A DNA stretch of 64,000 nucleotides, taken from positions 1 through 64,000 of the forward strand of contig NZ_JNUP01000066.1 in the NCBI RefSeq assembly GCF_000758165.1. Reading direction: 5' to 3'. This DNA comes from Spirochaeta lutea (lineage in GTDB: Bacteria > Spirochaetota > Spirochaetia > DSM-27196 > Salinispiraceae). The notes under the pieces are model-generated. The model was not told the DNA's origin. It did not search any database and saw nothing but the letters and a program-made list of their open reading frames with translations. Of the stretch, positions 1-64,000 are shown piece by piece; positions within the stretch are counted from its first letter, which is position 1; every line of letters starts with the position of its first letter. Position numbers and translations under genes: made by a program.

Positions 1-32
1 TGCTTCAAGGGTGGGGGAAGGTTTGTAAAAAG

Positions 33-50
33 TTACAGGGTTTTGCGCAC
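33..50 (+). repeat. Right-end-like fragment of the intergenic inverted repeat family
   Basis: This stretch reads TTACAGGGTTTTGCGCAC and is followed by TA. It differs at a few positions from the right terminal repeat of the copies at 28347-28447 and 39896-39996. The bases to its left do not resemble the interior of those copies, and the rest may lie outside the window, so it could be a decayed copy or a lone end. Confidence 0.4.
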
Positions 51-53
51 TAC

Positions 54-86
54 AAAAAAAAATCGGTACTGGAACATCCAGTACCG
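54..86 (-). terminator. Rho-independent terminator of tRNA-Met
   Basis: A perfect 9-bp stem (64-72 with 78-86, arm CGGTACTGG on the plus strand) encloses a 5-nt loop. On the minus strand it is followed by a run of nine T (plus-strand A at 54-62). It starts about a dozen bases past the 3' end of the tRNA, which is where transcription of a single tRNA gene should stop. Confidence 0.9.
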
Positions 87-97
87 GAATATATAGT

Positions 98-170
98 TAG
101 CGGCGAAGGGACTTGAACCCCTGACCGAACGGATATGAGCCGTTTGCTCTACCGACTGAGCTACGCCGCC
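98..170 (-). tRNA. tRNA-Met (CAT), elongator type
   Basis: On the minus strand the 73-nt sequence folds as a cloverleaf. The acceptor stem GGCGGCG pairs with CGCCGCT (one G-T), the D arm is GCTC...GAGC, the anticodon stem AACGG/CCGTT carries loop CTCATAT with anticodon CAT (plus-strand ATG at 135-137), and the T arm contains TTCAAGT. The pairing first base pair and the GGCGGCG start resemble elongator tRNA-Met, not initiator tRNA, which has a mismatched 1-72 pair. No 3' CCA is encoded, so CCA must be added after transcription. A tRNA-Ile2 read by a lysidine-modified CAT anticodon cannot be formally excluded. Confidence 0.93.
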
Positions 171-184
171 AAGCAACGGTGCAG

Positions 185-213
185 ACTATACCCGGGTAAC
201 TTAAAACTGTCAA
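185..213 (-). promoter_or_regulatory. Consensus sigma70-type promoter for tRNA-Met
   Basis: On the minus strand TTGACA (213-208) is followed by a 17-bp spacer and TATAGT (190-185). The predicted start lies a few bases upstream of the mature tRNA 5' end at 170. The -35 is a perfect consensus. It serves as a useful local reference for what promoters of this organism look like. Confidence 0.85.
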
Positions 214-228
214 TAACCGGCAGCAATC

Positions 229-2997
229 TTAAAGCAGATTGAAATGGCGTCCCCGGGCAATTAGTTTTTTATTCCAATATTCCGATTGCAAAAACAACCG
301 GCGGTGAGCAGGGTCTTCAATCTTGCTATTCCGTTCCTGCATGGCCTTAACGGCCTTACCCAAGACGGTTATGAAATCATCCTGTCCATCCTCCCCATTC
401 TGCCGGATAGACTGTTCAAGGACCCCCTGATACCACAGCAGATGCCAATGGTAATAGGGGTCACCCAGCATATGGGGACGATTTCTGGTAAGGCTGGTCA
501 GGATTTCCCGGGCCTCCTCAACATGACCAAGTCCCGCCAGCGCCAGGGCTCTCAGCCCCTGGGCCATGGCGGATTCAACGGTAAACCCATTTTCCGTACC
601 GATGAAGCGGTCCTCAAACTCCCAGAACCCCGAGAGGGGTTGCAGGATAAACGGAATCGATCCCACTTCCAATTGAATCTCCCCCATGGGTTCATTGAGG
701 ATCTGATGGGCCTGACTGTAGTCAGCCTTCAGGATACAGCCCTCAGCTGCAAATAGCCGGGCTTCTCCCGATTCTGCACCCCAGGGTAGAAGTACGGAGA
801 GCCCCTGGTCTATAGCTGACGAGTAGACGTCGCAGCGTGCTCCCCATATCTGAAACTCCCGGCGCCAATCCCTGAACCTATCCCCGTTAGCCCAGGACGG
901 CATCTGGGTAAAGATCTTCCGAGCCTGGTCATAATCTCCTAGACTAAAACAGACCCGTCCTTGGAGAAACCGAATAAAAAGCGACCAGCTAAAAAACCCG
1001 ACTTCCTCCAACCGCGCCGATAGACCGCCGTCCTTCTGGATAATCCCAAAAACCCGGGAGTAGTATCCCGTAAAAAACCATGAAAGCGCCTCAAAACAAG
1101 AACTGAGCAAGATTATCCACCCTGTTCCGGTTGCCTCGGCCTCCCGGACTGCCATGAGTACGTAATCCTTTGCCTCGCCGAGCTTGTTCTTGGCAGCGCA
1201 AATCTCCCCGTATAGCAACATCCCCATAATCTCTCCCAGAACATTTCCAATACTCTGAAAAGAAATCAACGCGGATTTCGTATCGGTTATTGCCGAATCC
1301 CATCTTCCCGCATATACAAACAACCGAGCTTGGAGGAGTTTTCTGAATCCCAGGAGTGCCGCGCTGTCTTCGATTCCCGGAAGCCGTTCGATGGTAACCA
1401 GGCTGTTTTCAGCGGCCGCTGCCTGCTCGTTCAAATGAAACACCTCGGTCTGGAAGAGCCGGAGCCATCCCTCTTGAAGAACCGACATCATCTTTCCCTG
1501 GGCCATATTCTGTTGAATGGATTCCCCCAGCCCCCGGATACCCAGCCTGCTCTGGCCGAGAACCAGGGAGTATCCGATGGAACTTACCGTCTTCCAATCG
1601 GTGAACTCATTCAGTATCAGATCCCAAAAGGCGGGTTGCATGGTTACCCGCCCCTGGGAATAGGCGGTCATCACCTGTCGGGTAAGAATGGACCGGACCT
1701 CATTAAAATCCGGATCACCCCCGCCCACACATGTCCTCTGCCATACCTCCAACAGCGTCGGTGACAGGGTAAGCAGTTCTTCACCAGCAAGAAGTCCCCG
1801 GTCCGCTAGCTGCCTGAACATCTCCGGCAACAGTACCCGGTTTATACCCAGGTGATCCGCTGCCCCGGCCAATTCCTTCACCGGGACCAGCCCCCGGGCG
1901 TAGCCACAGAGAAGCACAACCTTCTTCTCCTCCGCCCTCAAGCGGGAAAACTCCTCCCCAAGCTCCTGGGGATTCTCCCCGTTGATGGAAATGGTACGAA
2001 AAAAATCACGCGCCTGAAGGTACTGGGTCAAAACGCCATGGGGTTCCAAGGAGACGATCCGTAACGGCTTAGAATAACTGACCTCCCGCGCCACCTCCCG
2101 CACTAACTCCACGAGACCGCCGGACATATGCTCCTGGCCGGAAACCACAAGAATCATTCGATCGTTCACCGAGGAGGATTGAATCCAGTTCACCACCCCT
2201 GCAGCCATAGAAGCAATATCCTCCCTCCCCAAAGAGGGCCGCAGATACGTATCAGCATCATGAAAGCCTGCAATGATATTCAACCATGATTCGGAAAGAT
2301 TGTTCCGATCCCTCCAAATCCGTAAGGCTCGGATCAATGGTTCCCACTCGTCCTTATCATACATGCTTCCATGGAGGTAAAAACACCGACTACTGATACC
2401 GGGCTGTTCATCCTCGAGAACCGCTGTAAAGCCCTGTAAGCCCTGCATCGCCGATGCAACCCTCAAAAACCCTGGGCCCTTTGTCCTGAGGAACCAGCGC
2501 AGGTCCTCCGCCTCCTCCAGGGTGCAACAGCTAGCTCTACTGCGGATGGGCTGGGGCTCTACGGCCCTGGACTCTTGAAGTAGGAACCAGCCTGGAAGGG
2601 ACTCGGTAAATGAGAGCGGGGGGGTTAAAATCGCCCGGGCATCCTCCGAAGCCCAAAGGCAGTTCTGATAGGGTATCTCCATTCTGAAGGATTTGAAGAT
2701 CCTCAGGGCTGATGCACGGTCAGAGGCTGTCACCATTACTCCGTGGTATGCCAATAAAAGGGATTTTAATGAACCGAGTACGGTAACACAACGCGCTATT
2801 CCTTCTGCGGCGGGATGCACAGTACCGGTTTTCTGGTGAGAAAAGGTTATAACCCAGACCTGGCTGCTGAGCTGCTCAAAGCCTGAGGCATATTGTACAC
2901 TGGCTTCCTTCAGTTCCAATAACCCCTGACTAAATTTATCCGCTTTTAGTGTAACGAGTTGGGGAGCGAAGGGTACTTCAACAAAAAAGTAGATCAT
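229..2997 (-). CDS. Large hypothetical protein (922 aa) with TPR-like C-terminal half
   Basis: I do not recognise this protein as a named family. The N-terminal ~450 residues are globular with no signal peptide or membrane helix. They contain alternating hydrophobic strands and helices reminiscent of a STAND/AAA-type fold, but I see no Walker A (GxxxxGKS/T) motif, so if it is NTPase-like it is degenerate. From roughly residue 540 the sequence becomes helical with paired ~34-residue repeats typical of tetratricopeptide arrays, as in MalT-like regulators. No DNA-binding HTH is evident at the C terminus. The start codon is preceded by GAGGAAGG. It is divergent from the small PilZ-like gene at 3124 and ends just upstream of the tRNA promoter. 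A cytoplasmic scaffold or signalling protein is the most that can be inferred. Confidence 0.8.
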   Translation of the reverse strand: MIYFFVEVPFAPQLVTLKADKFSQGLLELKEASVQYASGFEQLSSQVWVITFSHQKTGTVHPAAEGIARCVTVLGSLKSLLLAYHGVMVTASDRASALRIFKSFRMEIPYQNCLWASEDARAILTPPLSFTESLPGWFLLQESRAVEPQPIRSRASCCTLEEAEDLRWFLRTKGPGFLRVASAMQGLQGFTAVLEDEQPGISSRCFYLHGSMYDKDEWEPLIRALRIWRDRNNLSESWLNIIAGFHDADTYLRPSLGREDIASMAAGVVNWIQSSSVNDRMILVVSGQEHMSGGLVELVREVAREVSYSKPLRIVSLEPHGVLTQYLQARDFFRTISINGENPQELGEEFSRLRAEEKKVVLLCGYARGLVPVKELAGAADHLGINRVLLPEMFRQLADRGLLAGEELLTLSPTLLEVWQRTCVGGGDPDFNEVRSILTRQVMTAYSQGRVTMQPAFWDLILNEFTDWKTVSSIGYSLVLGQSRLGIRGLGESIQQNMAQGKMMSVLQEGWLRLFQTEVFHLNEQAAAAENSLVTIERLPGIEDSAALLGFRKLLQARLFVYAGRWDSAITDTKSALISFQSIGNVLGEIMGMLLYGEICAAKNKLGEAKDYVLMAVREAEATGTGWIILLSSCFEALSWFFTGYYSRVFGIIQKDGGLSARLEEVGFFSWSLFIRFLQGRVCFSLGDYDQARKIFTQMPSWANGDRFRDWRREFQIWGARCDVYSSAIDQGLSVLLPWGAESGEARLFAAEGCILKADYSQAHQILNEPMGEIQLEVGSIPFILQPLSGFWEFEDRFIGTENGFTVESAMAQGLRALALAGLGHVEEAREILTSLTRNRPHMLGDPYYHWHLLWYQGVLEQSIRQNGEDGQDDFITVLGKAVKAMQERNSKIEDPAHRRLFLQSEYWNKKLIARGRHFNLL

Positions 2998-3074
2998 CCT
3001 TCCTCTATTGTCGATTCATTTCCTGTATACCCTTAGTAGCTTTATTAGATTCAGCTGAGTTTTTCGAACTTGAG

Positions 3075-3103
3075 TTGTTCTTATTCGAAAGTGGGTATAT
3101 AAC
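3075..3103 (+). promoter_or_regulatory. Promoter for the small protein gene at 3124
   Basis: TTGTTC (3075-3080), a 17-bp spacer and TATAAC (3098-3103). The predicted transcript start is near 3110, leaving a short leader that carries the Shine-Dalgarno-like GGGAGGGG just before ATG 3124. Confidence 0.55.
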
Positions 3104-3123
3104 TATATGGGAGGGGTACCACC

Positions 3124-3420
3124 ATGCCTGAATTAGCCACATGCACCTATGACGGCCAAGCCGGATTGGTTAAGCAGATCACTACTGAAGAGATTCAACT
3201 GGAATTCGAAACTGAACCCAAGATCTCCGTAGGTCGTATTGATACCTTCACAATCCAGCCCCAGTCCTCCGGAAATCCCGATGCGTTCAGCCTCAAAGGC
3301 GAGGTACATTGGATCAGACATAAAGACAGTAAAACTATTGTAGATATTTCCGTTATGGAACTATCGCTAACCGGGCATATAGCCTTAAAAAAGCTCATTC
3401 AAAGTTACCAAAAGCACTGA
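3124..3420 (+). CDS. Small PilZ-like/hypothetical protein (98 aa)
   Basis: A short soluble protein without signal peptide or membrane segment. It is predicted to be mostly beta-strand with a C-terminal helix (ending KKLIQSYQKH), which suits a minimal PilZ-type barrel. The hallmark RxxxR and D/NxSxxG residues of c-di-GMP-binding PilZ domains are not present: the central stretch reads VDISVMELSLTG. The fold assignment is therefore an inference. It has a good SD sequence and its own promoter, lies divergent from the 922-aa gene and converges on the larger PilZ/DUF1577-like gene at 3614. The 193-bp gap behind it holds a weak hairpin (GGAGCA at 3506 with TGCTCC at 3523) without a T run. Confidence 0.75.
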   Translation: MPELATCTYDGQAGLVKQITTEEIQLEFETEPKISVGRIDTFTIQPQSSGNPDAFSLKGEVHWIRHKDSKTIVDISVMELSLTGHIALKKLIQSYQKH

Positions 3421-3613
3421 TTTCCCCAACCCGCAGGGTCATCCGCCGATGGTAAGCCAACCATAGTAGGCAGACCACAAACCGGTAGCTCGTGTAAAAC
3501 ACTAAGGAGCAACCAAACCGGCTGCTCCCCTACCTCCAAGGCACGACCCAGGACGGCTCCGCTGAACATGGGTGTATGCTGCCCTTCTATCTAGGGTGAA
3601 TCCCAGGTGAACT

Positions 3614-4843
3614 TTAATCTTCCCGCGGCTCAGCCACCTCTATTTTTCCATCATAGTCGCTTCCGTATATATAAGAGAGGAGGAAACCATGATCGGTAGA
3701 TTTCATGTCCAGGAATTGTACCCCCACGTAGACCCGGCCCGAATCCCGATACAGGCGCATAATCCGGCCGCTGCAGGGTATCCTCTTCTTTCCCGCATGG
3801 ATTACAAGTTCCAGGTCCATGAAAAGCCGGAGAGACGGTCCATCCAAGGGAAAGGAGAACAGCATACCCGATCCACTGATATCGACCAACTCGCTTTTTT
3901 TAAACTCGGCCTTTACCGGTACTGCCTTGAAATAACCGTTCTTCTGTAGGCTGTAGGAGAGCAGGCGCGAAAACTGGACCACAAAATCAATGACGTTTCG
4001 CGAAAAGCTGCTGGTCTGAACATCGGTACGAATGAGGAGGATATACCCCACCACATACTCGTGGTATAACACCGGACAATACAATTCATGCCATACCCGT
4101 TGAGCCTTCCGCTTTTTGACATACTCCTCCAGGCCGGAAACCTCCGTCATGGGATCCTCTCCCATGTCCTTGAACAAGCGGTAGATGTCATCCTCAGAGA
4201 TAAGCAGGTGCTGAAGATTCCCCTTGGGCCCGGGGTTCACTGCCTGAATATCCTCAAAGGGCAGAAGGAGAACCTTTCCCCCGGCAGCAACCAGCCGTTC
4301 CATGGCGGTCTCGGGTTTACGCTCCCGGAACATAATGATCTTATTCTCCGAAGCAAAGCTGGCCACCTTCTCGCGGAATCCCTGCAGCAACTGGGCAATA
4401 CGAGCCGGATCAAAGCGGTTATCCAGGGTAGGCATATCCGGCTCATAGTAGGTCTCGCTGGCGGGAAAGTCTAATTGGAAGCGTTCTCCCTCCAGAACCA
4501 AGGAAACCTGGATATCACCCTCAGGCTGAACCCGCTCAAATGAGCGGCTGAGATCCCGATATACGTTCGAAGGAAGATATACTTGAAGGCTTTTTCCCGT
4601 ACATGAATGCACCCCGGATGTGGCTGTCATGGCTGTCCCGCGGAATCGGAAGAAGAGAGTTACCTCCTTGGGGGTGCCGTTGCATTCATCCTTATCCAAC
4701 TCAAGGGTGATTTTCTGGTTAACAAAGCCAAGAAACCGGCCGTGGTATCGCTTCCCCTTGGCATGTATAGAAACAGGAGCCTCATTATCAACCAGATTTT
4801 TAAAGATAAATTCTTTTTCTATACGTTTAATTTCCTGTGCCAC
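3614..4843 (-). CDS. PilZ-domain protein (spirochaete DUF1577-like, 409 aa)
   Basis: A soluble protein with two apparent parts. The N-terminal ~300 residues resemble the DUF1577 region described from spirochaetes, including an LLLPFEDIQAV stretch and a possible GAF-like middle. A C-terminal PilZ-like barrel begins near residue 310. The PilZ DxSxxG signature is present as DISGSGM, but the preceding arginine motif RxxxR is not obvious (the sequence there is KAEFKKSE), so c-di-GMP binding is uncertain. Translation starts at GTG (4843-4841) preceded by GAAAGG eight bases upstream. The gene follows the secreted protein gene at 4862 by 18 bp and is likely co-transcribed with it. A role in second-messenger control of motility or envelope is inference from the family. 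Confidence 0.8.
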   Translation of the reverse strand: MAQEIKRIEKEFIFKNLVDNEAPVSIHAKGKRYHGRFLGFVNQKITLELDKDECNGTPKEVTLFFRFRGTAMTATSGVHSCTGKSLQVYLPSNVYRDLSRSFERVQPEGDIQVSLVLEGERFQLDFPASETYYEPDMPTLDNRFDPARIAQLLQGFREKVASFASENKIIMFRERKPETAMERLVAAGGKVLLLPFEDIQAVNPGPKGNLQHLLISEDDIYRLFKDMGEDPMTEVSGLEEYVKKRKAQRVWHELYCPVLYHEYVVGYILLIRTDVQTSSFSRNVIDFVVQFSRLLSYSLQKNGYFKAVPVKAEFKKSELVDISGSGMLFSFPLDGPSLRLFMDLELVIHAGKKRIPCSGRIMRLYRDSGRVYVGVQFLDMKSTDHGFLLSYIYGSDYDGKIEVAEPRED

Positions 4844-4861
4844 GTGTTTAGCCTTTCAAAC

Positions 4862-5329
4862 TTATTTCAAAGGAGATACAACTACATCCACAATCTTCCA
4901 GGAGTCCGGGCCTTGAAGGTAGAACACTACATGTTGCTCCTCCGGTCTTCCCCACAGAATAACCGATATTTCCAATTCCTGGGGTGAAACCCGGTGTGTA
5001 CCGATAATATAATGCATTTGCCATGATAAAAAAAGCTGTTCAGATTCCAGCACCTGATTCTGAACCATGACATCGTAGGGAGGAGCCAACAATTCCTTGA
5101 TGGATTTCCGCTGTTTTACCCGTTCCAGAAAATCTGTAACCACCCCATAGGCCTGCCGAGCCTGGGGATTCATCTGTTCGGGCAATATCACCTTGAACTC
5201 CTGCCCGATGGTGGGTAATACCGGCACATATCCCCAGTGTCGGTCTGTCACCTGGGCAGTACCTATGCCGCTCGTTATGGTATAAACCAGAACGAGTATG
5301 ATGGTCCGGCTCTTGGGGAACTTGTTCAA
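4862..5329 (-). CDS. Secreted hypothetical protein (155 aa), TTG start
   Basis: I chose the TTG at 5329-5327 as start because it lies six bases after a strong AAGGAGG. The resulting N terminus (MNKFPKSR, then a hydrophobic IILVLVYTITSGIGTAQ segment) is a good signal peptide with a likely cleavage after TAQ. A longer reading frame continues upstream to 5449, but that would bury the signal peptide and overlap the promoter region of the divergent HD gene. The mature part (~130 aa) has helix-rich and then strand-rich sections, resembling small secreted NTF2-like proteins only loosely. It is probably the first gene of a two-gene unit with the PilZ-like gene at 3614. Function unknown; periplasmic or exported. 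Confidence 0.75.
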   Translation of the reverse strand: MNKFPKSRTIILVLVYTITSGIGTAQVTDRHWGYVPVLPTIGQEFKVILPEQMNPQARQAYGVVTDFLERVKQRKSIKELLAPPYDVMVQNQVLESEQLFLSWQMHYIIGTHRVSPQELEISVILWGRPEEQHVVFYLQGPDSWKIVDVVVSPLK

Positions 5330-5450
5330 AACCGCCCTCCTTACAACAGTTACACCTCGCCCCTTCCGGGCCGGTCCATGGGAACCTACCCGATCCTGCG
5401 GCACCGGGTAATAGACAATACCACTCCGAGGGGGTAAGCTCAATTCCAAT

Positions 5451-6734
5451 ATGAATCACGAATTGCGTTCCCACATCGAAAACGATTATAACCTTCCCAT
5501 CAGAGACCCCATCTGGCACCATATCTACCTATCTCCGGGCCTTAACAAGATCATCCAATCCCGACCGTTCCAACAGCTTTCCCGGATTAAGCAGCTCGGC
5601 CCCGCATACCTGGTATACCCCGGGGCAACCCATAGTCGATTCAACCATTCCCTGGGGGTTTTCCACATAGCAATGAGGATACTCCAGCGCATTCTCCTGA
5701 GACCATCCTGCCCTCCCCTCACCCTCGAGGGAGGTAAGGCGTTTCTTACCGCTGCCCTGGTGCACGACCTCGGGCACTTCCCCTATACCCACAGCCTCAA
5801 GGAGCTTCCCCTCAAGGACCACGAGGTGCTCACCGGGGAGATAGTGCTCAGCCAGCCCCTCTCGGACATCATAACCCGGGAAATCGGCACCAGTCCGGAG
5901 TATGTGGCAGATATCGTTGATACCTCGCGGCACTCATCCCGGGATGAGATACTCTTTTTTCGCAACATCCTTTCGAGCCCCTTGGATCCGGATAAGCTGG
6001 ATTACCTGACTAGGGATGCCTTTTTTTGCGGGGTTCCCTACGGAACCCAGGATATCGATTACATCCTCAGCAGGATCCACCCTGCAGGGTACTCTGGAAT
6101 CACCCTGGAGGAACAGGGGGCATCATCAATAGAACACCTGCTATTCTCTAAATACCTTATGTACCGGTCGGTCTACTGGCACCGGCAGGTACGCATCGCT
6201 ACCGGCATGATTAAAAAAGCCTTATTCCTGGGCCTGACCAATGCCATCATCAGTCCTGAAGATTTGTACAATCTGGATGATGAGGGGTTCTTTGCTACCT
6301 TAAATACCAGGGAGGGATTCATTCCCTTCGGTCTCATTGAGTCTGTCCACCGGGGGGAGCTTTATACCATTGTAGTGGACCGCCCCTTCGATCCTGGCAG
6401 CCAAGGACACCACCATCTCGAAGACCTGGTGTACCGGGAACAGTTTGAACAGCGTATTATGGAGTGGCTCCGGAACCATACCGGCCTTCAGGTCCAGCCG
6501 GAAGAGGTGGTCTTGGATATTCCTGAGTCCATTTCCTTTGAGGTCGATCTGCCCATCCTTCGCAGGGACTCTACAACCGCACCCTATCTAGAAACCCGTA
6601 CGGTATTTACCCCCCGGGTTGTCAACGATTTCACTCAAACCTTGCGCTACATCCGGGTAGCTCTCTCACCCAGGGTAGCTCAGGCGTTGACCACCCCCCT
6701 GCCCTTCGATGATCTGTTGACACAGCTTGCATAG
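5451..6734 (+). CDS. HD-superfamily phosphohydrolase (SAMHD1/YwfO-like, 427 aa)
   Basis: A cytoplasmic metal-dependent phosphohydrolase of the COG1078 type, related to dNTP triphosphohydrolases. The metal-binding HD signature is clear: a His in the RFNHSLGV stretch, the HDLGH motif near residue 104, and a distal Asp in DKLDYLTRDA. The typical N-terminal IRDPIW and FQQLSRIKQLG segments (substrate/regulatory pocket of this family) are also present. Length fits the family. Its exact substrate, dNTP or other nucleotide, cannot be read from sequence. It is divergent from the secreted protein gene, and a TAGACA-17-TAAGCT element before the ATG is a weak candidate promoter. Confidence 0.9.
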   Translation: MNHELRSHIENDYNLPIRDPIWHHIYLSPGLNKIIQSRPFQQLSRIKQLGPAYLVYPGATHSRFNHSLGVFHIAMRILQRILLRPSCPPLTLEGGKAFLTAALVHDLGHFPYTHSLKELPLKDHEVLTGEIVLSQPLSDIITREIGTSPEYVADIVDTSRHSSRDEILFFRNILSSPLDPDKLDYLTRDAFFCGVPYGTQDIDYILSRIHPAGYSGITLEEQGASSIEHLLFSKYLMYRSVYWHRQVRIATGMIKKALFLGLTNAIISPEDLYNLDDEGFFATLNTREGFIPFGLIESVHRGELYTIVVDRPFDPGSQGHHHLEDLVYREQFEQRIMEWLRNHTGLQVQPEEVVLDIPESISFEVDLPILRRDSTTAPYLETRTVFTPRVVNDFTQTLRYIRVALSPRVAQALTTPLPFDDLLTQLA

Positions 6735-6756
6735 CCTGGGCAAAGTACTATAGGTT
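6727..6756 (+). promoter_or_regulatory. Candidate leaderless promoter for the gene at 6764
   Basis: TTGCAT (6727-6732), an 18-bp spacer and TAGGTT (6751-6756), with 7 bp to the ATG at 6764. It lies in the last codons of the HD gene and the short gap. No convincing SD precedes the ATG. Confidence 0.45.
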
Positions 6757-6763
6757 ACCCATA

Positions 6764-7222
6764 ATGAAGAGTTCAAAAATACTTAAAGAACGCATACGTC
6801 GTATCGAAATCCTCCTCAAAGAACTGGGCTATGATGTGGAACCCGACGAACTTCCAGAAATGGCTGGATACAGCGCCGGGGTTTTTCAGGGGGAGCAGTA
6901 CATTCTGAGTATCTCCGTCGATCAGGAGAGCAGGTTCCTGGAGCTTGGCTTTACCTTCGGATTTAGTAATTCCCTCCATGAACGAATACGATCATCTATG
7001 GAAGATCTTTTGGGAATCTGCTATGAATATGGAAACTACCTGTCCATCCAAACCCTGGATCCAGAAATAACCATTTCTATCTTTTCAAAGATTTACTTCT
7101 CCGGCCTAAACTACTATGCTTTAAAGGAGTCTGTCCGCGATCTACGCGCATCAGTTCGGCTCATCAAGGAACTGTTTCAGATTCATGACCATTTGGTAGG
7201 GGATGAGTATGGAAATTCATAA
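6764..7222 (+). CDS. Hypothetical protein (152 aa), YbjN/chaperone-like
   Basis: A small soluble alpha/beta protein. Helix-strand-strand-strand order (KILKERIRRIEILLKELGY, then strands around GVFQGEQYILSISV and LELGFTFGF), followed by C-terminal helices, is similar to the YbjN or type-III-chaperone-like fold, which would suit a binding or chaperone role. This is a fold-level guess only. Its 3' end overlaps the ComFB-like gene by 20 bp, so the two are translationally coupled and probably act together. Confidence 0.7.
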   Translation: MKSSKILKERIRRIEILLKELGYDVEPDELPEMAGYSAGVFQGEQYILSISVDQESRFLELGFTFGFSNSLHERIRSSMEDLLGICYEYGNYLSIQTLDPEITISIFSKIYFSGLNYYALKESVRDLRASVRLIKELFQIHDHLVGDEYGNS

Positions 7223-7928
7223 CTTAATGGAAGACAAGGTTTTGGAGATGATTGCAGAGATCTGTGATTCCGAAGAAAAAACCCGTGCGAACGGGTACTG
7301 CACCTCTGAACAATGCCGTTTGGATGCTGCCTGCTTTGTGTTAAACCGGATTCCCCAACGGTATGTAACCTCGGGGCGGGGATTCGCCTATCTAGAATCG
7401 GATTTTAACGATAACCAGCAACTCCAGGTGGACATCATGACCCTTTGTCACGAGGGGCTGCGTAGGGTTTCAACCATCCAACGAAGTTTCTACGGAAACG
7501 ACACCCCTTCACACCCCAACTCCTTCAAAGGCCCCTGTTTTACCTTTCCCCTAATCAAAGGCCGGTTGTTTAACGGAATAACCTTCGAGCCCATTGTAGG
7601 CCTGGATATAAAGATTCGCTTTAATAAGGAATTGGTGCCCATGATTGATTCCCGCTGGCCCAATCCCTACTCAGTTGTTGGGAATACGCCGGGAACCTAT
7701 CTGTTCTGGCCGCGCCCTGTAGAAGCCGAATATGAGGGCCAGGAACAGGATTTTGACTTTGAATTAGTTATCGAAAGCCCCGAGTACGAGCCCTTCTTCC
7801 ATTACTTCACCCTACACCTCCGGGCCGAGGATATTTCATCCCGGAGCGCCCTGAAACCCAACCGCGACTTCAACCTCACCGATCTTTTTCTGATTCCCCG
7901 GGGTATTGAAGAGGATATGCAGCTCTAG
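7203..7928 (+). CDS. ComFB-domain protein (241 aa)
   Basis: The N-terminal ~90 residues match the late-competence ComFB family: a start like HNLMEDKVLEMIAEI, conserved cysteines (CDSEEK, YCTSEQC, AACF) and the LNRIPQRYVTSGRG motif. ComFB domains in other bacteria are implicated in competence, motility and, in cyanobacteria, cyclic-di-nucleotide signalling. The remaining ~150 residues are an unrecognised, strand-rich extension. There is no signal peptide. The gene overlaps the preceding 152-aa gene. Adjacent ATG codons at 7203 and 7209 are both possible starts. With PilZ-like and HD-domain proteins nearby, a role in second-messenger signalling is plausible but inferred. Confidence 0.8.
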   Translation: MSMEIHNLMEDKVLEMIAEICDSEEKTRANGYCTSEQCRLDAACFVLNRIPQRYVTSGRGFAYLESDFNDNQQLQVDIMTLCHEGLRRVSTIQRSFYGNDTPSHPNSFKGPCFTFPLIKGRLFNGITFEPIVGLDIKIRFNKELVPMIDSRWPNPYSVVGNTPGTYLFWPRPVEAEYEGQEQDFDFELVIESPEYEPFFHYFTLHLRAEDISSRSALKPNRDFNLTDLFLIPRGIEEDMQL

Positions 7929-8074
7929 GACAAAGGGATTCTACTGCCCGCAAAAACGATACCGTGGGTGTCGAACCAACCCAACCCTGATGGAGCTCAT
8001 AGCCCCGGCTGAGCAGCCCACCGCAGCAGCCTCGGGTAAACATGCTACACCCTTTGCGCACGAGGAACGAATCG

Positions 8075-8362
8075 CTAAAATTGTTCGCTATAGATCTCAA
8101 CATCCTGAATGCGGCCCGGGACCCAGCGCTCTGCGAAATTCAAAATCTTATGCATGACCGATTCGCCGAACTGCTTGTCATTGGAAACGAGGGCAACGCC
8201 GATCTGGCCGAAGGTAAGGCTCTCATGCAGGTCTACCTCCGCGGCGCTCACCTTAAACCGGTCGATGATCTTGCCCTTGAGTCCCTTGATAACCTTCCGC
8301 TTTTCTTTCAGTGAAGTGGTATCCGGAAGCTCCACCACAAACTGAAGCATTGAAATCACCAT
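8075..8362 (-). CDS. DUF503 (YlxP-like) protein (95 aa)
   Basis: Matches the small DUF503 family. The N terminus (MLQFVVELPDTTSLKEKRKVIKGL) has the typical SLKEKR motif, followed by VSAAEVDLHES and a GQIGVALVSND strand. In other bacteria ylxP often sits near nusA-infB-rbfA and is linked to ribosome assembly; here it instead follows the voltage-sensor-like membrane protein with an 8-bp gap. Two in-frame ATG codons (8362 and 8350) are possible starts; the second gives the canonical family N terminus. The 146 bp to the convergent ComFB gene hold no other gene. Confidence 0.88.
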   Translation of the reverse strand: MVISMLQFVVELPDTTSLKEKRKVIKGLKGKIIDRFKVSAAEVDLHESLTFGQIGVALVSNDKQFGESVMHKILNFAERWVPGRIQDVEIYSEQF

Positions 8363-8370
8363 AAACCCTG

Positions 8371-9531
8371 TTATTCCTGAGAATCCCCGGAATTCTGATC
8401 GTCTAGGAGGGATTCCAAATCCAGATGTGCTGTGTCAAGGCTGCTGGAACCCAAGCCCTCCATTTCCACCCGATTTTTCATGGGCAGAAACTCCTGATTA
8501 TAGCTGTCCGCCAGGCGGTATATCTCATCCTCAGCATAATTCCGGGGAATGGCGATTTCCAAGGCATAGGTCGATTCATCCATTCCCCTCCGCATGATGG
8601 CCACAGGGTCAGACACCGTCAGTGCAAAGTGCGGCCCGTAAATAAAGGTCAGTACAAAGAGCAGCACGACAATAATGACAAAGACATAGAGGGAGGTTCT
8701 CGCATCCTGGGCATTCAGAGCCAGGGTCGATAGGTATACCGTAACGGAATCACCCTGGAGATACGCATAATCCCCGGGACCGTACTGGTCGACCATTTCC
8801 GGTCGATCATAGCGCTGGTACACCGTCCGGTTATTCTGTTGAATCAGAAGAATCTCGGGTACGAGGCTGGCACTCTGTCGAATCTGAGAAAGGGAATCCG
8901 AATCGGCAGCATCCACCGTTTCAAGGGTCTGGGACACCGCCTCCGCCCGACGAATGAAGTCCGTACTGGGATCCACGGAAGGAAGCAGGGAGCTCAGGAT
9001 GCTTAAAACCATGACAGTAAATACTATGGTTGCAATCGATAGGGTCGCAATCTTATTAATGTGGCGCTGGGCCATGACCGAATCGATAAAACGGATATTC
9101 TTCGCAATCTTAAGAACCCGAAGCAGCCGGAGAATCCGGGCGATGCGGATGGTTTTTGCGATCTTCAGCACATTAAGAAATCCCCCCATCCCCGAGAATC
9201 CAACCGATCCTGCAGCCAGGGCAATGACCGTCGGCCCGGAATTTAATAGAAGCAGGGGTATGGAGGCTGCCAGATCAATCCAGCCCCCTCGCTCCAACAG
9301 GTATCCCCGGACATCCCGTTGAAGGATGCTGGCGTACAACCGTGATAGAAACTCAATGGAAAAAAACAGGTCGAAACCAAACCCTGTATACACCAACACC
9401 CGCCGGAACGACCAACTCCAGCCGCTGAGCCGGGCAAAGTCTTCCAAAAACGTCTGTATTAATACAAGGAAAATTGCTGCAACCACAATCCCTTCTAACA
9501 AGCCTTTTACCGAGGTCTTTTGGGTCCTCAT
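8371..9531 (-). CDS. Membrane protein with a voltage-sensor domain and no pore motif (386 aa)
   Basis: Residues 11-150 have the layout of a four-helix voltage-sensor domain. S2 carries D54 and E60 (SIEFLSRLY), S3 carries D86 (WIDLAASIP), and S4 has positive residues at every third position: K123, K126, R129, R132, R135, R138, K141, K144 and R147. A fifth membrane helix follows (about 158-180), then a ~100-residue extracytoplasmic segment, a sixth helix (about 283-305) and a HAMP-like cytoplasmic stretch. No K+ or Na+ channel selectivity filter such as TVGYG is visible. By family this would be called an ion transporter, but the architecture looks more like a voltage sensor joined to a chemoreceptor-type sensing module. 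It sits between the gene at 9543 and ylxP in a tight operon. Confidence 0.85.
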   Translation of the reverse strand: MRTQKTSVKGLLEGIVVAAIFLVLIQTFLEDFARLSGWSWSFRRVLVYTGFGFDLFFSIEFLSRLYASILQRDVRGYLLERGGWIDLAASIPLLLLNSGPTVIALAAGSVGFSGMGGFLNVLKIAKTIRIARILRLLRVLKIAKNIRFIDSVMAQRHINKIATLSIATIVFTVMVLSILSSLLPSVDPSTDFIRRAEAVSQTLETVDAADSDSLSQIRQSASLVPEILLIQQNNRTVYQRYDRPEMVDQYGPGDYAYLQGDSVTVYLSTLALNAQDARTSLYVFVIIVVLLFVLTFIYGPHFALTVSDPVAIMRRGMDESTYALEIAIPRNYAEDEIYRLADSYNQEFLPMKNRVEMEGLGSSSLDTAHLDLESLLDDQNSGDSQE

Positions 9532-9542
9532 CTGAGTTCCTC

Positions 9543-10472
9543 CTAACGGGAAAATTCCGCCGCAATCATGAATAGTTCATCCAAAAACCGCACATCGTAC
9601 CCGAACACGGGGTAGTTTTTCCGAGCCGTACTGAGCCAGCTCTTCTCTGGTGTATTGGCACCGCGGTCCACGGTTTGCCCAGGACGGTAGGCCCTGCCCC
9701 AGTCAGAAAAAATACATGCAAGTCGTGCGGTGGCTTCAATATACGAGTTGTCCTTAAATGAGAGATTCGCGTTAATGCCGCTGGACAGTATCTGGGGGGG
9801 TAGATTCTTCCACTCTTCCCCTAATTGTTTTCTGAGCTTTTCACCGAAACTGGGTTGGATCACTCCGCTCCGCCGGTCGGGCAGGGATTGATGTGCCCTG
9901 ACGTAGTAGTAGATGACCGGACGGAGTAGCATACTGGTTTCCACATACCGGAGGATCTCCTCCCTGCTCATCTTTAACCGCTGCACCTTGGACAGCTCAA
10001 AATGGATGTGCCGTTTACGATCCACTGCTTCAAGGCAGTAAAACTGGGGCAATCGACGTTCTATGGCGGTCCAAATGCCGGTGTACATCCGTCTGGCGTG
10101 GGGATTGGTAACCAAACCTAACACGAGCTTCTTCAACTCCTGCTTTGATCGGGTTAGTTCGGTTGTGCTCGCATCCAGGGCCTGGAAAAAACTGAGATCC
10201 AAGGTATTATCCAGGTATGATATCATCTGGGGCAGCAGTTGGGTGTTGGTAATCTCGTAGAGATTAGTCAACAGCAATGCTATGATCTGTCCCCAGGAGC
10301 GACCGGGAAAAAACCTGTCTGCCGCCAGGGTGGGGCCCAGAACATTCCGGTTTTGCATGAGAAACTGAATGATCTGCTCTTCTCGCTGCAAAAGAGAATC
10401 CTCTGCTAAGGCCGGATTCTGTAGTAACTTTACCAAAAAGGCCTTAGCCTTCGGAGCCTCTGCGCTGTCCAT
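9543..10472 (-). CDS. Hypothetical protein (309 aa)
   Basis: Not recognised. Predicted mostly helical and soluble, with no signal peptide or membrane segment and no catalytic motif I can name. The N-terminal third is amphipathic helix; the C-terminal part (DVRFLDELFMIAAEFSR) is well structured. It heads an operon with the voltage-sensor-like protein (11-bp gap) and ylxP. The ATG at 10472 has no SD, but a -10-like TATACT ends 7 bp upstream, pointing to a leaderless start. The gene is divergent from the 1720-aa secreted protein, with only 30 bp between starts. Confidence 0.75.
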   Translation of the reverse strand: MDSAEAPKAKAFLVKLLQNPALAEDSLLQREEQIIQFLMQNRNVLGPTLAADRFFPGRSWGQIIALLLTNLYEITNTQLLPQMISYLDNTLDLSFFQALDASTTELTRSKQELKKLVLGLVTNPHARRMYTGIWTAIERRLPQFYCLEAVDRKRHIHFELSKVQRLKMSREEILRYVETSMLLRPVIYYYVRAHQSLPDRRSGVIQPSFGEKLRKQLGEEWKNLPPQILSSGINANLSFKDNSYIEATARLACIFSDWGRAYRPGQTVDRGANTPEKSWLSTARKNYPVFGYDVRFLDELFMIAAEFSR

Positions 10473-10479
10473 GGAAGCA

Positions 10480-10508
10480 AGTATAATACAGGGAGTTTAA
10501 AATTGAAA
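10480..10508 (-). promoter_or_regulatory. Candidate leaderless promoter for the gene ending at 9543
   Basis: On the minus strand TTTCAA (10508-10503), a 17-bp spacer, TATACT (10485-10480) and 7 bp to ATG 10472. The -35 overlaps the TTG start of the divergent gene. On the plus strand an overlapping TATAAT (10482-10487) may serve the divergent gene, which has a GGGAG ribosome site. Confidence 0.5.
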
Positions 10509-13500
10509 ACCCGCAGAGAGAACTCGTTTGGCCTGCTTCTCGGAATACTGATCTTCAGCTGCCCTCTGTCCGGGGGTTTTTCCCAAACTCCCCCCCCGAA
10601 CCTGGAGAACCTGCCTCCGGGGATGCGGGAATATTTCGAACCCGAAGCCCCGGCCTCCCTTCTCGATTTGTCCCTGGGCGATCTTGCCGCAGAACTGTTC
10701 ATCTACGGTACCTGGACGAGCCAACTCGGTGCTCATTTCGGGGTTAGCTTTGTACCCGATTCCCAGGGTGATGTTGTTGCCATTCCGGGAACATTTCCTG
10801 GGCTTGAAGCCATCCCCTTTAAAAACACCGTCGATCTGCTGGTGAGTATCTGGATTGATCGGGGGTATTTTCTGGAGGCCGATGCAAAAAAGGAGTTTTC
10901 GGATTTGGGCCTTCTCATGGGGTACTCAAATTGGGAGCAGGATTTCTGGTTATCCAGGGTATGGCTGGGCAACCGGGGCATCGGGGTCCTGGGAAATCCC
11001 ATGCTTCCCCAGCTTGCAGTCATCGACGGTACACCCGGCATCACCGCGGCCGCCCGATCATCCCTGGGGGTCCATGAGGTGGTTCTGCGGCTGGACGGCC
11101 GCCAGACCAGCACACGGTATTTCCTGGGTACCCAGGAGGTGGAGATGGTGCAGATTGAAGACAGCCGGTGGGTCTCCGGCTTTTCATTCATGCTTCCCTG
11201 GGGATTCCCTGCAAGCCTTCAGGATGAATTCGACCTGTACCAAGAGGTGGCCCCTAGCACACCCGGCGCCATTGAGGATGAAGCCGGGATCCGGTACCTC
11301 CCCCTCAAAGCCCGGGAGGATTACCAACTCCTGGCGGAACAAGGCAGGGTGTACCTGAAGGAACATCCGGGGCAGAAGCGGATAGTGGCAATGGTACCTC
11401 CCTTCGAGGACTCCTATCAGGAATATCCCCTCGTACCCCTGACCCTCGATCCGAATGCCCCGAACCGCTATCATTTCCAGCCGACAGATACATTGGAAGT
11501 CCGCCTTCCCCCTGGACAGGATCTAGAACTCTACGCAGACCGCCTGGACACCCTGGAACTCTCCGAAGACTCGGATCCCGCTACCTGGCCTGGAATTACC
11601 CGGCTTTTTCCCGAATTTCCCCGGGGCAGCGGTTCTTACGGCATCCTGCTCTTCGATCCCCAACGGTTTTCCCCCTTCATGGACTACGGGTTTTACTCCA
11701 TGAAATCGAACCAGGACGGAGAAACTCCCGAAACTCCGGAATCAACCGAACCTTCCGAATCCCCGGCAGGTCAGGAGCTGCTCCGGGCAGATTACCAGCC
11801 CGGCGGCGGAAGCGGAATACTCCCCATGGTGCTCCAACAACTCTCCCCCACCCTGCTCCGGATTATTCCCGGAGATACCGGAGGCCCCAGGCGTCTGCCC
11901 CTGCTCTCCTACACCCCAGAAGCACTCAATACAAACCCATACATTTCTCGGAGCCTTCAGCCTCCGGGAACTATTCGCTTTTACCGGCCCCTGGGAGAGG
12001 ATTCCGGCGTAATCACCCTCTCCCCGGATACCAAACCGGGATCCATCACTGTGCTTCGTAACGGTGTTCCCGTCCAGGATGTGGAGATAATCCCAGAAAC
12101 CGGGGAACTGCGTCTCCGCCCTGAACCGCACAACACCGAGCTTATTACCGTAACCCAGCAAAGCCACAGTCCGGGATCCGCCTTCACCAACCTCAGCATC
12201 GGCACCCAGCATCGCATCAGCCTTGCAGAGGACCGATTCACCCTCGGACTCGGAGTAGCCGGTTCCATTCCGATTGCCGAGGATGGTGCCGCAGCCTTAA
12301 CCGATCTGGATGCCGAGGGACTCTCACGGCGATCGGGTCTCCTCGAAGGGCGCTTGGATACCTCCTACCTGGATGATTGGATCACTGCCCGGATAAGCCT
12401 GGAGGCCCAGCTTCAGACCAGCGACCGTTTCGGAGGCATCGGCATATTCTCATCCGGAGGAACAACCTTCACTGTAATCTCCGAACCCTACCGGGCACTC
12501 CCCCTTTCGGATCTCGCTCCGTCCTGGCTCTATCCGGAAACCTCGCTGCCGGAACTCTCCCGGGAAACCCGGGCCCTTCCGGTGTACCGGGATTCCTACA
12601 TCGGCGGATCTATTCGGGAGCTCCCCAGGACGTATGATGATCCAGCCCTTACCGAGGACTCCACCCTGCCCCCGGGGGAGCAAGACGGGGTAACCCTGAC
12701 CGGGCCCTATCCCGTCAGGGGAACCGGTACCCAGGATTCCCTTATCGAGGGTTACGGCCACCTCTTGGAATCCCATTTCACAGAGAACCAGGTCTGGACC
12801 GGTATGATTCTCCCCGGGGCTCTTTGGTCCGAAACCCCGGAACCCGATGCCCCGGATCAAGACAGAATGACCAGTCCTCCCTCCCGAATACGGGGCACCG
12901 TCGGGCTGTTGGAACTGCCCCAGACCGGTGCCGAGGTCGACCTCTACCTGCTGGTCGGACACATGCCCGAAGACCTCAACAGTAACGGAACCATCGACCA
13001 AGGGTATCCCCTGGCCCTGGATGCTCAAGGAACAATTCTAGCTGGAACAGACTGGCAGCGGGGGTATACCGCCGGGCTGATTGACATCCCCCCCGGGGAG
13101 GACCTGAACCGGAACGCGGTGTTGGATAGGTTCCAAAGAGCCCAAGGCATGGCCCTCTCTTTGGGCAGCTTCACCGCATCGGGCCCCGGAACCATCACCT
13201 TCGACCGCCCCATCCCTCCCTCGGTGCGAATCCAGATTCTACAAGGCACAGCAGAGATCGCCCTGGTTGCAATCAATAAGGGGCAATCCCCCGGCACTCT
13301 GCGGATCGTCGCCGGCGACTGGCGCTACATCTTCGATGATTGGCCCCTCTCCCCCGGCACCGGGGGAACAGTCACCCAATACCCCCCGGACCATCCCCTG
13401 GCCCAGGATCTTCCCGGCCTACCCACCCGGGGAGATTGGGGTCAATCCTTCGCCCAGGGCAACCGCCAGTTTTCCTGGAACGCCGGGCAACCCGAATCCT

Positions 13501-15665
13501 GGGAAACCGGCACCTCCTTTTCTCCGGTCCCCAAACAGGCCTACAACAAAATCTCCCTTTCTTTCTATATTCACGACCTGGACCAGGGAACCATGACCCT
13601 CCTGGTCCGGGGCCAACACCAGGGCACCGCGGTCAGCCTCCCCGCGGCCCTCTCCCTGCCCTCGACGCCGGGATGGTACCGTCTGGATATAGATCTAACC
13701 CAGGGGGATTTCACCCTTTCTGATGCACAAAATACCGTCCTCCAAAGCGGCAGCCTTACAACCCCGATCCCGGAGGTGCTAACCGGCTTGGGCATAGAAA
13801 TATCGGAGACCAACCGCGGCACTGTAACCCTTGGTCAGGCATGGTTTTCCTCACCCAACACCCGGGGACAGCTGTCCACCCAGGGCGATCTAATCCTGAG
13901 AGCCGGAGAAAGCAGCATCTACGGGCTTACCCAGGTTAACTGGATAACCGGAAACCTCCTCGCCGATCTAGGGCTAACCCTGGGTTATTCGGGCTTCTCT
14001 CTCCGGGGAAATCTCACCCTAGGCAACCAGAGCTATACCACCTCTCCTGAAATCATCTCCGCAGGCCACGGTCTAACCCTCCCCCTCGGGTTCCTTTCCC
14101 TCGGACACTCCTATACCCAAGGCCTGGATCCAACGAACCTCTGGAATTCCCTCACCAATACCCTGCAAATCACCCTGGGAAAAACCGTTCCCCAATTCAC
14201 CTTGAGTCTCGCCAGCTCTCTAAGCGAGGCATCGAGACTGCTCCATCGCAGCTGGAAGGGCTCCCTGGGATTCAGTGGTAAAAGTCAGGGTGATTCTCAT
14301 GCCTCTGCTTCCCAATTCGATGCAACCCTTACCCATACCCAGGGGCATCGACCTTCAACCCCCCGAACCCTCTCCACCAACTACCCCTCGAGCCTGCTGG
14401 CGAGCCTGGAACACAGCGTACCCTGGGTTATCTCCCAGGAAGATAGCCGCAGCTACACCGGGACCACGGGACTGAAACTCCCGGGTATGGAACTATCCTA
14501 TTCCATCGCCGATGAACATCCCCCGGGTTCCATCGGCCCCCGGGCGGTCAGGGCAGGTCAGAAACTCACCCTGTTCCTGATTCAAACCGAGATAGCCGAT
14601 CTTACCCTGAACTACTCCCGCGATTCCGTCAGCCAATGGGAACCGGCGCTTTTTCATTCCATCGGGGAGGATTTACAGAGCCTCGGTAGAATCATTCAGC
14701 AGGCTCCCCGGTCGATCATAGACCTTCCCCTCGCAGACCTGCTGTGGCCGGAATCCATCCTGGAAATTCCCGGAAGCAGCGCATTCACCCTGACCCCGAG
14801 CATCACCCTTAACCTCTCCCGCCCCCTCCGGGGCCTCGCATCGGACCTCTACACCCCGAGTTCCGTCTTTGTGGGAGCAGGAAGAATCTCCACGGAAGCC
14901 CGGGATTCCACCAGCCTCGGTGGGTCAGTTGGTATCAATGCCCTGAATATCTTCGGCCGTCGGGGCATCCTCGCCTCAAGTCAGGCCTTCGACAGCGATG
15001 ACATTCGGTTATCCGGCGGCTTTGTATTGGTGCACCCGGAGATGTACTGGTACGGGGGATTAGCCGCCCAATGGGAGTTGTACGGCCTGGGATCCGGCGC
15101 CGGCAGCCCTCCGCCTCAATCCCTCTGGGAACTGCCGATATCGCCCTTGGGGTTCCCCCAGGGGGGCAGTTTACTCCCCCACACCCTGACCCTGAATACG
15201 GATCTCACCCTCGTCCGCCACCTAGAAGGAGGATTTATCGGCTCCCTAGGGGGCGGATACTCCTACGATACCCCTCTGCCGCCCATGCCGGAACAACTGA
15301 AGGCCTGGACGGACCAACAGCCCTGGCAGCTTATTCACCAAACCACGGGAATGATTGCCGGCCAGCTTCCCGGAGCTGGACTCAGCATGCCCCAGGAGCA
15401 AGCGGCAGGAGAATCACCCCAAAACAGCCCTAACATGACACCCCGAACCTGGAATAAACCCTCACTTTTTACCGTTCCCCTAGTGTCTTCAGGTTCATTC
15501 TCAATTATCATTAAGCACAGCAGCGTAATTGTCCTTCCCGGTGCGGGAAGTCTCCGGCTCTTTGCAGGCCTTGGCTGGAGACTCTACGAGTACCTGAAAA
15601 TTCCGGATACCCTTACCCATCAACTGGGAGGACACGTGGGAATTGAGGTTCAACTTCAATTGTGA
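10503..15665 (+). CDS. Giant secreted protein (1720 aa)
   Basis: Starts at TTG 10503, placed seven bases after GGGAG. The first ~28 residues form a signal peptide (LLLGILIFSCPLSGGFSQ). The rest is strand-rich with many Gly, Pro, Ser and Thr and has no cytoplasmic-type domain. Two DxNxNxxxD calcium-loop-like motifs sit at residues 824-832 (DLNSNGTID) and 867-875 (DLNRNAVLD), close to each other in the middle. The C-terminal ~500 residues alternate hydrophobic strands and end GIEVQLQL, compatible with an outer-membrane barrel or surface beta-structure. Similar calcium-loop motifs occur in giant outer-membrane proteins such as SprA, but I cannot claim homology. It is followed by two more outer-membrane-type proteins, suggesting an envelope cluster. 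Confidence 0.8.
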   Translation: MKTRRENSFGLLLGILIFSCPLSGGFSQTPPPNLENLPPGMREYFEPEAPASLLDLSLGDLAAELFIYGTWTSQLGAHFGVSFVPDSQGDVVAIPGTFPGLEAIPFKNTVDLLVSIWIDRGYFLEADAKKEFSDLGLLMGYSNWEQDFWLSRVWLGNRGIGVLGNPMLPQLAVIDGTPGITAAARSSLGVHEVVLRLDGRQTSTRYFLGTQEVEMVQIEDSRWVSGFSFMLPWGFPASLQDEFDLYQEVAPSTPGAIEDEAGIRYLPLKAREDYQLLAEQGRVYLKEHPGQKRIVAMVPPFEDSYQEYPLVPLTLDPNAPNRYHFQPTDTLEVRLPPGQDLELYADRLDTLELSEDSDPATWPGITRLFPEFPRGSGSYGILLFDPQRFSPFMDYGFYSMKSNQDGETPETPESTEPSESPAGQELLRADYQPGGGSGILPMVLQQLSPTLLRIIPGDTGGPRRLPLLSYTPEALNTNPYISRSLQPPGTIRFYRPLGEDSGVITLSPDTKPGSITVLRNGVPVQDVEIIPETGELRLRPEPHNTELITVTQQSHSPGSAFTNLSIGTQHRISLAEDRFTLGLGVAGSIPIAEDGAAALTDLDAEGLSRRSGLLEGRLDTSYLDDWITARISLEAQLQTSDRFGGIGIFSSGGTTFTVISEPYRALPLSDLAPSWLYPETSLPELSRETRALPVYRDSYIGGSIRELPRTYDDPALTEDSTLPPGEQDGVTLTGPYPVRGTGTQDSLIEGYGHLLESHFTENQVWTGMILPGALWSETPEPDAPDQDRMTSPPSRIRGTVGLLELPQTGAEVDLYLLVGHMPEDLNSNGTIDQGYPLALDAQGTILAGTDWQRGYTAGLIDIPPGEDLNRNAVLDRFQRAQGMALSLGSFTASGPGTITFDRPIPPSVRIQILQGTAEIALVAINKGQSPGTLRIVAGDWRYIFDDWPLSPGTGGTVTQYPPDHPLAQDLPGLPTRGDWGQSFAQGNRQFSWNAGQPESWETGTSFSPVPKQAYNKISLSFYIHDLDQGTMTLLVRGQHQGTAVSLPAALSLPSTPGWYRLDIDLTQGDFTLSDAQNTVLQSGSLTTPIPEVLTGLGIEISETNRGTVTLGQAWFSSPNTRGQLSTQGDLILRAGESSIYGLTQVNWITGNLLADLGLTLGYSGFSLRGNLTLGNQSYTTSPEIISAGHGLTLPLGFLSLGHSYTQGLDPTNLWNSLTNTLQITLGKTVPQFTLSLASSLSEASRLLHRSWKGSLGFSGKSQGDSHASASQFDATLTHTQGHRPSTPRTLSTNYPSSLLASLEHSVPWVISQEDSRSYTGTTGLKLPGMELSYSIADEHPPGSIGPRAVRAGQKLTLFLIQTEIADLTLNYSRDSVSQWEPALFHSIGEDLQSLGRIIQQAPRSIIDLPLADLLWPESILEIPGSSAFTLTPSITLNLSRPLRGLASDLYTPSSVFVGAGRISTEARDSTSLGGSVGINALNIFGRRGILASSQAFDSDDIRLSGGFVLVHPEMYWYGGLAAQWELYGLGSGAGSPPPQSLWELPISPLGFPQGGSLLPHTLTLNTDLTLVRHLEGGFIGSLGGGYSYDTPLPPMPEQLKAWTDQQPWQLIHQTTGMIAGQLPGAGLSMPQEQAAGESPQNSPNMTPRTWNKPSLFTVPLVSSGSFSIIIKHSSVIVLPGAGSLRLFAGLGWRLYEYLKIPDTLTHQLGGHVGIEVQLQL

Positions 15666-15679
15666 CACTGATTACTTCG

Positions 15680-15782
15680 TAGTGCGCCAAGGGATGTACC
15701 ATACGCCGTACATAGACACACCCTGCTATCCAATCCAAGGATAGTGTCACCGGCAGCAATGGTTACAACCTTCTATGCACTA
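15680..15782. repeat. Intergenic inverted-repeat element, copy at 15.7 kb
   Basis: A 99-bp unit (15682-15780) bounded by TA on both sides. The right end reads GGTTACAACCTTCTATGCAC, the left end begins GTGCGCC. Its reverse complement starts like the 28.3-kb copy (GTGCAYARAAGGTTGTAAC) and then diverges. It fills most of the gap between the 1720-aa gene and the beta-barrel gene. Confidence 0.75.
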
Positions 15783-15830
15783 TAGATTTTTTTGCTTCCG
15801 GCGTTATATTTATAAGGAGGAGGGATTCCT

Positions 15831-17258
15831 ATGAAGCAGCGTATAGTTACCGTCTTGATCGGTACTTTGTTTTTTTGTCTCGCTACCGTTCCCCTGGTGA
15901 GCCAGGATGAGGCCGGTTCACCGGATCTTGGATTAGGAATGGACCTGGCTCTGGGCACCAGCACCTTTACTAACCCCAGCACTGGCCAGCAGGAAAACTG
16001 GCAGACCCTGGGACTGAAGCCAGATTTGGCCATCGGCAAGTTCGGTATCGGTCTGGATATTACCTTGAATTACCGATTCACGACCTCCGAGGGAGAACCG
16101 GGATTCGAGGTACGGAAAGAGGACTGGGTTCCCTCGGAAGAAGCAGGCACTACCTTCCTGGATCTGTATCTCCCCCTGTTTAATTACATTCGCTGGGGTG
16201 TGAAGGGTGAACCGCTGTATGCCAAGATCGGCGGCATCGAAGACGGTCTTCTGGGTAACGGGTTTATTCTGGGTGGTTTTTCTAACACCCTCCATCGGCC
16301 GGACAACCGCCTCGTGGGTCTAAGTTTCGATCTTGACGGCAATCTCTTCGGATTTCCCTATGTCGGCTTAGAGACCTTCGTTAGCAACCTTGCAGCCTTT
16401 GATCTAATGGGAGGACGCTTCTACACCCGTCCCCTGGCTTGGCTGAATGTTCCGGTACTAAATACCATGCAACTCGGCTTTACCCTTGTCGCCGACCGGG
16501 ATCCCTTCTTCTTCGACCGGTTGGATTATAAAGAGGTTGCCGCTGCCAGCGAAACAGCACCGACGTATCGCTACCCTGATTACCAAGACTATGTAGAATC
16601 GAAGGAAAATCTTCCGGATCCGGCAAGTATGTGGGGTTTCGACCTGCGGGTACCCATTCTTGGAAGCCAAGCCATCAGCCTCGCAGCCTTTACCGACCTG
16701 GTTAAACAACCCAGCGGCACCGGATTCATGATCGGCTTTGGCGGACAAGCCTTCAGTCTGCTGAATTTCGGCGCCCAGGTGCGTGTTCTGGGAGAAAACT
16801 TTCTGCCGGTATACTTTGATGGCAACTACGATCTGTACCGGGTTGATAAATACCGCATATTAACGGGAGAGGAGACGGTTCCAGGCTATGAAGGTTGGTT
16901 CGCCACCCTGGGTCTGGATGTCTTGGAAGGTATGGTAGTCTTCAATGCGAGCCTGGAAGGCCCATTCAAGCCCGATCCCGATGTACTATTCCTGAATCCC
17001 ACCCTGAAAGGGCATCTCAGCGTATCGCCGGAGCTTCTGGCCGGCTTCAGCCTGAACGGCCACTATGAGAAGAAAGGAATCACCGACATTGCGGATCTGA
17101 TTAGTCCGGAAAATGCAGTTATCGGCCTCTCCGTGGGGTACCAGACCGGTCCGGCCATAATTTCCTTGGTATATGACTTGAAGTATAATCCCGTTACCGC
17201 TGAAGGTGCGGACCCCTGGAAGGTCACCTCAAGCATTGAAACAACACTGACCTTTTAG
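15831..17258 (+). CDS. Predicted outer-membrane beta-barrel protein (475 aa)
   Basis: A classic signal peptide (MKQRIVTVLIGTLFFCLATVPLVSQ) is followed by alternating hydrophobic strands with aromatic girdle residues and a C-terminal phenylalanine (ETTLTF), as in outer-membrane barrels inserted by the BAM complex. No specific porin or transporter family is recognised. A very strong ribosome site (AAGGAGGAGGG) precedes the ATG. It is followed after 24 bp by the FecR-barrel gene and preceded by the giant secreted protein, and the three are likely to work at the cell surface. Confidence 0.85.
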   Translation: MKQRIVTVLIGTLFFCLATVPLVSQDEAGSPDLGLGMDLALGTSTFTNPSTGQQENWQTLGLKPDLAIGKFGIGLDITLNYRFTTSEGEPGFEVRKEDWVPSEEAGTTFLDLYLPLFNYIRWGVKGEPLYAKIGGIEDGLLGNGFILGGFSNTLHRPDNRLVGLSFDLDGNLFGFPYVGLETFVSNLAAFDLMGGRFYTRPLAWLNVPVLNTMQLGFTLVADRDPFFFDRLDYKEVAAASETAPTYRYPDYQDYVESKENLPDPASMWGFDLRVPILGSQAISLAAFTDLVKQPSGTGFMIGFGGQAFSLLNFGAQVRVLGENFLPVYFDGNYDLYRVDKYRILTGEETVPGYEGWFATLGLDVLEGMVVFNASLEGPFKPDPDVLFLNPTLKGHLSVSPELLAGFSLNGHYEKKGITDIADLISPENAVIGLSVGYQTGPAIISLVYDLKYNPVTAEGADPWKVTSSIETTLTF

Positions 17259-17282
17259 GGATGTCCAGTTAAGGAGGAATAT

Positions 17283-19562
17283 ATGAAAAAACAGCGATTA
17301 CTAATGTGTTTTATCGCCGTGTTGGCTGTCCTGGGAGGATACGGTTTCGCCCAGGCTGATGCCCCTGCGGCGTATCTCGAATACTATGACTTCGGAGTAT
17401 CGGTCTTCGATTCCGAGGGATTCGAAATCCCCGATATCTCCTTCGGATTTGAGCTGGATCCGGGGTACCGTATTGAAACCAATGAAGGGGCTGCGGAAAT
17501 AAGCCTGCAACCCAATGGTTCGATTATCAAACTCTCCCCGGGTACCAACTTCACCATCGACAGTGTTCAGGGTCGTGACGGAAGTACCTCGAACAACTTT
17601 TCCGTCGGCCGAGGCCGGATTCGTGCTGTCGCCGCGAAGGTAACCGGATCGGAATACAATTTCCGTACCCGAACCGCCGTAGGGGGTGTTCGGGGAACCG
17701 ACTTCGGTATCGAGGTGGTTCCGGATCAGTCCGATTCTCTCTTTGTTGCCGAAGGAAGTGTGGAATTTACCAACTCTGAAACGGGGGAAAGCCTGTTACT
17801 TGGAGCCGGCCAATTTGCCAATGCCCTTTCAGAGGTTTTCCAGGCGGTTAACCTTACAGCCGAAGAGATGGGAGCCTTGTTTGAGGGACTTGATTTTTCC
17901 GCTCTAGATCCGGCCTCAGTACCCGGTCAGCCCCAACCCCAGGCAGACGATCAGCCTGCTGATCAGCCCGAGGAAGGCGACGACGGCTCTGAAACGGCTT
18001 CAGGAGCCGGAAGCTCGGGGCCCCTAGCCTCTCCGGAGAGTCAGCAGGACCAGACCGCCCAGGAAGAAGGAGAAGCCCAGGGTGATCCAACCATCAATAC
18101 CGACAGCCCCATCTATAAGTTCCTTAGCGACTTCCTCGGGATGGAGGTAGGTTCCATTACCATGGATGGCAAGACCTACGGGAAGGCAGTGTTCCAACCG
18201 AAGATCAATTTCGGCAGCTTTAGATCCCAGTTGTATCTGCCTATTATCTATTCCGACAACCTCCTGGACCCCGAAAACTGGCATAAGCCCCAGGGTAACG
18301 ATGAATGGAGTTTCGGTACCGATCAGCCCGAGGGTGAGGTGCTGGCCATTGTCGGGGATGTCCTCAAGGATTTGGTTCTAAAAATTAAATACATCGAAAT
18401 CGGCGATTACCGCGACCCCTTCTTCTTGAAGCTCGGAAATGTTGAAAGCATGACACTCGGACACGGTATGTTGATTAATAACTATGCCAACGATGCAGAT
18501 TTCCCTGCGGTGCGAAGGATGGGTCTGAACATCGGGTTGACGGGGAAAAAGGTAGGCCTTGAGCTGTTAACCAACGATCTGAGTAATCCGGAAATCTTTG
18601 GAACCCGGTTTGTATTCCGCCCCGCTGCCCCGTCCTTCGGCTTGGGCGTAGCCCTCAGTCTCGCAGCGGATATCAATCCCGGCGGTGAGCTGGAACGGGC
18701 GGCTGAATCGGCTGGTACGGATAATCTGACAGAATTGCAAAAAGCAGCAGCCGAAGCGGATCTGATGTTCTTTAATGCAGCCTTTGATATTGATGTCCCG
18801 ATAGTGGAAACCGACTTCCTGAGTCTGGTACTCTTTGGAGATTTAGGTACCTTCATCCCCTACGTTGGATCATCCGTTACCCTGGACGGCACCACCATTG
18901 AGTCCGGGCTGAGGACCGAAGCCTTCATAGAACGTGACGATGGATTAAAGATCCGTAACTACGGGATCCAGACCGGATTGTTCGGGAATCTTTGGATCCT
19001 CGATTACCGGTTGGAGTTCCAGTACTATCAGGGTGCATTTACTCCGTCCTTCTACAACAATCCCTACGACCGGATACGATCCCAGCGTGCCACCGATACC
19101 CTTACCTTCCTGTTGGATCCAGCTGGATTTGACGGAATAACCAAGGCTGGTGTTTACGGATCCGCCGGAGCGCAGATAATTCCTGGATTAAGTCTCGGTG
19201 CCGGGTATAAATGGCCGTGGGTCATTGGAGCAGAGGGAGAAGCTGATATCACCGCCGACGATTACTTCCACATCGGCCTGCATGTTGCCGAGGGTCTCTT
19301 GCCCTACAACATCAGCGGAGGCATCCAGTTTGAACGGGCCCGATTCCGGGATGTATTCACCGACACGGAGAATTTCTCCCTCTTTGATGAGAATGCAACC
19401 TTTAAGGGCTCCATTAGTGTTGAGGTAGCACCCCTTATGGATATCGTGCTGTCAGTCGGTACTGCAGTATTGCGGGATGACACCGGTGCGGTGCGGTACA
19501 ATGAGGGTGGAAAGCCGGTTTTCGGACCAACCATCAGTCTTGAAACGAAGATCGGATTTTAG
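17283..19562 (+). CDS. FecR-domain protein fused to an outer-membrane barrel-like region (759 aa)
   Basis: Signal peptide (MKKQRLLMCFIAVLAVLGGYGFAQ). Residues ~60-190 form a FecR-type domain with the usual segments: IETNEGAAEISLQPNGSI, LSPGTNFTI, then RTAVGGVRGTDFGIEV and a VAEGSVEFTN strand. A Pro/Gln/Glu/Asp-rich linker (about 210-270) follows, and then ~480 residues of alternating strands ending ETKIGF, like an outer-membrane barrel. FecR domains in secreted spirochaete proteins are usually peptidoglycan- or ligand-associated and not the inner-membrane FecR signal transducer; no sigma-factor gene is adjacent here. A strong SD (AAGGAGG) precedes the ATG, 24 bp after the previous barrel gene. 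Function unknown; a periplasmic domain tethered to a barrel is inferred. Confidence 0.85.
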   Translation: MKKQRLLMCFIAVLAVLGGYGFAQADAPAAYLEYYDFGVSVFDSEGFEIPDISFGFELDPGYRIETNEGAAEISLQPNGSIIKLSPGTNFTIDSVQGRDGSTSNNFSVGRGRIRAVAAKVTGSEYNFRTRTAVGGVRGTDFGIEVVPDQSDSLFVAEGSVEFTNSETGESLLLGAGQFANALSEVFQAVNLTAEEMGALFEGLDFSALDPASVPGQPQPQADDQPADQPEEGDDGSETASGAGSSGPLASPESQQDQTAQEEGEAQGDPTINTDSPIYKFLSDFLGMEVGSITMDGKTYGKAVFQPKINFGSFRSQLYLPIIYSDNLLDPENWHKPQGNDEWSFGTDQPEGEVLAIVGDVLKDLVLKIKYIEIGDYRDPFFLKLGNVESMTLGHGMLINNYANDADFPAVRRMGLNIGLTGKKVGLELLTNDLSNPEIFGTRFVFRPAAPSFGLGVALSLAADINPGGELERAAESAGTDNLTELQKAAAEADLMFFNAAFDIDVPIVETDFLSLVLFGDLGTFIPYVGSSVTLDGTTIESGLRTEAFIERDDGLKIRNYGIQTGLFGNLWILDYRLEFQYYQGAFTPSFYNNPYDRIRSQRATDTLTFLLDPAGFDGITKAGVYGSAGAQIIPGLSLGAGYKWPWVIGAEGEADITADDYFHIGLHVAEGLLPYNISGGIQFERARFRDVFTDTENFSLFDENATFKGSISVEVAPLMDIVLSVGTAVLRDDTGAVRYNEGGKPVFGPTISLETKIGF

Positions 19563-19576
19563 TAGCTTGATTCTCA

Positions 19577-21421
19577 ATGAATGAGAACCAGAAACACCAT
19601 GCCCATCCTTCCCCAAGGCGTGTACAGGTCTTGCGGGAGGATGTGGCTCGTAAAATCGCGGCCGGTGAAGTAATTGACCGGCCGTATTCTGTTTTACGTG
19701 AATTACTCGATAATGCCATTGACTCCGGTGCGGATCAGATTCAGGTAGAGATTGCTGATGGTGGCACGCGATTAATCCGGGTAAGCGATAATGGATCCGG
19801 AATGAACAGTGAGGATCTATCCCTATGCTTCCAATCCCACGCTACCAGTAAAATTGAACATGAAGATGATTTGCTGCGAATCCAGACCCTAGGATTTAGG
19901 GGAGAGGCGTTATCCAGTATTGCAGCGGTGAGTAAACTGGAGATTACCTCCCGAGCAGAGGATGCTCCTGAGGGAGGGGTTGTAATCGTTCATGGGGGAA
20001 AAAAGGTCAGCCAAACCACCAAGGCTTGGGGAAAGGGCACCAGTATTGGGGTGAGCGATCTTTTTTTTAACCTCCCCGCCCGGAAGAAGTTTCTAAAACG
20101 CTCCGCAACAGAGGCGATGCTCTGTAAAAATACCCTCATAGAAAAGGCCCTAGCCTTCCCCCATATTCAGTTTGAATACAGAACAGAGGGAACACTCCGG
20201 TTCGTCCTGCCAGGGGTTCCTCCTCAGATAGAATCAAACCACTTACAGCGAATTCTCATGGCGTATCCGGACCTAGGAGATGAAAAACTCTTTTTCTCGG
20301 TCCAGGGTTCCGGGGATGGATTTTCTTTTACAGCCGTTATCGGTGAGCCGGGTATCAGCCGTGGGGACCGGAAGATGGTACAGGTGTATGCAAACCATCG
20401 CCGTATTCAGGAGTTCTCTCTCATTCAAGCCATGGAGTATGGGTTCCAGGGGTTCTTGCCTGGCGGCCGGTACCCCGTTGCCTTTCTGTTCCTGGATGCC
20501 GATCCTGCCTTTGTAGATTTCAATATCCATCCTGCAAAACGTGAAGCGAAATTCACCATTCTGCCGGAGATTCATCGAAGGGTGAGCCGATCAGTACAAG
20601 AAATTCTTTCCAATCACGCAAAGCAAACCCTGAGCTACCAGCAGCGAAGCGCCAGTCCCCGGCAGGATATCGGCGTTACATCCTTCCTGCACCATAACTC
20701 CACCGGGCAACTGCAGGGACACCCCCATGGCGCCACCCCGGCTGATTCCCCTCCCAATTCTGATTTCCCGGCTCGGGGAGTTCAGGAACGTATCCCGAAT
20801 TGGAACCGACCTATGCCCCGCTCTACCTCCGAACTCTATGAGCCCCACGCCGAACCGATGTCGTCAAATCCAGCACCGCGTCACGAATCCGAACCCTACC
20901 GATACCTCGGCCAGGTGTTTACCCTGTTCCTGCTCGTAGAACTGGAGAATTCTCTGTACATGATCGATATGCATGCCGCACATGAAAAGATACTCTTTGA
21001 ACAATTTTCGCAAAATCCCAGGCCCCAGCGGCTGCTACTCCCCCTGGAGCTCACCGAACTTGACGAACCTATTAACCCGGAACTGCTGCAGGAATTACAT
21101 GCCCTGGGGATTGAAATCGAAACCAATGAATCCGGCACCTATCAAATAATCTCCCTGCCAGGGGGATTGATCGGAAAGGAACTCTATCTTGCGGAGTTTC
21201 TTGGGGGATTTCGGGGGACCAAGGACGATCTGCAGCGCAGCCTCTATGCCACCATGGCCTGTAGAAGCGCAGTCAAGGACGGTGATTACATAAACGACCG
21301 TATCGCCCATGCAATTATCCAGGGAGCACTCCAGCTAGAGAATCCCCGTTGTCCCCATGGAAGGCCCATCTGGTTTGAAATCTCCAAGGATGAGCTCTTC
21401 CAGTTGGTGGGGCGGACGTAA
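19577..21421 (+). CDS. mutL: DNA mismatch repair protein MutL (614 aa)
   Basis: The mismatch-repair matchmaker linking MutS recognition to strand removal. N-terminal GHKL ATPase motifs are intact: the IAAGEV segment with the catalytic Glu nearby, DNGSGM, TLGFRGEALSSI and GKGTSIGVSDLFFNLPARKKF. The C-terminal domain carries the metal-dependent endonuclease motif DxHAxxExxxxE (D464, H466, E470, E475) plus ACRSAVKDGD and CPHGRP, so this is a nicking-type MutL as in most bacteria lacking MutH. The ATG lies 14 bp after the FecR gene and has no clear SD. Length is normal. Confidence 0.97.
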   Translation: MNENQKHHAHPSPRRVQVLREDVARKIAAGEVIDRPYSVLRELLDNAIDSGADQIQVEIADGGTRLIRVSDNGSGMNSEDLSLCFQSHATSKIEHEDDLLRIQTLGFRGEALSSIAAVSKLEITSRAEDAPEGGVVIVHGGKKVSQTTKAWGKGTSIGVSDLFFNLPARKKFLKRSATEAMLCKNTLIEKALAFPHIQFEYRTEGTLRFVLPGVPPQIESNHLQRILMAYPDLGDEKLFFSVQGSGDGFSFTAVIGEPGISRGDRKMVQVYANHRRIQEFSLIQAMEYGFQGFLPGGRYPVAFLFLDADPAFVDFNIHPAKREAKFTILPEIHRRVSRSVQEILSNHAKQTLSYQQRSASPRQDIGVTSFLHHNSTGQLQGHPHGATPADSPPNSDFPARGVQERIPNWNRPMPRSTSELYEPHAEPMSSNPAPRHESEPYRYLGQVFTLFLLVELENSLYMIDMHAAHEKILFEQFSQNPRPQRLLLPLELTELDEPINPELLQELHALGIEIETNESGTYQIISLPGGLIGKELYLAEFLGGFRGTKDDLQRSLYATMACRSAVKDGDYINDRIAHAIIQGALQLENPRCPHGRPIWFEISKDELFQLVGRT

Positions 21422-21427
21422 CACCCC

Positions 21428-21457
21428 GCCTTCCCGGTAGGTTCCCGGGATGAAGGC
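21428..21457. terminator. Possible bidirectional hairpin between convergent genes
   Basis: An imperfect hairpin lies in the 77-bp gap between mutL (+) and the TPR gene (-): inner stem TCCCGG (21432-21437) with CCGGGA (21445-21450), outer GCCT with AGGC. No long T run follows on either strand, so terminator activity is uncertain. Confidence 0.35.
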
Positions 21458-21498
21458 AGAATCCCCAGCGTGTTCAGAGGGTGCTTGCAGCCCCCTTC

Positions 21499-23541
21499 TT
21501 ATAGTCCGGCAAGCAAATCGCGCACCTCGGACGCATCCTCATAGTTCGCATTCCGCTTTAACAAATCCTCAAGGACGACCCGAGCCCGATCCTTATTATC
21601 CTGGGCGATGAGGACCTCTCCGAGACGGTGGTAGGCTTTGAAAAAGTTCCCATCTAGATTAATACTGGTTTCTAGGCTGCTCCTGGCCCCGCTGTAATCC
21701 TCCATACCGATCTGGGTTAGGGCGAGATTGTATCGTAGTTCAGGGTCGTTCGGTTTTTGGCTGACGGCCTTATTCGCATGGCGAAGACTATCGGTGTATA
21801 CCGCTTTGAGGCGGTAGGAGGTCGCCAGGTTGGCATTCACTTCAATGGAATTCTCGTCGAGGTCGTAGGCTTGTAACAGGTACTCCAGGGCTTCATCCGG
21901 CTGATTCAGTTCATTGTAAATGGCCCCCAACTCGATATAGGGCTTGATATACCTTCGGTCCTGGTTAACTGAGGTAGTAAGGTATTCAATTGCCTGATCT
22001 ACCCCCCCCAGCTTATGGGCCACAAGCCCGAGAGTATACGTATACTGAGCCCTGCCAGGCTCCAATTGCACGCTCTTCGCTGCTACGGGCAAAGCTTCCT
22101 CAAACCTCTCAAGCTCGATTAATACGGTTGCATAGTTATAATTGTTTACTGCCTGGTTGGGTTCCAGATCAAGGGCTGCCTTAAAGTACTCAAGACTTTC
22201 CTGGTATCTATTCTGGGTGAACAACACCGTTCCCAGAGCGCGGGTATGGGCGGCGCTGGGATTTAGCTCTACCGCCTTTCTGAGGTGGGTTACCGCCCTA
22301 TCCAAATCGCCCCGGCTCTGGTTTATTCTACCGAGACGGTAGTAGGCGGCAGCATAGGAAGAGTCGACAGCCACGGCCTTTTGGTACGCATCCAAGGCGC
22401 GGCGCTGGTCCCCCAACTGTTCATAGGCCGCTCCCAGGTTGTAGAAACAGCGTTCATTGGTTGAGTCCAAGAAAATACTTGCTTCATAGGAACCCTTGGC
22501 TTCTTCAAAGCGGCCGGCACGGTACTGAGCATTTCCCAGGGCAAACAATACATCCGCATTGGTGGTATTGAGATCTGCCGCCTTTTTAAGCTCCTGGATA
22601 GCCCGGTCAAACTGCTGGGTTTCTTCGTAAATCCGCCCCAGGGTGTAATAGCTCTCCCAAAGATCGGGGTTCAGGGTTATCGCCCGGTTTGCATTGGCGA
22701 TGGATTGATCTAGGTTAACCTGGTTAGCTGGATCTTCTTCAAAATAGTTCTCCGCCATCCGGGCATATACCAAGGCCTCCTGGGAATCGAGATTCATAGC
22801 CTCGGTAATTTTCTGCCGGGCTTGGGAGTATTGATCATTTTCTTGGTCGCGGCGGGCCTGCTCAAGAAGCTGCTGAATTTTCCTCTGTTTTTCAGCTTCC
22901 TGGGCGGAGAGCCGGGCTAGTCGTTCCTGCTCTGCCTGCTGGCGCTCTAACTCAGCTTGACGCTGGCGTTCTAATTCAGCCTCTCGTTGGGCAGCCAACT
23001 GCCGAGCCTGTTCAAGCTCCAACCGCTGCTGTTCCGCCTGGGCTTCCCGCTCTCGGGCTGCGGCCTCTGCCCTCCTGGCTTCTGCAGCTGCTCTCTGGGC
23101 TTCCAAGGCTGCAACCTCAGGATCCTCCCCTGCACTACTATTCCGTATGCTTTGCAGGGCATCCTGAAGCTCCTGGTTTTGTTTCGCAAGATCCTGAAGT
23201 TCCTGCTGACGACGTTGTTCTTCCTGGTTTCTTTTGGCTGCAAGAATCTCGTCCCGAAGCTGAGTGACCTCGGTATCCCTGGGATTCTCCAATAGTATCT
23301 GCTCTAAGAGATTCAAACCGCGGTCGTATTCCTCGTTTTCCAGATAATCCCGGGCAAGAAGCAAGGCGTTATCGCGTCTTTTCTGGGCTGGAGAGACATC
23401 CTGGAAATTCGCTGGTGAAGAGCTCCTGGATACCCAGATTGCCGTCCCCACTCCGGCTAACCCAACCAGGATAATCCCACCAATAATTATCAACATGCGT
23501 TGTCTCTTAGTTACAGAGCCCTTATTCATTTCTTCTGGCAT
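21499..23541 (-). CDS. Membrane-anchored coiled-coil TPR protein (~680 aa)
   Basis: An N-terminal membrane helix (LIIIGGIILVGLAGVGTAIWV) is followed by a short helical pair, a long Gln/Glu/Arg/Ala-rich coiled coil (about residues 110-235) and then at least ten tetratricopeptide repeats to the C terminus, with recognisable units such as ALNPDLWESYYTLGRIYEE. TPR arrays mediate protein-protein contacts; the anchor and coiled coil suggest an extended periplasmic or cytoplasmic scaffold. I chose ATG 23541 because AAAAGG precedes it; an in-frame GTG at 23574 without SD would add 11 residues. It lies downstream of the related TPR gene at 23584 (same operon). Confidence 0.85.
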   Translation of the reverse strand: MPEEMNKGSVTKRQRMLIIIGGIILVGLAGVGTAIWVSRSSSPANFQDVSPAQKRRDNALLLARDYLENEEYDRGLNLLEQILLENPRDTEVTQLRDEILAAKRNQEEQRRQQELQDLAKQNQELQDALQSIRNSSAGEDPEVAALEAQRAAAEARRAEAAAREREAQAEQQRLELEQARQLAAQREAELERQRQAELERQQAEQERLARLSAQEAEKQRKIQQLLEQARRDQENDQYSQARQKITEAMNLDSQEALVYARMAENYFEEDPANQVNLDQSIANANRAITLNPDLWESYYTLGRIYEETQQFDRAIQELKKAADLNTTNADVLFALGNAQYRAGRFEEAKGSYEASIFLDSTNERCFYNLGAAYEQLGDQRRALDAYQKAVAVDSSYAAAYYRLGRINQSRGDLDRAVTHLRKAVELNPSAAHTRALGTVLFTQNRYQESLEYFKAALDLEPNQAVNNYNYATVLIELERFEEALPVAAKSVQLEPGRAQYTYTLGLVAHKLGGVDQAIEYLTTSVNQDRRYIKPYIELGAIYNELNQPDEALEYLLQAYDLDENSIEVNANLATSYRLKAVYTDSLRHANKAVSQKPNDPELRYNLALTQIGMEDYSGARSSLETSINLDGNFFKAYHRLGEVLIAQDNKDRARVVLEDLLKRNANYEDASEVRDLLAGL

Positions 23542-23583
23542 AGACAAATTCCTTTTGTTTGTATCATCCTTCACGCAAGACGG

Positions 23584-24369
23584 CTAATCATGAATAGTGA
23601 GTTCATCGTCGAGATCAATCACCGTATCCGCCCCGGCACCCCGGCTATTTTTATCACCGGCAGCCGTATCAAGACTGTTAAAGACCGAGTTTAACAGATC
23701 TTGACGCCGCTGGGCTTCCTGTCTGGCCCGCTCTGCCTGCTCCTGGGCAATCCGGCGCTGCTCAGCCTCTCGTTGAGCTTCCTCCAGTTTTTGCTGTTCT
23801 TCCTCGGCAATTCTTCGCTGTTCCTGAGCCCTAAGCTCACCCTCCAAGGCTGCAATCATCTGGAGTACCTGAGGCACCTGTTCATGATCCGGTGCCAGCT
23901 GGATAAAGCTCCGGTAATCCCCAATTGCATTCTGATAGGCACCCCTGCGAACCTGGTTATTGGCCCTGTTTAAATAAGCGGGTGCATAACTGCGTTTGGC
24001 TTCAATAGCCCGGTTAAAAAAGCTCATGGCCTGATCAAGCTCACCCTTCCGCACAGCAATATTCCCCATATTGTAGAGGATCAAATGGGTCTCGGCTCCC
24101 GGCTTTGACAGCCCGTCCTGGAGCACCCCGAGAGCCTGCTCATACAATCCTATCTGTTCATATGCCATACCGAGGTACAGATAGACACGGGTATCCACCC
24201 CTGGACTCCGCAAACTAGCCTCAAGCAGGGGGATGGCCTCCTGGGGTTTGTTATACAAAAAAGCCTCAATGCCCTGTTGATACACCGAAGGAGCATCAGT
24301 CGACTGCGCCTCAAGACCGATTATACCGGAAAACAACAGAAGTAGCATAAACAGCAGAGGGATTTTCAT
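23584..24369 (-). CDS. Secreted TPR protein with coiled-coil tail (261 aa)
   Basis: The start is set at ATG 24369 because it gives a clean signal peptide (MKIPLLFMLLLLFSGIIGLEAQ); the longer open frame to 24516 overlaps the divergent gene. The mature protein has about four TPR units (for example AEAHLILYNMGNIAVRKGEL-like pairs) then a Gln/Glu/Arg-rich coiled coil and an acidic C terminus (DTVIDLDDELTIHD). It precedes a larger TPR protein of similar composition, and the two probably form a co-transcribed scaffold pair in the periplasm. No enzyme domain is visible. Confidence 0.82.
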   Translation of the reverse strand: MKIPLLFMLLLLFSGIIGLEAQSTDAPSVYQQGIEAFLYNKPQEAIPLLEASLRSPGVDTRVYLYLGMAYEQIGLYEQALGVLQDGLSKPGAETHLILYNMGNIAVRKGELDQAMSFFNRAIEAKRSYAPAYLNRANNQVRRGAYQNAIGDYRSFIQLAPDHEQVPQVLQMIAALEGELRAQEQRRIAEEEQQKLEEAQREAEQRRIAQEQAERARQEAQRRQDLLNSVFNSLDTAAGDKNSRGAGADTVIDLDDELTIHD

Positions 24370-24378
24370 GGCATTGAT

Positions 24379-24408
24379 TTGACAGCGTGATAAGCAATAC
24401 GGTATCTT
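24379..24408 (+). promoter_or_regulatory. Promoter for the TPR/Mrr-like gene at 24419
   Basis: TTGACA (24379-24384), an 18-bp spacer and TATCTT (24403-24408), 10 bp before ATG 24419. The predicted leader is only about 4 nt and carries no SD, so translation is leaderless or nearly so. Confidence 0.6.
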
Positions 24409-24418
24409 TTTTAGTATC

Positions 24419-25777
24419 ATGATCATAATCCCTCTAGTGGCCCTAGGGCTGGTGTTCGTACTTGGTATTATACTCATCGTCAGATCCATACTAACACCTA
24501 AGCGGGTGGGGACCATCGAACGGCTCTATAAACAGCGAAAGTTCCCCCAGGCTATAAAAATGGCAAAGCAAATCCTGCTCAAAGATCCAAGAAATGCCGA
24601 TGCCCACTATTTCCTCGGCCTCAGTTACCTAGAGGATAATAAACCGGAACTCGCCCTCATGGAACTGAAAGCCGTAAACCAAATTGGTAAATTCGACGGC
24701 CTCATACGGGAGGTACCGTTCAGGATTAAAATAGCGGAACTATATTCGAAATTCAATCAGCCCGAAGAAGCCTTGAAGGAATATCTTTTACTTCTTAAGA
24801 ATGATCCGGAAAATCCTGAATACTACTATCAAAGCGGCCTACTCTTCGAGCAGCGGGGCCGGGCTGACAAGGCCGTCGGGTACTACCGAAAGGCCATAAG
24901 CCTCAACGACCGTCATGCAAATGCACATAGTAGGCTTGGCTCCCTCCTGTTTCGGGCAAAGCGCCTCGGGGATGCAAAAGAATCCTTGGAAAAGGCTACG
25001 CGATTGCAGCCTGAGAATGCCCAGGCCCATTATTTCCTGGGTAAGATTCAAAAGGAGGCAAAGGAATACGTAGCTGCTCTAGCCTCCTTTGAGAAATCGG
25101 CCAAGGATAGCGAGTTTAAAACAAAGTCGCTCATAGAACGGGGGAACTGCCTCTACTACACCGGGGATATGGACCGAGCGGAGGCGGAGCTGCAGCGGGC
25201 AATCAAACTCTCCCAGCAACCCGGCTCTGCGGAGATCATTTTTGCCCGCTACCTATTGGCCGCCATGTATGAACAGAGCAGAAAAATTGAAGAGGCTATC
25301 GAGCAATGGGAAACCATCTATGCCGTGAAGCCCGATTACCGGGATGTGGGACAGAAATTGTCCAACTACCAGGATCTGCGGACCGACGATGTTTTGAAGG
25401 ATTTTTTGATCGCCGGGCAGGAGGAGTTTATTCAGATGTGCCGGGGGGTTGTGGAGGGGTCCAGCCTAGCCGTTCATGATGTTAAAACCATAAACGGTGG
25501 CTGCCAGATCATTGCCGGTGAATCGTCCACCAAGTGGCGGAATCAGAGGACTCAGCCACGTCTTATCCATTTTCTCCGGATAACCGATCCGGTGGATGAA
25601 TCTACCATTAGAGATTTCAACGAGCTGATCAGGGAGCAGGGGGTATCTCGAGGGCTGATTTTTACCAGTTCAACCTTCACCCGGATGGCTCAGGTCTTCG
25701 CAGAAAACAGACCGATTGAGCTCCACGATAAAGAAACCCTCCAACGGCTTCTCAAGAAGTACTCCGGAAACTCCTAG
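24419..25777 (+). CDS. TPR protein with degenerate Mrr-like C-terminal domain (452 aa)
   Basis: An N-terminal membrane helix (IIIPLVALGLVFVLGIILIV) is followed by six or more TPR units (about residues 30-310). The last ~110 residues resemble the Mrr-type restriction-endonuclease-like fold: a strand ending PRLIHFLRI, the helix STIRDFNELIREQ, the strand GLIFTSSTFTRMAQVFAE and a closing IELHDKETLQRLLKKY, as in Mrr_cat proteins. The acidic and lysine catalytic residues (D...ExK) expected on the first strands are not present in that form, so nuclease activity is doubtful and the domain may be a binding module. It leads an operon with the phosphoesterase and the ParB-like gene. Confidence 0.8.
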   Translation: MIIIPLVALGLVFVLGIILIVRSILTPKRVGTIERLYKQRKFPQAIKMAKQILLKDPRNADAHYFLGLSYLEDNKPELALMELKAVNQIGKFDGLIREVPFRIKIAELYSKFNQPEEALKEYLLLLKNDPENPEYYYQSGLLFEQRGRADKAVGYYRKAISLNDRHANAHSRLGSLLFRAKRLGDAKESLEKATRLQPENAQAHYFLGKIQKEAKEYVAALASFEKSAKDSEFKTKSLIERGNCLYYTGDMDRAEAELQRAIKLSQQPGSAEIIFARYLLAAMYEQSRKIEEAIEQWETIYAVKPDYRDVGQKLSNYQDLRTDDVLKDFLIAGQEEFIQMCRGVVEGSSLAVHDVKTINGGCQIIAGESSTKWRNQRTQPRLIHFLRITDPVDESTIRDFNELIREQGVSRGLIFTSSTFTRMAQVFAENRPIELHDKETLQRLLKKYSGNS

Positions 25778-25785
25778 GACGGATC

Positions 25786-26460
25786 ATGAAAATACTATGT
25801 ATTGCCGACCATATCGATCCCTTGGTGCATAGTGTGAACGCTAAGGACCGCTTTAAGGATGTAGATTTTGTTCTCAGTGCGGGAGATCTCCCCATGGATT
25901 ATTTGGGATTTGTTGCGTCTACATTAAATAAATCGGTGTTTTTCGTCTTTGGTAACCACAACCTAAAGCATGTAGAGTTGTTCCGTAGGGGATTTTCTGC
26001 TCTTCGATCAGGCATGGACGCTGCCCATCTTACACGAAACCGCTTCGGCTCAACCTACATTGGTGGGCGGTGTATAAAAACCAGGTCCGGATTGCTGATA
26101 GCAGGGATGGGGGGGAGCATTAACTATAATAATGGGGAGAACCAATTCAGCGATGCTCAAATGGCCTGGAAATTACTCCGGCTCATTCCCCGGTTATTAC
26201 TCAACAAACTGTTCTACGGTAGATTTTTGGATATCTTCTTGACCCATAGTCCGCCCTACGGTATCAACGATCTGCCTGAGGATCCCTGCCACCGCGGATT
26301 TAAACCCTTTTTGTGGTTTATGCGCCTTTTTTCTCCCCGGTATCTGTTACATGGCCATGTACACCTGTATAATTCGAACGATACTCGGGTATCCCGGTAT
26401 GAACATACACAGATTGTAAATGTGTATGACCACTACGTGCTAACCATTGAGGGAGTTTAG
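25786..26460 (+). CDS. Calcineurin-like metallophosphoesterase (224 aa)
   Basis: Two-metal phosphoesterase of unknown substrate. Motifs are visible in order: an N-terminal Asp (IADHIDP, unusual in place of DxH), AGDLP (GD motif), FGNHN (GNH), THSPPYG and HGHVHLYN (GHxH). Length fits the compact family. The altered first motif is shared by a subset of bacterial phosphoesterases where it reads like SDxxDP. Nine bases separate it from the TPR/Mrr-like gene, and its stop codon directly abuts the next start, so the three genes form an operon. Confidence 0.88.
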   Translation: MKILCIADHIDPLVHSVNAKDRFKDVDFVLSAGDLPMDYLGFVASTLNKSVFFVFGNHNLKHVELFRRGFSALRSGMDAAHLTRNRFGSTYIGGRCIKTRSGLLIAGMGGSINYNNGENQFSDAQMAWKLLRLIPRLLLNKLFYGRFLDIFLTHSPPYGINDLPEDPCHRGFKPFLWFMRLFSPRYLLHGHVHLYNSNDTRVSRYEHTQIVNVYDHYVLTIEGV

Positions 26461-27363
26461 ATGAAGGAATACTACGAAGGGCTGGCCCGGGATAATTTTA
26501 ATAAAGCTAAGGCCCGGGCTTTCTTTCATCGCATCCTAAATGTTATTACCCCTGAGAAAGAAGAGCTTCTCAGCTTGGATGAGGTACGGACCATGGTTCC
26601 TGCCAAGGGAGAAAGCTACCAGGGGCTCAAGACCGTGCCGATCAACCTCATTGTCGGCTCCGAGGGACGGTATCAGGACTTTAACAAACGGTTCCTGCCG
26701 AAAAAAGAGCATCTCAGGGGACGGTGGACGAGTATTGACCGGGCTCATTTGACCGATGTGATCCTTCCCCCTGTTCAGCTATATGAGGTTGGCGGTGTAT
26801 ACTTCGTTCGGGACGGAAACCACCGGGTTTCGGTTGCTAAGATGCAGGGCGTTGAGGCCATCGATGCGGAGGTCACGGTTCTAGATTCGGACATTGAAAT
26901 CACCCCAAATATGACAAGAAACGATCTAAAACGGGCGGTCATTACCTACGAATACAAGCGGTTTTGTACCCTCACTGGCTTCCCCACCATTATTCCAGAT
27001 TATGATCTTATGTTTACCGCCACCGGCCGCTACGATGAGCTCCTGAACCATATTTATGAACATAAATACTACATGAATCTTCATCGTGAGTTAGAAATTC
27101 CCCTGGGAGTTGCTATTCAATCCTGGTTTGAACATGTGTATACCCCCATTATCGACCAGGTGCGCCAGGAGGGGCTGCTGTCTCGTTTTCCTGACCGCAC
27201 CGAAGCTGATTTATACGTGTGGATTGTAAAACACTGGCACTACCTGAAAGAAAAGTACGGTCCGGGGGTGTCTCCCAGAGCGGCTGCCCTGGATTACTCG
27301 AAGCAGTTTGGAAAAAACCTGTGGGAACGGATTACGACCTTCTTCAGGCAGCTGCAGAAGTAA
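26461..27363 (+). CDS. ParB/sulfiredoxin-fold protein (300 aa)
   Basis: The N-terminal half carries a ParB/sulfiredoxin-type motif: VPINLIVGSEGRY, then the conserved VYFVRDGNHRVSVAKMQG with the basic GNHR-type phosphate-binding loop, found in ParB N-terminal (CTPase/nuclease-like) domains. The C-terminal half is helical and contains aromatic-rich segments (HWHYLKEKYGP) of the DUF4032-like type. There is no HTH, so plasmid- or chromosome-partition ParB is unlikely. It begins immediately after the phosphoesterase stop codon; SD GAGGGA lies in that gene's end. Function unknown, probably nucleotide-binding. Confidence 0.78.
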   Translation: MKEYYEGLARDNFNKAKARAFFHRILNVITPEKEELLSLDEVRTMVPAKGESYQGLKTVPINLIVGSEGRYQDFNKRFLPKKEHLRGRWTSIDRAHLTDVILPPVQLYEVGGVYFVRDGNHRVSVAKMQGVEAIDAEVTVLDSDIEITPNMTRNDLKRAVITYEYKRFCTLTGFPTIIPDYDLMFTATGRYDELLNHIYEHKYYMNLHRELEIPLGVAIQSWFEHVYTPIIDQVRQEGLLSRFPDRTEADLYVWIVKHWHYLKEKYGPGVSPRAAALDYSKQFGKNLWERITTFFRQLQK

Positions 27364-27369
27364 TCGGCA

Positions 27370-27472
27370 GTCCCCAAGAGGGTTGTACCCCGGCCCGTCG
27401 GCAGCCCTCCCAAGGGATTCGGAGCACGAATGCCCCGGACCTACCCGGTGACGTTACAACCCGTTAGCGCAT
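27370..27472. repeat. Intergenic inverted-repeat element, copy at 27.4 kb
   Basis: A ~103-bp diverged copy. Left end GTCCCCAAGAGGGTTGTACC matches the left end of the 15.7-kb copy, and right end GTTACAACCCGTTAGCGCAT matches the family right end. It fills the gap between convergent genes, and the stop codon of the lipoprotein gene (27464-27466 on the minus strand) lies inside its right terminal repeat. Confidence 0.6.
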
Positions 27473-28297
27473 TATCGAGGTGATAACCAAGATCCCCGAT
27501 TCATGGGTTGCCATGAGGTACCCCCTGCCCTGCTGGATAAGATCCGGTACATCCGGATAATCTTGGAACAGCAGCCCCCCTGCTGGGATGGGTATTACCC
27601 GGTGACTCGGTGAAACAGCCGAGGTCAGCAGCAACCCCAGTTGGAGATCCTCTAAGGATGGCCCGGGAACCGGCTGTTGAAGGGGAAGCAGGCCTTGGTC
27701 GGTAAGCTGCACCATGGTCGATGCCTCCATGGCCAGGGTGCCAGGTGGCCGGGGAACGGTGATCGTCTGACCGGATGAATCCCCTGCGCGATCAAAAACC
27801 TCAACCTCGTAGGTTCCCCCTGGGAATGCCATTCCAGTAGTGCTTAGCTGGGGATTCAGGGTTATAAGAGGCAGATGCAGAAGGCCGTTCTTGTCCGGAG
27901 GACTCTCGGGAGTGACCTCCCACAACAGATCATTACCCGGATAGCGTACCCTGACCAACTGGATATCCTCGTTCCCATCGGGATCATCAACTACCAGGGT
28001 CAGGTAAATCCCCCAATTCTCAACCTGCCCGTCTTGAATCATCACGGCAGTATCGGTACGGACCTGCAGCAATTCGGGCGGGTTTCCCGTACACCCGGAT
28101 AGTACAAGGGCGAGCCAGAGAACAACGATACTAACACCCCATTGCCCGACGGTACGCTGTTTAAGAAAGATTCCCAGGGAAACCCCTGAAGAGAGGGAGG
28201 GGGCTACGATTCTTGGCAGGGTTTTCCTGGGGGTAACCCATCCTTCCCGGGGTGAGGTATTTAGGGTTGATTGTCCCAGGATCTTTGTATCAGCCAT
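27464..28297 (-). CDS. Predicted lipoprotein (about 277 aa)
   Basis: A hydrophobic stretch SIVVLWLALVLSGC ends in a lipobox cysteine, so the protein is probably exported and lipidated. The mature part has Ig-like strand content (YLTLVVDDPDGNEDIQLVRV, GGTYEVEVFDRAGD) and no enzyme motif. The start is uncertain: the signal segment begins far from the ATG at 28297 and no ATG, GTG or TTG lies closer in frame; an upstream TTG at 28336 also exists. The gene lies between two repeat elements, and its last codon and stop fall inside the copy at 27.4 kb. Confidence 0.65.
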   Translation of the reverse strand: MADTKILGQSTLNTSPREGWVTPRKTLPRIVAPSLSSGVSLGIFLKQRTVGQWGVSIVVLWLALVLSGCTGNPPELLQVRTDTAVMIQDGQVENWGIYLTLVVDDPDGNEDIQLVRVRYPGNDLLWEVTPESPPDKNGLLHLPLITLNPQLSTTGMAFPGGTYEVEVFDRAGDSSGQTITVPRPPGTLAMEASTMVQLTDQGLLPLQQPVPGPSLEDLQLGLLLTSAVSPSHRVIPIPAGGLLFQDYPDVPDLIQQGRGYLMATHESGILVITSIMR

Positions 28298-28344
28298 TCT
28301 AGGAAGAATGGTTCCATAAATGATGGGTTTGCGCAAGGTTTATA

Positions 28345-28449
28345 TAGTGCACAAAAGGTTGTAACATTTCACCCCGACGACCCCACCCATGGGTGGTCAT
28401 TTAGGTTGTTCCGCTATATCTGGTGGCGTTTACAACCTTTTGCGCACTA
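28345..28449. repeat. Intergenic inverted-repeat element, reference copy (101 bp)
   Basis: The 101-bp unit 28347-28447 has near-perfect 18-bp terminal inverted repeats: GTGCACAAAAGGTTGTAA on the left and TTACAACCTTTTGCGCAC on the right (one mismatch), each flanked by TA. The centre contains a perfect 14-bp palindrome CCACCCATGGGTGG. It aligns without gaps to the reverse complement of the 39.9-kb copy at 84 of 101 positions. TA flanks plus inverted ends suit a mariner/IS630-type MITE. Confidence 0.85.
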
Positions 28450-28500
28450 CACAAGGGTTGGATATTGGGCCGATCATGACCGCCAACGCGGTCCGGCATT

Positions 28501-28528
28501 AAAAAACCCGTGCGCCAGGCACGGGTTT
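28501..28528 (-). terminator. Rho-independent terminator of rpsU
   Basis: Stem AACCCGTGC (28505-28513) pairs perfectly with GCACGGGTT (28519-28527) around a 5-nt loop. On the minus strand it ends in a run of six T. It lies 27 bp after the rpsU stop codon. Confidence 0.9.
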
Positions 28529-28554
28529 ACAGTCTTCGTATTATGATTCCAGGT

Positions 28555-28773
28555 TTAGTAGGACTTCATCTGCTGAAGCTTACGTACCTTTTTCTGGATC
28601 TTCCGTTCAAGAGCCTTCTTTTTCCGGTTCTTGATGGTGGAGGGTTTTTCGAAGTATTCGCGCTTCTTCCACTCCCGGATAATACCTTCTTTCTCTACCA
28701 TCCGCTTGAAGCGCTTAATGGCTTTTTCCAGGTTCTCACTGTCGTCAACTCTGATCTGAGCTATTTGAATCAC
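28555..28773 (-). CDS. rpsU: Ribosomal protein bS21
   Basis: The small-subunit protein bS21. The core ([22 protein letters not shown], then [14 protein letters not shown] and a Lys/Arg-rich C terminus) matches the family throughout. The frame is open from TTG 28788 and includes GTG 28773 (used here as the nearest standard start), but alignment to known S21 proteins puts the true start at the codon before AQIRVDD, which is ATA (28764-28762). That ATA sits eight bases after a GGGGG core within AAGGGGGTGATT, an almost complete complement of the 16S rRNA tail. GTG itself lies inside that SD and TTG has none. It has its own promoter and terminator. Confidence 0.93.
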
Positions 28774-28779
28774 CCCCTT
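28768..28779 (-). promoter_or_regulatory. Extended Shine-Dalgarno of rpsU
   Basis: Minus strand AAGGGGGTGATT complements the 16S tail over about 11 positions with one G-U pair in place of A-U. Spacing to ATA 28764 is normal, whereas the GTG start lies within it. The position decides against the two standard starts. Confidence 0.65.
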
Positions 28780-28799
28780 TTCTTTCAACGGTAGTTAGG

Positions 28800-28828
28800 A
28801 TTCTATCAAAAGGAAAACTTGGGGTCAA
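28800..28828 (-). promoter_or_regulatory. Strong promoter for rpsU
   Basis: On the minus strand TTGACC (28828-28823), a 17-bp spacer and TAGAAT (28805-28800), overlapping the end of the upstream peptidase gene. The predicted start near 28793 gives a leader of about 28 nt to the ATA codon, room for the extended SD. Confidence 0.75.
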
Positions 28829-29789
28829 GTAAGGGAGTCCTACTGAAATACTCGGGATCCAATGCTTCGGTGCCGAATCGCAGTTCCCAGTGCAGATGAG
28901 GCCCCGTTGCCAAACCGGTTGCCCCTAGGGTCCCGAGAATCTCTCCCTGCTCCACCACCTCAGCCTGCTCGACCCGTAACTCGTCGAGGTGGAAATACAG
29001 GGTAAAAACCCCGGGAAGATGTTCCACCACCACGGTATTTCCGGTCACCTGGCGGTACCCGGTAAAAACAACCCGGCCGTTCCCCGAAGCGCGCACCGGA
29101 GTTCCCCGAGGACCGCCGTAGTCTACACCAATATGGATGGACCGGGCGCTGGATCCATCATCGTAGCGGTAGTTCCTCCGATCCCCATAGTAGCTGGTTC
29201 TGCGGATAGAATCCAAGGGATACACGAGAAGGCCGGTATGGTACCAGGCATCCTCATCCGCCTGGAGAAGGATAGATTGGAGAGCCAGCGCCTCCTCCGA
29301 TCGTCGTTCCGGATTACCCGAGCGGACTGCGGTTAGGTCCTTGGTCAGGGGAATTTCCTCGGATAGGAATTCGCGCTGGCCGACCCGGATAACCCGCCTC
29401 TCTTCCCAGGGTTCCTCGGTACTACTAGGCATCAACCGTACCGTATATAACCCCGGGTCCAGGGTATTCGGTATGGGGAGGAAGAATATCCAGGTATGCA
29501 TATCCGGATCAGCAGGATACCCGGGCAGGGCTTGTGATCGCGGCAAAACTATCCCCCGTACGGAAATACTCACCCGGTCTGCACCGTCCAAAAGGGAGGC
29601 GGTTAGTTCATTGCTGTACTCGGTATGGAAGGAGATTACCAAGGGCGCACCGGGAAGAACCGCTTTCTCCGTCACGATCTCATGGTCGGATATCGAGGCT
29701 GGCAGGGATTCCGCGGCGAGAAATGGCACAAGCATGGTAAGCAGTACCAGAGCCAGGGGGATCCTCCGGGATGGGGTAGTAGAAATCAT
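28806..29789 (-). CDS. M23 (LytM) family peptidase (327 aa)
   Basis: An exported peptidoglycan endopeptidase-type protein. A signal peptide (IPLALVLLTMLVPFLAAES) leads into an N-terminal strand-rich region and a C-terminal LytM domain. Zinc ligands are present: HIGVDYG (HxxxD) near residue 222 and HLHWELR (HxH) near residue 300, with HLDELRVEQ between. All metal ligands of active LytM enzymes seem to be present, so it is probably catalytic. It follows recJ closely (GAGG before the ATG) and precedes rpsU, which has its own promoter in its 3' end. Confidence 0.92.
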   Translation of the reverse strand: MISTTPSRRIPLALVLLTMLVPFLAAESLPASISDHEIVTEKAVLPGAPLVISFHTEYSNELTASLLDGADRVSISVRGIVLPRSQALPGYPADPDMHTWIFFLPIPNTLDPGLYTVRLMPSSTEEPWEERRVIRVGQREFLSEEIPLTKDLTAVRSGNPERRSEEALALQSILLQADEDAWYHTGLLVYPLDSIRRTSYYGDRRNYRYDDGSSARSIHIGVDYGGPRGTPVRASGNGRVVFTGYRQVTGNTVVVEHLPGVFTLYFHLDELRVEQAEVVEQGEILGTLGATGLATGPHLHWELRFGTEALDPEYFSRTPLLDPKFSF

Positions 29790-29792
29790 TTA

Positions 29793-31919
29793 TTACCTCG
29801 CATCTGGATTTTTGACATCCACAATCTGCAGTTGGAGGTTTTGACTCTGTCCGTAATAGTTGCGTTCAAGATGAAAGGCAACATCTGCAACCGCATTCTT
29901 CTGGAGAACCGATCCTACTAGATCCGAAGCATTCCAGTACAATGCCGGCCATTTTCGGGGCCCCATCTGCAGGGTGAGCTTCACATGCTCCTGGGTTTTT
30001 CCCAGGAACTGAATATCTTCTATCCGTGCGCCGTGGAAACTGTAGGTGAGACGGGGGAACTCCTGCCCATGGGGGGCAAGGATCTTCTCCACCGCTTCGA
30101 GCCCCTCATCCATCCGCACCGGAGGAACCATCAAGTCTACAGCCAGCACCTCTTCGGTTTGCTCATCCAGATGCATAAAGGGCAGCACCTCAGTTATACG
30201 CTGGAGGAACACGGAATAGGAGTCAATACCGAGGCTAAACCCTCCGGCGGCATCATGCCCACCCCAGGTTTCGAAGAGATCCTCAAATCGGGAGAGAAAC
30301 TCGGTTGCACGGAATCCGCGCATTGATCGTATTGACCCCACCAACCGTGTATCAAGCTGGGCGACTACCGCGGCAGGAGCGTTGAATTCCCGGCAGAGCC
30401 GGCCTGCAAGAATACCGGTAATCCCCCGGTGAACAGAATCGTCCCGAACGATAAGAAATCTGCGGCCAAACTGTTCAAAACTTTCTTTGGCCAAGGGATA
30501 CACCTTCTGCCATGCGGCAGATCCCAGCTCCTTCCGCTCCGCATTCATGGAGACGACCTCCCGGAGCAGTTGAGTAACCTCCTGGGAGGACCTGTTATCT
30601 GATAACAACAGCTCCACAGCCCGATCAGGTCTACCCATGCGTCCAGTGGAGTTTATAATGGGGCCGATTTTCCACCCGATATCCTTGGAAGAAATGGGCT
30701 TGCCGTAGACCTTTGTGTACTGTAGCAGTTCACGCAGTCCCTGACGGGGTGTGGTGGAAAGGGATTCTAATCCGTGGCGGACGAGAATCCGGTTCTCATC
30801 CCGCATCGGCATCATATCAGCCACCAATCCCAGAGCCACCAGATCCAGATCACGTTTATACTCCTCAAACAGGGCGGGATACGCGTGGTACATGAAACTG
30901 ACCATCAGCTGCATGAGGGCTTCGATTTCCAGGGGTGGGCGATGGGAAAATCTCGCTAACCGGCTCCCCTGAAGCATTCGCATGAGACTGCGCCCCTGGA
31001 GGGAGGGGAAGGTCTTGGCAATCTCCGGAGCAATATCGGTGAGAGAAATGTCCACCCGGTCGCCAAAAACCTGGCGCATAAGCCGCTCCTGGGGTTTTGC
31101 GTCGTAAACCAGAATCTCATGACCAACCAAAAAATCTACCAACCGGCTCTGCTCGGGCTTCCCGATTCCGGGTACAATGTTCTCCGTTAATCGGTCAACC
31201 TCAACCATGTTTTCCATTTTTATGGCCTCAAAAATGACCGACTCATTGCCGGGGCGCACATTCAAAAGCGTAAAGGTTTGCTTGTAAAAACTGGTCTGGC
31301 TGAACCGGAGAGCCCACAGAAACTTAGCAACCAGTGCCGCTCCGCATAACCCGTCAAAGGGATAGCCCGCATCATCCAGCTTGGGGTTTATCAGAGCTAC
31401 CGCCATGGGTATATCATCCTGGGGATTGTGATGATCTATTACTATGGTATCAATTCCCAGATCACGGGCAAGATCGATTTCCCGGGCAGATGTAATGCCA
31501 CAGTCTACGGTAATAAGCAGACTGCCGTCTTCCCCAGCAAATCCGGTAATAACCTCTTCGGTCAATCCGTAACTCTCATCACCCATGGGAAGCTGCCACT
31601 TCACATCTAGTCCGAAATCCCGGAGCCGTTGGGTAAGCAATGCCGTGGAGGTAATGCCGTCTACATCCCGGTCACCGAAAATGAGTACCTTCTCACCCTC
31701 AGCCCTCGCCTGAAGCACACGATCTACCGCATCCTCCATTTCCATAAATAGAAAGGGGCTGTGGGTGGATTTGAGATCCTCGTCTAAGAAAAAGCGCAGC
31801 TCCTCGGGTTTTTCAATGTTCCGGCGCAGCAATACCGCCCCCACAAGAGGGTCGATCTGAAATCGCTGGCAGAAATCGTCGACTGCCTCTTTAGGCAGCC
31901 GTGGCATCTCCCATATCAT
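29793..31919 (-). CDS. recJ: Single-stranded-DNA exonuclease RecJ (708 aa)
   Basis: 5'-3' single-strand exonuclease of recombination and repair. DHH-superfamily motifs: DRDVDG at residues 83-88 (usually DYDADG), TVDCG near 138-141 and DHHNPQ at 162-167, followed by a DHHA1 half with GGHDAAGGFSL. Between GAALVAKFLWAL (193-204) and DLVALGLVADMM (358-370) there is an extra ~150-residue segment where most RecJ proteins have only a short linker, which explains the length of 708. The ATG overlaps the phosphorylase stop by ATGA, so it is coupled to that gene. Confidence 0.95.
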   Translation of the reverse strand: MIWEMPRLPKEAVDDFCQRFQIDPLVGAVLLRRNIEKPEELRFFLDEDLKSTHSPFLFMEMEDAVDRVLQARAEGEKVLIFGDRDVDGITSTALLTQRLRDFGLDVKWQLPMGDESYGLTEEVITGFAGEDGSLLITVDCGITSAREIDLARDLGIDTIVIDHHNPQDDIPMAVALINPKLDDAGYPFDGLCGAALVAKFLWALRFSQTSFYKQTFTLLNVRPGNESVIFEAIKMENMVEVDRLTENIVPGIGKPEQSRLVDFLVGHEILVYDAKPQERLMRQVFGDRVDISLTDIAPEIAKTFPSLQGRSLMRMLQGSRLARFSHRPPLEIEALMQLMVSFMYHAYPALFEEYKRDLDLVALGLVADMMPMRDENRILVRHGLESLSTTPRQGLRELLQYTKVYGKPISSKDIGWKIGPIINSTGRMGRPDRAVELLLSDNRSSQEVTQLLREVVSMNAERKELGSAAWQKVYPLAKESFEQFGRRFLIVRDDSVHRGITGILAGRLCREFNAPAAVVAQLDTRLVGSIRSMRGFRATEFLSRFEDLFETWGGHDAAGGFSLGIDSYSVFLQRITEVLPFMHLDEQTEEVLAVDLMVPPVRMDEGLEAVEKILAPHGQEFPRLTYSFHGARIEDIQFLGKTQEHVKLTLQMGPRKWPALYWNASDLVGSVLQKNAVADVAFHLERNYYGQSQNLQLQIVDVKNPDAR

Positions 31920-33283
31920 AGGTCGTACAGTTCCTCCACAATCATTCCAGACGGTCCGGCAACCCCGGTCGATGCATCGCCGATTTCAATAGATTTCTCC
32001 AGAAGGGTACGGGCCTCATCAGCCTGTTCCTGGGTTTGGGCCCATAATCGGTAGATGTCCTGGCCGCGGGTCACCTCGGTTCCGGGTTTTATCAGTACCT
32101 CAACCCCGACGTGGGGTTGTACGGGATCCGTGGTCTTGTTCCGGCCTGCCCCGAGATACACACCGGCCATCCCTACCTTAAAGGCATCAAGACTGGCGAC
32201 AACCCCGGCCCGGGGCGCCGAAACCCTAAGCTCTATTGGGGCCCTCCAGGTACCGATGCGACGTTCCATCTCCTGGATGTCGCCGCCCTGGAGCCGCACA
32301 TTATCAAGAAAATGCTGGTATGCCCTGCCGTCGGCCAGGGCGGAGAGACAGCGGTCCTCGGCATCGGTAACATCCCCGGCAATCCCCCCCGCAACCAGCA
32401 TCCAGGCAGTGAGCCGGATCGTAACCTCCATGAGATCTGCTGAGGGACCGGTGTATACTAGCTGTCCCTGGGGGGTACGCTGAGCTTCCCACCCCTCCCC
32501 TTGAAGGCAGGCTATCGACTCCTCAACCTCAAGGAAATTGCCTACCATGGTACCCAAGGGCGCATCCATCCGGGTGAGTACAGCAACCACCGTTTTCCCC
32601 AATTGTCTTCCGGTGGCAACCAGACTTTGAGCGAGGTTTCGGGCCTGTTCCTGAGTCTTCATAAAGGCCCCGGGACCAGTTTTTACATCAAAAACCAGGG
32701 CATCAGCACCCTCGGCGAATTTTTTACTGAGAATACTTCCGGTAATCAGAGGGATGGATTCCACGGTGCCGGTAGCATCCCTCAGGGCGTAGAGAAGCCG
32801 GTCTGCGGGGACGATCTCACGGCTTTGCCCGGTCATAGCGAAGCCGCAGGAACCGATTATTTCCCTGAACCTTGGTTGATCCATAGCTGTGGAATACCCG
32901 GGAATGGATTCCAATTTATCCAATGTTCCCCCGGTATGCCCAAGGCTACGACCGCTCATCATGGGAATCTGCACTCCCAGGGAAGCCGCCAGGGGTGCAA
33001 GAATAAGGGAAACCTTATCGCCCACCCCTCCGGTGGAATGTTTATCCACAAACGGCCCCGAGAGGCCGGTGAGATCAAAAACATCCCCCGAGGCTATCAT
33101 AATCTCCGTGAGCACCTTGGTCTCCTCCGGGGTCATTCCCTGGAAGAACACCGCCATAAGCCAGGCACTAATCTGATACTCAGGGATTTCACCGGCAACA
33201 TACCCGTTGATCAGATGAACAAGCTCCTCTTTGGTAAGTTGTTGACCGCTTCGTTTTTTTATAATTATATCCAGTGCCCTCAT
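31916..33283 (-). CDS. Thymidine/pyrimidine-nucleoside phosphorylase (455 aa)
   Basis: Phosphorolyses thymidine or uridine to base plus (deoxy)ribose-1-phosphate in pyrimidine salvage. Family signatures are clear: KHSTGGVGDKVSLILAP (phosphate site), SGRSLGHTGGTLDKLE (family signature), and KTGPGAFM. Substrate choice between deoA (thymidine only) and pdp (broad) cannot be decided by eye. A strong AGGAGG precedes the ATG. The gene heads the operon phosphorylase-recJ-LytM peptidase. Confidence 0.95.
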   Translation of the reverse strand: MRALDIIIKKRSGQQLTKEELVHLINGYVAGEIPEYQISAWLMAVFFQGMTPEETKVLTEIMIASGDVFDLTGLSGPFVDKHSTGGVGDKVSLILAPLAASLGVQIPMMSGRSLGHTGGTLDKLESIPGYSTAMDQPRFREIIGSCGFAMTGQSREIVPADRLLYALRDATGTVESIPLITGSILSKKFAEGADALVFDVKTGPGAFMKTQEQARNLAQSLVATGRQLGKTVVAVLTRMDAPLGTMVGNFLEVEESIACLQGEGWEAQRTPQGQLVYTGPSADLMEVTIRLTAWMLVAGGIAGDVTDAEDRCLSALADGRAYQHFLDNVRLQGGDIQEMERRIGTWRAPIELRVSAPRAGVVASLDAFKVGMAGVYLGAGRNKTTDPVQPHVGVEVLIKPGTEVTRGQDIYRLWAQTQEQADEARTLLEKSIEIGDASTGVAGPSGMIVEELYDL

Positions 33284-33347
33284 GGGATCCTCCTATCGGG
33301 GAAAACGGGTTACTCCAAGACCATCAGAGTAGCACAGAACCCCCTGG

Positions 33348-33376
33348 TTCACCAAGCAGGATTATCCGGGTAGAAT
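33348..33376 (+). promoter_or_regulatory. Candidate leaderless promoter for the HAD gene
   Basis: TTCACC (33348-33353), 17-bp spacer, TAGAAT (33371-33376) and then 6 bp to ATG 33383. No SD precedes the ATG. Confidence 0.5.
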
Positions 33377-33382
33377 ACCGCC

Positions 33383-33874
33383 ATGACGTCATTACAATTG
33401 TTTCTAGACCTTGACGGTGTTTTAGCGGATTTTGACGGGGGCGTAAAAGCTGTAACAGGCAGGCTTCCCGAAGCCTTGCCCCCGGGTGTGATGTGGGGCA
33501 AGATTGCGAAAACACCGGATTTTTATAATACCCTGGACTGGATGCCCGACGGCCAGCTGCTTTGGGAACATCTTCATGCATTGAATCCCATTATCCTTAC
33601 CGGATTACCCCGGGGCTCTTGGGCTGAACCCCAAAAGCGTGCTTGGTGTAAGCGAATGCTCGGTCCCGATATTGAGGTAATAACCTGCATGAGCAGGGAA
33701 AAAGCAACTATCGCCAGGGAACGTGTCGGACATGACCGGGACATGGTTCTCGTGGACGACCGGGAACGCCTTCGCGGCGCATGGGAGGACGCAGGGGGCA
33801 TATTCATCCACCATAGGAACGCCCGTGAATCCCTCCAGGCGCTCCAGCCGTATTTAGTGGGCGAAAACCCGTAA
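33383..33874 (+). CDS. HAD-superfamily hydrolase, 5'-nucleotidase-like (163 aa)
   Basis: A small soluble HAD-type phosphatase. Motif I is DLDGVLADFDGG with both catalytic aspartates, motif II is LTGLPRG, motif III lysine is in REKATIA and motif IV is VLVDDRERL. The FLDLDGVLADF start and size resemble the 5'(3')-deoxyribonucleotidase group, so nucleotide dephosphorylation is a reasonable guess. The neighbourhood (nucleoside phosphorylase divergent) is compatible. The start has no SD but a -10 box 6 bp upstream. Confidence 0.85.
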   Translation: MTSLQLFLDLDGVLADFDGGVKAVTGRLPEALPPGVMWGKIAKTPDFYNTLDWMPDGQLLWEHLHALNPIILTGLPRGSWAEPQKRAWCKRMLGPDIEVITCMSREKATIARERVGHDRDMVLVDDRERLRGAWEDAGGIFIHHRNARESLQALQPYLVGENP

Positions 33875-33927
33875 CTATGCATACCGGCGACACTATCCTG
33901 CACTGAATCCCGGACTCCCAGACCTTA

Positions 33928-34710
33928 TTACCGGAACAATCCCGGACCGAGGGTCTTGAGGGTTACCAGGGGTTTTCCCAGAGCATCCTGGACGATCATA
34001 ATACCGACCTTAAAAAGTTGTCCCAAGGCCCCCTTTGGCAGCCCGACTGCGCTGGCCGTTTTGAGCTCCATGCGAAAACTGTTCTGCAGAAAATTTCTCG
34101 CCCCGGGCATCAAGGGGATTCCCATGGCTGCAGCAGGAACTTCCCTGGCAATCAGCCCAGCTCCGGGGGGTGCAAAAAACACCTCCTCATCGGAAGCAAA
34201 ATCCCTTCCCGATTCTGAACAGACTTGGAGATCGGGCATTAGACCCGCTATAGCAATGAACCGCCACAGGAACAGGGTGCCCAGGGTGAGAATCCGTGAG
34301 ATATGACCATCATCCCGGGCATAGCCAAACCCGCTGAGAAGCAGGAGGGCGTCCTGGAGCAGATAGAATACCTGGCTATTATCTCCCTCCATATGGCTTG
34401 ATAGTGCCAGCTCCGCCCAGAGGCTGGCTATTCCCAGGGCTTCGTAGGATTCCCGCAACCCCGGATGGTACTCCTCAATATCCGCATCGGTGAGCTTGAT
34501 GGAGTTCCGTACGGGGTCTTCGTACAGGAACAGGATGCCCCGGGCGAAGGGAATTGCAGCACTCCGCAGCTTCCCCCGGGGACTGGCTGCGCCATGGGCA
34601 ATAGCCCGAAGGATACCCCGGTCGGGGGTTACGAACACAACCCCGCGGTGTTGCTCCCCCAGGGGATAGGTTTTTAGTATGATGGCCTTTACTGTTCGGC
34701 TCCTGGACAT
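33928..34710 (-). CDS. recO: DNA repair protein RecO (260 aa)
   Basis: RecFOR-pathway mediator that loads RecA on SSB-coated DNA. The N-terminal OB fold (AIILKTYPLGEQHRGVVFVTPDRGILRAIAHGA) is typical, followed by a helical domain. The four-cysteine zinc motif of some RecO proteins is absent: only one cysteine (VCSESGRD) is seen. The start at ATG 34710 gives the standard RecO N terminus; longer open frame upstream is discarded. A -10 box (TACCAT) lies 6 bp upstream and the only SD-like bases are GCAGG, so it is probably leaderless. It is divergent from lon. Confidence 0.92.
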   Translation of the reverse strand: MSRSRTVKAIILKTYPLGEQHRGVVFVTPDRGILRAIAHGAASPRGKLRSAAIPFARGILFLYEDPVRNSIKLTDADIEEYHPGLRESYEALGIASLWAELALSSHMEGDNSQVFYLLQDALLLLSGFGYARDDGHISRILTLGTLFLWRFIAIAGLMPDLQVCSESGRDFASDEEVFFAPPGAGLIAREVPAAAMGIPLMPGARNFLQNSFRMELKTASAVGLPKGALGQLFKVGIMIVQDALGKPLVTLKTLGPGLFR

Positions 34711-34716
34711 ACCTGC

Positions 34717-34746
34717 ATGGTATCCCGGTCGGGCAGTCATGCTCAA
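34717..34746 (-). promoter_or_regulatory. Candidate leaderless promoter for recO
   Basis: On the minus strand TTGAGC (34746-34741), 18-bp spacer, TACCAT (34722-34717) and 6 bp to ATG 34710. Confidence 0.45.
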
Positions 34747-34876
34747 CGGGGTATTCGGACCTGGGGGATCGGCTTGTACTTGACCCCTGGCATCCTGGAG
34801 CTTACTTTTTAGCAGTAGGTTCAAGCATTAGAATCACCCTACCATTTTGACAAAACCTGGAGTAAAAGAGGCAACT

Positions 34877-37234
34877 ATGGCTGACCAAAACATCGTACCA
34901 TCGGATCAAACTCTACCCAATAAAATTCGGGTACTCCCCCTGATGGGGAAGCCCATTTTCCCGGGGATATTTACCCCTTTGATGATAAATAGTCCCGAGG
35001 ACCTGAAGACGGTGGAGGATGCCCTCCAGAGTGACAATAGTCTCGGGTTAGTGTTGGTTGAAAACGAAGAAACTGAGAACCCCAGCAGCAATGATCTATT
35101 CTCTGTAGGCACCCTGGCGAAGATCGTGAAGAAGATAAATCTCCCGGACGGGGGCATGAATATTTTCATATCCACGATAAAACGCTTCAAGATTAAGAAG
35201 GTCATCCAATCCGAGATTCCTATTACGGTTGCCGTGGAATACCCCGAAGAGGTTCTCGATGATACCCTGGAGGTTAAGGCCCTCACCCGGAGTCTGATTA
35301 CGGAGATGAAGGCTGTCTCGGAGAACAACCCCCTTTTCTCCGAGGAGATGCGGTTGAATATGGTCAACATTGATCAGCCCGGAAAGATTGCTGACTTTAT
35401 TACCTCGATTCTCAATATCGACCGGGAGGAGCAGCAGCGTGTCCTGGAGACCTTCGGTATAAAAAAACGGATGGAACGGGTCCTGCTCTTCATTAAGAAA
35501 GAGCAGGAACTACTAAAAATCCAGAAGAAAATCCAGAATCAGATCAACGATAAGATTGAAAAGAGCCAGAGGGATTACTTCCTGCGTGAACAGCTTAAGG
35601 CCATTAAGCAGGAGCTGGGAATCGCCGTGGACGGGAAGACCGAGGAGTATAACCGGTTCAAGGAGATAGTAGATTCTCTTGAGGTCGAGGATGATATCAG
35701 GGAGCAGATCGAGAAGGAGCTGGATAAATTCGCCCTGATGGAACCCAACAGTTCGGATTACCATGTAACCAGGAATTACCTGGACACCATTGTCAGCCTC
35801 CCCTGGAACGATCCGCCCCCGGTGGAGATCGACCTCAAGAAGGCCCAACGGATACTGGATGCTGATCACTATGGTCTGGAGGATGTGAAGGAGCGGATCC
35901 TGGAATTCATTGCCGTACATAAGATGAAGAAAGACTTCAGGGGATCTATTATCCTGTTGGTCGGTCCCCCGGGGGTAGGTAAAACCAGTATCGGCAAATC
36001 TATTGCCCGGGCTCTGGGGCGGAAATTTTTCCGTTTCAGTGTGGGAGGAATGCGGGACGAGGCCGAAATCAAGGGACATCGCCGAACCTATGTGGGAGCC
36101 ATGCCCGGAAAAATCATCCAAGGATTGAAAATTGTGAAAACCAAGGATCCGGTTTTCATGATTGATGAGATAGATAAACTAGGTGCTAGTTTCCAGGGGG
36201 ATCCGTCCAGTGCACTTCTTGAGGTTCTGGATTCTGAGCAAAACAATAGCTTCCGCGACCATTATTTGGACCTCCCCTTCGATGTTTCCCGGGTATTGTT
36301 TATTGCAACGGCCAATAGCCTGGATACCATTCCTCGACCCCTCATGGATAGGATGGAGATTATCCGGTTATCCGGGTACATAACCAAGGAAAAACTTTCC
36401 ATTGCGAAAAAATACATTATACCCAAAAGCCTAGACCGGAACGGAATGACCAAGGACCAGGTTCAATTCGACTACAAGGCCCTTACCGCCATAGCGGAAG
36501 GCTACGCCAGGGAAGCCGGGATGCGAAATTTTGAAAAGGCAGTGGATAAGGTCAATCGAAAGATCGCCAAAAAACTTCTGGTTGAAGAGGTACAGCCGCC
36601 GGTTACAGTGACCCGGGAGGACCTCACAACCTACCTCGGCCAGCCCTACTTCCGGGAGGATGACGCGAAAACCATTATTGCACCCGGCATGGTTACCGGA
36701 CTTGCCTGGACAAACTTCGGTGGGGACACCCTGATAATTGAAAGTGTAGCAGTACCCGGTAAGGAGGGGTTCAAGCTAACCGGGCAGATGGGAAGTGTCA
36801 TGCAGGAATCGGCAAATATTGCCTACACCTACGTGCGCTATCTGGCGGATTCCCTGGGAATCGCTGGAGACTGGTTCTCTAAACACACCATCCATATCCA
36901 TATTCCTGCCGGGGCTACTCCCAAGGACGGTCCCAGCGCGGGAATTACCATGGCCAGCACCCTGGTTAGTCTGGCTCTCGGGAAAAAGGTTAGCAAGAAA
37001 ATAGCCATGACCGGGGAGCTATCCCTCGCCGGCAGGGTGCTCCCCATCGGCGGTTTGAAGGAGAAGACAATCGCGGCAAAACGAGCTACTATAAAGGACA
37101 TCATCATTCCAAAAGCGAATGAGCGGGATCTGGATGAGATTCCCGATTATGTTAAAAAAGGCCTGACCTTTCACCCTGTGGAGGAAATGGCAGAGGTATT
37201 ACGGATCCTCTTCGGAGAGCTAAAGGATGCCTGA
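34877..37234 (+). CDS. lon: ATP-dependent protease Lon (785 aa)
   Basis: AAA+ serine protease degrading damaged and regulatory proteins. All parts are present: N-terminal substrate-binding domain (IRVLPLMGKPIFPG), coiled coil, Walker A GPPGVGKT at about residues 361-368, Walker B FMIDEIDK, and a protease domain with catalytic Ser687 (PKDGPSAG) and a Lys in KEKTIAA. ATG 34877 preceded by AGAGG is preferred to TTG 34847, which adds ten residues and has no SD. Length is normal. It is divergent from recO. No CIRCE-like heat-shock operator was seen upstream. Confidence 0.97.
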   Translation: MADQNIVPSDQTLPNKIRVLPLMGKPIFPGIFTPLMINSPEDLKTVEDALQSDNSLGLVLVENEETENPSSNDLFSVGTLAKIVKKINLPDGGMNIFISTIKRFKIKKVIQSEIPITVAVEYPEEVLDDTLEVKALTRSLITEMKAVSENNPLFSEEMRLNMVNIDQPGKIADFITSILNIDREEQQRVLETFGIKKRMERVLLFIKKEQELLKIQKKIQNQINDKIEKSQRDYFLREQLKAIKQELGIAVDGKTEEYNRFKEIVDSLEVEDDIREQIEKELDKFALMEPNSSDYHVTRNYLDTIVSLPWNDPPPVEIDLKKAQRILDADHYGLEDVKERILEFIAVHKMKKDFRGSIILLVGPPGVGKTSIGKSIARALGRKFFRFSVGGMRDEAEIKGHRRTYVGAMPGKIIQGLKIVKTKDPVFMIDEIDKLGASFQGDPSSALLEVLDSEQNNSFRDHYLDLPFDVSRVLFIATANSLDTIPRPLMDRMEIIRLSGYITKEKLSIAKKYIIPKSLDRNGMTKDQVQFDYKALTAIAEGYAREAGMRNFEKAVDKVNRKIAKKLLVEEVQPPVTVTREDLTTYLGQPYFREDDAKTIIAPGMVTGLAWTNFGGDTLIIESVAVPGKEGFKLTGQMGSVMQESANIAYTYVRYLADSLGIAGDWFSKHTIHIHIPAGATPKDGPSAGITMASTLVSLALGKKVSKKIAMTGELSLAGRVLPIGGLKEKTIAAKRATIKDIIIPKANERDLDEIPDYVKKGLTFHPVEEMAEVLRILFGELKDA

Positions 37235-37363
37235 GGTTGGGCTTAAACATGGCACCCTCTTCTCCTCCCGATGGATACCATCTCAGAACAATCAACTAAG
37301 GTACGGTGTAAATAACCTATGACTACTCTTACGACTGGTTCCCGATATCGGGAAGGAGATTCT

Positions 37364-38308
37364 ATGTTCACCCCGCCGGCAATCCAATTGATCTTCCTGG
37401 CGGCGGCTCTTATCCTGACAGGATGCGGCGCTGAAGAGACCCAGGCTTCTACTGGAGGATTGACGGCTCAGCCCAGTTCTAGCTCTTCCAACTCACCCGC
37501 TCCGGTGTCCCATGGAGTACCGGGGACAAAACTGGCTGATGGGGATACCAGAACAGCTGACCGGCTTCATCCCCGGTTTCAATTAACCAAGAATGAACTT
37601 ACGCGTCTCTTGAAAGAAACGGCTTCCCGGGAACCCGGGGCAATTACCGATGATATAGAGGAAGCCATCCTCTCCCGTCCCCAGGTGTTCCTGGACCTGG
37701 CAGCCCGGATCCTGGATGAATACCCGGCAGATCTGGTTCTGGTGGATAAAAACCATGCCCTACCCGCGGATTATATTCCCCCGGATCTCGTTGCTATGAC
37801 AGAGTATCCTCAGCTCTACCTGAACCGGAATGATCTCCGTCTCCGGAAACGGATTATACCGGATCTCCTAGCCATGGTGGAGGCTGCGGACCAAGCAGGG
37901 GCACGACTGGTGCTCTCCAGCACCTACCGGAGCTTTGAATATCAGGACGGCCTGTTCCAGCGTCATGTCCGAGAAATGGGAGAAGCAGAGGCATCCAGGG
38001 TGAGTGCTAGGCCGGGGACGAGCCAACACCAGTTGGGTACGGTAGTCGATTTTGGCTCCATCACCCCGGAGTACGCCCGGCACCCCGGGGGTATCTGGCT
38101 GGCAGCCGAGGCGTGGCGATACGGGTTTAGTCTGTCTTACCCCGAGGGATATGAGGCGCTTACCGGATATGACTATGAGCCCTGGCATTTCCGCTGGATC
38201 GGGCGACCGGCAGCACGGCTCGAGCATGAGTTTTTCCAGGGAATTCAGCAGCGCTTCCTCCTTGCCTGGCAACACCTCGCAGGCAGCCTCAGCGCTGCAC
38301 TTCGGTAA
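37364..38308 (+). CDS. D-Ala-D-Ala carboxypeptidase, VanY/M15B lipoprotein (314 aa)
   Basis: A periplasmic cell-wall enzyme that trims peptide stems. A lipobox (LTGC) ends the signal sequence IFLAAALILTGC, then a Ser-rich linker, then the M15B domain: STYRSFEYQ, SQHQLGTVVDFGS (His and Asp zinc ligands) and EPWHFRWIG (catalytic Glu-x-x-His type). ATG 37364 follows GGAAGGAGA and gives the proper signal peptide, so it is preferred to ATG 37319. It precedes the U32 peptidase gene by 11 bp. Confidence 0.93.
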   Translation: MFTPPAIQLIFLAAALILTGCGAEETQASTGGLTAQPSSSSSNSPAPVSHGVPGTKLADGDTRTADRLHPRFQLTKNELTRLLKETASREPGAITDDIEEAILSRPQVFLDLAARILDEYPADLVLVDKNHALPADYIPPDLVAMTEYPQLYLNRNDLRLRKRIIPDLLAMVEAADQAGARLVLSSTYRSFEYQDGLFQRHVREMGEAEASRVSARPGTSQHQLGTVVDFGSITPEYARHPGGIWLAAEAWRYGFSLSYPEGYEALTGYDYEPWHFRWIGRPAARLEHEFFQGIQQRFLLAWQHLAGSLSAALR

Positions 38309-38319
38309 AGGAGATTTCC

Positions 38320-39705
38320 TTGGAACTACTAGCACCAGCCGGCAGCCTCGATAAATTGCACTATGCATACCGCTACGGCGCAGATGCCGCGTACATCGGA
38401 TTGCCCGGTTTTTCTCTCCGGGCAAAGGCCGACAACATAGCAACGGATAACCAGGACAGTCCCGAGAGTATCCGCAGGGTGAAGGGCTCTAAAAAACTCT
38501 ACTGCACACTAAATATCTATTTTCATAATAACGATGTAGAAGAACTGAAATCCCAGCTGGATCGAATCGAAACCTACCCCTTTGACGGATTCATTATCAG
38601 CGACATCGGCATTCTCCCGATTCTCCAGAAGAGATTTCCTGATAAGGAACTCCACCTGAGCACTCAAGCCAACTGCGTCAACCGGGAAGCGGCGAAGATG
38701 TACCATTCCATGGGATTCTCACGGATTGTGCCAGGCCGGGAGCTCAGCCTCCCCGAGATCCGGGAGATCAAAGATGGGGTTCCGGATCTTGAGATTGAGG
38801 CATTCATCCATGGAGCGATGTGTCTGGCCTACTCAGGACGCTGCTTCTTATCGTCCTGGATGAGCGGAAGATCGGCAAACAAGGGCGACTGCGCTCATTC
38901 CTGCCGCTGGGGATACCGGGTTGCACTAGAAGAAGAGATGAGGCCCGGTGAGTATTACCCGTTGGACGAGGAGGAGGGTCCTTCGGGTACGGGCTACACT
39001 ACGATCATGTCCAGCAAGGACATCTGCATGATTGATTATCTCTCGGAGCTGCGGGCTGCCGGGGTGGATAGCCTGAAAATTGAAGGCCGAATGAAGAGTC
39101 TCTACTATGTTGCCATGATCACCCGGGCGTACCGGAAGGAACTGGATCGGATCTCCCGGCTCTCCGATATCGAGATTGACCTTCGCTCCCGGGAGACCCA
39201 GCCCTTCATCGATGAGCTCTACCACGTAAGTCACCGTGAATTTTCCACTGGGTTCTATTTCGGGAGAACCGATATCCAAAAACCGACTACCGAGAACTAC
39301 CGGCGAAGCCATCTCTTTCTTGGAAGTCTGGAGGAAACCCCGCCGGAGGTATCCGAGCCGAACCAGATTCCCCAGGAGGACTCCCAATGGACCCTCCCGG
39401 TCTACCTGGATGTAAAAAACCACATTACCCAGGAACACGCCTTAGAACTGGTAACCCCGGATATCCCCTTCATTCCCCTGGAGCCCGGAACCTTCAGGTT
39501 CATTAATGCCCAAGGCAGCATCCACGATTCAGCCACCCACGGTAAACCCTGGTTCATCCAGATAAAAAGGTCAGCCCTGGCGCGAGGCAGGGTATCCCAC
39601 GCCCCCCTACCGCCGATCCAGACCCAGGCATCCTCAGCCCCACCATCCCCCCATCCGGGATGGATACTTCGACGACGGATTCTGGATACCCCACCAACTC
39701 CATAA
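38320..39705 (+). CDS. U32 family peptidase/RNA-modification protein (461 aa)
   Basis: Matches the U32 family (MELLAPAGSLDKLHYAYRYG), with the cysteine-rich segment MCLAYSGRCFLSSW... and CAHSCRWGYR that binds an iron-sulfur cluster, and SLKIEGRMKS. Characterised U32 members are needed for tRNA or rRNA base hydroxylation (TrhP, RlhA) and are not proven proteases here. Starts at TTG 38320, preceded by AAAGGAG. C-terminal ~40 residues are Pro/Ser-rich and less conserved. It is probably co-transcribed with the VanY-type gene. Confidence 0.93.
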   Translation: MELLAPAGSLDKLHYAYRYGADAAYIGLPGFSLRAKADNIATDNQDSPESIRRVKGSKKLYCTLNIYFHNNDVEELKSQLDRIETYPFDGFIISDIGILPILQKRFPDKELHLSTQANCVNREAAKMYHSMGFSRIVPGRELSLPEIREIKDGVPDLEIEAFIHGAMCLAYSGRCFLSSWMSGRSANKGDCAHSCRWGYRVALEEEMRPGEYYPLDEEEGPSGTGYTTIMSSKDICMIDYLSELRAAGVDSLKIEGRMKSLYYVAMITRAYRKELDRISRLSDIEIDLRSRETQPFIDELYHVSHREFSTGFYFGRTDIQKPTTENYRRSHLFLGSLEETPPEVSEPNQIPQEDSQWTLPVYLDVKNHITQEHALELVTPDIPFIPLEPGTFRFINAQGSIHDSATHGKPWFIQIKRSALARGRVSHAPLPPIQTQASSAPPSPHPGWILRRRILDTPPTP

Positions 39706-39824
39706 CCTCAGGGCGCTTTCCCATACATTGCCCATTGGAGATGGAAAAACAGCAGCGGGGATTCAATGAACCGGAGGGCTTATGATGCATAGGTAGAATA
39801 CGGGCCGTAATTGACTGTATCCTG

Positions 39825-39890
39825 GGCGATAGGCTGTACCGAGCCATGCCGGCGGTACTATCCCTGGGCTTGTAACCGGACTGCACCCTT
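39825..39890. repeat. Truncated copy of the inverted-repeat element
   Basis: Matches the left half of the reverse-complemented 15.7-kb copy: GGCTGTACCGAGCCATGCCG and GGCGGTACTATCCCTGGG align with GGTTGTAACCATTGCTGCCG and GGTGACACTATCCTTGGA. The right end is missing. It directly abuts the complete copy. Confidence 0.45.
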
Positions 39891-39893
39891 AGT

Positions 39894-39998
39894 TAGTGCG
39901 CAAAAGGTTGTAAACGACACCAGATATAGCGGAGCAACCGAGGATTCTTCCCATGGGTGGTGTCGCCGGGATGAACAGTTACAACCTTTTGCCCACGA
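39894..39998. repeat. Intergenic inverted-repeat element, copy at 39.9 kb (101 bp)
   Basis: Unit 39896-39996. Ends GTGCGCAAAAGGTTGTAA and TTACAACCTTTTGCCCAC form an 18-bp inverted repeat with one mismatch. It is inverted relative to the 28.3-kb copy and aligns gap-free with it over 101 bp. Left flank is TA; right flank is GA, so one flank has decayed. Confidence 0.85.
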
Positions 39999-40055
39999 CC
40001 CACCCCGTATCTGTCACACACTAGCGGCCTAGGCGCATTATGCCTGGGATTGCTA

Positions 40056-40820
40056 CTATCGACGGCTGAATCGTCGGAAGCGTTCGTACTCCTCGAAGGA
40101 TCTCACAAGGGTGTCTGTGATTCGTCGCAAGGGAAACGCCCTGCTCTCTAGTATCAAATCCGCCGCATCACCGAACCACAGCCCCTGGGTGCCTGCTAGA
40201 AAATCCTGCCAGGTTGTATTCATATCATCCGCGTCCCGGAGCAAATGTTCCACCCTGGCTTGTAGGGTATGCAGCTCCTGGTACCCTCGTAATGGCCCGT
40301 TTAGTACCATCCCGATTTGCTGAATCTCCTGGCAGATTTCAGTGTACAATCTTCCCTGCCGCTCATCGATCCTCGTAAATCGCTGGTAGTCTTCCGGAGC
40401 CGCCAGGGCAAGACTCGATATAACCTGCGCCTGTTCCAGGGCTTCTTGATCCAGGGGCACACCGGGGAGCAGAGACTCTACATCACCCCGGAACTCCTCA
40501 ACCAATCTGGTAAATGCGCCGCGGGAATCCGCCAAGGAATCGTAACAGGCCACATCACCCCGCCAGGGCTGGGGAATGGTGGGGAGATAAAACCCCCACC
40601 TGTCTAGCAAGGAATCCATCAATGCCCGGAACGGGGGAAAGAAATCTTCAGGATACACCAAATAATCGTTGATTCTGCTTTCGAATCCCCATGGAAATAG
40701 CGCCCCAAAATCCACCAGGAGCGACTCTCCTTCTTCCAGAAATCCGGGACTAGTAATTTCAGGCAGCACCCGTAGGATCAGATCGGGCCTCAGGGGGGTA
40801 GACCAAAATTGCAAAATCAT
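40056..40820 (-). CDS. Hypothetical protein (254 aa)
   Basis: A soluble, helix-rich protein that I do not recognise; aromatic and acidic segments are frequent (DFGALFPWGFESRINDY), but no catalytic motif or signal peptide is seen. Start ATG 40820 is supported by the promoter whose -10 (CATACT) ends 6 bp upstream; a longer frame using TTG at 40856 is open but overlaps the shared -35. It is divergent from the DUF1015 gene and both are probably co-regulated through the shared -35 box. Convergent with the U32 gene. Confidence 0.75.
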   Translation of the reverse strand: MILQFWSTPLRPDLILRVLPEITSPGFLEEGESLLVDFGALFPWGFESRINDYLVYPEDFFPPFRALMDSLLDRWGFYLPTIPQPWRGDVACYDSLADSRGAFTRLVEEFRGDVESLLPGVPLDQEALEQAQVISSLALAAPEDYQRFTRIDERQGRLYTEICQEIQQIGMVLNGPLRGYQELHTLQARVEHLLRDADDMNTTWQDFLAGTQGLWFGDAADLILESRAFPLRRITDTLVRSFEEYERFRRFSRR

Positions 40821-40826
40821 GAGGGT

Positions 40827-40856
40827 AGTATGCAGCCAGCATGGACGGTCTTGCAA
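40827..40856 (-). promoter_or_regulatory. Leaderless promoter for the gene ending at 40056 (shares its -35)
   Basis: On the minus strand TTGCAA (40856-40851), 18-bp spacer, CATACT (40832-40827), 6 bp to ATG 40820. TTGCAA is its own reverse complement, so the same six bases also serve the divergent promoter. Confidence 0.6.
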
Positions 40857-40879
40857 GAGCTTTCGTCCCTGGGTATGCT
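40851..40879 (+). promoter_or_regulatory. Leaderless promoter for the DUF1015 gene (shares its -35)
   Basis: TTGCAA (40851-40856), 17-bp spacer, TATGCT (40874-40879), 7 bp to ATG 40887. This supports ATG 40887 as start. Confidence 0.6.
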
Positions 40880-40886
40880 CCTATCC

Positions 40887-42251
40887 ATGACATCCATGAA
40901 TAAAACCTATGCAAAGACACTTGAGGCCCTGGGTATCCGGTTTCCCCGGCTGCTCATGCCCGCACCGGAAGTCCCCATTGAGACCTGGGGGGTTGTAGCC
41001 TGCGATCAGCACACCAGCGACCGGGATTATTGGAACCGGTTATCCAAGGCTATCGGATCAAACCCCTCTACCCTGCCCCTGATTTTCCCGGAGGTGTACC
41101 TGGAGGACCCGGATCGTCAGGATCGGATTCAGCGGATCCACCAGACGATGCAGCACTACCTTGACCAAGGGCTCCTGCAGGATGTGGGTGAACAGCTCAT
41201 CTACATTGAACGAACCACGGAAGCATCGGGGCTGCGTCAGGGGATCCTCCTCGCCATGGATCTGGAGTATTACGATTACTCCAAGGGATCCACCAGTCTT
41301 ATCCGGGCGACCGAGGGGACCATCCTCGACCGCATCCCACCCCGGGTACAGGTGCGTAAAGGGGCTCCCCTGGAGTTGCCCCATATCATGATCCTCATCG
41401 ACGACCCTGATCAGGGCATCATCGAGCCCCTGGCTTCCCAAAAAAACTCGGATGCCCGCGTTTACACCACCGACCTGCTGCTCGGCGGAGGCCATATTGA
41501 AGGGTACTCCATCAAAGATTCCGGGACAATTCAGACCATCCTTTCAGGACTGCAGAATCTGGCCTCCGCTGACACTACCAAGAAGCGGTACGGAACCGAC
41601 ACTCCCCTGCTCTTTGCCATGGGCGACGGCAACCATTCCCTGGCAACAGCCAAGACGGTATGGGAGGAGTTGAAGGCCGCAGCGGTTCAGGAGCACGGAA
41701 CCTGGGAACATCTGGTGGATCATCCCGCCCGCTTTGCTTTGGCGGAAATTGTAAACCTCCACAGCCCGGGCCTCCGGTTTGAACCCATCCACCGTACCCT
41801 CTTTGGCGTCTCCGGGGAGGAGCTCCAGGAGGTATTAAAGGGTGATTTTAACGCCCGTATTACTCCCATGGCGGAAGATACCCTGCAGGCATTTCTGGAA
41901 GGGAACCCGGCTGGTCAAAAAGCTGCCGGAATCTACGATGGGGATCAATGGTACTGCGCCGAGTTCCCCGAGGATGAAGAGCGCCTTCCCAACGCCCTGG
42001 TGGATTTGGCCTTTGAGACCCTTCGAAGCAGGAATCCCAAGGCGACCATAGATTTCATCCATGGTTGGAACCACACCAAGAATTTTGCAAAACAGGGCTC
42101 AGCGGTTTCGACATTTTTCCCGGTAATTGCCCGGGACCGGCTCTTTGACTATGTAATTAACCAGGGTTCCCTGCCCCGAAAAGCCTTCTCCATGGGAGAT
42201 GCCGAGGAAAAACGCTATTATATCGAATCCCGCCGGATCTTACCCAGTTGA
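40887..42251 (+). CDS. DUF1015 family protein (454 aa)
   Basis: Matches the DUF1015 family, which is widespread and of unknown function. The conserved N terminus reads LEALGIRFPRLLMPAPEVP with the VVACDQHTSDRDYW segment; a later block is FAMGDGNHSLATAKTVWEEL, resembling the GNH-type motif of the ParB/sulfiredoxin fold, and FIHGWNHTKNFA. No signal peptide. ATG 40887 was chosen over upstream ATGs because it sits 7 bp after a -10 box and matches the family N terminus (MNKTYAKTLEALG). It is divergent from the gene at 40056. Confidence 0.88.
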   Translation: MTSMNKTYAKTLEALGIRFPRLLMPAPEVPIETWGVVACDQHTSDRDYWNRLSKAIGSNPSTLPLIFPEVYLEDPDRQDRIQRIHQTMQHYLDQGLLQDVGEQLIYIERTTEASGLRQGILLAMDLEYYDYSKGSTSLIRATEGTILDRIPPRVQVRKGAPLELPHIMILIDDPDQGIIEPLASQKNSDARVYTTDLLLGGGHIEGYSIKDSGTIQTILSGLQNLASADTTKKRYGTDTPLLFAMGDGNHSLATAKTVWEELKAAAVQEHGTWEHLVDHPARFALAEIVNLHSPGLRFEPIHRTLFGVSGEELQEVLKGDFNARITPMAEDTLQAFLEGNPAGQKAAGIYDGDQWYCAEFPEDEERLPNALVDLAFETLRSRNPKATIDFIHGWNHTKNFAKQGSAVSTFFPVIARDRLFDYVINQGSLPRKAFSMGDAEEKRYYIESRRILPS

Positions 42252-42262
42252 AGGGTGGTCAA

Positions 42263-42291
42263 TTGATTTTTTTCGCCCACGGGGCTACATT
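42263..42291 (+). promoter_or_regulatory. Candidate leaderless promoter for the gene at 42298
   Basis: TTGATT (42263-42268), 17-bp spacer, TACATT (42286-42291), 6 bp to ATG 42298. No SD is present (GACTCC). The -10 and spacing are identical to those of hisD. Confidence 0.6.
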
Positions 42292-42297
42292 GACTCC

Positions 42298-43248
42298 ATG
42301 AGGTCAAGAAGCCCCGGGGGCATCTTCATTATTGCCGTACTCCTCTGGTTTGTTACCCTTGGGCATGCTGGAGCTCAGACCGACGCCTATACCTTTGTGT
42401 TCCTGGGAATTCACGATGGAGAGGGAGTACTTTCCCCTGCCGAGTCTCGGGTACTGGAAAACAGACTTGCCTCCTTCCTCATACAAATAGAACAACTTGA
42501 ATCCTATGATTTCCTTTTCCCGGAAGACGCATCCCAGATACGTCAGGGGATTATAACCCCCACCAGGAGGGAGATAAGCAGCCAAGCAATTCCCGAGGTT
42601 TGGAATCCCCTGGCCCGGGGAATCATCATCGGTGAAATCAACAGGATTAGCGGTGTTTTTTACCTTGATCTCCAGATATTCAGCAGATCCACCGGGCGTC
42701 TACTGCTTTCCCAGCAGAGTGAATTTGCCAGTTTCCAGGCCATGGTGTCCGAATTGCGGGGAACTACCTTCAGGCTCTTCGGCATTGAAGACACCCCATC
42801 CCAGGGGCTGACCCAGGGGCTCGCCCAGCAGGGGAACACACCGCTCTTCCAGGAATCCCCCACCGTCGCCATGATTCAGGGCCGCTGGATCGGGGATACT
42901 GGCATTGGCACCGTAACGGTAAACCGCGATGGAACCGCGGTAGCAGGACTCGGAGACGATGAGCAAATGCAGCTCCAGGTTCGCATAGAGGGCGGTGTAA
43001 TTCGGGTACGGCAGAATGAACCCAATAGTCCCAAGATGTATATGACCCTATTCCCCTACAGCATAGCCACCCAAATAGTACAGTTGGCCCGGCCTATGAG
43101 CTGGGAGTTTCAGTTGTCCATGGACGGTAAGCGGTTGGTTGGCAATAAATTTACCTCCTACGTTACCGTAGATCAGGGTGTGGTCACCAGGGTTGATAAC
43201 ACCTACTTCAGAGAGGCCGTCTGGACCCGGCCAGAAACCGGGGAATAA
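42298..43248 (+). CDS. Secreted hypothetical protein (316 aa)
   Basis: Signal peptide from ATG 42298 (IFIIAVLLWFVTLGHAGAQ). The mature N-terminal ~150 residues resemble periplasmic FlgO/TolB-like modules common in spirochaetes (alternating strand/helix with VFLGIHDGEGVLSPAESRVLENRL). The C-terminal half is strand-rich with a lipocalin-like or DUF-type fold (GRWIGDTGIGTVTVNRDGTAV). No catalytic motif is seen. A longer frame to 42199 exists but overlaps the previous gene. Function unknown. Confidence 0.78.
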   Translation: MRSRSPGGIFIIAVLLWFVTLGHAGAQTDAYTFVFLGIHDGEGVLSPAESRVLENRLASFLIQIEQLESYDFLFPEDASQIRQGIITPTRREISSQAIPEVWNPLARGIIIGEINRISGVFYLDLQIFSRSTGRLLLSQQSEFASFQAMVSELRGTTFRLFGIEDTPSQGLTQGLAQQGNTPLFQESPTVAMIQGRWIGDTGIGTVTVNRDGTAVAGLGDDEQMQLQVRIEGGVIRVRQNEPNSPKMYMTLFPYSIATQIVQLARPMSWEFQLSMDGKRLVGNKFTSYVTVDQGVVTRVDNTYFREAVWTRPETGE

Positions 43249-43258
43249 TAGATCTTAA

Positions 43259-43360
43259 ATGCTCAAAAGACTGCACCCTTCTACCCCGGCGACCCTTACC
43301 CCTGGGTTGGCTCCGGGACTGTTCCGCTACATCCGGTGTTGTTTACGACCTTTTGCGTAG
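43259..43360. repeat. Intergenic inverted-repeat element, copy at 43.3 kb
   Basis: A diverged ~102-bp copy in the same orientation as the 28.3-kb copy. Shared blocks include CCCCGGCGACCC, GTTCCGCTACATC and TTTACGACCTTTTGCG; the left end is ATGCTCAAAAG. It lies just after the 316-aa secreted protein gene. The remaining bases to the next gene (43361-43445) show nothing further. Confidence 0.65.
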
Positions 43361-43445
43361 TCTTGAAGGTGTCGGTGATACTCGAACGAGGGTACTACCG
43401 ATAGAAAGGCGCATTGAAAGCTCATCCTTCCGGAATCCCATGGAA

Positions 43446-43940
43446 TCAATGGGTTTTTCGGAGGGTAAAATCACTCACCACTCCATTCTCCGGGGTTGAA
43501 GCCGGGGATTTAGGTTGCTTTGCCTTCCCCGGGCGTATCATTCCCATAAGTAATGACAACAGGGCAGCCGCTGCACCGGCACCCAAGTACATCGACCGAG
43601 GGGGAGCTCGGTAGGTTGGAGCCTTTAGGATTGTTCCGCTCGTTTGGGGCTGATTGAAGTCGGGCTTTGTTTGTATTCGAACCAATACCTGATTTGGACC
43701 AACGTACCCGAGGGAATGTGCCTTGGCTTGGAGCAACTCCGAACTGGTTTCCGCCCGAATCATACGGTTTGTCAATTCGGCTTGGAGGGTTTCCAGCCGG
43801 GCGTTGTTCCTCTCTAGCTCAGCCAGATACTCACGTTTGCTTTGAAGATCTACATAACCGCCGGGCCCATAGATCCCCAGGCCCACCATATACACAAGAA
43901 CACCTAATGTTATAGAGAAAAATATCTGTGACAGCTTCAT
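43446..43940 (-). CDS. FtsB/DivIC-like protein with a second membrane helix (164 aa)
   Basis: An N-terminal membrane helix (IFFSITLGVLVYMVGLGIYG) is followed at once by a coiled coil (REYLAELERNNARLETLQAEL) and a SLGYVGPNQVLVRI block, as in the FtsB/DivIC septum-formation family. Unlike typical FtsB (about 100 aa) it continues into a second membrane helix (MYLGAGAAAALLSLLMG) and a basic tail. Start ATG 43940 gives the canonical short N terminus; a longer frame to 43982 is open. Divergent from the acidic-protein operon. A role in cell division is inferred from the family only. Confidence 0.75.
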   Translation of the reverse strand: MKLSQIFFSITLGVLVYMVGLGIYGPGGYVDLQSKREYLAELERNNARLETLQAELTNRMIRAETSSELLQAKAHSLGYVGPNQVLVRIQTKPDFNQPQTSGTILKAPTYRAPPRSMYLGAGAAAALLSLLMGMIRPGKAKQPKSPASTPENGVVSDFTLRKTH

Positions 43941-44016
43941 CCTGTTTGAAGTAACGGTGTATAATAGATTAAACTTAACCAAATAGCGGTTATGATCGTA
44001 TAATTGTAGCCGATAC

Positions 44017-44045
44017 TTGAAAGGTATAGTACTACCATATAGTCT
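44017..44045 (+). promoter_or_regulatory. Promoter of the acidic-protein/Maf operon
   Basis: TTGAAA (44017-44022), 17-bp spacer and TAGTCT (44040-44045), then GGAG and ATG 44061. Here a ribosome site is present, so the transcript has a short leader. Confidence 0.6.
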
Positions 44046-44060
44046 GACCAGGAGAAGCGG

Positions 44061-46973
44061 ATGGCCGAGGAACGCAACAAGACGGAAGATTTCGACTCCC
44101 TCGATGAATATGGTGTCTGGGTAAAATCAGGCATCGAAGATGTGGATGCCGAAACGGATGATATCCAACTGGATGATATACCGACCGAGCTTGACCTGGA
44201 TTCTTATGATGAATCCCAAGATACCCAGGACCATGAACCAAACGTGGAGGGTCTCACCGAGGAAGAGGAATCTCTCCTCGGCGACTTGGAAGATAGTTCA
44301 TTGGATACCGACCAAACCGCAACCATGGAAGACATTACAGAGGATACCCCCATGAGTGATAAGCAAAACCAGGATTCCGCCATAGATGAACTCACGAATG
44401 AGGAGACCGACGAGGTTTCCATAGAAATACCGGATTTTGATGATTTTGATCCGGATGAGGCCTCAGAATCATCCGAGGATACCAGTGCCCTGGAGGAAGA
44501 GTTAGCCGGATTGGATCTGGATGCTATTCCCGAGGACGGTGAAATCACCCTGGACTTATCCATGGATGATGACGATGACCAGATCTACCTTGAAGAGGAA
44601 GAACTCCAGTTGGACCTGAACGATGATACCGAAGAGATTATGCTGGAAGATTTTGATGAAGGCGATCATGAGCTGGAGGACGATATCGTTATTCCAGGAC
44701 TAGATGATCTTGATGACCTCTCCGATGAGGAAAACGAGATTCTAAACATGGGTGGCTTGGATGACCTTGAGGAGGTTCCCAGCGAGCCCGGGGATACATT
44801 CGAGGAGCAGTCCCGGGATGACCTATCCGAGGATACTCTGGATTCCGGGACGGCCCCAGACTCATCTCAGGATGAGGAGCTGGTTCAAGACGGCTCTCTA
44901 GACACCACCGAGGATAGCCTGGACGACAGCTTCACCATGGAAGATGAAGTAGAGGAAGTAACTCTGGATGATATGATGGTTGAAGATTCCTCGGGTGAAC
45001 ACGTCGAAGAAACAAGCCAAGAGGATGAGAGTCTTGAAACCTCCGAGGGGGGGTCTCTTCCCGATTTTGATGAAGAGTTTTTGGATCTTGATGATTCGGA
45101 TCTCCTGGTATCCCAGGATAGCGAAGGGGATACCGAACTTGGCGATACAGATATTGATCTAAATATTTTAAATGAAGCCGCAGCTCCGCCCTCGGTTGAG
45201 GAAGATATTGACCTGGATGCCTACGAGAAGGACCTGGCCGCTGGTGAAATTGTTCTCGAAGAATCCCAGGATGACCAGAACCAAGAAGATTCAGGTTCCC
45301 CTTCAGAGGATATCTACACCGAAGGTGATGAAGAAGATGCCGGTCAGCAGCAAGATCAGTCTGAAGAACATCTCCCCGGGGCCGAGGCCTCTGAGGACCT
45401 CAGCCTCGAGGATATCCATGAACCCGATTATTCGGAGGACCTGCCGGAACTGGAGGACTTTGACGATGTTGAAGCCTTTACCGATTCCCTTTCCTCCGAT
45501 ACAGAAGAGGAAGTAGAGGAACAGTCAGGGCTTGAAGATTCCGTTGCCCCAAGCACCGATGAACTTTCATCCTCCGAGAGCGACGAGGACCTAGGCGCTG
45601 AGGAAGCCTCCTCGGTAGATTCGGAAGAGGTAGATGTAGAGGATTCTGAGGAAGAGGAACAAGCATCCTCCCTGGATGATTCAGATCTCGCTGATGACGA
45701 ATTTGGGATCATTGAGGTCGGATCTAAGACAGAGCAGGATGCCTCGCCCCAGGAAGGGAGCGTAACCCTGGACCCTGGCTCCTCAATTCTGTCGGCCATT
45801 GAAAGAGAGCTTTCAGCCATTAAAGGAGAATTGACCAGCCTCCGGGCAGATCTTCAGACCCTGCGTCACCAGGAGAGAACCCTTACCGAAGCAATCCAAC
45901 AAAAACGTCAGGAGCTGGACGGCAATGATCAGGGTGCCACCTCCGAGGCTGGAGAACCCGTCCAGGAGGTCCCCCAGGATGCTCCGGAGCCCACACCAGA
46001 CGATGAAAACCAAGAGGATTTCCAGGATTTTTCCCAGCCGGAGGCAGAAACAGAACTCTTCGGTGATGAGGATTCTGCGGGTGGTATTGATACCTCAGGG
46101 GGATTCTTCGATGAAGAGGAAGATGAAACCATCGCCCTTACCGGTGATGAACTGGATAATATTTTAAATACCGCCGAGTTTACCGAAGAACCCGGAAAGC
46201 CCAGTGATTACGACACGGATCTTGATCAGAACATTGATGATGAGCTTCTAGGAACCCCCCAGGAAGAAAGTACTCAAGAGGACGCTTCCATTGATCTGGT
46301 AGAGGAAGAAACCCGGGAGGATTTGTCAGACCAGGTAGTTGGCGAGATTTCCCTGGAGCCTGTGGATGAGCAGGAATCTGCCGGGGAAGACCCCTTTCAG
46401 GGCAGCGATGAAGAAGTCCGGGCTATGGCCGAGATGGATATCGAAAAAGAACTTCAGGACATCGAGGATCTGGATGATGATTCCATAGAGTTTGATTTCG
46501 ATGACTCGGATCTTGAGGATATGACCATAGAGATTGGGGAGGCCGAGGAGTTCGATACTTCTGTAACCGAGCAGGAGGAGACCGAACAGGATCTCCCTGA
46601 GCAAGAATCCCTTGAGGACGAGGGATTTGATGAGGTCTATGATTCCACCGTGCAGGCAGAGGAGGATGCCGGCGAATCCATGGCGGACGAGACGCAACCT
46701 CAGACAAGCCCAGAGGCTCAAGAGGATGACCAGGAGACCTCGGTAGGTGCCGCGGGTGAGGAATCACCGGATGCAGAAAGCACACCTGCAGCTGCCGCAG
46801 TTGAGCATGGCCCCGACGCAAGTATGTCCAGTTCACTGAAGCATGAGATAAAGACCGTATTAGCCTACATGGACAAACTTCTAGAGGCCCTCCCGGAAGA
46901 AAAAATAGAAGAGTTCGCCAGAAGTGAGCATTTTGAGACCTACAAACGTCTCTTTGAGGAGTTGGGGCTATAA
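44061..46973 (+). CDS. Very acidic, largely disordered protein (970 aa)
   Basis: Almost the whole protein is Asp-, Glu- and Ser-rich with short repeated hydrophobic-acidic segments (such as GLDDLDDL, LDLDDSDLL, DLEDMTIEIG), no signal peptide and very few basic residues. Two structured islands stand out: a coiled coil near residue 575-620 (AIERELSAIKGELTSLRADL) and a conserved-looking C-terminal helix pair (HEIKTVLAYMDKLLEALP then EEFARSEHFETYKRLFEEL). It starts the five-gene operon. Function unknown; a flexible scaffold, charge brush or cation buffer are possibilities. Composition makes homology searches misleading. Confidence 0.85.
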   Translation: MAEERNKTEDFDSLDEYGVWVKSGIEDVDAETDDIQLDDIPTELDLDSYDESQDTQDHEPNVEGLTEEEESLLGDLEDSSLDTDQTATMEDITEDTPMSDKQNQDSAIDELTNEETDEVSIEIPDFDDFDPDEASESSEDTSALEEELAGLDLDAIPEDGEITLDLSMDDDDDQIYLEEEELQLDLNDDTEEIMLEDFDEGDHELEDDIVIPGLDDLDDLSDEENEILNMGGLDDLEEVPSEPGDTFEEQSRDDLSEDTLDSGTAPDSSQDEELVQDGSLDTTEDSLDDSFTMEDEVEEVTLDDMMVEDSSGEHVEETSQEDESLETSEGGSLPDFDEEFLDLDDSDLLVSQDSEGDTELGDTDIDLNILNEAAAPPSVEEDIDLDAYEKDLAAGEIVLEESQDDQNQEDSGSPSEDIYTEGDEEDAGQQQDQSEEHLPGAEASEDLSLEDIHEPDYSEDLPELEDFDDVEAFTDSLSSDTEEEVEEQSGLEDSVAPSTDELSSSESDEDLGAEEASSVDSEEVDVEDSEEEEQASSLDDSDLADDEFGIIEVGSKTEQDASPQEGSVTLDPGSSILSAIERELSAIKGELTSLRADLQTLRHQERTLTEAIQQKRQELDGNDQGATSEAGEPVQEVPQDAPEPTPDDENQEDFQDFSQPEAETELFGDEDSAGGIDTSGGFFDEEEDETIALTGDELDNILNTAEFTEEPGKPSDYDTDLDQNIDDELLGTPQEESTQEDASIDLVEEETREDLSDQVVGEISLEPVDEQESAGEDPFQGSDEEVRAMAEMDIEKELQDIEDLDDDSIEFDFDDSDLEDMTIEIGEAEEFDTSVTEQEETEQDLPEQESLEDEGFDEVYDSTVQAEEDAGESMADETQPQTSPEAQEDDQETSVGAAGEESPDAESTPAAAAVEHGPDASMSSSLKHEIKTVLAYMDKLLEALPEEKIEEFARSEHFETYKRLFEELGL

Positions 46974-46976
46974 TCT

Positions 46977-48017
46977 ATGGGACTCATGAACCGAGTTCTG
47001 GAAATTCAATCCGAGGACTCCGGTAAGGAAGCCTCCCCTTACAAGTCTGCCCAGGGGTTCTTGCACCACGCTGAGTTTGTAAGACGGAAGGTTAACCAGA
47101 AGCAGGATAACACTCCCGCAAGGGATACCAGCAGTGTCCGGGGCATGGAAGCCCGCCCCGGTCTGTCTCCCCACCCCCAAGGCGATACAATATCACTGGA
47201 GGGATTTCAAACAGACAGTGAGGAGGCGTTGGTACAGATTCTCCAGGCAGTTCACGGACTCCCTGATACCTTCCTCGGATTGTATGATTTTTTCGTACTG
47301 CTCCGGGATGTACTCAGCATAGAGAAATCTGCCCTGCTGACCCCGTCTGCCGAGGACTCACGGATTTTTGAACCTGTGTTGTTCTGGAACCTGGATCAAA
47401 CAAGCCTCCACCGGTTATCCTTCCCAAGAGAAGAGTTATCAGGCTTCGACCGATGGGGGGTCTTGTCTGCTCAAAACGTTACAAAACTGAGCAGCCGAGA
47501 TATAGCGGTTACGGAATCGGATTTTATTTGCATACCCTTTCCGGAAAAGGAACCGGTAGGTGCCTTGCTGTTTTCCAGCCCCTACGGGCAATCCTCAGAG
47601 AAAGCCAATACCCTCCTGGTGAGTGCGCTCTCCCAGATCCTTTCCACCAATTTCGCAGGAATACCCGCTCAGTTTTCAGCAGAATATACCCCAATTCCCC
47701 TGGATGTGTTACTGGCCGATCCCCAGGAGCGGATACTCCATATTTCAATGCTTGAAATCCATCGCGCCCTCCGGGAGCACTTCCCCATGGTTTCTGCCCA
47801 GCGGATTCCAGAAATTGTATACCGAACCTTGGCAACCCTTACAGAGTGCCGAATCGGTATTTCACCGGAGGGATTTTATCTCCATCTTGAAGCCCCCTTT
47901 GCCCGGGCACAGGACCGGTTCTACGAAGAGACAGTTCGGCAGCTCTGCAGCTGGTTCACCCTGGACCCTGATGAGGTAACCTGGCATATTTATGAAGGCA
48001 AGAATGTCCAACGATGA
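46977..48017 (+). CDS. Hypothetical protein with GAF-like domain (346 aa)
   Basis: Starts 3 bp after the acidic-protein stop codon and overlaps the next gene by ATGA. Residues ~1-75 are disordered. About residues 90-225 resemble a GAF fold (VLSIEKSALLTPS, FEPVLFWNLD, SDFICIPFPEKEPVGALLFSSP). The C-terminal ~120 residues are alpha/beta and unrecognised. No enzyme motif or signal peptide is present. The ligand, if any, cannot be told. Its position between the acidic protein and the Maf genes suggests it serves the same process. Confidence 0.75.
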   Translation: MGLMNRVLEIQSEDSGKEASPYKSAQGFLHHAEFVRRKVNQKQDNTPARDTSSVRGMEARPGLSPHPQGDTISLEGFQTDSEEALVQILQAVHGLPDTFLGLYDFFVLLRDVLSIEKSALLTPSAEDSRIFEPVLFWNLDQTSLHRLSFPREELSGFDRWGVLSAQNVTKLSSRDIAVTESDFICIPFPEKEPVGALLFSSPYGQSSEKANTLLVSALSQILSTNFAGIPAQFSAEYTPIPLDVLLADPQERILHISMLEIHRALREHFPMVSAQRIPEIVYRTLATLTECRIGISPEGFYLHLEAPFARAQDRFYEETVRQLCSWFTLDPDEVTWHIYEGKNVQR

Positions 48018-49630
48018 TTCTGGTTCAAGGAAAACGCGGGCATCTGACGGTAAAATCCTCCAAAGGACGCTTTCTGCACAGCAGGGTAAATCCCCGGGAA
48101 GAAGCCCTCTCCCTTGCGACTGAACAGTTATCATCCTCCCAGGTCAGGGAGGGGGGACTGGTTCTCCTGGACACCGGACTCCCCTATCTCAGTACCTATT
48201 TAGCAGAGCAGTTTCCCGCAACCCCGCAGTATATTATTCACAGCGATGACCGTATGGCGGAATTCTTTTTGCACCGGAATCCTGAGTTACCCCCGGGGAG
48301 CGTACATTGGCATCCTGGCGACACTGCCTCTCTGGAGGACACCCTGAGACCTTGGATGGCGTCGCGGTACCTGCGGGGGGTACAGTTGCTTCAAGGCAGG
48401 GCCGTGGACGACACAGCCTTTGCCCAAGAATCCGCCCAAACCGTCGCGAGTACCACTGCCGGGATATTCACCCAGGTTCACCGTGAGACCATGACCCGGG
48501 GGTTCTTCGGCGTCAAAAAACTCGCCAACCTCCGGAAGGCGGTTGAATTACTCGAATCCGGCGGAGGTTCTCTGGTAACCGGGGTTACCAGGGCGGATGA
48601 TGAAAAAGTCCCGGTACTGGTAGCAAGCGGCCCCAGCCTGGGACAGGCTGCCTCCTACCTCTGCAAATACCGTGAAACCATGATGATCTATGCCCTGCCC
48701 TCTGCAATTTCTTTTCTACACAGCATCTCCATGGAACCCGATGTTATCCTCACCACGGATCCTGGATATTGGGCGGGGGAACATTTACGGCAAATCCCCT
48801 CGCATTGGAAGAGCAGGATCATTGCCCCCCTTACCGCCGAGCTAGGCAGGATGCCCGGTATGGGGATGGTGCACTTTCTCCCGGTTTCCGACCCCCTGAC
48901 AAGCCTCTTCCTGAAACCTCAGGGAATCAGACCTGGCATGAGAGAAACCGGTACCGTCGCAGCCTTTGCCTTAGATTTGATCCTTGAAGTCCATTCCAAG
49001 GCTGTCGTCATCTTCGGTCTAGATCTATCTCTCTACCAACTGGTTGGACATATTACCCCCCATGGCTTCGATACCCATCTTGCCGGAGGAAGCACTCGTT
49101 TGAATCCCTTAGAAACCATACAGACCACAAGGGATCTGAATACCCTGGCCCCGGGTACGACCTATAAACCCCGGATTTCCCAAGGATCATTAGAAATCTA
49201 TCGGACCTGGTTTAGCAGGTTTTTTCATGGAAAAACCGATAGAACCTTTCTTCGGTTCATCGAGGGCCATCCAGGGGAGGATCTGCCTTGTGCTTCCAGG
49301 GAACAGGTTAGCCGCGTTTTGGAACGAGCATCCGACGCCTGGAAAGAATCCGAGCCCACCCACGGTCCCGGTACTGGTCCTCTGGGGCTGTTTGACCATT
49401 CCTCAACACTGGAGGATTATGCCGTTCTACTCAAGCACCTTGAGTCGGCGATGCTGAAGGCTTGCACCTATCCCCTGAATCCTGAAGACCCCGCGGACGA
49501 GCTTCTCCAGGAGGTCTGTTTCTTTTCCTATAAGCGGTACTGGTCGGAGCATTCTGCGGATCAGCGTCGCGCTGTTTGCGCGGAAATGGCGGAGGAGATT
49601 CACTTTCACTTTTCGAGGCTGGCTCTATGA
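48014..49630 (+). CDS. Maf/DUF115-family protein 1 (538 aa)
   Basis: The central region has the DUF115 (MptE-like) Rossmann motif ASGPSLGQAASYL, followed by IYALPSAISFLHSISMEPDVILTTDPGYW and later FGLDLSLYQ. In Campylobacter, Aeromonas and relatives, Maf proteins with this domain transfer nonulosonic acid to flagellin. Archaeal MptE-like members are pterin pyrophosphokinases, so the reaction is not proven by sequence. ATGA overlaps on both sides couple it to its neighbours. No signal peptide, so cytoplasmic. It resembles the next gene in domain order, suggesting an ancient duplication. Confidence 0.85.
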   Translation: MILVQGKRGHLTVKSSKGRFLHSRVNPREEALSLATEQLSSSQVREGGLVLLDTGLPYLSTYLAEQFPATPQYIIHSDDRMAEFFLHRNPELPPGSVHWHPGDTASLEDTLRPWMASRYLRGVQLLQGRAVDDTAFAQESAQTVASTTAGIFTQVHRETMTRGFFGVKKLANLRKAVELLESGGGSLVTGVTRADDEKVPVLVASGPSLGQAASYLCKYRETMMIYALPSAISFLHSISMEPDVILTTDPGYWAGEHLRQIPSHWKSRIIAPLTAELGRMPGMGMVHFLPVSDPLTSLFLKPQGIRPGMRETGTVAAFALDLILEVHSKAVVIFGLDLSLYQLVGHITPHGFDTHLAGGSTRLNPLETIQTTRDLNTLAPGTTYKPRISQGSLEIYRTWFSRFFHGKTDRTFLRFIEGHPGEDLPCASREQVSRVLERASDAWKESEPTHGPGTGPLGLFDHSSTLEDYAVLLKHLESAMLKACTYPLNPEDPADELLQEVCFFSYKRYWSEHSADQRRAVCAEMAEEIHFHFSRLAL

Positions 49631-51177
49631 GAATTCTTGACTGGAGTTTGGCCCAGGGATTCGGAAAGATTCCCCGGGTAGAGTTTCCCCGGGGCAACCG
49701 ATGGTTCACCAGTAAGCGCTCGCCCTTCCGAGAGTTGTATACCCTGGCAGAGACTATGCAATCCGGTGATTTTGTAATCGTTATCGGCTGGGATTTTCAT
49801 GAGCTATCCTCGGGAAAACACCCCCGGATGAACCGTGGAACCATGGTGTTTTTGGATCCCTTCCCCAAGCTGAGTCGAACAATAGTCAAGGAAAACGCCC
49901 TACCGTCACCCTCGCCGGACATGGGGTACCATGCCGCCGATCCTGAGAAACCTGGATTCTCATGGCTTGAGGAGGTCTTCACCGGATACTCCCCCCTGTT
50001 GTTTCAGAATCTTCGGGTCGAGACGGTGGCAGTGTATCAGCAAACCGGTCATCCCTGGATCGATCAGGTGCTGAGCCGGCTTAAAAAAAGAATCGCCGAG
50101 CTAAAAGACGATCTCTCTACCCAGGCAGTATTCGGAAACCGCTGGCTTGAAAACGGGCTTAAAAACCTGGAGTATTACCACCGCCAATCGGCTTTGACGG
50201 CTCCCGGGCCAGGTAGGCTCCAGTCGGTATGGGTGCTGGGCGCCGGCCCCAGTCTGCACAAACGGTTATCCGAGGTACAAACCATCGAGGCTGATCAACG
50301 CTATGTAATCTGTGCCGACACTGCCCTGCCCGCCCTAACCCACCGGGGAATCACTCCCGATGTGGTGGTGAGCCTGGACGCCCAGTGGTACAGCTTCGAA
50401 CATCTTCGTTTGGCGGAGGTATCCCGAGCCGGTTTTTGGCTGGTGGATTTTTATACATCCCCCCTGGTAATCCGTTTGCTGAGTAAAAAACAGATCCCCT
50501 TTCGGTTTGTTTTTTCCCGCCATCCCCTTACCCACCTCCTGCTGGACTATCTACCCCAGATTGGGAGTCTCCTAAACAATCAAACCAACGCGGGGCTAGC
50601 CGCCCTCTCCTTCGCGAAGGGTCTTAGTACCCAGCTGTCCCTCGGGGGCCTGGATTTCTCCTTTCCCGGATTCCGTTCCTATACATCCCATACCTACCGG
50701 GATCTCTACGATGAGCTGTCCCGTTCCCGGCTGCACAGCCGGGATACCCAGGATCTATCGATAATGGACCGGGCGGGGCCGCTCTCAGTACTTCGGTTCG
50801 GCCCCCCGGTAAACGAGCGAGGCTTCGGAGCATCCGGTTATACATCCCTGGGTGAAAGGCGGGATGAGATTCTGAACCAGAATCATCCCGGACCAACCCT
50901 GTGGGCTATAGAAGATCTTGGCCGAGGGATCAACAGGAACCCTTCTATTCGGAACCTAGCCCGCGCCATCCTTGAGCGCATATCAGTGCCCATAAATTCC
51001 TTAGAAGAGGTCGTACATAATCCTGACGTTGGTATTTTCTCACCGGGGATTCTCGGTATTATCAGCAGGAATCAAAAAAATACCGCCCCAGGGGGTGATA
51101 TTTTGGATATATCCAGACAACTACAGCAGAAAACCATAGGACTGCTTACCCTTTTGGCATATAATGGGGAGGTATGA
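49627..51177 (+). CDS. Maf/DUF115-family protein 2 (516 aa)
   Basis: Second DUF115-type protein. The Rossmann motif is LGAGPSLHKRLSEV with VICADTALPALTHRGITPDVVVSLDAQWYSFEHL, clearer than in protein 1, and LGGLDFSFPG follows. The start ATG 49627 overlaps the previous stop (ATGA), and the upstream frame is discarded. It overlaps the next gene by ATGA as well. Tandem Maf paralogues are common in bacteria with glycosylated flagellin and may recognise different acceptors. Treponema flagellins are known to be O-glycosylated, which makes this operon a candidate, but linkage to flagellin is inferred. Confidence 0.87.
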   Translation: MRILDWSLAQGFGKIPRVEFPRGNRWFTSKRSPFRELYTLAETMQSGDFVIVIGWDFHELSSGKHPRMNRGTMVFLDPFPKLSRTIVKENALPSPSPDMGYHAADPEKPGFSWLEEVFTGYSPLLFQNLRVETVAVYQQTGHPWIDQVLSRLKKRIAELKDDLSTQAVFGNRWLENGLKNLEYYHRQSALTAPGPGRLQSVWVLGAGPSLHKRLSEVQTIEADQRYVICADTALPALTHRGITPDVVVSLDAQWYSFEHLRLAEVSRAGFWLVDFYTSPLVIRLLSKKQIPFRFVFSRHPLTHLLLDYLPQIGSLLNNQTNAGLAALSFAKGLSTQLSLGGLDFSFPGFRSYTSHTYRDLYDELSRSRLHSRDTQDLSIMDRAGPLSVLRFGPPVNERGFGASGYTSLGERRDEILNQNHPGPTLWAIEDLGRGINRNPSIRNLARAILERISVPINSLEEVVHNPDVGIFSPGILGIISRNQKNTAPGGDILDISRQLQQKTIGLLTLLAYNGEV

Positions 51178-52502
51178 TGTCCCGATATCCAACCCTGATC
51201 ACCTGGCTAGGTATTGTGTTCTTTCTCGTGTTCTTCAGTGGGCTTTTTATTCTGAGTGATTCCATCAGAAGAAATAGAGTTCAAGAAGCCGAGCACACCT
51301 TGGAGGCATTGCTGCCGGAGATAAGCGGCAACCGAGAAAACCAGCAACGCATCCTACAGAAGATATACCAGGATCTTCCAACATTAGAAGCCTTAATGTA
51401 TGAGAACCCCAGGGGAAGTATTGGATTTCTTTGGTCTCGGAATCCAGAACTGGTAACCCTCCCCGGTCAGACCGAGCCATCCGGACCGAGACTTCAGGCT
51501 CCAGGACTTCACCAAGCCCTCATCTCCCGGCCTGCCATGGAGAATGGACAGGCAACAGCGGTATTCCGGGTTATTCTGGGACGAGATCTGTTCTTTTTGT
51601 TCCGTACCGGCTTCATCGCCCTGTTATTATTCGCGGGTTTGCTGATCTGTCTCTATGCCCTGCTCTCCCTCACCCGGAAAGAGGAGACCTGGGCCCCCGA
51701 GGAGGAATCAGACGATCAAGAATCAGACGATCAAGAATCAGACGATCAAGAATCAGACGATCAAGAATCAGACGATCAAGAATCAGACGATCACGAACCA
51801 GGCGATAACACGACACCCCCTGGACTACCCGAGGATGAAGCCCCGGAACCCGGAGGTGCCCTCATGGCAGCAGATCCGGAACCCGGGGGTGCCCCGGCAC
51901 CAACAGATATGGAGCCACCCCCCCCTTCCCGGGAGGAATCCGCCGACGAAGAGGTTCCACCCCCGATCGACTCAGACCCGGATTCAGATTCAGAACACGG
52001 CCTCGGTGGAGAAACAGACGCCGCCGACCAGCCGCCGTTTTCCAGTCCCTTGAGTCCTGACAGCGCTTTGCCGGAAGCACTTGATGCGGAACTACGGAAA
52101 GCGACCCTAGAGGATACATCCCTGAGCCTTTGCCTCATCGAGATGACAAACCCAGAAACAGTGGAAGAGGGATTATCCCGGTTTTTTAGCAGCCTGATGG
52201 AGGTCTTCATCTACCGGGACCTGCTCTTTCATGAAACGACAGCTGCATGTTGGGTTATACTCCCCGGCCAGGACCTAGATGCAGCCCTTTCTTCCTGTAA
52301 GGAATTTCTAGCCAGGGGTCATGCAAAGCTTCCGGATAGCGATATACGAATCGGCATTACCTCCCGGAACGGCCGCCACATACATCACCAGGTCATGATG
52401 AAGGAGGGCCGGGCCGCCCTGGCTCGCGCCCTGGCTGGGACCGACCCACTAGTAGGGTTTCAACCGGATCCGGAGAAGTACCACAAAATCACCCCCCGGT
52501 AA
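51174..52502 (+). CDS. Membrane protein with ESDDQ repeats and degenerate GGDEF-like domain (442 aa)
   Basis: Two membrane helices (about residues 8-28 and 142-165) flank a ~110-residue extracytoplasmic domain. A disordered linker begins with six ESDDQ-type repeats and continues Pro/Glu/Ser-rich to about residue 300. The last ~140 residues resemble a GGDEF fold (LSLCLIEM, FFSSLMEVFI, ACWVILPG, IRIGITSRNGR, EGRAALARALAG, GFQPDPEKY) but lack the GGDEF signature, so cyclase activity is not expected. It is the last gene of the operon (ATGA overlap). A membrane-anchored signalling or docking partner of the Maf proteins is inferred. Confidence 0.78.
   Translation: MMSRYPTLITWLGIVFFLVFFSGLFILSDSIRRNRVQEAEHTLEALLPEISGNRENQQRILQKIYQDLPTLEALMYENPRGSIGFLWSRNPELVTLPGQTEPSGPRLQAPGLHQALISRPAMENGQATAVFRVILGRDLFFLFRTGFIALLLFAGLLICLYALLSLTRKEETWAPEEESDDQESDDQESDDQESDDQESDDQESDDHEPGDNTTPPGLPEDEAPEPGGALMAADPEPGGAPAPTDMEPPPPSREESADEEVPPPIDSDPDSDSEHGLGGETDAADQPPFSSPLSPDSALPEALDAELRKATLEDTSLSLCLIEMTNPETVEEGLSRFFSSLMEVFIYRDLLFHETTAACWVILPGQDLDAALSSCKEFLARGHAKLPDSDIRIGITSRNGRHIHHQVMMKEGRAALARALAGTDPLVGFQPDPEKYHKITPR
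51705..51794 (+). repeat. 15-bp tandem repeat (6 units) in coding sequence
   Basis: Unit GAATCAGACGATCAA, five identical copies and a sixth with one change at its last base. In frame it encodes ESDDQ repeats and a final ESDDH. Since the unit is a multiple of three, copy-number change would alter linker length without frameshift. Confidence 0.95.
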
Positions 52503-52527
52503 TTCGGTAGGCTACCCTCCTAATCCC

Positions 52528-53496
52528 CTATTCCCCGGGCAGAAGCTGTGTTACCCGCCAGGAGGGCAGGTTCCCTCGCAGCAGGATTTGGTCACCTTCT
52601 TTCCAGATTGCATAGTACGTATCGTCTTCAAGAGTGTAGACCTCTAAGGTTCTCCTCGTTCCGGATTGCAGGGTCATGGTGATTTGCAGCATTGGAGCAT
52701 CTCCCAGGATCTGGGCCCCAAGATCACCGGTGTCCAGCCCGGATAGTTCCAGGGTGGTCAAACCTGAAACGTACGACTCCAGTGACCCGCCGAAGGGATC
52801 CTGTTCGGTAGAGATCTCCCAGCCCTCGGCGGCATGGGTAAGTATCCGATCGTCCTGACCCGGAATCTGAATCTTCACCTGATACACATCCTGGGCGGTT
52901 ATGCCTTGGGGCCAGAGACGCAGCTCGGTCCAGTAGGCCAGATCCTGATTAATATAAAAATCCGCCTCGGAACCCGTGGTGAATACCCGGGGATCGGCAT
53001 CGGTACGCACAAACACGCCGTTTCCGCCGGGGGTGTATTTGCCGTAGTAGAGTACCCGGACCGGGGGTGAATCGGTGTCCAGACGAAGGGTGATAACCCT
53101 TGCAGATGCCTCATCCAAGTCGTAGGCCCCGTAGGAATCCTGGGAAGAAGTAACCAGGGTTTTCCCCTCAAGCTGCCCCAGACTCTCAAGAAAATCCCGG
53201 ACCCGCTGGGATCGGGAATCATACCAAGCACCGTCGGGGTACCTGACCTGCCATTGATCTTCACCGGTGCGCCGAAGCGCAAGGGAATCACCGGATGGAG
53301 AACCTGGGTCATCCAGGGAGATAGCGCCGATATTTTGAATAGCCTCGATCTCCAGGATGGATGGTTTGCCCTGGGACCGGGTGGTCAAATTCCGGTATAG
53401 AGAAATACTCAGTATGGCAGCCAGGAGAACCACCCCAAGTAGGATGTATATGCCTAATAGTTTTTTTTCACCCGTGGTGAACCTCATGCTTCTCAT
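52528..53496 (-). CDS. DUF4340-like membrane-anchored protein (322 aa)
   Basis: An N-terminal membrane helix (LLGIYILLGVVLLAAILSISLY) is followed by a strand-rich extracytoplasmic part with repeated SALxxGSR-type units (RLDTDSPPVRVLYYGKYTPGGNGVFVRTD), typical of DUF4340 proteins encoded next to Gld-like ABC systems. No lipobox. The start overlaps the GldG-like stop by ATGA, so it is the last gene of the exporter operon. Its role in the complex is unknown; an accessory envelope subunit is likely. Confidence 0.85.
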   Translation of the reverse strand: MRSMRFTTGEKKLLGIYILLGVVLLAAILSISLYRNLTTRSQGKPSILEIEAIQNIGAISLDDPGSPSGDSLALRRTGEDQWQVRYPDGAWYDSRSQRVRDFLESLGQLEGKTLVTSSQDSYGAYDLDEASARVITLRLDTDSPPVRVLYYGKYTPGGNGVFVRTDADPRVFTTGSEADFYINQDLAYWTELRLWPQGITAQDVYQVKIQIPGQDDRILTHAAEGWEISTEQDPFGGSLESYVSGLTTLELSGLDTGDLGAQILGDAPMLQITMTLQSGTRRTLEVYTLEDDTYYAIWKEGDQILLRGNLPSWRVTQLLPGE

Positions 53497-55073
53497 TGGT
53501 TTGCCCTCCTTCGACGGGAAATAAATCGGATGATCCCGAGAATGAGCAGAATCAGAGGGGCTGCACCGATTCCCAGGGTTTTTGCCCAGTTCATGGATGC
53601 GGACCGGAGTTCAGGGTCCTGGATGGCATCGAGCCGGGTATTCCGAATCTGCCTGGTCCGGAGATTCAGCATCTCCTCATCGTGTCCCAGCCACTCAAAG
53701 GCCGACAGTGCAAACTGAAGGTTCTGGGTGGAGCGGTGGATTTGAATCAAACTGGTAAGAAAATCCCCATCTCCAACCACTACCAGCCGGGCGTTATCCG
53801 TCGAACCTCGATGGGAGGGGTTTTCGCCCCTGGGATCACCGGGGAAGTAGGATGATACCCCTCCGGTTAACACCCCGGCTAATACCTGCTGTTGTTCCTG
53901 GAAGGTTGAGCTGAGATACCCAACCTGAACCGGATTCGTCTGAACGGGCTGGTCCATGAGTGCGGTCCGGTCGCTGGAGAACACCAGGGGCTCAAAGGAT
54001 CCATCAGGGTTCTTCTGTGAATCGAAGCTGATGGGGCTTGCCCAGAAAAGATCCAGACCGGCAAACCTGGCGGTAATAGGATGGTCCGGGGCGCCTTGGG
54101 TGGTTTGGACCCAGAGGGGGTATGCTTCATAGGTATTTATACGCATAGCTCCCTGCACCTGCTGGACGGGTATGGGGAGATTCGAACGGTCCAGAACCCA
54201 CTGGGGCGACACTTCGATTCCGTAGGAACCCAGAATTTGAAAAACCGGGGCATCGCTTCCATCCTCGGGCTGAAGATTCGACTCCAGATTTACCGAGATG
54301 GGATCCACGGCCCAAAATACGCCCTTTCCTGCCATAACAAACTGATCGATCTGATACAGGGCCCCCTGATCGAACCCTGCACCGCCCAATACAAAGAGTG
54401 CATCCAGAGTTTCCGGGATACGCTCCCCCGGAGTGAGGCTACGAACCTCGGCGATCCGAGAGAGCTCCTGATACAGATATCCGAACTCCTCCTCGGCCAT
54501 GGCGGGTTGTCCGTCGGTGAGAATCCCAACGCTGCGTTTCTGTCCCCGGGTGAGATCCCGGATGGCGGTGGTGACCTGGTATTCCAGGGAACCGGGATCA
54601 GCAATGGCAGGAATGAGACTCTGCTGGTCCCGGTAGGAAATAATAATACCGGTGTACACCTGGGCCACCCGCTGTTCGTTTTCTTCGATGACCTGGTATT
54701 GCTGGGGCTGGATTCCCAGCTGCTCGGGACTGCTGAATTCCTGGTCTTCTTCCGGATCGACTACCCGGAGATTAAGCCGAGTACCGCCATAGCGCCCGTA
54801 CTCCTGAAGAATATCGATGATATGCTGAATTTCCGGGATTTCACGGGTCAGACGCCCTGAAACCACATAGGTAATTGATACCGGGTCTTCGAGCTCCTGA
54901 AAAAGATTCCTGGAAACCTTGGAAATGGTGAACACCTTATCCTCGGTAGTGTCTGCCCGGAACCGTACCAGACCCGATAAAATCACCAGCAATAAAAAAA
55001 TAACCAAGGGCAGGATGGTAAATAGCCAGGTTTTGCCCCTGGTAGGACCTACAATACGTGTTTCATGGGACAT
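53493..55073 (-). CDS. GldG-like ABC-transport associated protein (526 aa)
   Basis: N-terminal and C-terminal membrane helices (FTILPLVIFLLLVILSGLV and TLGIGAAPLILLILGIIRFI) flank a large extracytoplasmic region of the GldG/ABC_transp_aux family: DKVFTISKVSRNLFQEL near the start, then VGILTDGQ, LDALFVLGG and VVVGDGDFL blocks. In Flavobacterium, GldA, GldF and GldG form an ABC exporter linked to gliding, but homologues in non-gliding bacteria, including spirochaetes, have unclear substrates. It starts 3 bp after the permease stop and overlaps the DUF4340 gene. Confidence 0.88.
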   Translation of the reverse strand: MSHETRIVGPTRGKTWLFTILPLVIFLLLVILSGLVRFRADTTEDKVFTISKVSRNLFQELEDPVSITYVVSGRLTREIPEIQHIIDILQEYGRYGGTRLNLRVVDPEEDQEFSSPEQLGIQPQQYQVIEENEQRVAQVYTGIIISYRDQQSLIPAIADPGSLEYQVTTAIRDLTRGQKRSVGILTDGQPAMAEEEFGYLYQELSRIAEVRSLTPGERIPETLDALFVLGGAGFDQGALYQIDQFVMAGKGVFWAVDPISVNLESNLQPEDGSDAPVFQILGSYGIEVSPQWVLDRSNLPIPVQQVQGAMRINTYEAYPLWVQTTQGAPDHPITARFAGLDLFWASPISFDSQKNPDGSFEPLVFSSDRTALMDQPVQTNPVQVGYLSSTFQEQQQVLAGVLTGGVSSYFPGDPRGENPSHRGSTDNARLVVVGDGDFLTSLIQIHRSTQNLQFALSAFEWLGHDEEMLNLRTRQIRNTRLDAIQDPELRSASMNWAKTLGIGAAPLILLILGIIRFISRRRRANQ

Positions 55074-55076
55074 AGG

Positions 55077-55913
55077 TTACCTCCATTTCCGAAGCAGCAG
55101 CGTCCGAGCGTTGATAAACAAAAAGAGCCAAATCACCCCCAGGAAAAAGAACAGGTCCTGGCTGTCTATGATTCCCTTGGCAAAATCCTCGAAATGGAAC
55201 CCCAGGGAAAGGGCGGCCATGATGCGCTGGAAAAACAGGGGTGCGGCGCTACCCCGAACGAAGCCCTCCGCGATGGTTACCAGCAGGAGCACCCCAGCGG
55301 TGGAGATGAAGGCCGAGACCTGGTTCCGGGTGAACAGGGAAATGCTCTGTCCCAGAGCAAGACCCGCAGCCCCCAGAAGAAAAATCCCCACATACTGACT
55401 GACGATTGGTCCGGGATCAAAATCGCCGAAGGGTAATACCGCCGCCACCGTCGGAAGGGTTCCAACCAGGATGATGGCCAGTAAAATCAGGTTGGCAATA
55501 AACTTTCCTAATACCAGATCCCATTCCCGGGCGGGAAGGGTTACCATGAGCTCCAGGGTTCCCTGGCGGGTTTCTTCGGCCCAGGAACGCATGGTAAGGG
55601 AAGGAATCAGCACGATGAATACAAAGGGGAAAATGGAGAAATAGCTGCGCAGACTTGCCGTATCCCTGGCGAAGAAGTCCTGGATGGTAAAAAACCAGAC
55701 ACTGGTGAACAGAAGGAAAAAGAGAGCAACAATATAGGCGATGGGCGAATTAAAGCCGGACCGCAGCTCCCGGTGAACCAGTGCCCAAAAGGGATTTCCG
55801 CGGCGGCGCGCTGGCTTGCCGGTTGGACGATTAGGATGTTCTACATCCGAGGATTTCCCGGTTGAATCGGGATCCTGGATTGAATCGACGGGTGTTGTGG
55901 TTGACTTAGACAT
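55077..55913 (-). CDS. ABC-2 type permease, GldF-like (278 aa)
   Basis: About six membrane helices beginning near residue 55 (FWALVHRELRSGFNSPIAYIVALFFLL), with the ABC-2 motif MRSWAEETRQGTLELMVTLPAREWDLVLGKFIA. ATG 55913 is preceded by AAGGAGG and is preferred to the in-frame codon at 55994. It overlaps the ATPase gene by 8 bp. A ~45-residue polar, Pro/Arg-rich N-terminal tail is longer than in many GldF proteins. Confidence 0.92.
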   Translation of the reverse strand: MSKSTTTPVDSIQDPDSTGKSSDVEHPNRPTGKPARRRGNPFWALVHRELRSGFNSPIAYIVALFFLLFTSVWFFTIQDFFARDTASLRSYFSIFPFVFIVLIPSLTMRSWAEETRQGTLELMVTLPAREWDLVLGKFIANLILLAIILVGTLPTVAAVLPFGDFDPGPIVSQYVGIFLLGAAGLALGQSISLFTRNQVSAFISTAGVLLLVTIAEGFVRGSAAPLFFQRIMAALSLGFHFEDFAKGIIDSQDLFFFLGVIWLFLFINARTLLLRKWR

Positions 55914-56922
55914 TGAGATCCTCCTTCCTCGGGGTATCGTTTCCTGGATTATCATGGGGATCCTGGGTCGTGAGCTGTTTGAACAGATCCTCAAGGCCTG
56001 CAGTGACGGGTTTCAGGGCAGAAAGCTCGATACCATGAGAAGCTGCCCATTGGAAGAGCTGAAGCCCCGCTTCGTCGCTGGTCATGGATGCAGGTAATAC
56101 AACCTGGAGGTTGATCCATTCTTGGGGTGATTCCACCGTCCCCTGCTCCTGATCCTCAATCCGGGAACCTACAAGGCCGGATACCGCCTTGATGGCAGGG
56201 GTGATGCCCCCGATCCCCTCAGGATGCCGAATCCGCAGGGCAAAGACCCAGTCTCCCTTCAGTTCACGGGCAATCGCCTGGGGAGTGCCCGAGGCAGCAA
56301 CCCTTCCGCGGTTCAGGATAATGACCCGGTCGCAGAGGGCCTCCACCTCTTGAAGGATGTGGGTTGATAGGATGATGCTCTTATTCTTACCAAGCTCCCG
56401 GATGAGGGTCCGGATTTCCTGAATTTGATTCGGGTCCAGCCCTGTGGTCGGCTCGTCCAGAATCAATACATCCGGATCGTGCATAATAGCCTGGGCCAGT
56501 GCAACCCGCTGCCGGTAGCCCTTGGAGAGCTCCTGAATCGGCCGCCACAGTACATCCAGTATGCCGCAGCGCCGGGCCGCAGTCTCAATGGCCTGTACCC
56601 TGGACTCGGCGGCCAGCCGGGTTTCAGCAATAAACTCCAGGTACTCATGAACCGTAAGTTCGGTGTACACCGGGGCATTCTCGGGCAGATATCCGATCCG
56701 GGCCTTGCACTCCAGGGGGTTCTCGGAGATCGGAACCCCGTCCAGGGTCACTGATCCCGAGCTTTGGTAATGGTACCCGGTCAGAACCTTCATGATGGTG
56801 GTTTTTCCGGCCCCGTTGGGACCCAAGAGCCCAAGGATTTCTCCGGGACGCAGATCAAAATCCACCCTGTCTACGGCCGTCACCGAGCCGTAGGACTTGG
56901 AGAGTTGTGAGACGCTTATCAT
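55906..56922 (-). CDS. ABC transporter ATPase, GldA-like (338 aa)
   Basis: Energises the exporter with the adjacent permease and GldG-like subunit. Walker A is GPNGAGKTT, the signature is LSKGYRQRV, Walker B is VLILDEPTTGLD and the H-loop is in STHILQEVEALCD. A C-terminal ~90-residue extension follows the nucleotide-binding domain, as in GldA and other ABC-2 ATPases. GGAG lies nine bases before ATG 56922, which lies 6 bp after the RNase Z stop. Confidence 0.95.
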   Translation of the reverse strand: MISVSQLSKSYGSVTAVDRVDFDLRPGEILGLLGPNGAGKTTIMKVLTGYHYQSSGSVTLDGVPISENPLECKARIGYLPENAPVYTELTVHEYLEFIAETRLAAESRVQAIETAARRCGILDVLWRPIQELSKGYRQRVALAQAIMHDPDVLILDEPTTGLDPNQIQEIRTLIRELGKNKSIILSTHILQEVEALCDRVIILNRGRVAASGTPQAIARELKGDWVFALRIRHPEGIGGITPAIKAVSGLVGSRIEDQEQGTVESPQEWINLQVVLPASMTSDEAGLQLFQWAASHGIELSALKPVTAGLEDLFKQLTTQDPHDNPGNDTPRKEDLNV

Positions 56923-56928
56923 ACAAGT

Positions 56929-57867
56929 CTACTCCTCGTAGGGTATGGTGTAGGTGTGCCGGTCTCGAGTGAGTACCGTCATGGGAAATTCCTCCCGAGC
57001 CTGATCCAAGAGGATGTTTAGATCGTGGTCGGTGTACCGGGGGCTGTAGTGCAGAAGCCCCATATTCTTTACACCACCGGCCTGGCGGGCGAGTTTGCCT
57101 GCCTGCCGGGAGGTCATGTGCCGTTTTTCCCTGGCGGTTTCGGTATGCTCATCGGAGAACATTCCTTCACAAAAAAGGAAGTCCGACCCGGCTACCTCTT
57201 CTGATATAGACTCCAGAGGAAGGGTATCGGTTACATAGGAAATTTTCCGGCCCTTCCTGGCGGGACCCAGTACCTGGCTCGGTTGGACCCGGCGGCCGTC
57301 CTCCAGTTGAACATCCTCGCCTCGCTGCAGAACCGACCACATGGGTCCCCGGGGCACACCAAGCTCTTGGGCGGCAGCGGGATCGAAGACCCCGGGACGC
57401 GGATCCTCAACAAAGCTGTAGCCCACGCAGGTTCGGGAATGGGACAGGGGAAAGGAACGCACCCGGTATCCCGGACCGGAGAACACTGTTTGCGGAACCG
57501 ATGGATCCTCAATCTCCTGGACGATGATACGGTAATTTATGTGCATCTCCAGGGTTTTCCGGTTCGCATCAATGTATTCAGCGATCCGGGGAGGACCGAT
57601 GACATAGAGGGGATCCTCCCGGTCAACCTGGCTCGAAAGCATGAGCATACCCGGCAGACCGGTTACATGGTCTGCATGGGTATGAGAAATAAAAATGGCA
57701 TTGATTTTTTTCCAACGGAGATTAAGGCGCCGAAGGCTCACCTGGGTTCCCTCTCCACAATCAAACAGGAAGAGGTCACCCTCACGACGAAGTAACACGG
57801 AGGTAAGATGCCGCCTGGGAAGGGGCATACTACCTCCGCAGCCAAGTACAAAGGTTTCCATAGTCAT
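56929..57867 (-). CDS. rnz: Ribonuclease Z (312 aa)
   Basis: Endonuclease that trims tRNA 3' trailers, needed here since the window tRNA lacks an encoded CCA. Metallo-beta-lactamase fold with the HTHADH motif (SHTHADHVTGLPG), downstream SYVTDT with catalytic Asp/His, and HMTSRQAGKLA (AxDHxGH-type region) and LLHYSPRYTD. Two ATG codons (57867, 57861) compete; neither has an SD. It lies 25 bp after fabV and immediately before the ABC operon. Confidence 0.93.
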   Translation of the reverse strand: MTMETFVLGCGGSMPLPRRHLTSVLLRREGDLFLFDCGEGTQVSLRRLNLRWKKINAIFISHTHADHVTGLPGMLMLSSQVDREDPLYVIGPPRIAEYIDANRKTLEMHINYRIIVQEIEDPSVPQTVFSGPGYRVRSFPLSHSRTCVGYSFVEDPRPGVFDPAAAQELGVPRGPMWSVLQRGEDVQLEDGRRVQPSQVLGPARKGRKISYVTDTLPLESISEEVAGSDFLFCEGMFSDEHTETAREKRHMTSRQAGKLARQAGGVKNMGLLHYSPRYTDHDLNILLDQAREEFPMTVLTRDRHTYTIPYEE

Positions 57868-57892
57868 AATATGACCGGATCATAGCATAAAA

Positions 57893-59065
57893 CTAGAGTA
57901 CTGTGGAGACATCCTCATCGTAATTAACGTCCGCCCGGCCGAAGCCGTGAATCGCCAAAAAGTCTTGGTTGTACCCCTCCAGATCTCCCAGTTCCCGGAT
58001 AGATTCGCTGGTCACCTGAGGCCAGAGTTCGTTTACCCGGTCCTGGACATCTTGTCTCATCTCCCAATCATCCATGCGGATTCTGCCCTCTTCATCCACC
58101 GGCACCGGCTTTTTACCCAGACGGTCCCGGAACAACCGATCCATCTGCTCGATGCAGCCCTCATGAATTCCCTTTTCCTTCATCACCTTGAACAGGAGAG
58201 CTAAATACAGGGGTACTACCGGAATAACCGCGCTTGCCCGGGTCACCAGGGCCTTGTTCACCGAGACGTAGGCCTCGCCCTGAATATCTGACAGGGTTTG
58301 GGTGATTTCCCCGGCGGACCGTTCCAGATGCTCCTTGGCCTTACCAATGGTTCCATCCCGGTACACCGCCCGGGTTACCTCCGGACCAATGTAGCTGTAG
58401 GCTACCGTCCGGACACCCTTCGCCAGGACACCGGCCTGCTTCAGGGCCGACATCCAAAGAATCCAGTCCTCTCCGCCCATTACCTTGACGGTCTGCTCCA
58501 CCTCTTCGTCGCTGGCGGGCTCGATGGAAAACTCTTTTATCTCCCCGGTTTGGGGGTTGATGGACTTTGCGCTGAAGGCAGAACCAATGGGCTTCAACAC
58601 CGATCGGTACACGTCCCCGCTCTGGGGGTCGGTACGTACCGGACTTGCCAGGGAGTACACCACCAGGTCAACATCACCTAAATCATCCTTGATGGTCTGG
58701 ATGACCTGTTGCTTCATTTCATTACTAAAGGCATCGCCGTTGAGGCTCTTGGCGTACAACCCAGCCTTCGCAGCTTCCTGCTCATAGCTGGCCGTATTAT
58801 ACCACCCCATGGTGCCGGGACGTTTCTCCGATGGCTCCTTTTCAAAACTGACGGAAAGGGTCTTAGCCCCGGATCCGAAGCCGGCAACGATCCTACTGGC
58901 AAGACCGTATCCTGTGGAACCGCCGATAATCAGAGCCCTCTTGGGCCCGTTCTCCACCGGTCCCTGCCGCTGTACATAGGCAATCTGATCAAGAACATCC
59001 CGCCGGCATCCTTCGGGATGGGCGTTCATACAAATATTGTTTCGAATCATAGGTTTTATAATCAT
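57893..59065 (-). CDS. fabV: Trans-2-enoyl-CoA/ACP reductase FabV (390 aa)
   Basis: NAD(P)H-dependent reductase of the last step in fatty-acid elongation or of crotonyl-CoA reduction. The nucleotide-binding GGSTGYGLASRI and the catalytic Y-x8-K motif (YRDGTIGKAK) are intact. The length of about 390 aa and the sequence match the FabV/Ter family, well known in Treponema denticola. The strong SD AAGGAG precedes the ATG. A TTGAATA-T-TATTCAA palindrome lies just upstream of the start and may be an operator. Confidence 0.95.
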   Translation of the reverse strand: MIIKPMIRNNICMNAHPEGCRRDVLDQIAYVQRQGPVENGPKRALIIGGSTGYGLASRIVAGFGSGAKTLSVSFEKEPSEKRPGTMGWYNTASYEQEAAKAGLYAKSLNGDAFSNEMKQQVIQTIKDDLGDVDLVVYSLASPVRTDPQSGDVYRSVLKPIGSAFSAKSINPQTGEIKEFSIEPASDEEVEQTVKVMGGEDWILWMSALKQAGVLAKGVRTVAYSYIGPEVTRAVYRDGTIGKAKEHLERSAGEITQTLSDIQGEAYVSVNKALVTRASAVIPVVPLYLALLFKVMKEKGIHEGCIEQMDRLFRDRLGKKPVPVDEEGRIRMDDWEMRQDVQDRVNELWPQVTSESIRELGDLEGYNQDFLAIHGFGRADVNYDEDVSTVL

Positions 59066-59111
59066 TGATTTCTCCTTCTTACCCTGAGGTTACACAGAAC
59101 CTACAGAATAA

Positions 59112-59126
59112 TTGAATATTATTCAA
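59112..59126. promoter_or_regulatory. Palindrome upstream of fabV (possible operator)
   Basis: TTGAATATTATTCAA is a 15-bp perfect palindrome with a single central base, 46 bp upstream of the fabV ATG and in the region where a promoter is expected. It resembles operators of dimeric repressors in general. The cognate regulator is not in the window. Confidence 0.4.
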
Positions 59127-59179
59127 GAATCCTTACCCCCAAGCCGTGATCTCCCGGCGCTATTGGAAGGCTCCCCTGA

Positions 59180-59209
59180 TTGGCAACCCCGGGAGTTACA
59201 TGGTACATT
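59180..59209 (+). promoter_or_regulatory. Leaderless promoter for hisD
   Basis: TTGGCA (59180-59185), 18-bp spacer, TACATT (59204-59209), 6 bp to ATG 59216. No SD precedes the ATG. Confidence 0.6.
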
Positions 59210-59215
59210 TCTGCC

Positions 59216-60541
59216 ATGAAGAGCCTGAGCATACCGGTATTTACCTGGAACACCCTTTCCCAGGAAGAAAAGTCTACCCTGCTAACCCGGTCCGAAGAGG
59301 ATATCCGGGAGGTGCAGGATTCAGTTCGGTCCATTATTGAAGATGTAAAACAACGCGGCGATGAGGCAATCCGGGAATACACCGCCCGGTTCGACAAGGC
59401 CGAGTTTCCCCATAAACCCCTTCAGGTTACCGAAGACGAGATAGATGAGGCTGTTAGGACTCTGGACCCGAAAATTGCCCGGGCTCTGGATTATGCCATG
59501 GAGAATGTTACCCGGTTTCACCAGGCCCAGGTACCCGCTGCCATGGATATGCACCAGATACGCCCGGGGATCTGGGCCGGGGAGCGGGCTACACCCATTG
59601 ACAGCGTGGGATTATACATTCCCCGGGGCAGGGGCAGCTTTCCTTCCATGCTCTACATGCTCGCCATCCCGGCAAAACTAGCCGGCGTGCCCAACATCTC
59701 CATCGTCACCCCTCCCGGACCCGACGGAACGGTGGACCCCGCCTGCCTCTACGCAGCCCGTTCTATCGGCGTTTCCACCGTATACCGGGTAGGAGGCGCC
59801 CAGGCTATAGCAGCCCTGGCATTCGGAACCCCGAGCATCAGGCCCTGCCTGAAGGTCCTCGGACCGGGAAGCATGTATGTTACCGCAGCGAAACGGCTGC
59901 TCTCGGGAACCATAGACCCGGGCCTTCCCGCAGGCCCCTCGGAGTCCATCCTCTGGGCGGACGCAAGCCAAAACACCCAGGACGACATTACCCGGATTTG
60001 TCTAGACCTGCTTATTGAAGCGGAACACGGAGCAGACAGTTCGGCCCTGCTGGTGACGGATGATCAAACCCTGGCAAGACGCGTCGCCGAAACCCTGCCT
60101 GCATTAATCGAAAATACCCCCGAGCCCCGGCGAGAATTTCTCAAAAAGGTATTCTCAGGGTACGGCGGCATTATTCTCGGGCAGAACGAGGCCCAGGCTG
60201 CCGACATCATTAACCAGTTCGCCCCGGAGCACCTCTCCATCCAGACCCGGGAACCCGTGGACTCCGTCGCCCTCATTAAAAACGCCGGAGAGATACTCCT
60301 GGGACCCTTCGCACCCTTCTCGGCCGCCAACTATGCCATCGGCGCAAATGCAGTCCTGCCCACCGGAGGATATGCAAAAACCTGGTCCGCCGTCTCGGTC
60401 AGAGATTTCATAAAATACAACTCCATCATCCAGATGACCCGCCGGGGTTACCAGGATCTACGGGACCATGTAATCACCCTAGCCGACTATGAGGGCTTTC
60501 CCTCCCATAGCCGGGCACTCAAGGACCGCCCTGAGGCCTAA
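59216..60541 (+). CDS. hisD: Histidinol dehydrogenase HisD (441 aa)
   Basis: Oxidises histidinol to histidine in the last two steps of histidine synthesis. Family motifs are present: GLYIPRGRG..., VGGAQAIAALAFGT, GPGSMYVT, AGPSESILWAD, AEHGADSSALLVT and the catalytic PEHLSIQ (Glu-His). ATG 59216 was chosen for family length and because the -10 ends 6 bp upstream; a TTG at 59180 would add 12 residues that overlap the -35. It heads the operon hisD-folC-NFACT gene, unusual because other his genes are absent nearby. Confidence 0.97.
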   Translation: MKSLSIPVFTWNTLSQEEKSTLLTRSEEDIREVQDSVRSIIEDVKQRGDEAIREYTARFDKAEFPHKPLQVTEDEIDEAVRTLDPKIARALDYAMENVTRFHQAQVPAAMDMHQIRPGIWAGERATPIDSVGLYIPRGRGSFPSMLYMLAIPAKLAGVPNISIVTPPGPDGTVDPACLYAARSIGVSTVYRVGGAQAIAALAFGTPSIRPCLKVLGPGSMYVTAAKRLLSGTIDPGLPAGPSESILWADASQNTQDDITRICLDLLIEAEHGADSSALLVTDDQTLARRVAETLPALIENTPEPRREFLKKVFSGYGGIILGQNEAQAADIINQFAPEHLSIQTREPVDSVALIKNAGEILLGPFAPFSAANYAIGANAVLPTGGYAKTWSAVSVRDFIKYNSIIQMTRRGYQDLRDHVITLADYEGFPSHSRALKDRPEA

Positions 60542-60557
60542 TCTGGATACGAGCCCC

Positions 60558-61913
60558 ATGAACCTCCTGGAACAGGAAATCCTCCAGGCATGTAAAACCC
60601 TGGAGGGCCTCACAAACTTTGAACGCCGCCCCGGTACGAGCCGGGAATACCGACTGGACAGAATGGCTGCAATCCTTGAAGCCTTCGGAAACCCCCAGGA
60701 CAGCCTCACAATCATCCATGTGGCAGGTTCAAAGGGCAAGGGCTCCGTGGCCAGTCTGCTGGCCGCCGGCCTGGCAGCAATGGGACACCGGGTGGGATTG
60801 TACCGCAGCCCCCATATTCTGGATTACCGGGAACGCTTCACCCTGGCCGGCACCTGGTTCCCTCCCGAGCTCTATGCCTCGGTACTGGGCCGGGTCGTTC
60901 AGGCCATCCCCCGGTTTCCCGAGCCCACTACCTTCGAGCTCCTGACCCTGGCGGGTTTCCTCCTGTTCAAGGAGGCCAGCTGCACCTGGGCCGTGGTGGA
61001 GGTAGGCCTCGGTGGGCGGCTGGATGCCACTAACCTGGTCAAGCCCCTGGCCTCGGTGATCACCACCATTGAACTGGAACATACCGATATCCTGGGTTCC
61101 ACCATTCCCGCCATCGCCCGGGAGAAGGCCGGCATCATTAAGGCTAACCGGCCGGTGTATGTTTTTCCCCAGGATTCCGAGGCGGAACTGATCTTCTCCG
61201 CCCGGGCAGGAGAACTGCATAGCCCGCTCCGGTTTCCCCTGGGCCGGGGTACCCAGGCCTTGGAAGCCATTCATACCAGGATTACCTGGCAGGGCTGTGA
61301 AATTACAGATCCGGATGCCGTATCCCTCCGTCTCCCGGTTCCCGGACGTATCCATGGGATTAATGCCCTCTTTGCCCTTCGGATTCTGGGGGATTTGCAT
61401 GCCCGGGGCCTTGTTCCCGGCTCCATGGTGCAGGCCCAACAGGGCATTGAGGATCTGCGGATACCCGGCCGTATGCAGGTTCACCCCCAGCCCTTCGGCC
61501 CTGAGGGACCGGCCCGTATTATCCTGGACGGTGCCCATACACCCTCTTCCGCCAAGATGCTTGCCGCGAATCTTCAAAACCTGGGGCTTACCCGGATTAT
61601 TCTGATCACGGGTATTGTGGAGGGAAAAAACGCAAGAGAAATCCTGGATTGCTTTACCTCCCTGGCCGGCTATGTCATTATTACACCTCCGGGGCATTTT
61701 AAGCCCAGTAATCTGCCGGCCCTGGGAGCCGTATGCGAGAAATTAGGGCTACCCTATAGCATCGAACCCCAGGCCTCCCAGGCCCTGGCAGAGGCTGCAG
61801 CCCAAGCCGGCAGGGAGGGCACTATCGTGTGTACCGGGTCCTTCTACCTTCTGGGAGAGATCCTTCCCCTTTTGCAGGAACACCCCGGGGACGCCAGGAA
61901 GGAAGCGACATGA
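60558..61913 (+). CDS. folC: Folylpolyglutamate/dihydrofolate synthase FolC (451 aa)
   Basis: Adds glutamate to (dihydro)folate. The ATP-binding VAGSKGKGSVASLLAAGL and the metal/substrate segments ELEHTDILGSTIPAIAREKAGIIK and RIILDGAHTPSSA are clear. ATG 60558 lies 16 bp after hisD; no SD is obvious. It overlaps the next gene by ATGA. Length is normal. The start at 60489 given by the longer frame overlaps hisD and is not supported. Confidence 0.95.
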   Translation: MNLLEQEILQACKTLEGLTNFERRPGTSREYRLDRMAAILEAFGNPQDSLTIIHVAGSKGKGSVASLLAAGLAAMGHRVGLYRSPHILDYRERFTLAGTWFPPELYASVLGRVVQAIPRFPEPTTFELLTLAGFLLFKEASCTWAVVEVGLGGRLDATNLVKPLASVITTIELEHTDILGSTIPAIAREKAGIIKANRPVYVFPQDSEAELIFSARAGELHSPLRFPLGRGTQALEAIHTRITWQGCEITDPDAVSLRLPVPGRIHGINALFALRILGDLHARGLVPGSMVQAQQGIEDLRIPGRMQVHPQPFGPEGPARIILDGAHTPSSAKMLAANLQNLGLTRIILITGIVEGKNAREILDCFTSLAGYVIITPPGHFKPSNLPALGAVCEKLGLPYSIEPQASQALAEAAAQAGREGTIVCTGSFYLLGEILPLLQEHPGDARKEAT

Positions 61914-63370
61914 GTCTACGTTGTACAGAAATCGATAGTATCCTGGGCGAGCTTGATCTGCCGGGATCCCTCATCCAGCAGGTCAGCCAGCCGGACTTCG
62001 CCAACCTTCTCCTGCAAATTTACCGACCCCAGGGGGCATACTGGCTCCGGGTGAGTCTCGCCCAGGGTAAAACCAGACTGCACCGAGCCTTCCTTCCAAC
62101 GGGCAAAAAAATGAAGCTTCAACGGTTCACCGAACTGCTGCGCAGCCGGATAAAGGGCGGGCGAATTACCGAGGCTCGTCAAATCGGCATGGACCGGATC
62201 GTATATCTGCGGATAGCCAGGGGCGATGAAATCACCCTGCTGTACATCCGCCTCTGGGGCGCTGCGGCTAATATCATTGCCACGGATGAGCATCGGGTCA
62301 TCCTGGATGCTTACTACCGCCGCCCGGGTAGGAATGAGGTATCCGGAGAGGTCTTTGAGTTACCCCCTGCCTCGGGAAGCAGCCCCCAGGACTATCCTGC
62401 CCGGTCGTTTCCCCAGGCCGACCCGGTTTCGCCGGATATGCCCCTGAACCAGGCAGTAGACTGGTGGTATGCCGAGCTCGAAGAATCCGAGGAACGCCGG
62501 GCCCTGGAAAAGGATCTCTCCCGCCGGCTGCATCAGCGCTGCTCCGGCCTTCTCGCCCGGATTAAGGGATTAGAATCACGCCAGAAAGAATACAGCGATG
62601 AGGACTATTACCGGATCTGCGGGGAGATGCTCACGAGCCAGGCCTCTCAAATCCCCAGGGGTTCGTCTCAGGTAGAGCTCCAGAATTACTACGATCCTGC
62701 CAAGCCCCTGCAAATCAAACTGGATCCGAAAAAAAGCCCCCAAGAAAATGCCGAGACCTATTTTCAGCAATACCGCAAGGCAAAATCGGGGAAGGAACAT
62801 GTGCTCCAGGAACTACAATCCCTGAAGCGTCAGCTCAACCATTGGGAGGGCATCCTGGAGGATCTTTCATCGGCATCCCTTGAACTGCCCCGGCTCCGGG
62901 AACTCTCCCAGGAGCTGCAATCCCTGGCTAAATCCCCCGCCGGACGATCCTCGGACGGCAAGGGTACCAAGACGAACCAGAGCCCCCCCGGGTTGGAATA
63001 TCCCAGCCGGGGATACCGTATTTTAGTGGGCCGTACCGCCAAGGAAAACGACGAACTGCTGCGGCGCTGGGTCAGAGGAAACGATCTCTGGCTGCACACC
63101 CGGGATTATCCCGGAGGGTATGTATTTATCAAAGCAGTCAAGGGGAAAACCGTGCCCCTGGAGGTTCTGCTGGATGCTGCCACCCTGGCCCTCTTCTACA
63201 GTAAGGCAAAGGCCAACGGCGAGGCTGACCTGTATTACACCCAGGTAAAATACCTCCGCCGCCCCAAACAGGGTAAACTCGGGCTTGTGTTGCCCACCCA
63301 GGAAAAAAACCTACACATTACCCTGGATGAAACCCGTCTCAAAACCATCGCCGGAGAATTGCAGGCATAA
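61910..63370 (+). CDS. NFACT-family protein (Rqc2/FbpA-like, 486 aa)
   Basis: Matches the NFACT proteins, bacterial relatives of eukaryotic Rqc2 that in Bacillus (RqcH) act in ribosome-associated quality control. N-terminal NFACT-N domain begins LRCTEIDSILGELDLPGSLIQQ, then a long coiled-coil pair, and a C-terminal NFACT-R/DUF814 block (ILVGRTAKENDELLRRWVRG, NDLWLHTRDYPGGYVFIK). Some family members in pathogens act as fibronectin-binding adhesins, an activity that cannot be read from sequence. ATG 61910 overlaps the folC stop (ATGA). Confidence 0.93.
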   Translation: MSLRCTEIDSILGELDLPGSLIQQVSQPDFANLLLQIYRPQGAYWLRVSLAQGKTRLHRAFLPTGKKMKLQRFTELLRSRIKGGRITEARQIGMDRIVYLRIARGDEITLLYIRLWGAAANIIATDEHRVILDAYYRRPGRNEVSGEVFELPPASGSSPQDYPARSFPQADPVSPDMPLNQAVDWWYAELEESEERRALEKDLSRRLHQRCSGLLARIKGLESRQKEYSDEDYYRICGEMLTSQASQIPRGSSQVELQNYYDPAKPLQIKLDPKKSPQENAETYFQQYRKAKSGKEHVLQELQSLKRQLNHWEGILEDLSSASLELPRLRELSQELQSLAKSPAGRSSDGKGTKTNQSPPGLEYPSRGYRILVGRTAKENDELLRRWVRGNDLWLHTRDYPGGYVFIKAVKGKTVPLEVLLDAATLALFYSKAKANGEADLYYTQVKYLRRPKQGKLGLVLPTQEKNLHITLDETRLKTIAGELQA

Positions 63371-63386
63371 CCATGGAACCGAAACC

Positions 63387-63415
63387 TTGCAAGACTGCCG
63401 GCCATAACTGATAAT
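63387..63415 (+). promoter_or_regulatory. Leaderless promoter for the MEMO-family gene
   Basis: TTGCAA (63387-63392), 17-bp spacer, GATAAT (63410-63415), 7 bp to ATG 63423. No SD is present. The -35 and layout match the DUF1015 promoter at 40851. Confidence 0.6.
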
Positions 63416-63422
63416 TTTAGTG

Positions 63423-64000
63423 ATGATTACTCCAATCCGCGAACCCCTGGTGGAGGGATTGTTTTACCCCCAGGAGACAGAAGAGTTACGAGGCATGATT
63501 CTCCAATTGTTGACCCAATCTACCCGGGAAGGTACCGAAACAGGGCCGGAGGCTACCCCCGGCCATCCCCCCCTGGGTCTGGTGGTCCCCAACGGCTCCT
63601 ATTACCATTGCGGATCGGTCATGGCAAGGGGATACGCAGCGCTATCATCCCTCAGCCCTCCCCTCTCTGTAGCCCAGTACTCCCGAATAATCATTCTGGC
63701 CGGGGCACCCCACAGCGAAGCCCATTCAGCCCGGAGTGGGGCCTTCCTCAGCACCTCCGGCGCCTTCCGGACCCCCATGGGAACAAACCCTGTGGACACC
63801 CGGTTTCAGGAGACCCTGGTTTCCCTTTCGGGGTTGATTCAATTCAACGAAACCGCTCATTTGGAGGAACACGGGATCGAATTGCAGCTTCCCTTCATTC
63901 ACTATACCTTCGGCGAGATCCCCGTGGTCCCTATCCTACTCTCCGGCTTTACCGCGAACCATGTGAAGTCACTGGCCTCGGCCCTCATGCTCTCCTTGGA
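63423..64000 (+). CDS. MEMO-family (AmmeMemoRadiSam B) protein, 5' part
   Basis: The open frame starts at ATG 63423 and runs off the window end, so only about 192 residues are visible. They begin MITPIREPLVEGLFYPQE, and contain GLVVPNGSYYHCGSVMARGY, a RIIILAGAPHSEAHSARSG block and EEHGIELQLPFI (the EHSIEVQLPF signature of the MEMO family). MEMO proteins resemble class-III dioxygenases and in bacteria are often encoded with AMMECR1 and radical-SAM genes; those partners would be downstream, outside the window. Confidence 0.88.
   Translation, partial: MITPIREPLVEGLFYPQETEELRGMILQLLTQSTREGTETGPEATPGHPPLGLVVPNGSYYHCGSVMARGYAALSSLSPPLSVAQYSRIIILAGAPHSEAHSARSGAFLSTSGAFRTPMGTNPVDTRFQETLVSLSGLIQFNETAHLEEHGIELQLPFIHYTFGEIPVVPILLSGFTANHVKSLASALMLSL

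Follow-up and report, generated by a model that had tools for sequence, protein, structure and literature searches.

In bacteria other than spirochaetes, Maf enzymes attach nonulosonates to flagellin, in Aeromonas before export (PMC11339370, PMC4065374). The FlaB proteins of Treponema denticola are described in PMC9481697, citing Kurniyati et al. 2017, as bearing a 450-Da glycan required for filament assembly and motility. We found no enzymes settled in the literature as those attaching flagellin glycans in spirochaetes. PopZ is a disordered hub with conserved segments around an acidic linker. We describe here a five-gene cassette of Spirochaeta lutea that joins two Maf proteins to a long acidic protein. 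It lies in the first 64,000 nucleotides of contig NZ_JNUP01000066.1 (the window).

Layout and conservation of the cassette

The five genes are adjacent on the forward strand (44061-52502; Table 1). Their junctions, one 3-bp gap followed by three ATGA overlaps, bear out the original prediction of a single packed unit. MafB is counted here from the ATG within its ATGA overlap; the mechanical open reading frame list begins it at a TTG at 49576. The ATG of the acidic gene is preceded by AGGAG. Promoter-like matches over the whole region numbered 5 versus 6.6 expected, which is no excess over chance. No flagellin, chaperone, or sugar-synthesis gene adjoins the cassette.

Table 1. Features of the cassette and its surroundings, in window positions
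Feature	Position	Strand	Length	Remarks
DivIC/FtsB-like gene	43446-43982	-		Divergent; neighbour kept in most relatives; outside the operon
Promoter-like site TTAACC-18-TATAAT	43975-44004	+		5' of the acidic gene; consensus match only
Acidic gene	44061-46973	+	970 aa	ATG start; putative multi-motif scaffold; TP0179 equivalent (presumed number)
N-terminal conserved motif LDEYGVWVKSGIEDV	44100-44144	+		Residues 14-28 of the acidic protein; YGVWV-type
Central conserved motif TSGGFFDEEEDETIALTGDELDNILNTAEFTEEPG	46092-46196	+		In the acidic protein; the DETIALTGDELDNILNTA motif
Putative CheY-binding peptide DETIALTGDELDNILNTAEF				Proposed under the docking reading discussed below
C-terminal tail of the acidic protein	46833-46970	+	46 aa	Conserved; single copy in the genome
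GAF-fold protein gene	46977-48017	+	346 aa	TP0178 equivalent (presumed number)
MafA gene	48014-49630	+	538 aa	PF01973; TP0177 equivalent from length, strand, and place
MafB gene	49627-51177	+	516 aa	PF01973; TP0176 equivalent (presumed number)
GGDEF-fold protein gene	51174-52502	+	442 aa	Two transmembrane segments; C-terminal GGDEF fold; TP0175 equivalent (presumed number)

A scan of genome contigs with MafB for close relatives gave no match, and relatives were then recovered with an alignment of the C-terminal tail of the acidic protein. Two Maf genes come after the acidic gene, on its strand, at every one of the 92 relative loci where 5.2 kb or more of DNA downstream of that gene was available, and a chance neighbourhood is rejected for this reason. 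The original prediction had staked itself on the five genes staying together in relatives. This holds for the acidic gene and the Maf pair, but less strictly for the GAF gene (present at 71 of the 92 loci) and the GGDEF-like gene (61 of 76). Elsewhere in the phylum, a GAF-like gene is often all that adjoins the acidic gene, which in several other classes has no Maf neighbour; the scaffold may thus predate the Maf pair or be independent of it. The whole set is present in a 1.14-Mb genome of the Treponema pallidum type as TP0175-TP0179, four of the five tags being presumed. Among the papers searched, these genes come up solely in lists of genome variation, and no study dedicated to them was found.

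Proteins of the cassette

The acidic protein has an Asp+Glu fraction of 0.37, a predicted pI of 4.05, a charge of about -332, and no Cys; among the other window proteins of at least 300 aa, the highest Asp+Glu fraction is 0.18. It was first taken to be disordered, and most of it is, but it is not featureless and carries three strongly conserved segments joined by linkers that vary in sequence and length. The N-terminal YGVWV-type motif (YGVWVK) is found in 83 of 94 relatives. The central motif is found by a loose pattern in 88 of 94, against about 0.003 per protein in composition shuffles. In the tail, 22 of 46 columns are invariant across 17 relatives, and the tail is present in 267 of 393 genomes of the phylum. 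A sequence search of the tail against solved structures returned no relative (best E, 0.29). Judged from its sequence, the protein is plausible as the scaffold that was originally suggested.

Both MafA and MafB are full-length Maf/DUF115-type proteins, as predicted, and match PF01973 above the curated cut-off (48.4 and 64 bits versus 34.6). Their profiles match the Magnetospirillum Maf structure 5mu5 with E values of 7.9e-19 and 6.1e-10. Besides the core, MafB profile positions 81 to 148 align to 5mu5 positions 123 to 195, an N-terminal Rossmann-like region, while MafA aligns in the core region alone. The GPSL and GLD core motifs are kept in both proteins. Across 50 to 51 relatives, the invariant residues are G206, P207, D249, G335, D337, and H346 in MafA and G207, P208, D231, D251, G341, and D343 in MafB. 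In a quick tree with long branches, whose deep order is unsure, MafA and MafB fall into two supported groups, both separate from the two further, noncassette Mafs of the genome. On this sequence evidence, they are separate ancient orthologue groups, and a recent tandem duplication is rejected because the two groups lie in different halves of the tree. One noncassette Maf (C21, 60.6 to 62.5 kb) is encoded on the flagellar contig about 25 to 37 kb from the flagellins, downstream of sigma factor and FapA genes. As a candidate flagellin Maf, it is no weaker than those of the cassette.

Pfam called neither GAF nor GGDEF on the window proteins, and the GAF-fold protein had no Pfam match at all. Structure prediction and fold comparison nevertheless bear out the original calls of a GAF-like protein and a membrane-anchored, degenerate GGDEF protein. 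In the predicted model of the former, a GAF domain spans residues 76 to 235, approximately, and is followed by an extra C-terminal alpha/beta part; it compares with 4g3v at Z 13.1 and 3.1 Å over 143 residues, and its fold lists are filled by GAF-domain matches. The predicted GGDEF-like model compares with 4zve at Z 20.2 and 2.0 Å over 143 residues, and PF00990 is matched by 17 of 45 relatives. The GG(D/E)EF catalytic motif is absent in 45 of 45 relatives, the window protein having ETTAA at the hairpin, and an active diguanylate cyclase is disfavoured by the missing motif.

Co-occurrence and alternative roles

The original prediction found no flagellin or nonulosonate genes with the operon. They are indeed absent from the window, but both flagellin and NeuB (PF03102 plus SAF, at C42) are encoded in the same genome, and within the phylum the distribution of the set follows theirs. 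In a profile of 40 to 41 related genomes, uncorrected for descent, the flagellin-less lineages (f10, f11, f16, f17, and f19) have no Maf, and Borrelia-type genomes (f26) contain flagellin and lack Maf, NeuB, and the tail. Nearly all remaining genomes profiled contain flagellin, Maf, and NeuB together. One genome (G292) keeps the acidic tail with no flagellin or Maf match. The f42 genomes, which are probably Brachyspira, contain flagellin, NeuB, and three Mafs, with a tail match that is weak at best or absent; the co-occurrence of the set is therefore imperfect.

We favour, at roughly an even chance, a spirochaete-specific protein-glycosylation module built on a multi-motif scaffold, with a nonulosonate as the likely sugar and flagellin as the likely acceptor; the earlier view of a modification-type operon is judged right. 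MafA and MafB would be anciently separated glycosyltransferases produced together with the acidic disordered scaffold. The scaffold would grip its partners through the N-terminal YGVWVK motif, the central DETIALTGDELDNILNTA motif, and the C-terminal helical tail, with variable acidic linkers between them. The GAF-fold protein and the membrane-anchored, noncatalytic GGDEF-fold protein would serve as sensors or regulators within the putative complex and tether it to the inner membrane. The sugar would be supplied via the NeuB encoded elsewhere in the genome, and flagellin would be modified prior to export. The cassette, conserved across most of the phylum, is a candidate for the attachment of spirochaete flagellin glycans and may decorate the internal flagella, or another protein. 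Its specific enzymes, the three defined segments of its putative scaffold, and its two possible regulatory subunits open the question to gene-by-gene testing in T. denticola.

Alternatively, the cassette may be an envelope, pole, or division module in which the acidic protein is a PopZ-like hub and the Mafs modify an envelope or division protein instead of flagellin. The DivIC/FtsB-like neighbour is kept in most relatives, a third Maf gene shares 4 nt with the gene of an FtsI-like penicillin-binding protein, and the acidic protein persists without adjacent Mafs in some genomes and without flagellin in G292. However, the DivIC-like gene is on the opposite strand and shares no transcript with the cassette, and lineages that lack the cassette together with flagellin (f16 and others) or with NeuB (f26) nevertheless divide. 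We consider this role unlikely.

Less credible again is that the acidic protein is itself the acceptor, MafA and MafB glycosylating its Ser and Thr residues to yield a polyanionic glycoprotein. Ser and Thr make up 16% of its residues, the modification sites of known Maf acceptors are Ser/Thr (PMC11339370), and within the class its gene always adjoins both Mafs. The protein is also found in genomes without an adjacent Maf, however, and its conserved parts are short motifs and the tail, not the linkers.

A similarly doubtful standing is given to the central motif as a docking site for a CheY-like receiver or a mimic of the FliM/FliY N terminus, which would couple chemotaxis or motor state to flagellar modification or assembly. 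Within the central motif, LTGDELDNIL fits the pattern L-S/T-x-D-E-I/L-D-x-I/L-L, as do the genome's FliM (LSQDEIDQLL) and the FliY-like product of the next gene (LSQDEIDALL). In FliM/FliY, CheY-P binds at EIDALL (PMC9126983), and proteins of other classes have as many as 8 copies of the central motif (L203). Against this, convergence can produce a likeness of ten residues, the motif is located within a linker rather than at the N terminus, and the cassette has no receiver gene. It is also improbable, if marginally less so, that the acidic protein represents a new, phylum-wide type of scaffold whose FliM/FliY-like docking motifs physically couple motor or chemotaxis signalling proteins to Mafs and membrane sensors, giving a single site of control over flagellin modification and filament assembly.

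That the Mafs are MptE-like pterin diphosphokinases of cofactor metabolism, as the Pfam family name and weak matches to the MptE structures 8sd5 and 8sbu would allow, is scarcely credible and is rejected, since both proteins are nearer to 5mu5 than to 8sd5 (E, 1.1e-7 and 1.1e-6 for the two profiles), MafB also matches in the Maf-type N-terminal region, and Mafs are missing where flagellin or NeuB is missing; the pterin-kinase clade that the original prediction had raised against itself was not found.

Comparison with known systems

PopZ-type acidic disordered hubs, compared here by general description, resemble the window protein in having short conserved segments and a variable acidic linker. 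If the scaffold reading is true, the cassette would be one more case in which a disordered hub organises a bacterial modification pathway. The FliM/FliY N-terminal EIDALL site shares its pattern with LTGDELDNIL, whereas the window motif sits within a long linker and is present in several copies in some classes, and its binding is putative. In the spirochaete T. denticola, filaments depend on glycosylation of the flagellin FlaB, and Treponema species contain the cassette; a link between that glycan and the cassette genes is conjecture. The Maf flagellin glycosyltransferases (Magnetospirillum, 5mu5; Aeromonas, Clostridium, and Campylobacter) share with the cassette the PF01973 core with GPSL and GLD, for MafB a match in the N-terminal Rossmann-like region, and the presence of flagellin and NeuB in the genome. 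The cassette differs from them in its two anciently separate tandem paralogues, its location away from flagellin and nonulosonate genes, and its acidic disordered protein, and its activity and acceptor are putative.

Layout and distribution of the cassette

The five cassette genes and their conserved neighbors in Spirochaeta lutea are listed below. The tight packing claimed in the original prediction is borne out, with one 3-bp gap and three ATGA overlaps on a single strand, and the cassette observation is confirmed and exceeds the earlier claim. The MafB start was taken at the overlap ATG; the upstream TTG of a mechanical ORF list was not used. A sigma-70-like site and a Shine-Dalgarno-like AGGAG precede the acidic gene by consensus match, such matches occurring across the region at no more than the chance rate.

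Cassette genes and neighboring features in the window
Feature	Position	Strand	Remarks
TP0183-family gene	42199-43248		Conserved upstream neighbor
DivIC/FtsB-like gene	43446-43982		Divergent; conserved upstream neighbor
Acidic protein gene	44061-46973	+	ORF
346-aa GAF-fold protein gene	46977-48017	+	ORF
MafA gene	48014-49630	+	ORF
MafB gene	49627-51177	+	ORF; 516 aa from ATG within overlap
GGDEF-like protein gene	51174-52502	+	ORF
15-bp tandem repeat	51705-51806		About 6.8 copies (ESDDQ), GGDEF-like protein linker
Gld-type-looking set	52528-56922	-	Convergent; DUF4340-like, GldG-like, ABC permease, ATPase (judged by eye); retained in many relatives

Across the phylum, the 46-aa C-terminal tail of the acidic protein was detected in 267 of 393 genomes, representing 146 of 168 genera. 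In a genome_contigs scan covering 84,980 species genomes, all 80 named loci kept were spirochaetes by title, including Treponema putidum, T. vincentii, Brucepastera, and Breznakiella. Two Mafs follow the acidic gene in every locus with enough downstream sequence (92/92); scattering in relatives, which the original prediction had named as counting against it, is thus not seen for these three genes. The GAF gene was recognized in 71 of the 92 loci and the GGDEF-like gene in 61/76. No recognizable GAF gene lies between the acidic gene and MafA in the treponeme loci L149, L096, L143, L155, and L156, T. vincentii among them. The association is loosest for the GGDEF-like gene, since in many relatives an opposite-strand gene, Memo-like in the single case examined (PF01875; L123, 14202-15026, after MafB), separates it from the rest. 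Outside the class Spirochaetia, a common arrangement within the phylum is the acidic gene beside a GAF-like gene, with no Maf neighbor. The acidic gene is thus the most widespread part; its commonest partner in those other classes is a GAF-like gene, and in the Spirochaetia loci examined the Maf pair always accompanies it.

All five genes are present, in order, at 192564-199665 of a 1,139,633-bp genome that we take to be Treponema pallidum, as its size is that of strain Nichols. Its 470-aa MafA is identified as TP0177 because length, strand, and approximate place agree (PMC3373638); counting from there, the other four would be TP0175, TP0176, TP0178, and TP0179.

The encoded proteins

The acidic protein (37% D+E, predicted pI 4.05, charge about -332, no cysteine) is as acidic as originally described, but it is not uniformly disordered background: comparison of relatives revealed three conserved segments within variable acidic sequence. 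These are an N-terminal motif containing YGVWVK (83/94 proteins), a central motif, DETIALTGDELDNILNTA (88/94 by a loose pattern, versus a rate of about 0.3% per protein after composition shuffling), and the tail, in which 22 columns are invariant across 17 relatives. The intervals between them differ greatly in length (179-1007 and 180-488 residues). The S. lutea genome has one copy each of the tail and the central motif; proteins from other classes carry repeats of the central motif, reaching eight copies in L203 (7482-9821; I-A/S-L-S-x-x-E-L-x-x-L/I-L). Short conserved segments joined by nonconserved acidic linkers are the pattern expected of a multivalent scaffold, and the protein may bind its partners in this way. 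The central motif is FliM/FliY-like in form (S. lutea FliM, LSQDEIDQLL; adjacent FliY-like protein, LSQDEIDALL), which could serve as a lead, and only that, towards CheY-type partners.

Pfam gives no match for the 346-aa protein; a GAF domain is predicted (mean pLDDT, 78), and the model matches GAF structures in fold comparison (4g3v, Z 13.1), as first proposed. The last protein, earlier called a membrane-anchored degenerate GGDEF protein, does have two transmembrane helices, and its C-terminal domain matches GGDEF domains (4zve, Z 20.2, 2.0 Å over 143 residues). PF00990 is matched by 17 of its 45 relatives, none of the 45 has the GGDEF motif, and G394, R398, and R401 are invariant within an IGxSSRxGR stretch; the protein is GGDEF-like, and it is unlikely to be a cyclase. 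Its linker repeat is in frame, so copy-number change would affect only linker length.

Both Mafs match PF01973 above cut-off and have intact core motifs. Profiles of their relatives match 5mu5 (MafB, E 7.9e-19; MafA, E 6.1e-10), presumably the Magnetospirillum Maf, its chain being labelled an uncharacterised protein in the PDB. The MptE-type pterin kinase 8sd5 ranks behind it in both searches, which disfavors a pterin-kinase identity. One solved Maf has been described, from Magnetospirillum magneticum (PMC11339370). In a quick tree of 64 Mafs, with long branches and with groups clear and deep order not, MafA and MafB fall in separate groups (SH-aLRT 99 each), which include one and two distant cassette Mafs, respectively. 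The other two S. lutea Mafs and those of T. pallidum fall outside these, in a C21-type and a C3-type group, named for S. lutea contigs. On the flagellar contig C21, the third Maf overlaps by 4 nt, on the same strand, an FtsI-like penicillin-binding protein gene with a PASTA domain (L039, 8579-12486; C21:60578-64485), which suggests a shared transcript. The short fourth Maf (494 aa) lies downstream of a SurA/PPIase-like gene on C3 (L041, 6842-9971); in T. pallidum (L231) a Maf likewise follows a 507-aa gene.

Co-occurrence with flagellin and NeuB, and proposed role

The original remark that nonulosonate and flagellin genes are missing here does not extend to the genome, which holds four flagellin-family matches (C21 and C1), a NeuB gene with a SAF domain (C42), and two further Mafs. 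Among 40-41 genomes profiled, flagellin and Maf are both absent from five of lineage f16 (likely Sphaerochaetaceae), two of f19, and a single genome from each of f10, f11, and f17; four f26 genomes (likely Borrelia) have flagellin and lack Maf, NeuB, and tail. Nearly all the remainder combine flagellin and Maf with a strong NeuB match. Another 80 genomes without a tail match agree for f16 (exception, G438), f19, and f26, and include f42 genomes with Mafs and no clear tail. One genome, G292, has the tail (L187, about 6366-6503) and no flagellin or Maf match; G056, of the same genus, lacks the tail. The correlation is strong but imperfect, and the genomes counted are related, not independent.

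Intact Maf core motifs, together with the co-made scaffold, GAF-fold, and membrane-bound GGDEF-fold proteins, suggest that the cassette encodes a cytoplasmic glycosylation complex, which would be held near the inner membrane. The acceptor is most likely flagellin, because Mafs elsewhere act on flagellin before export (PMC4065374), treponemal flagellins bear an essential glycan (PMC9481697), and the cassette is absent where flagellin is absent; co-retention of NeuB points to a nonulosonate donor. There are two main rivals: the cassette may be a pole or division module, as the divergent DivIC neighbor and the link of the third Maf to FtsI would favor, or the Mafs may modify the acidic protein itself. 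No described counterpart of the scaffold-like acidic protein was found in available databases and literature; the cassette as a whole is read as a variant of the known Maf glycosylation systems.
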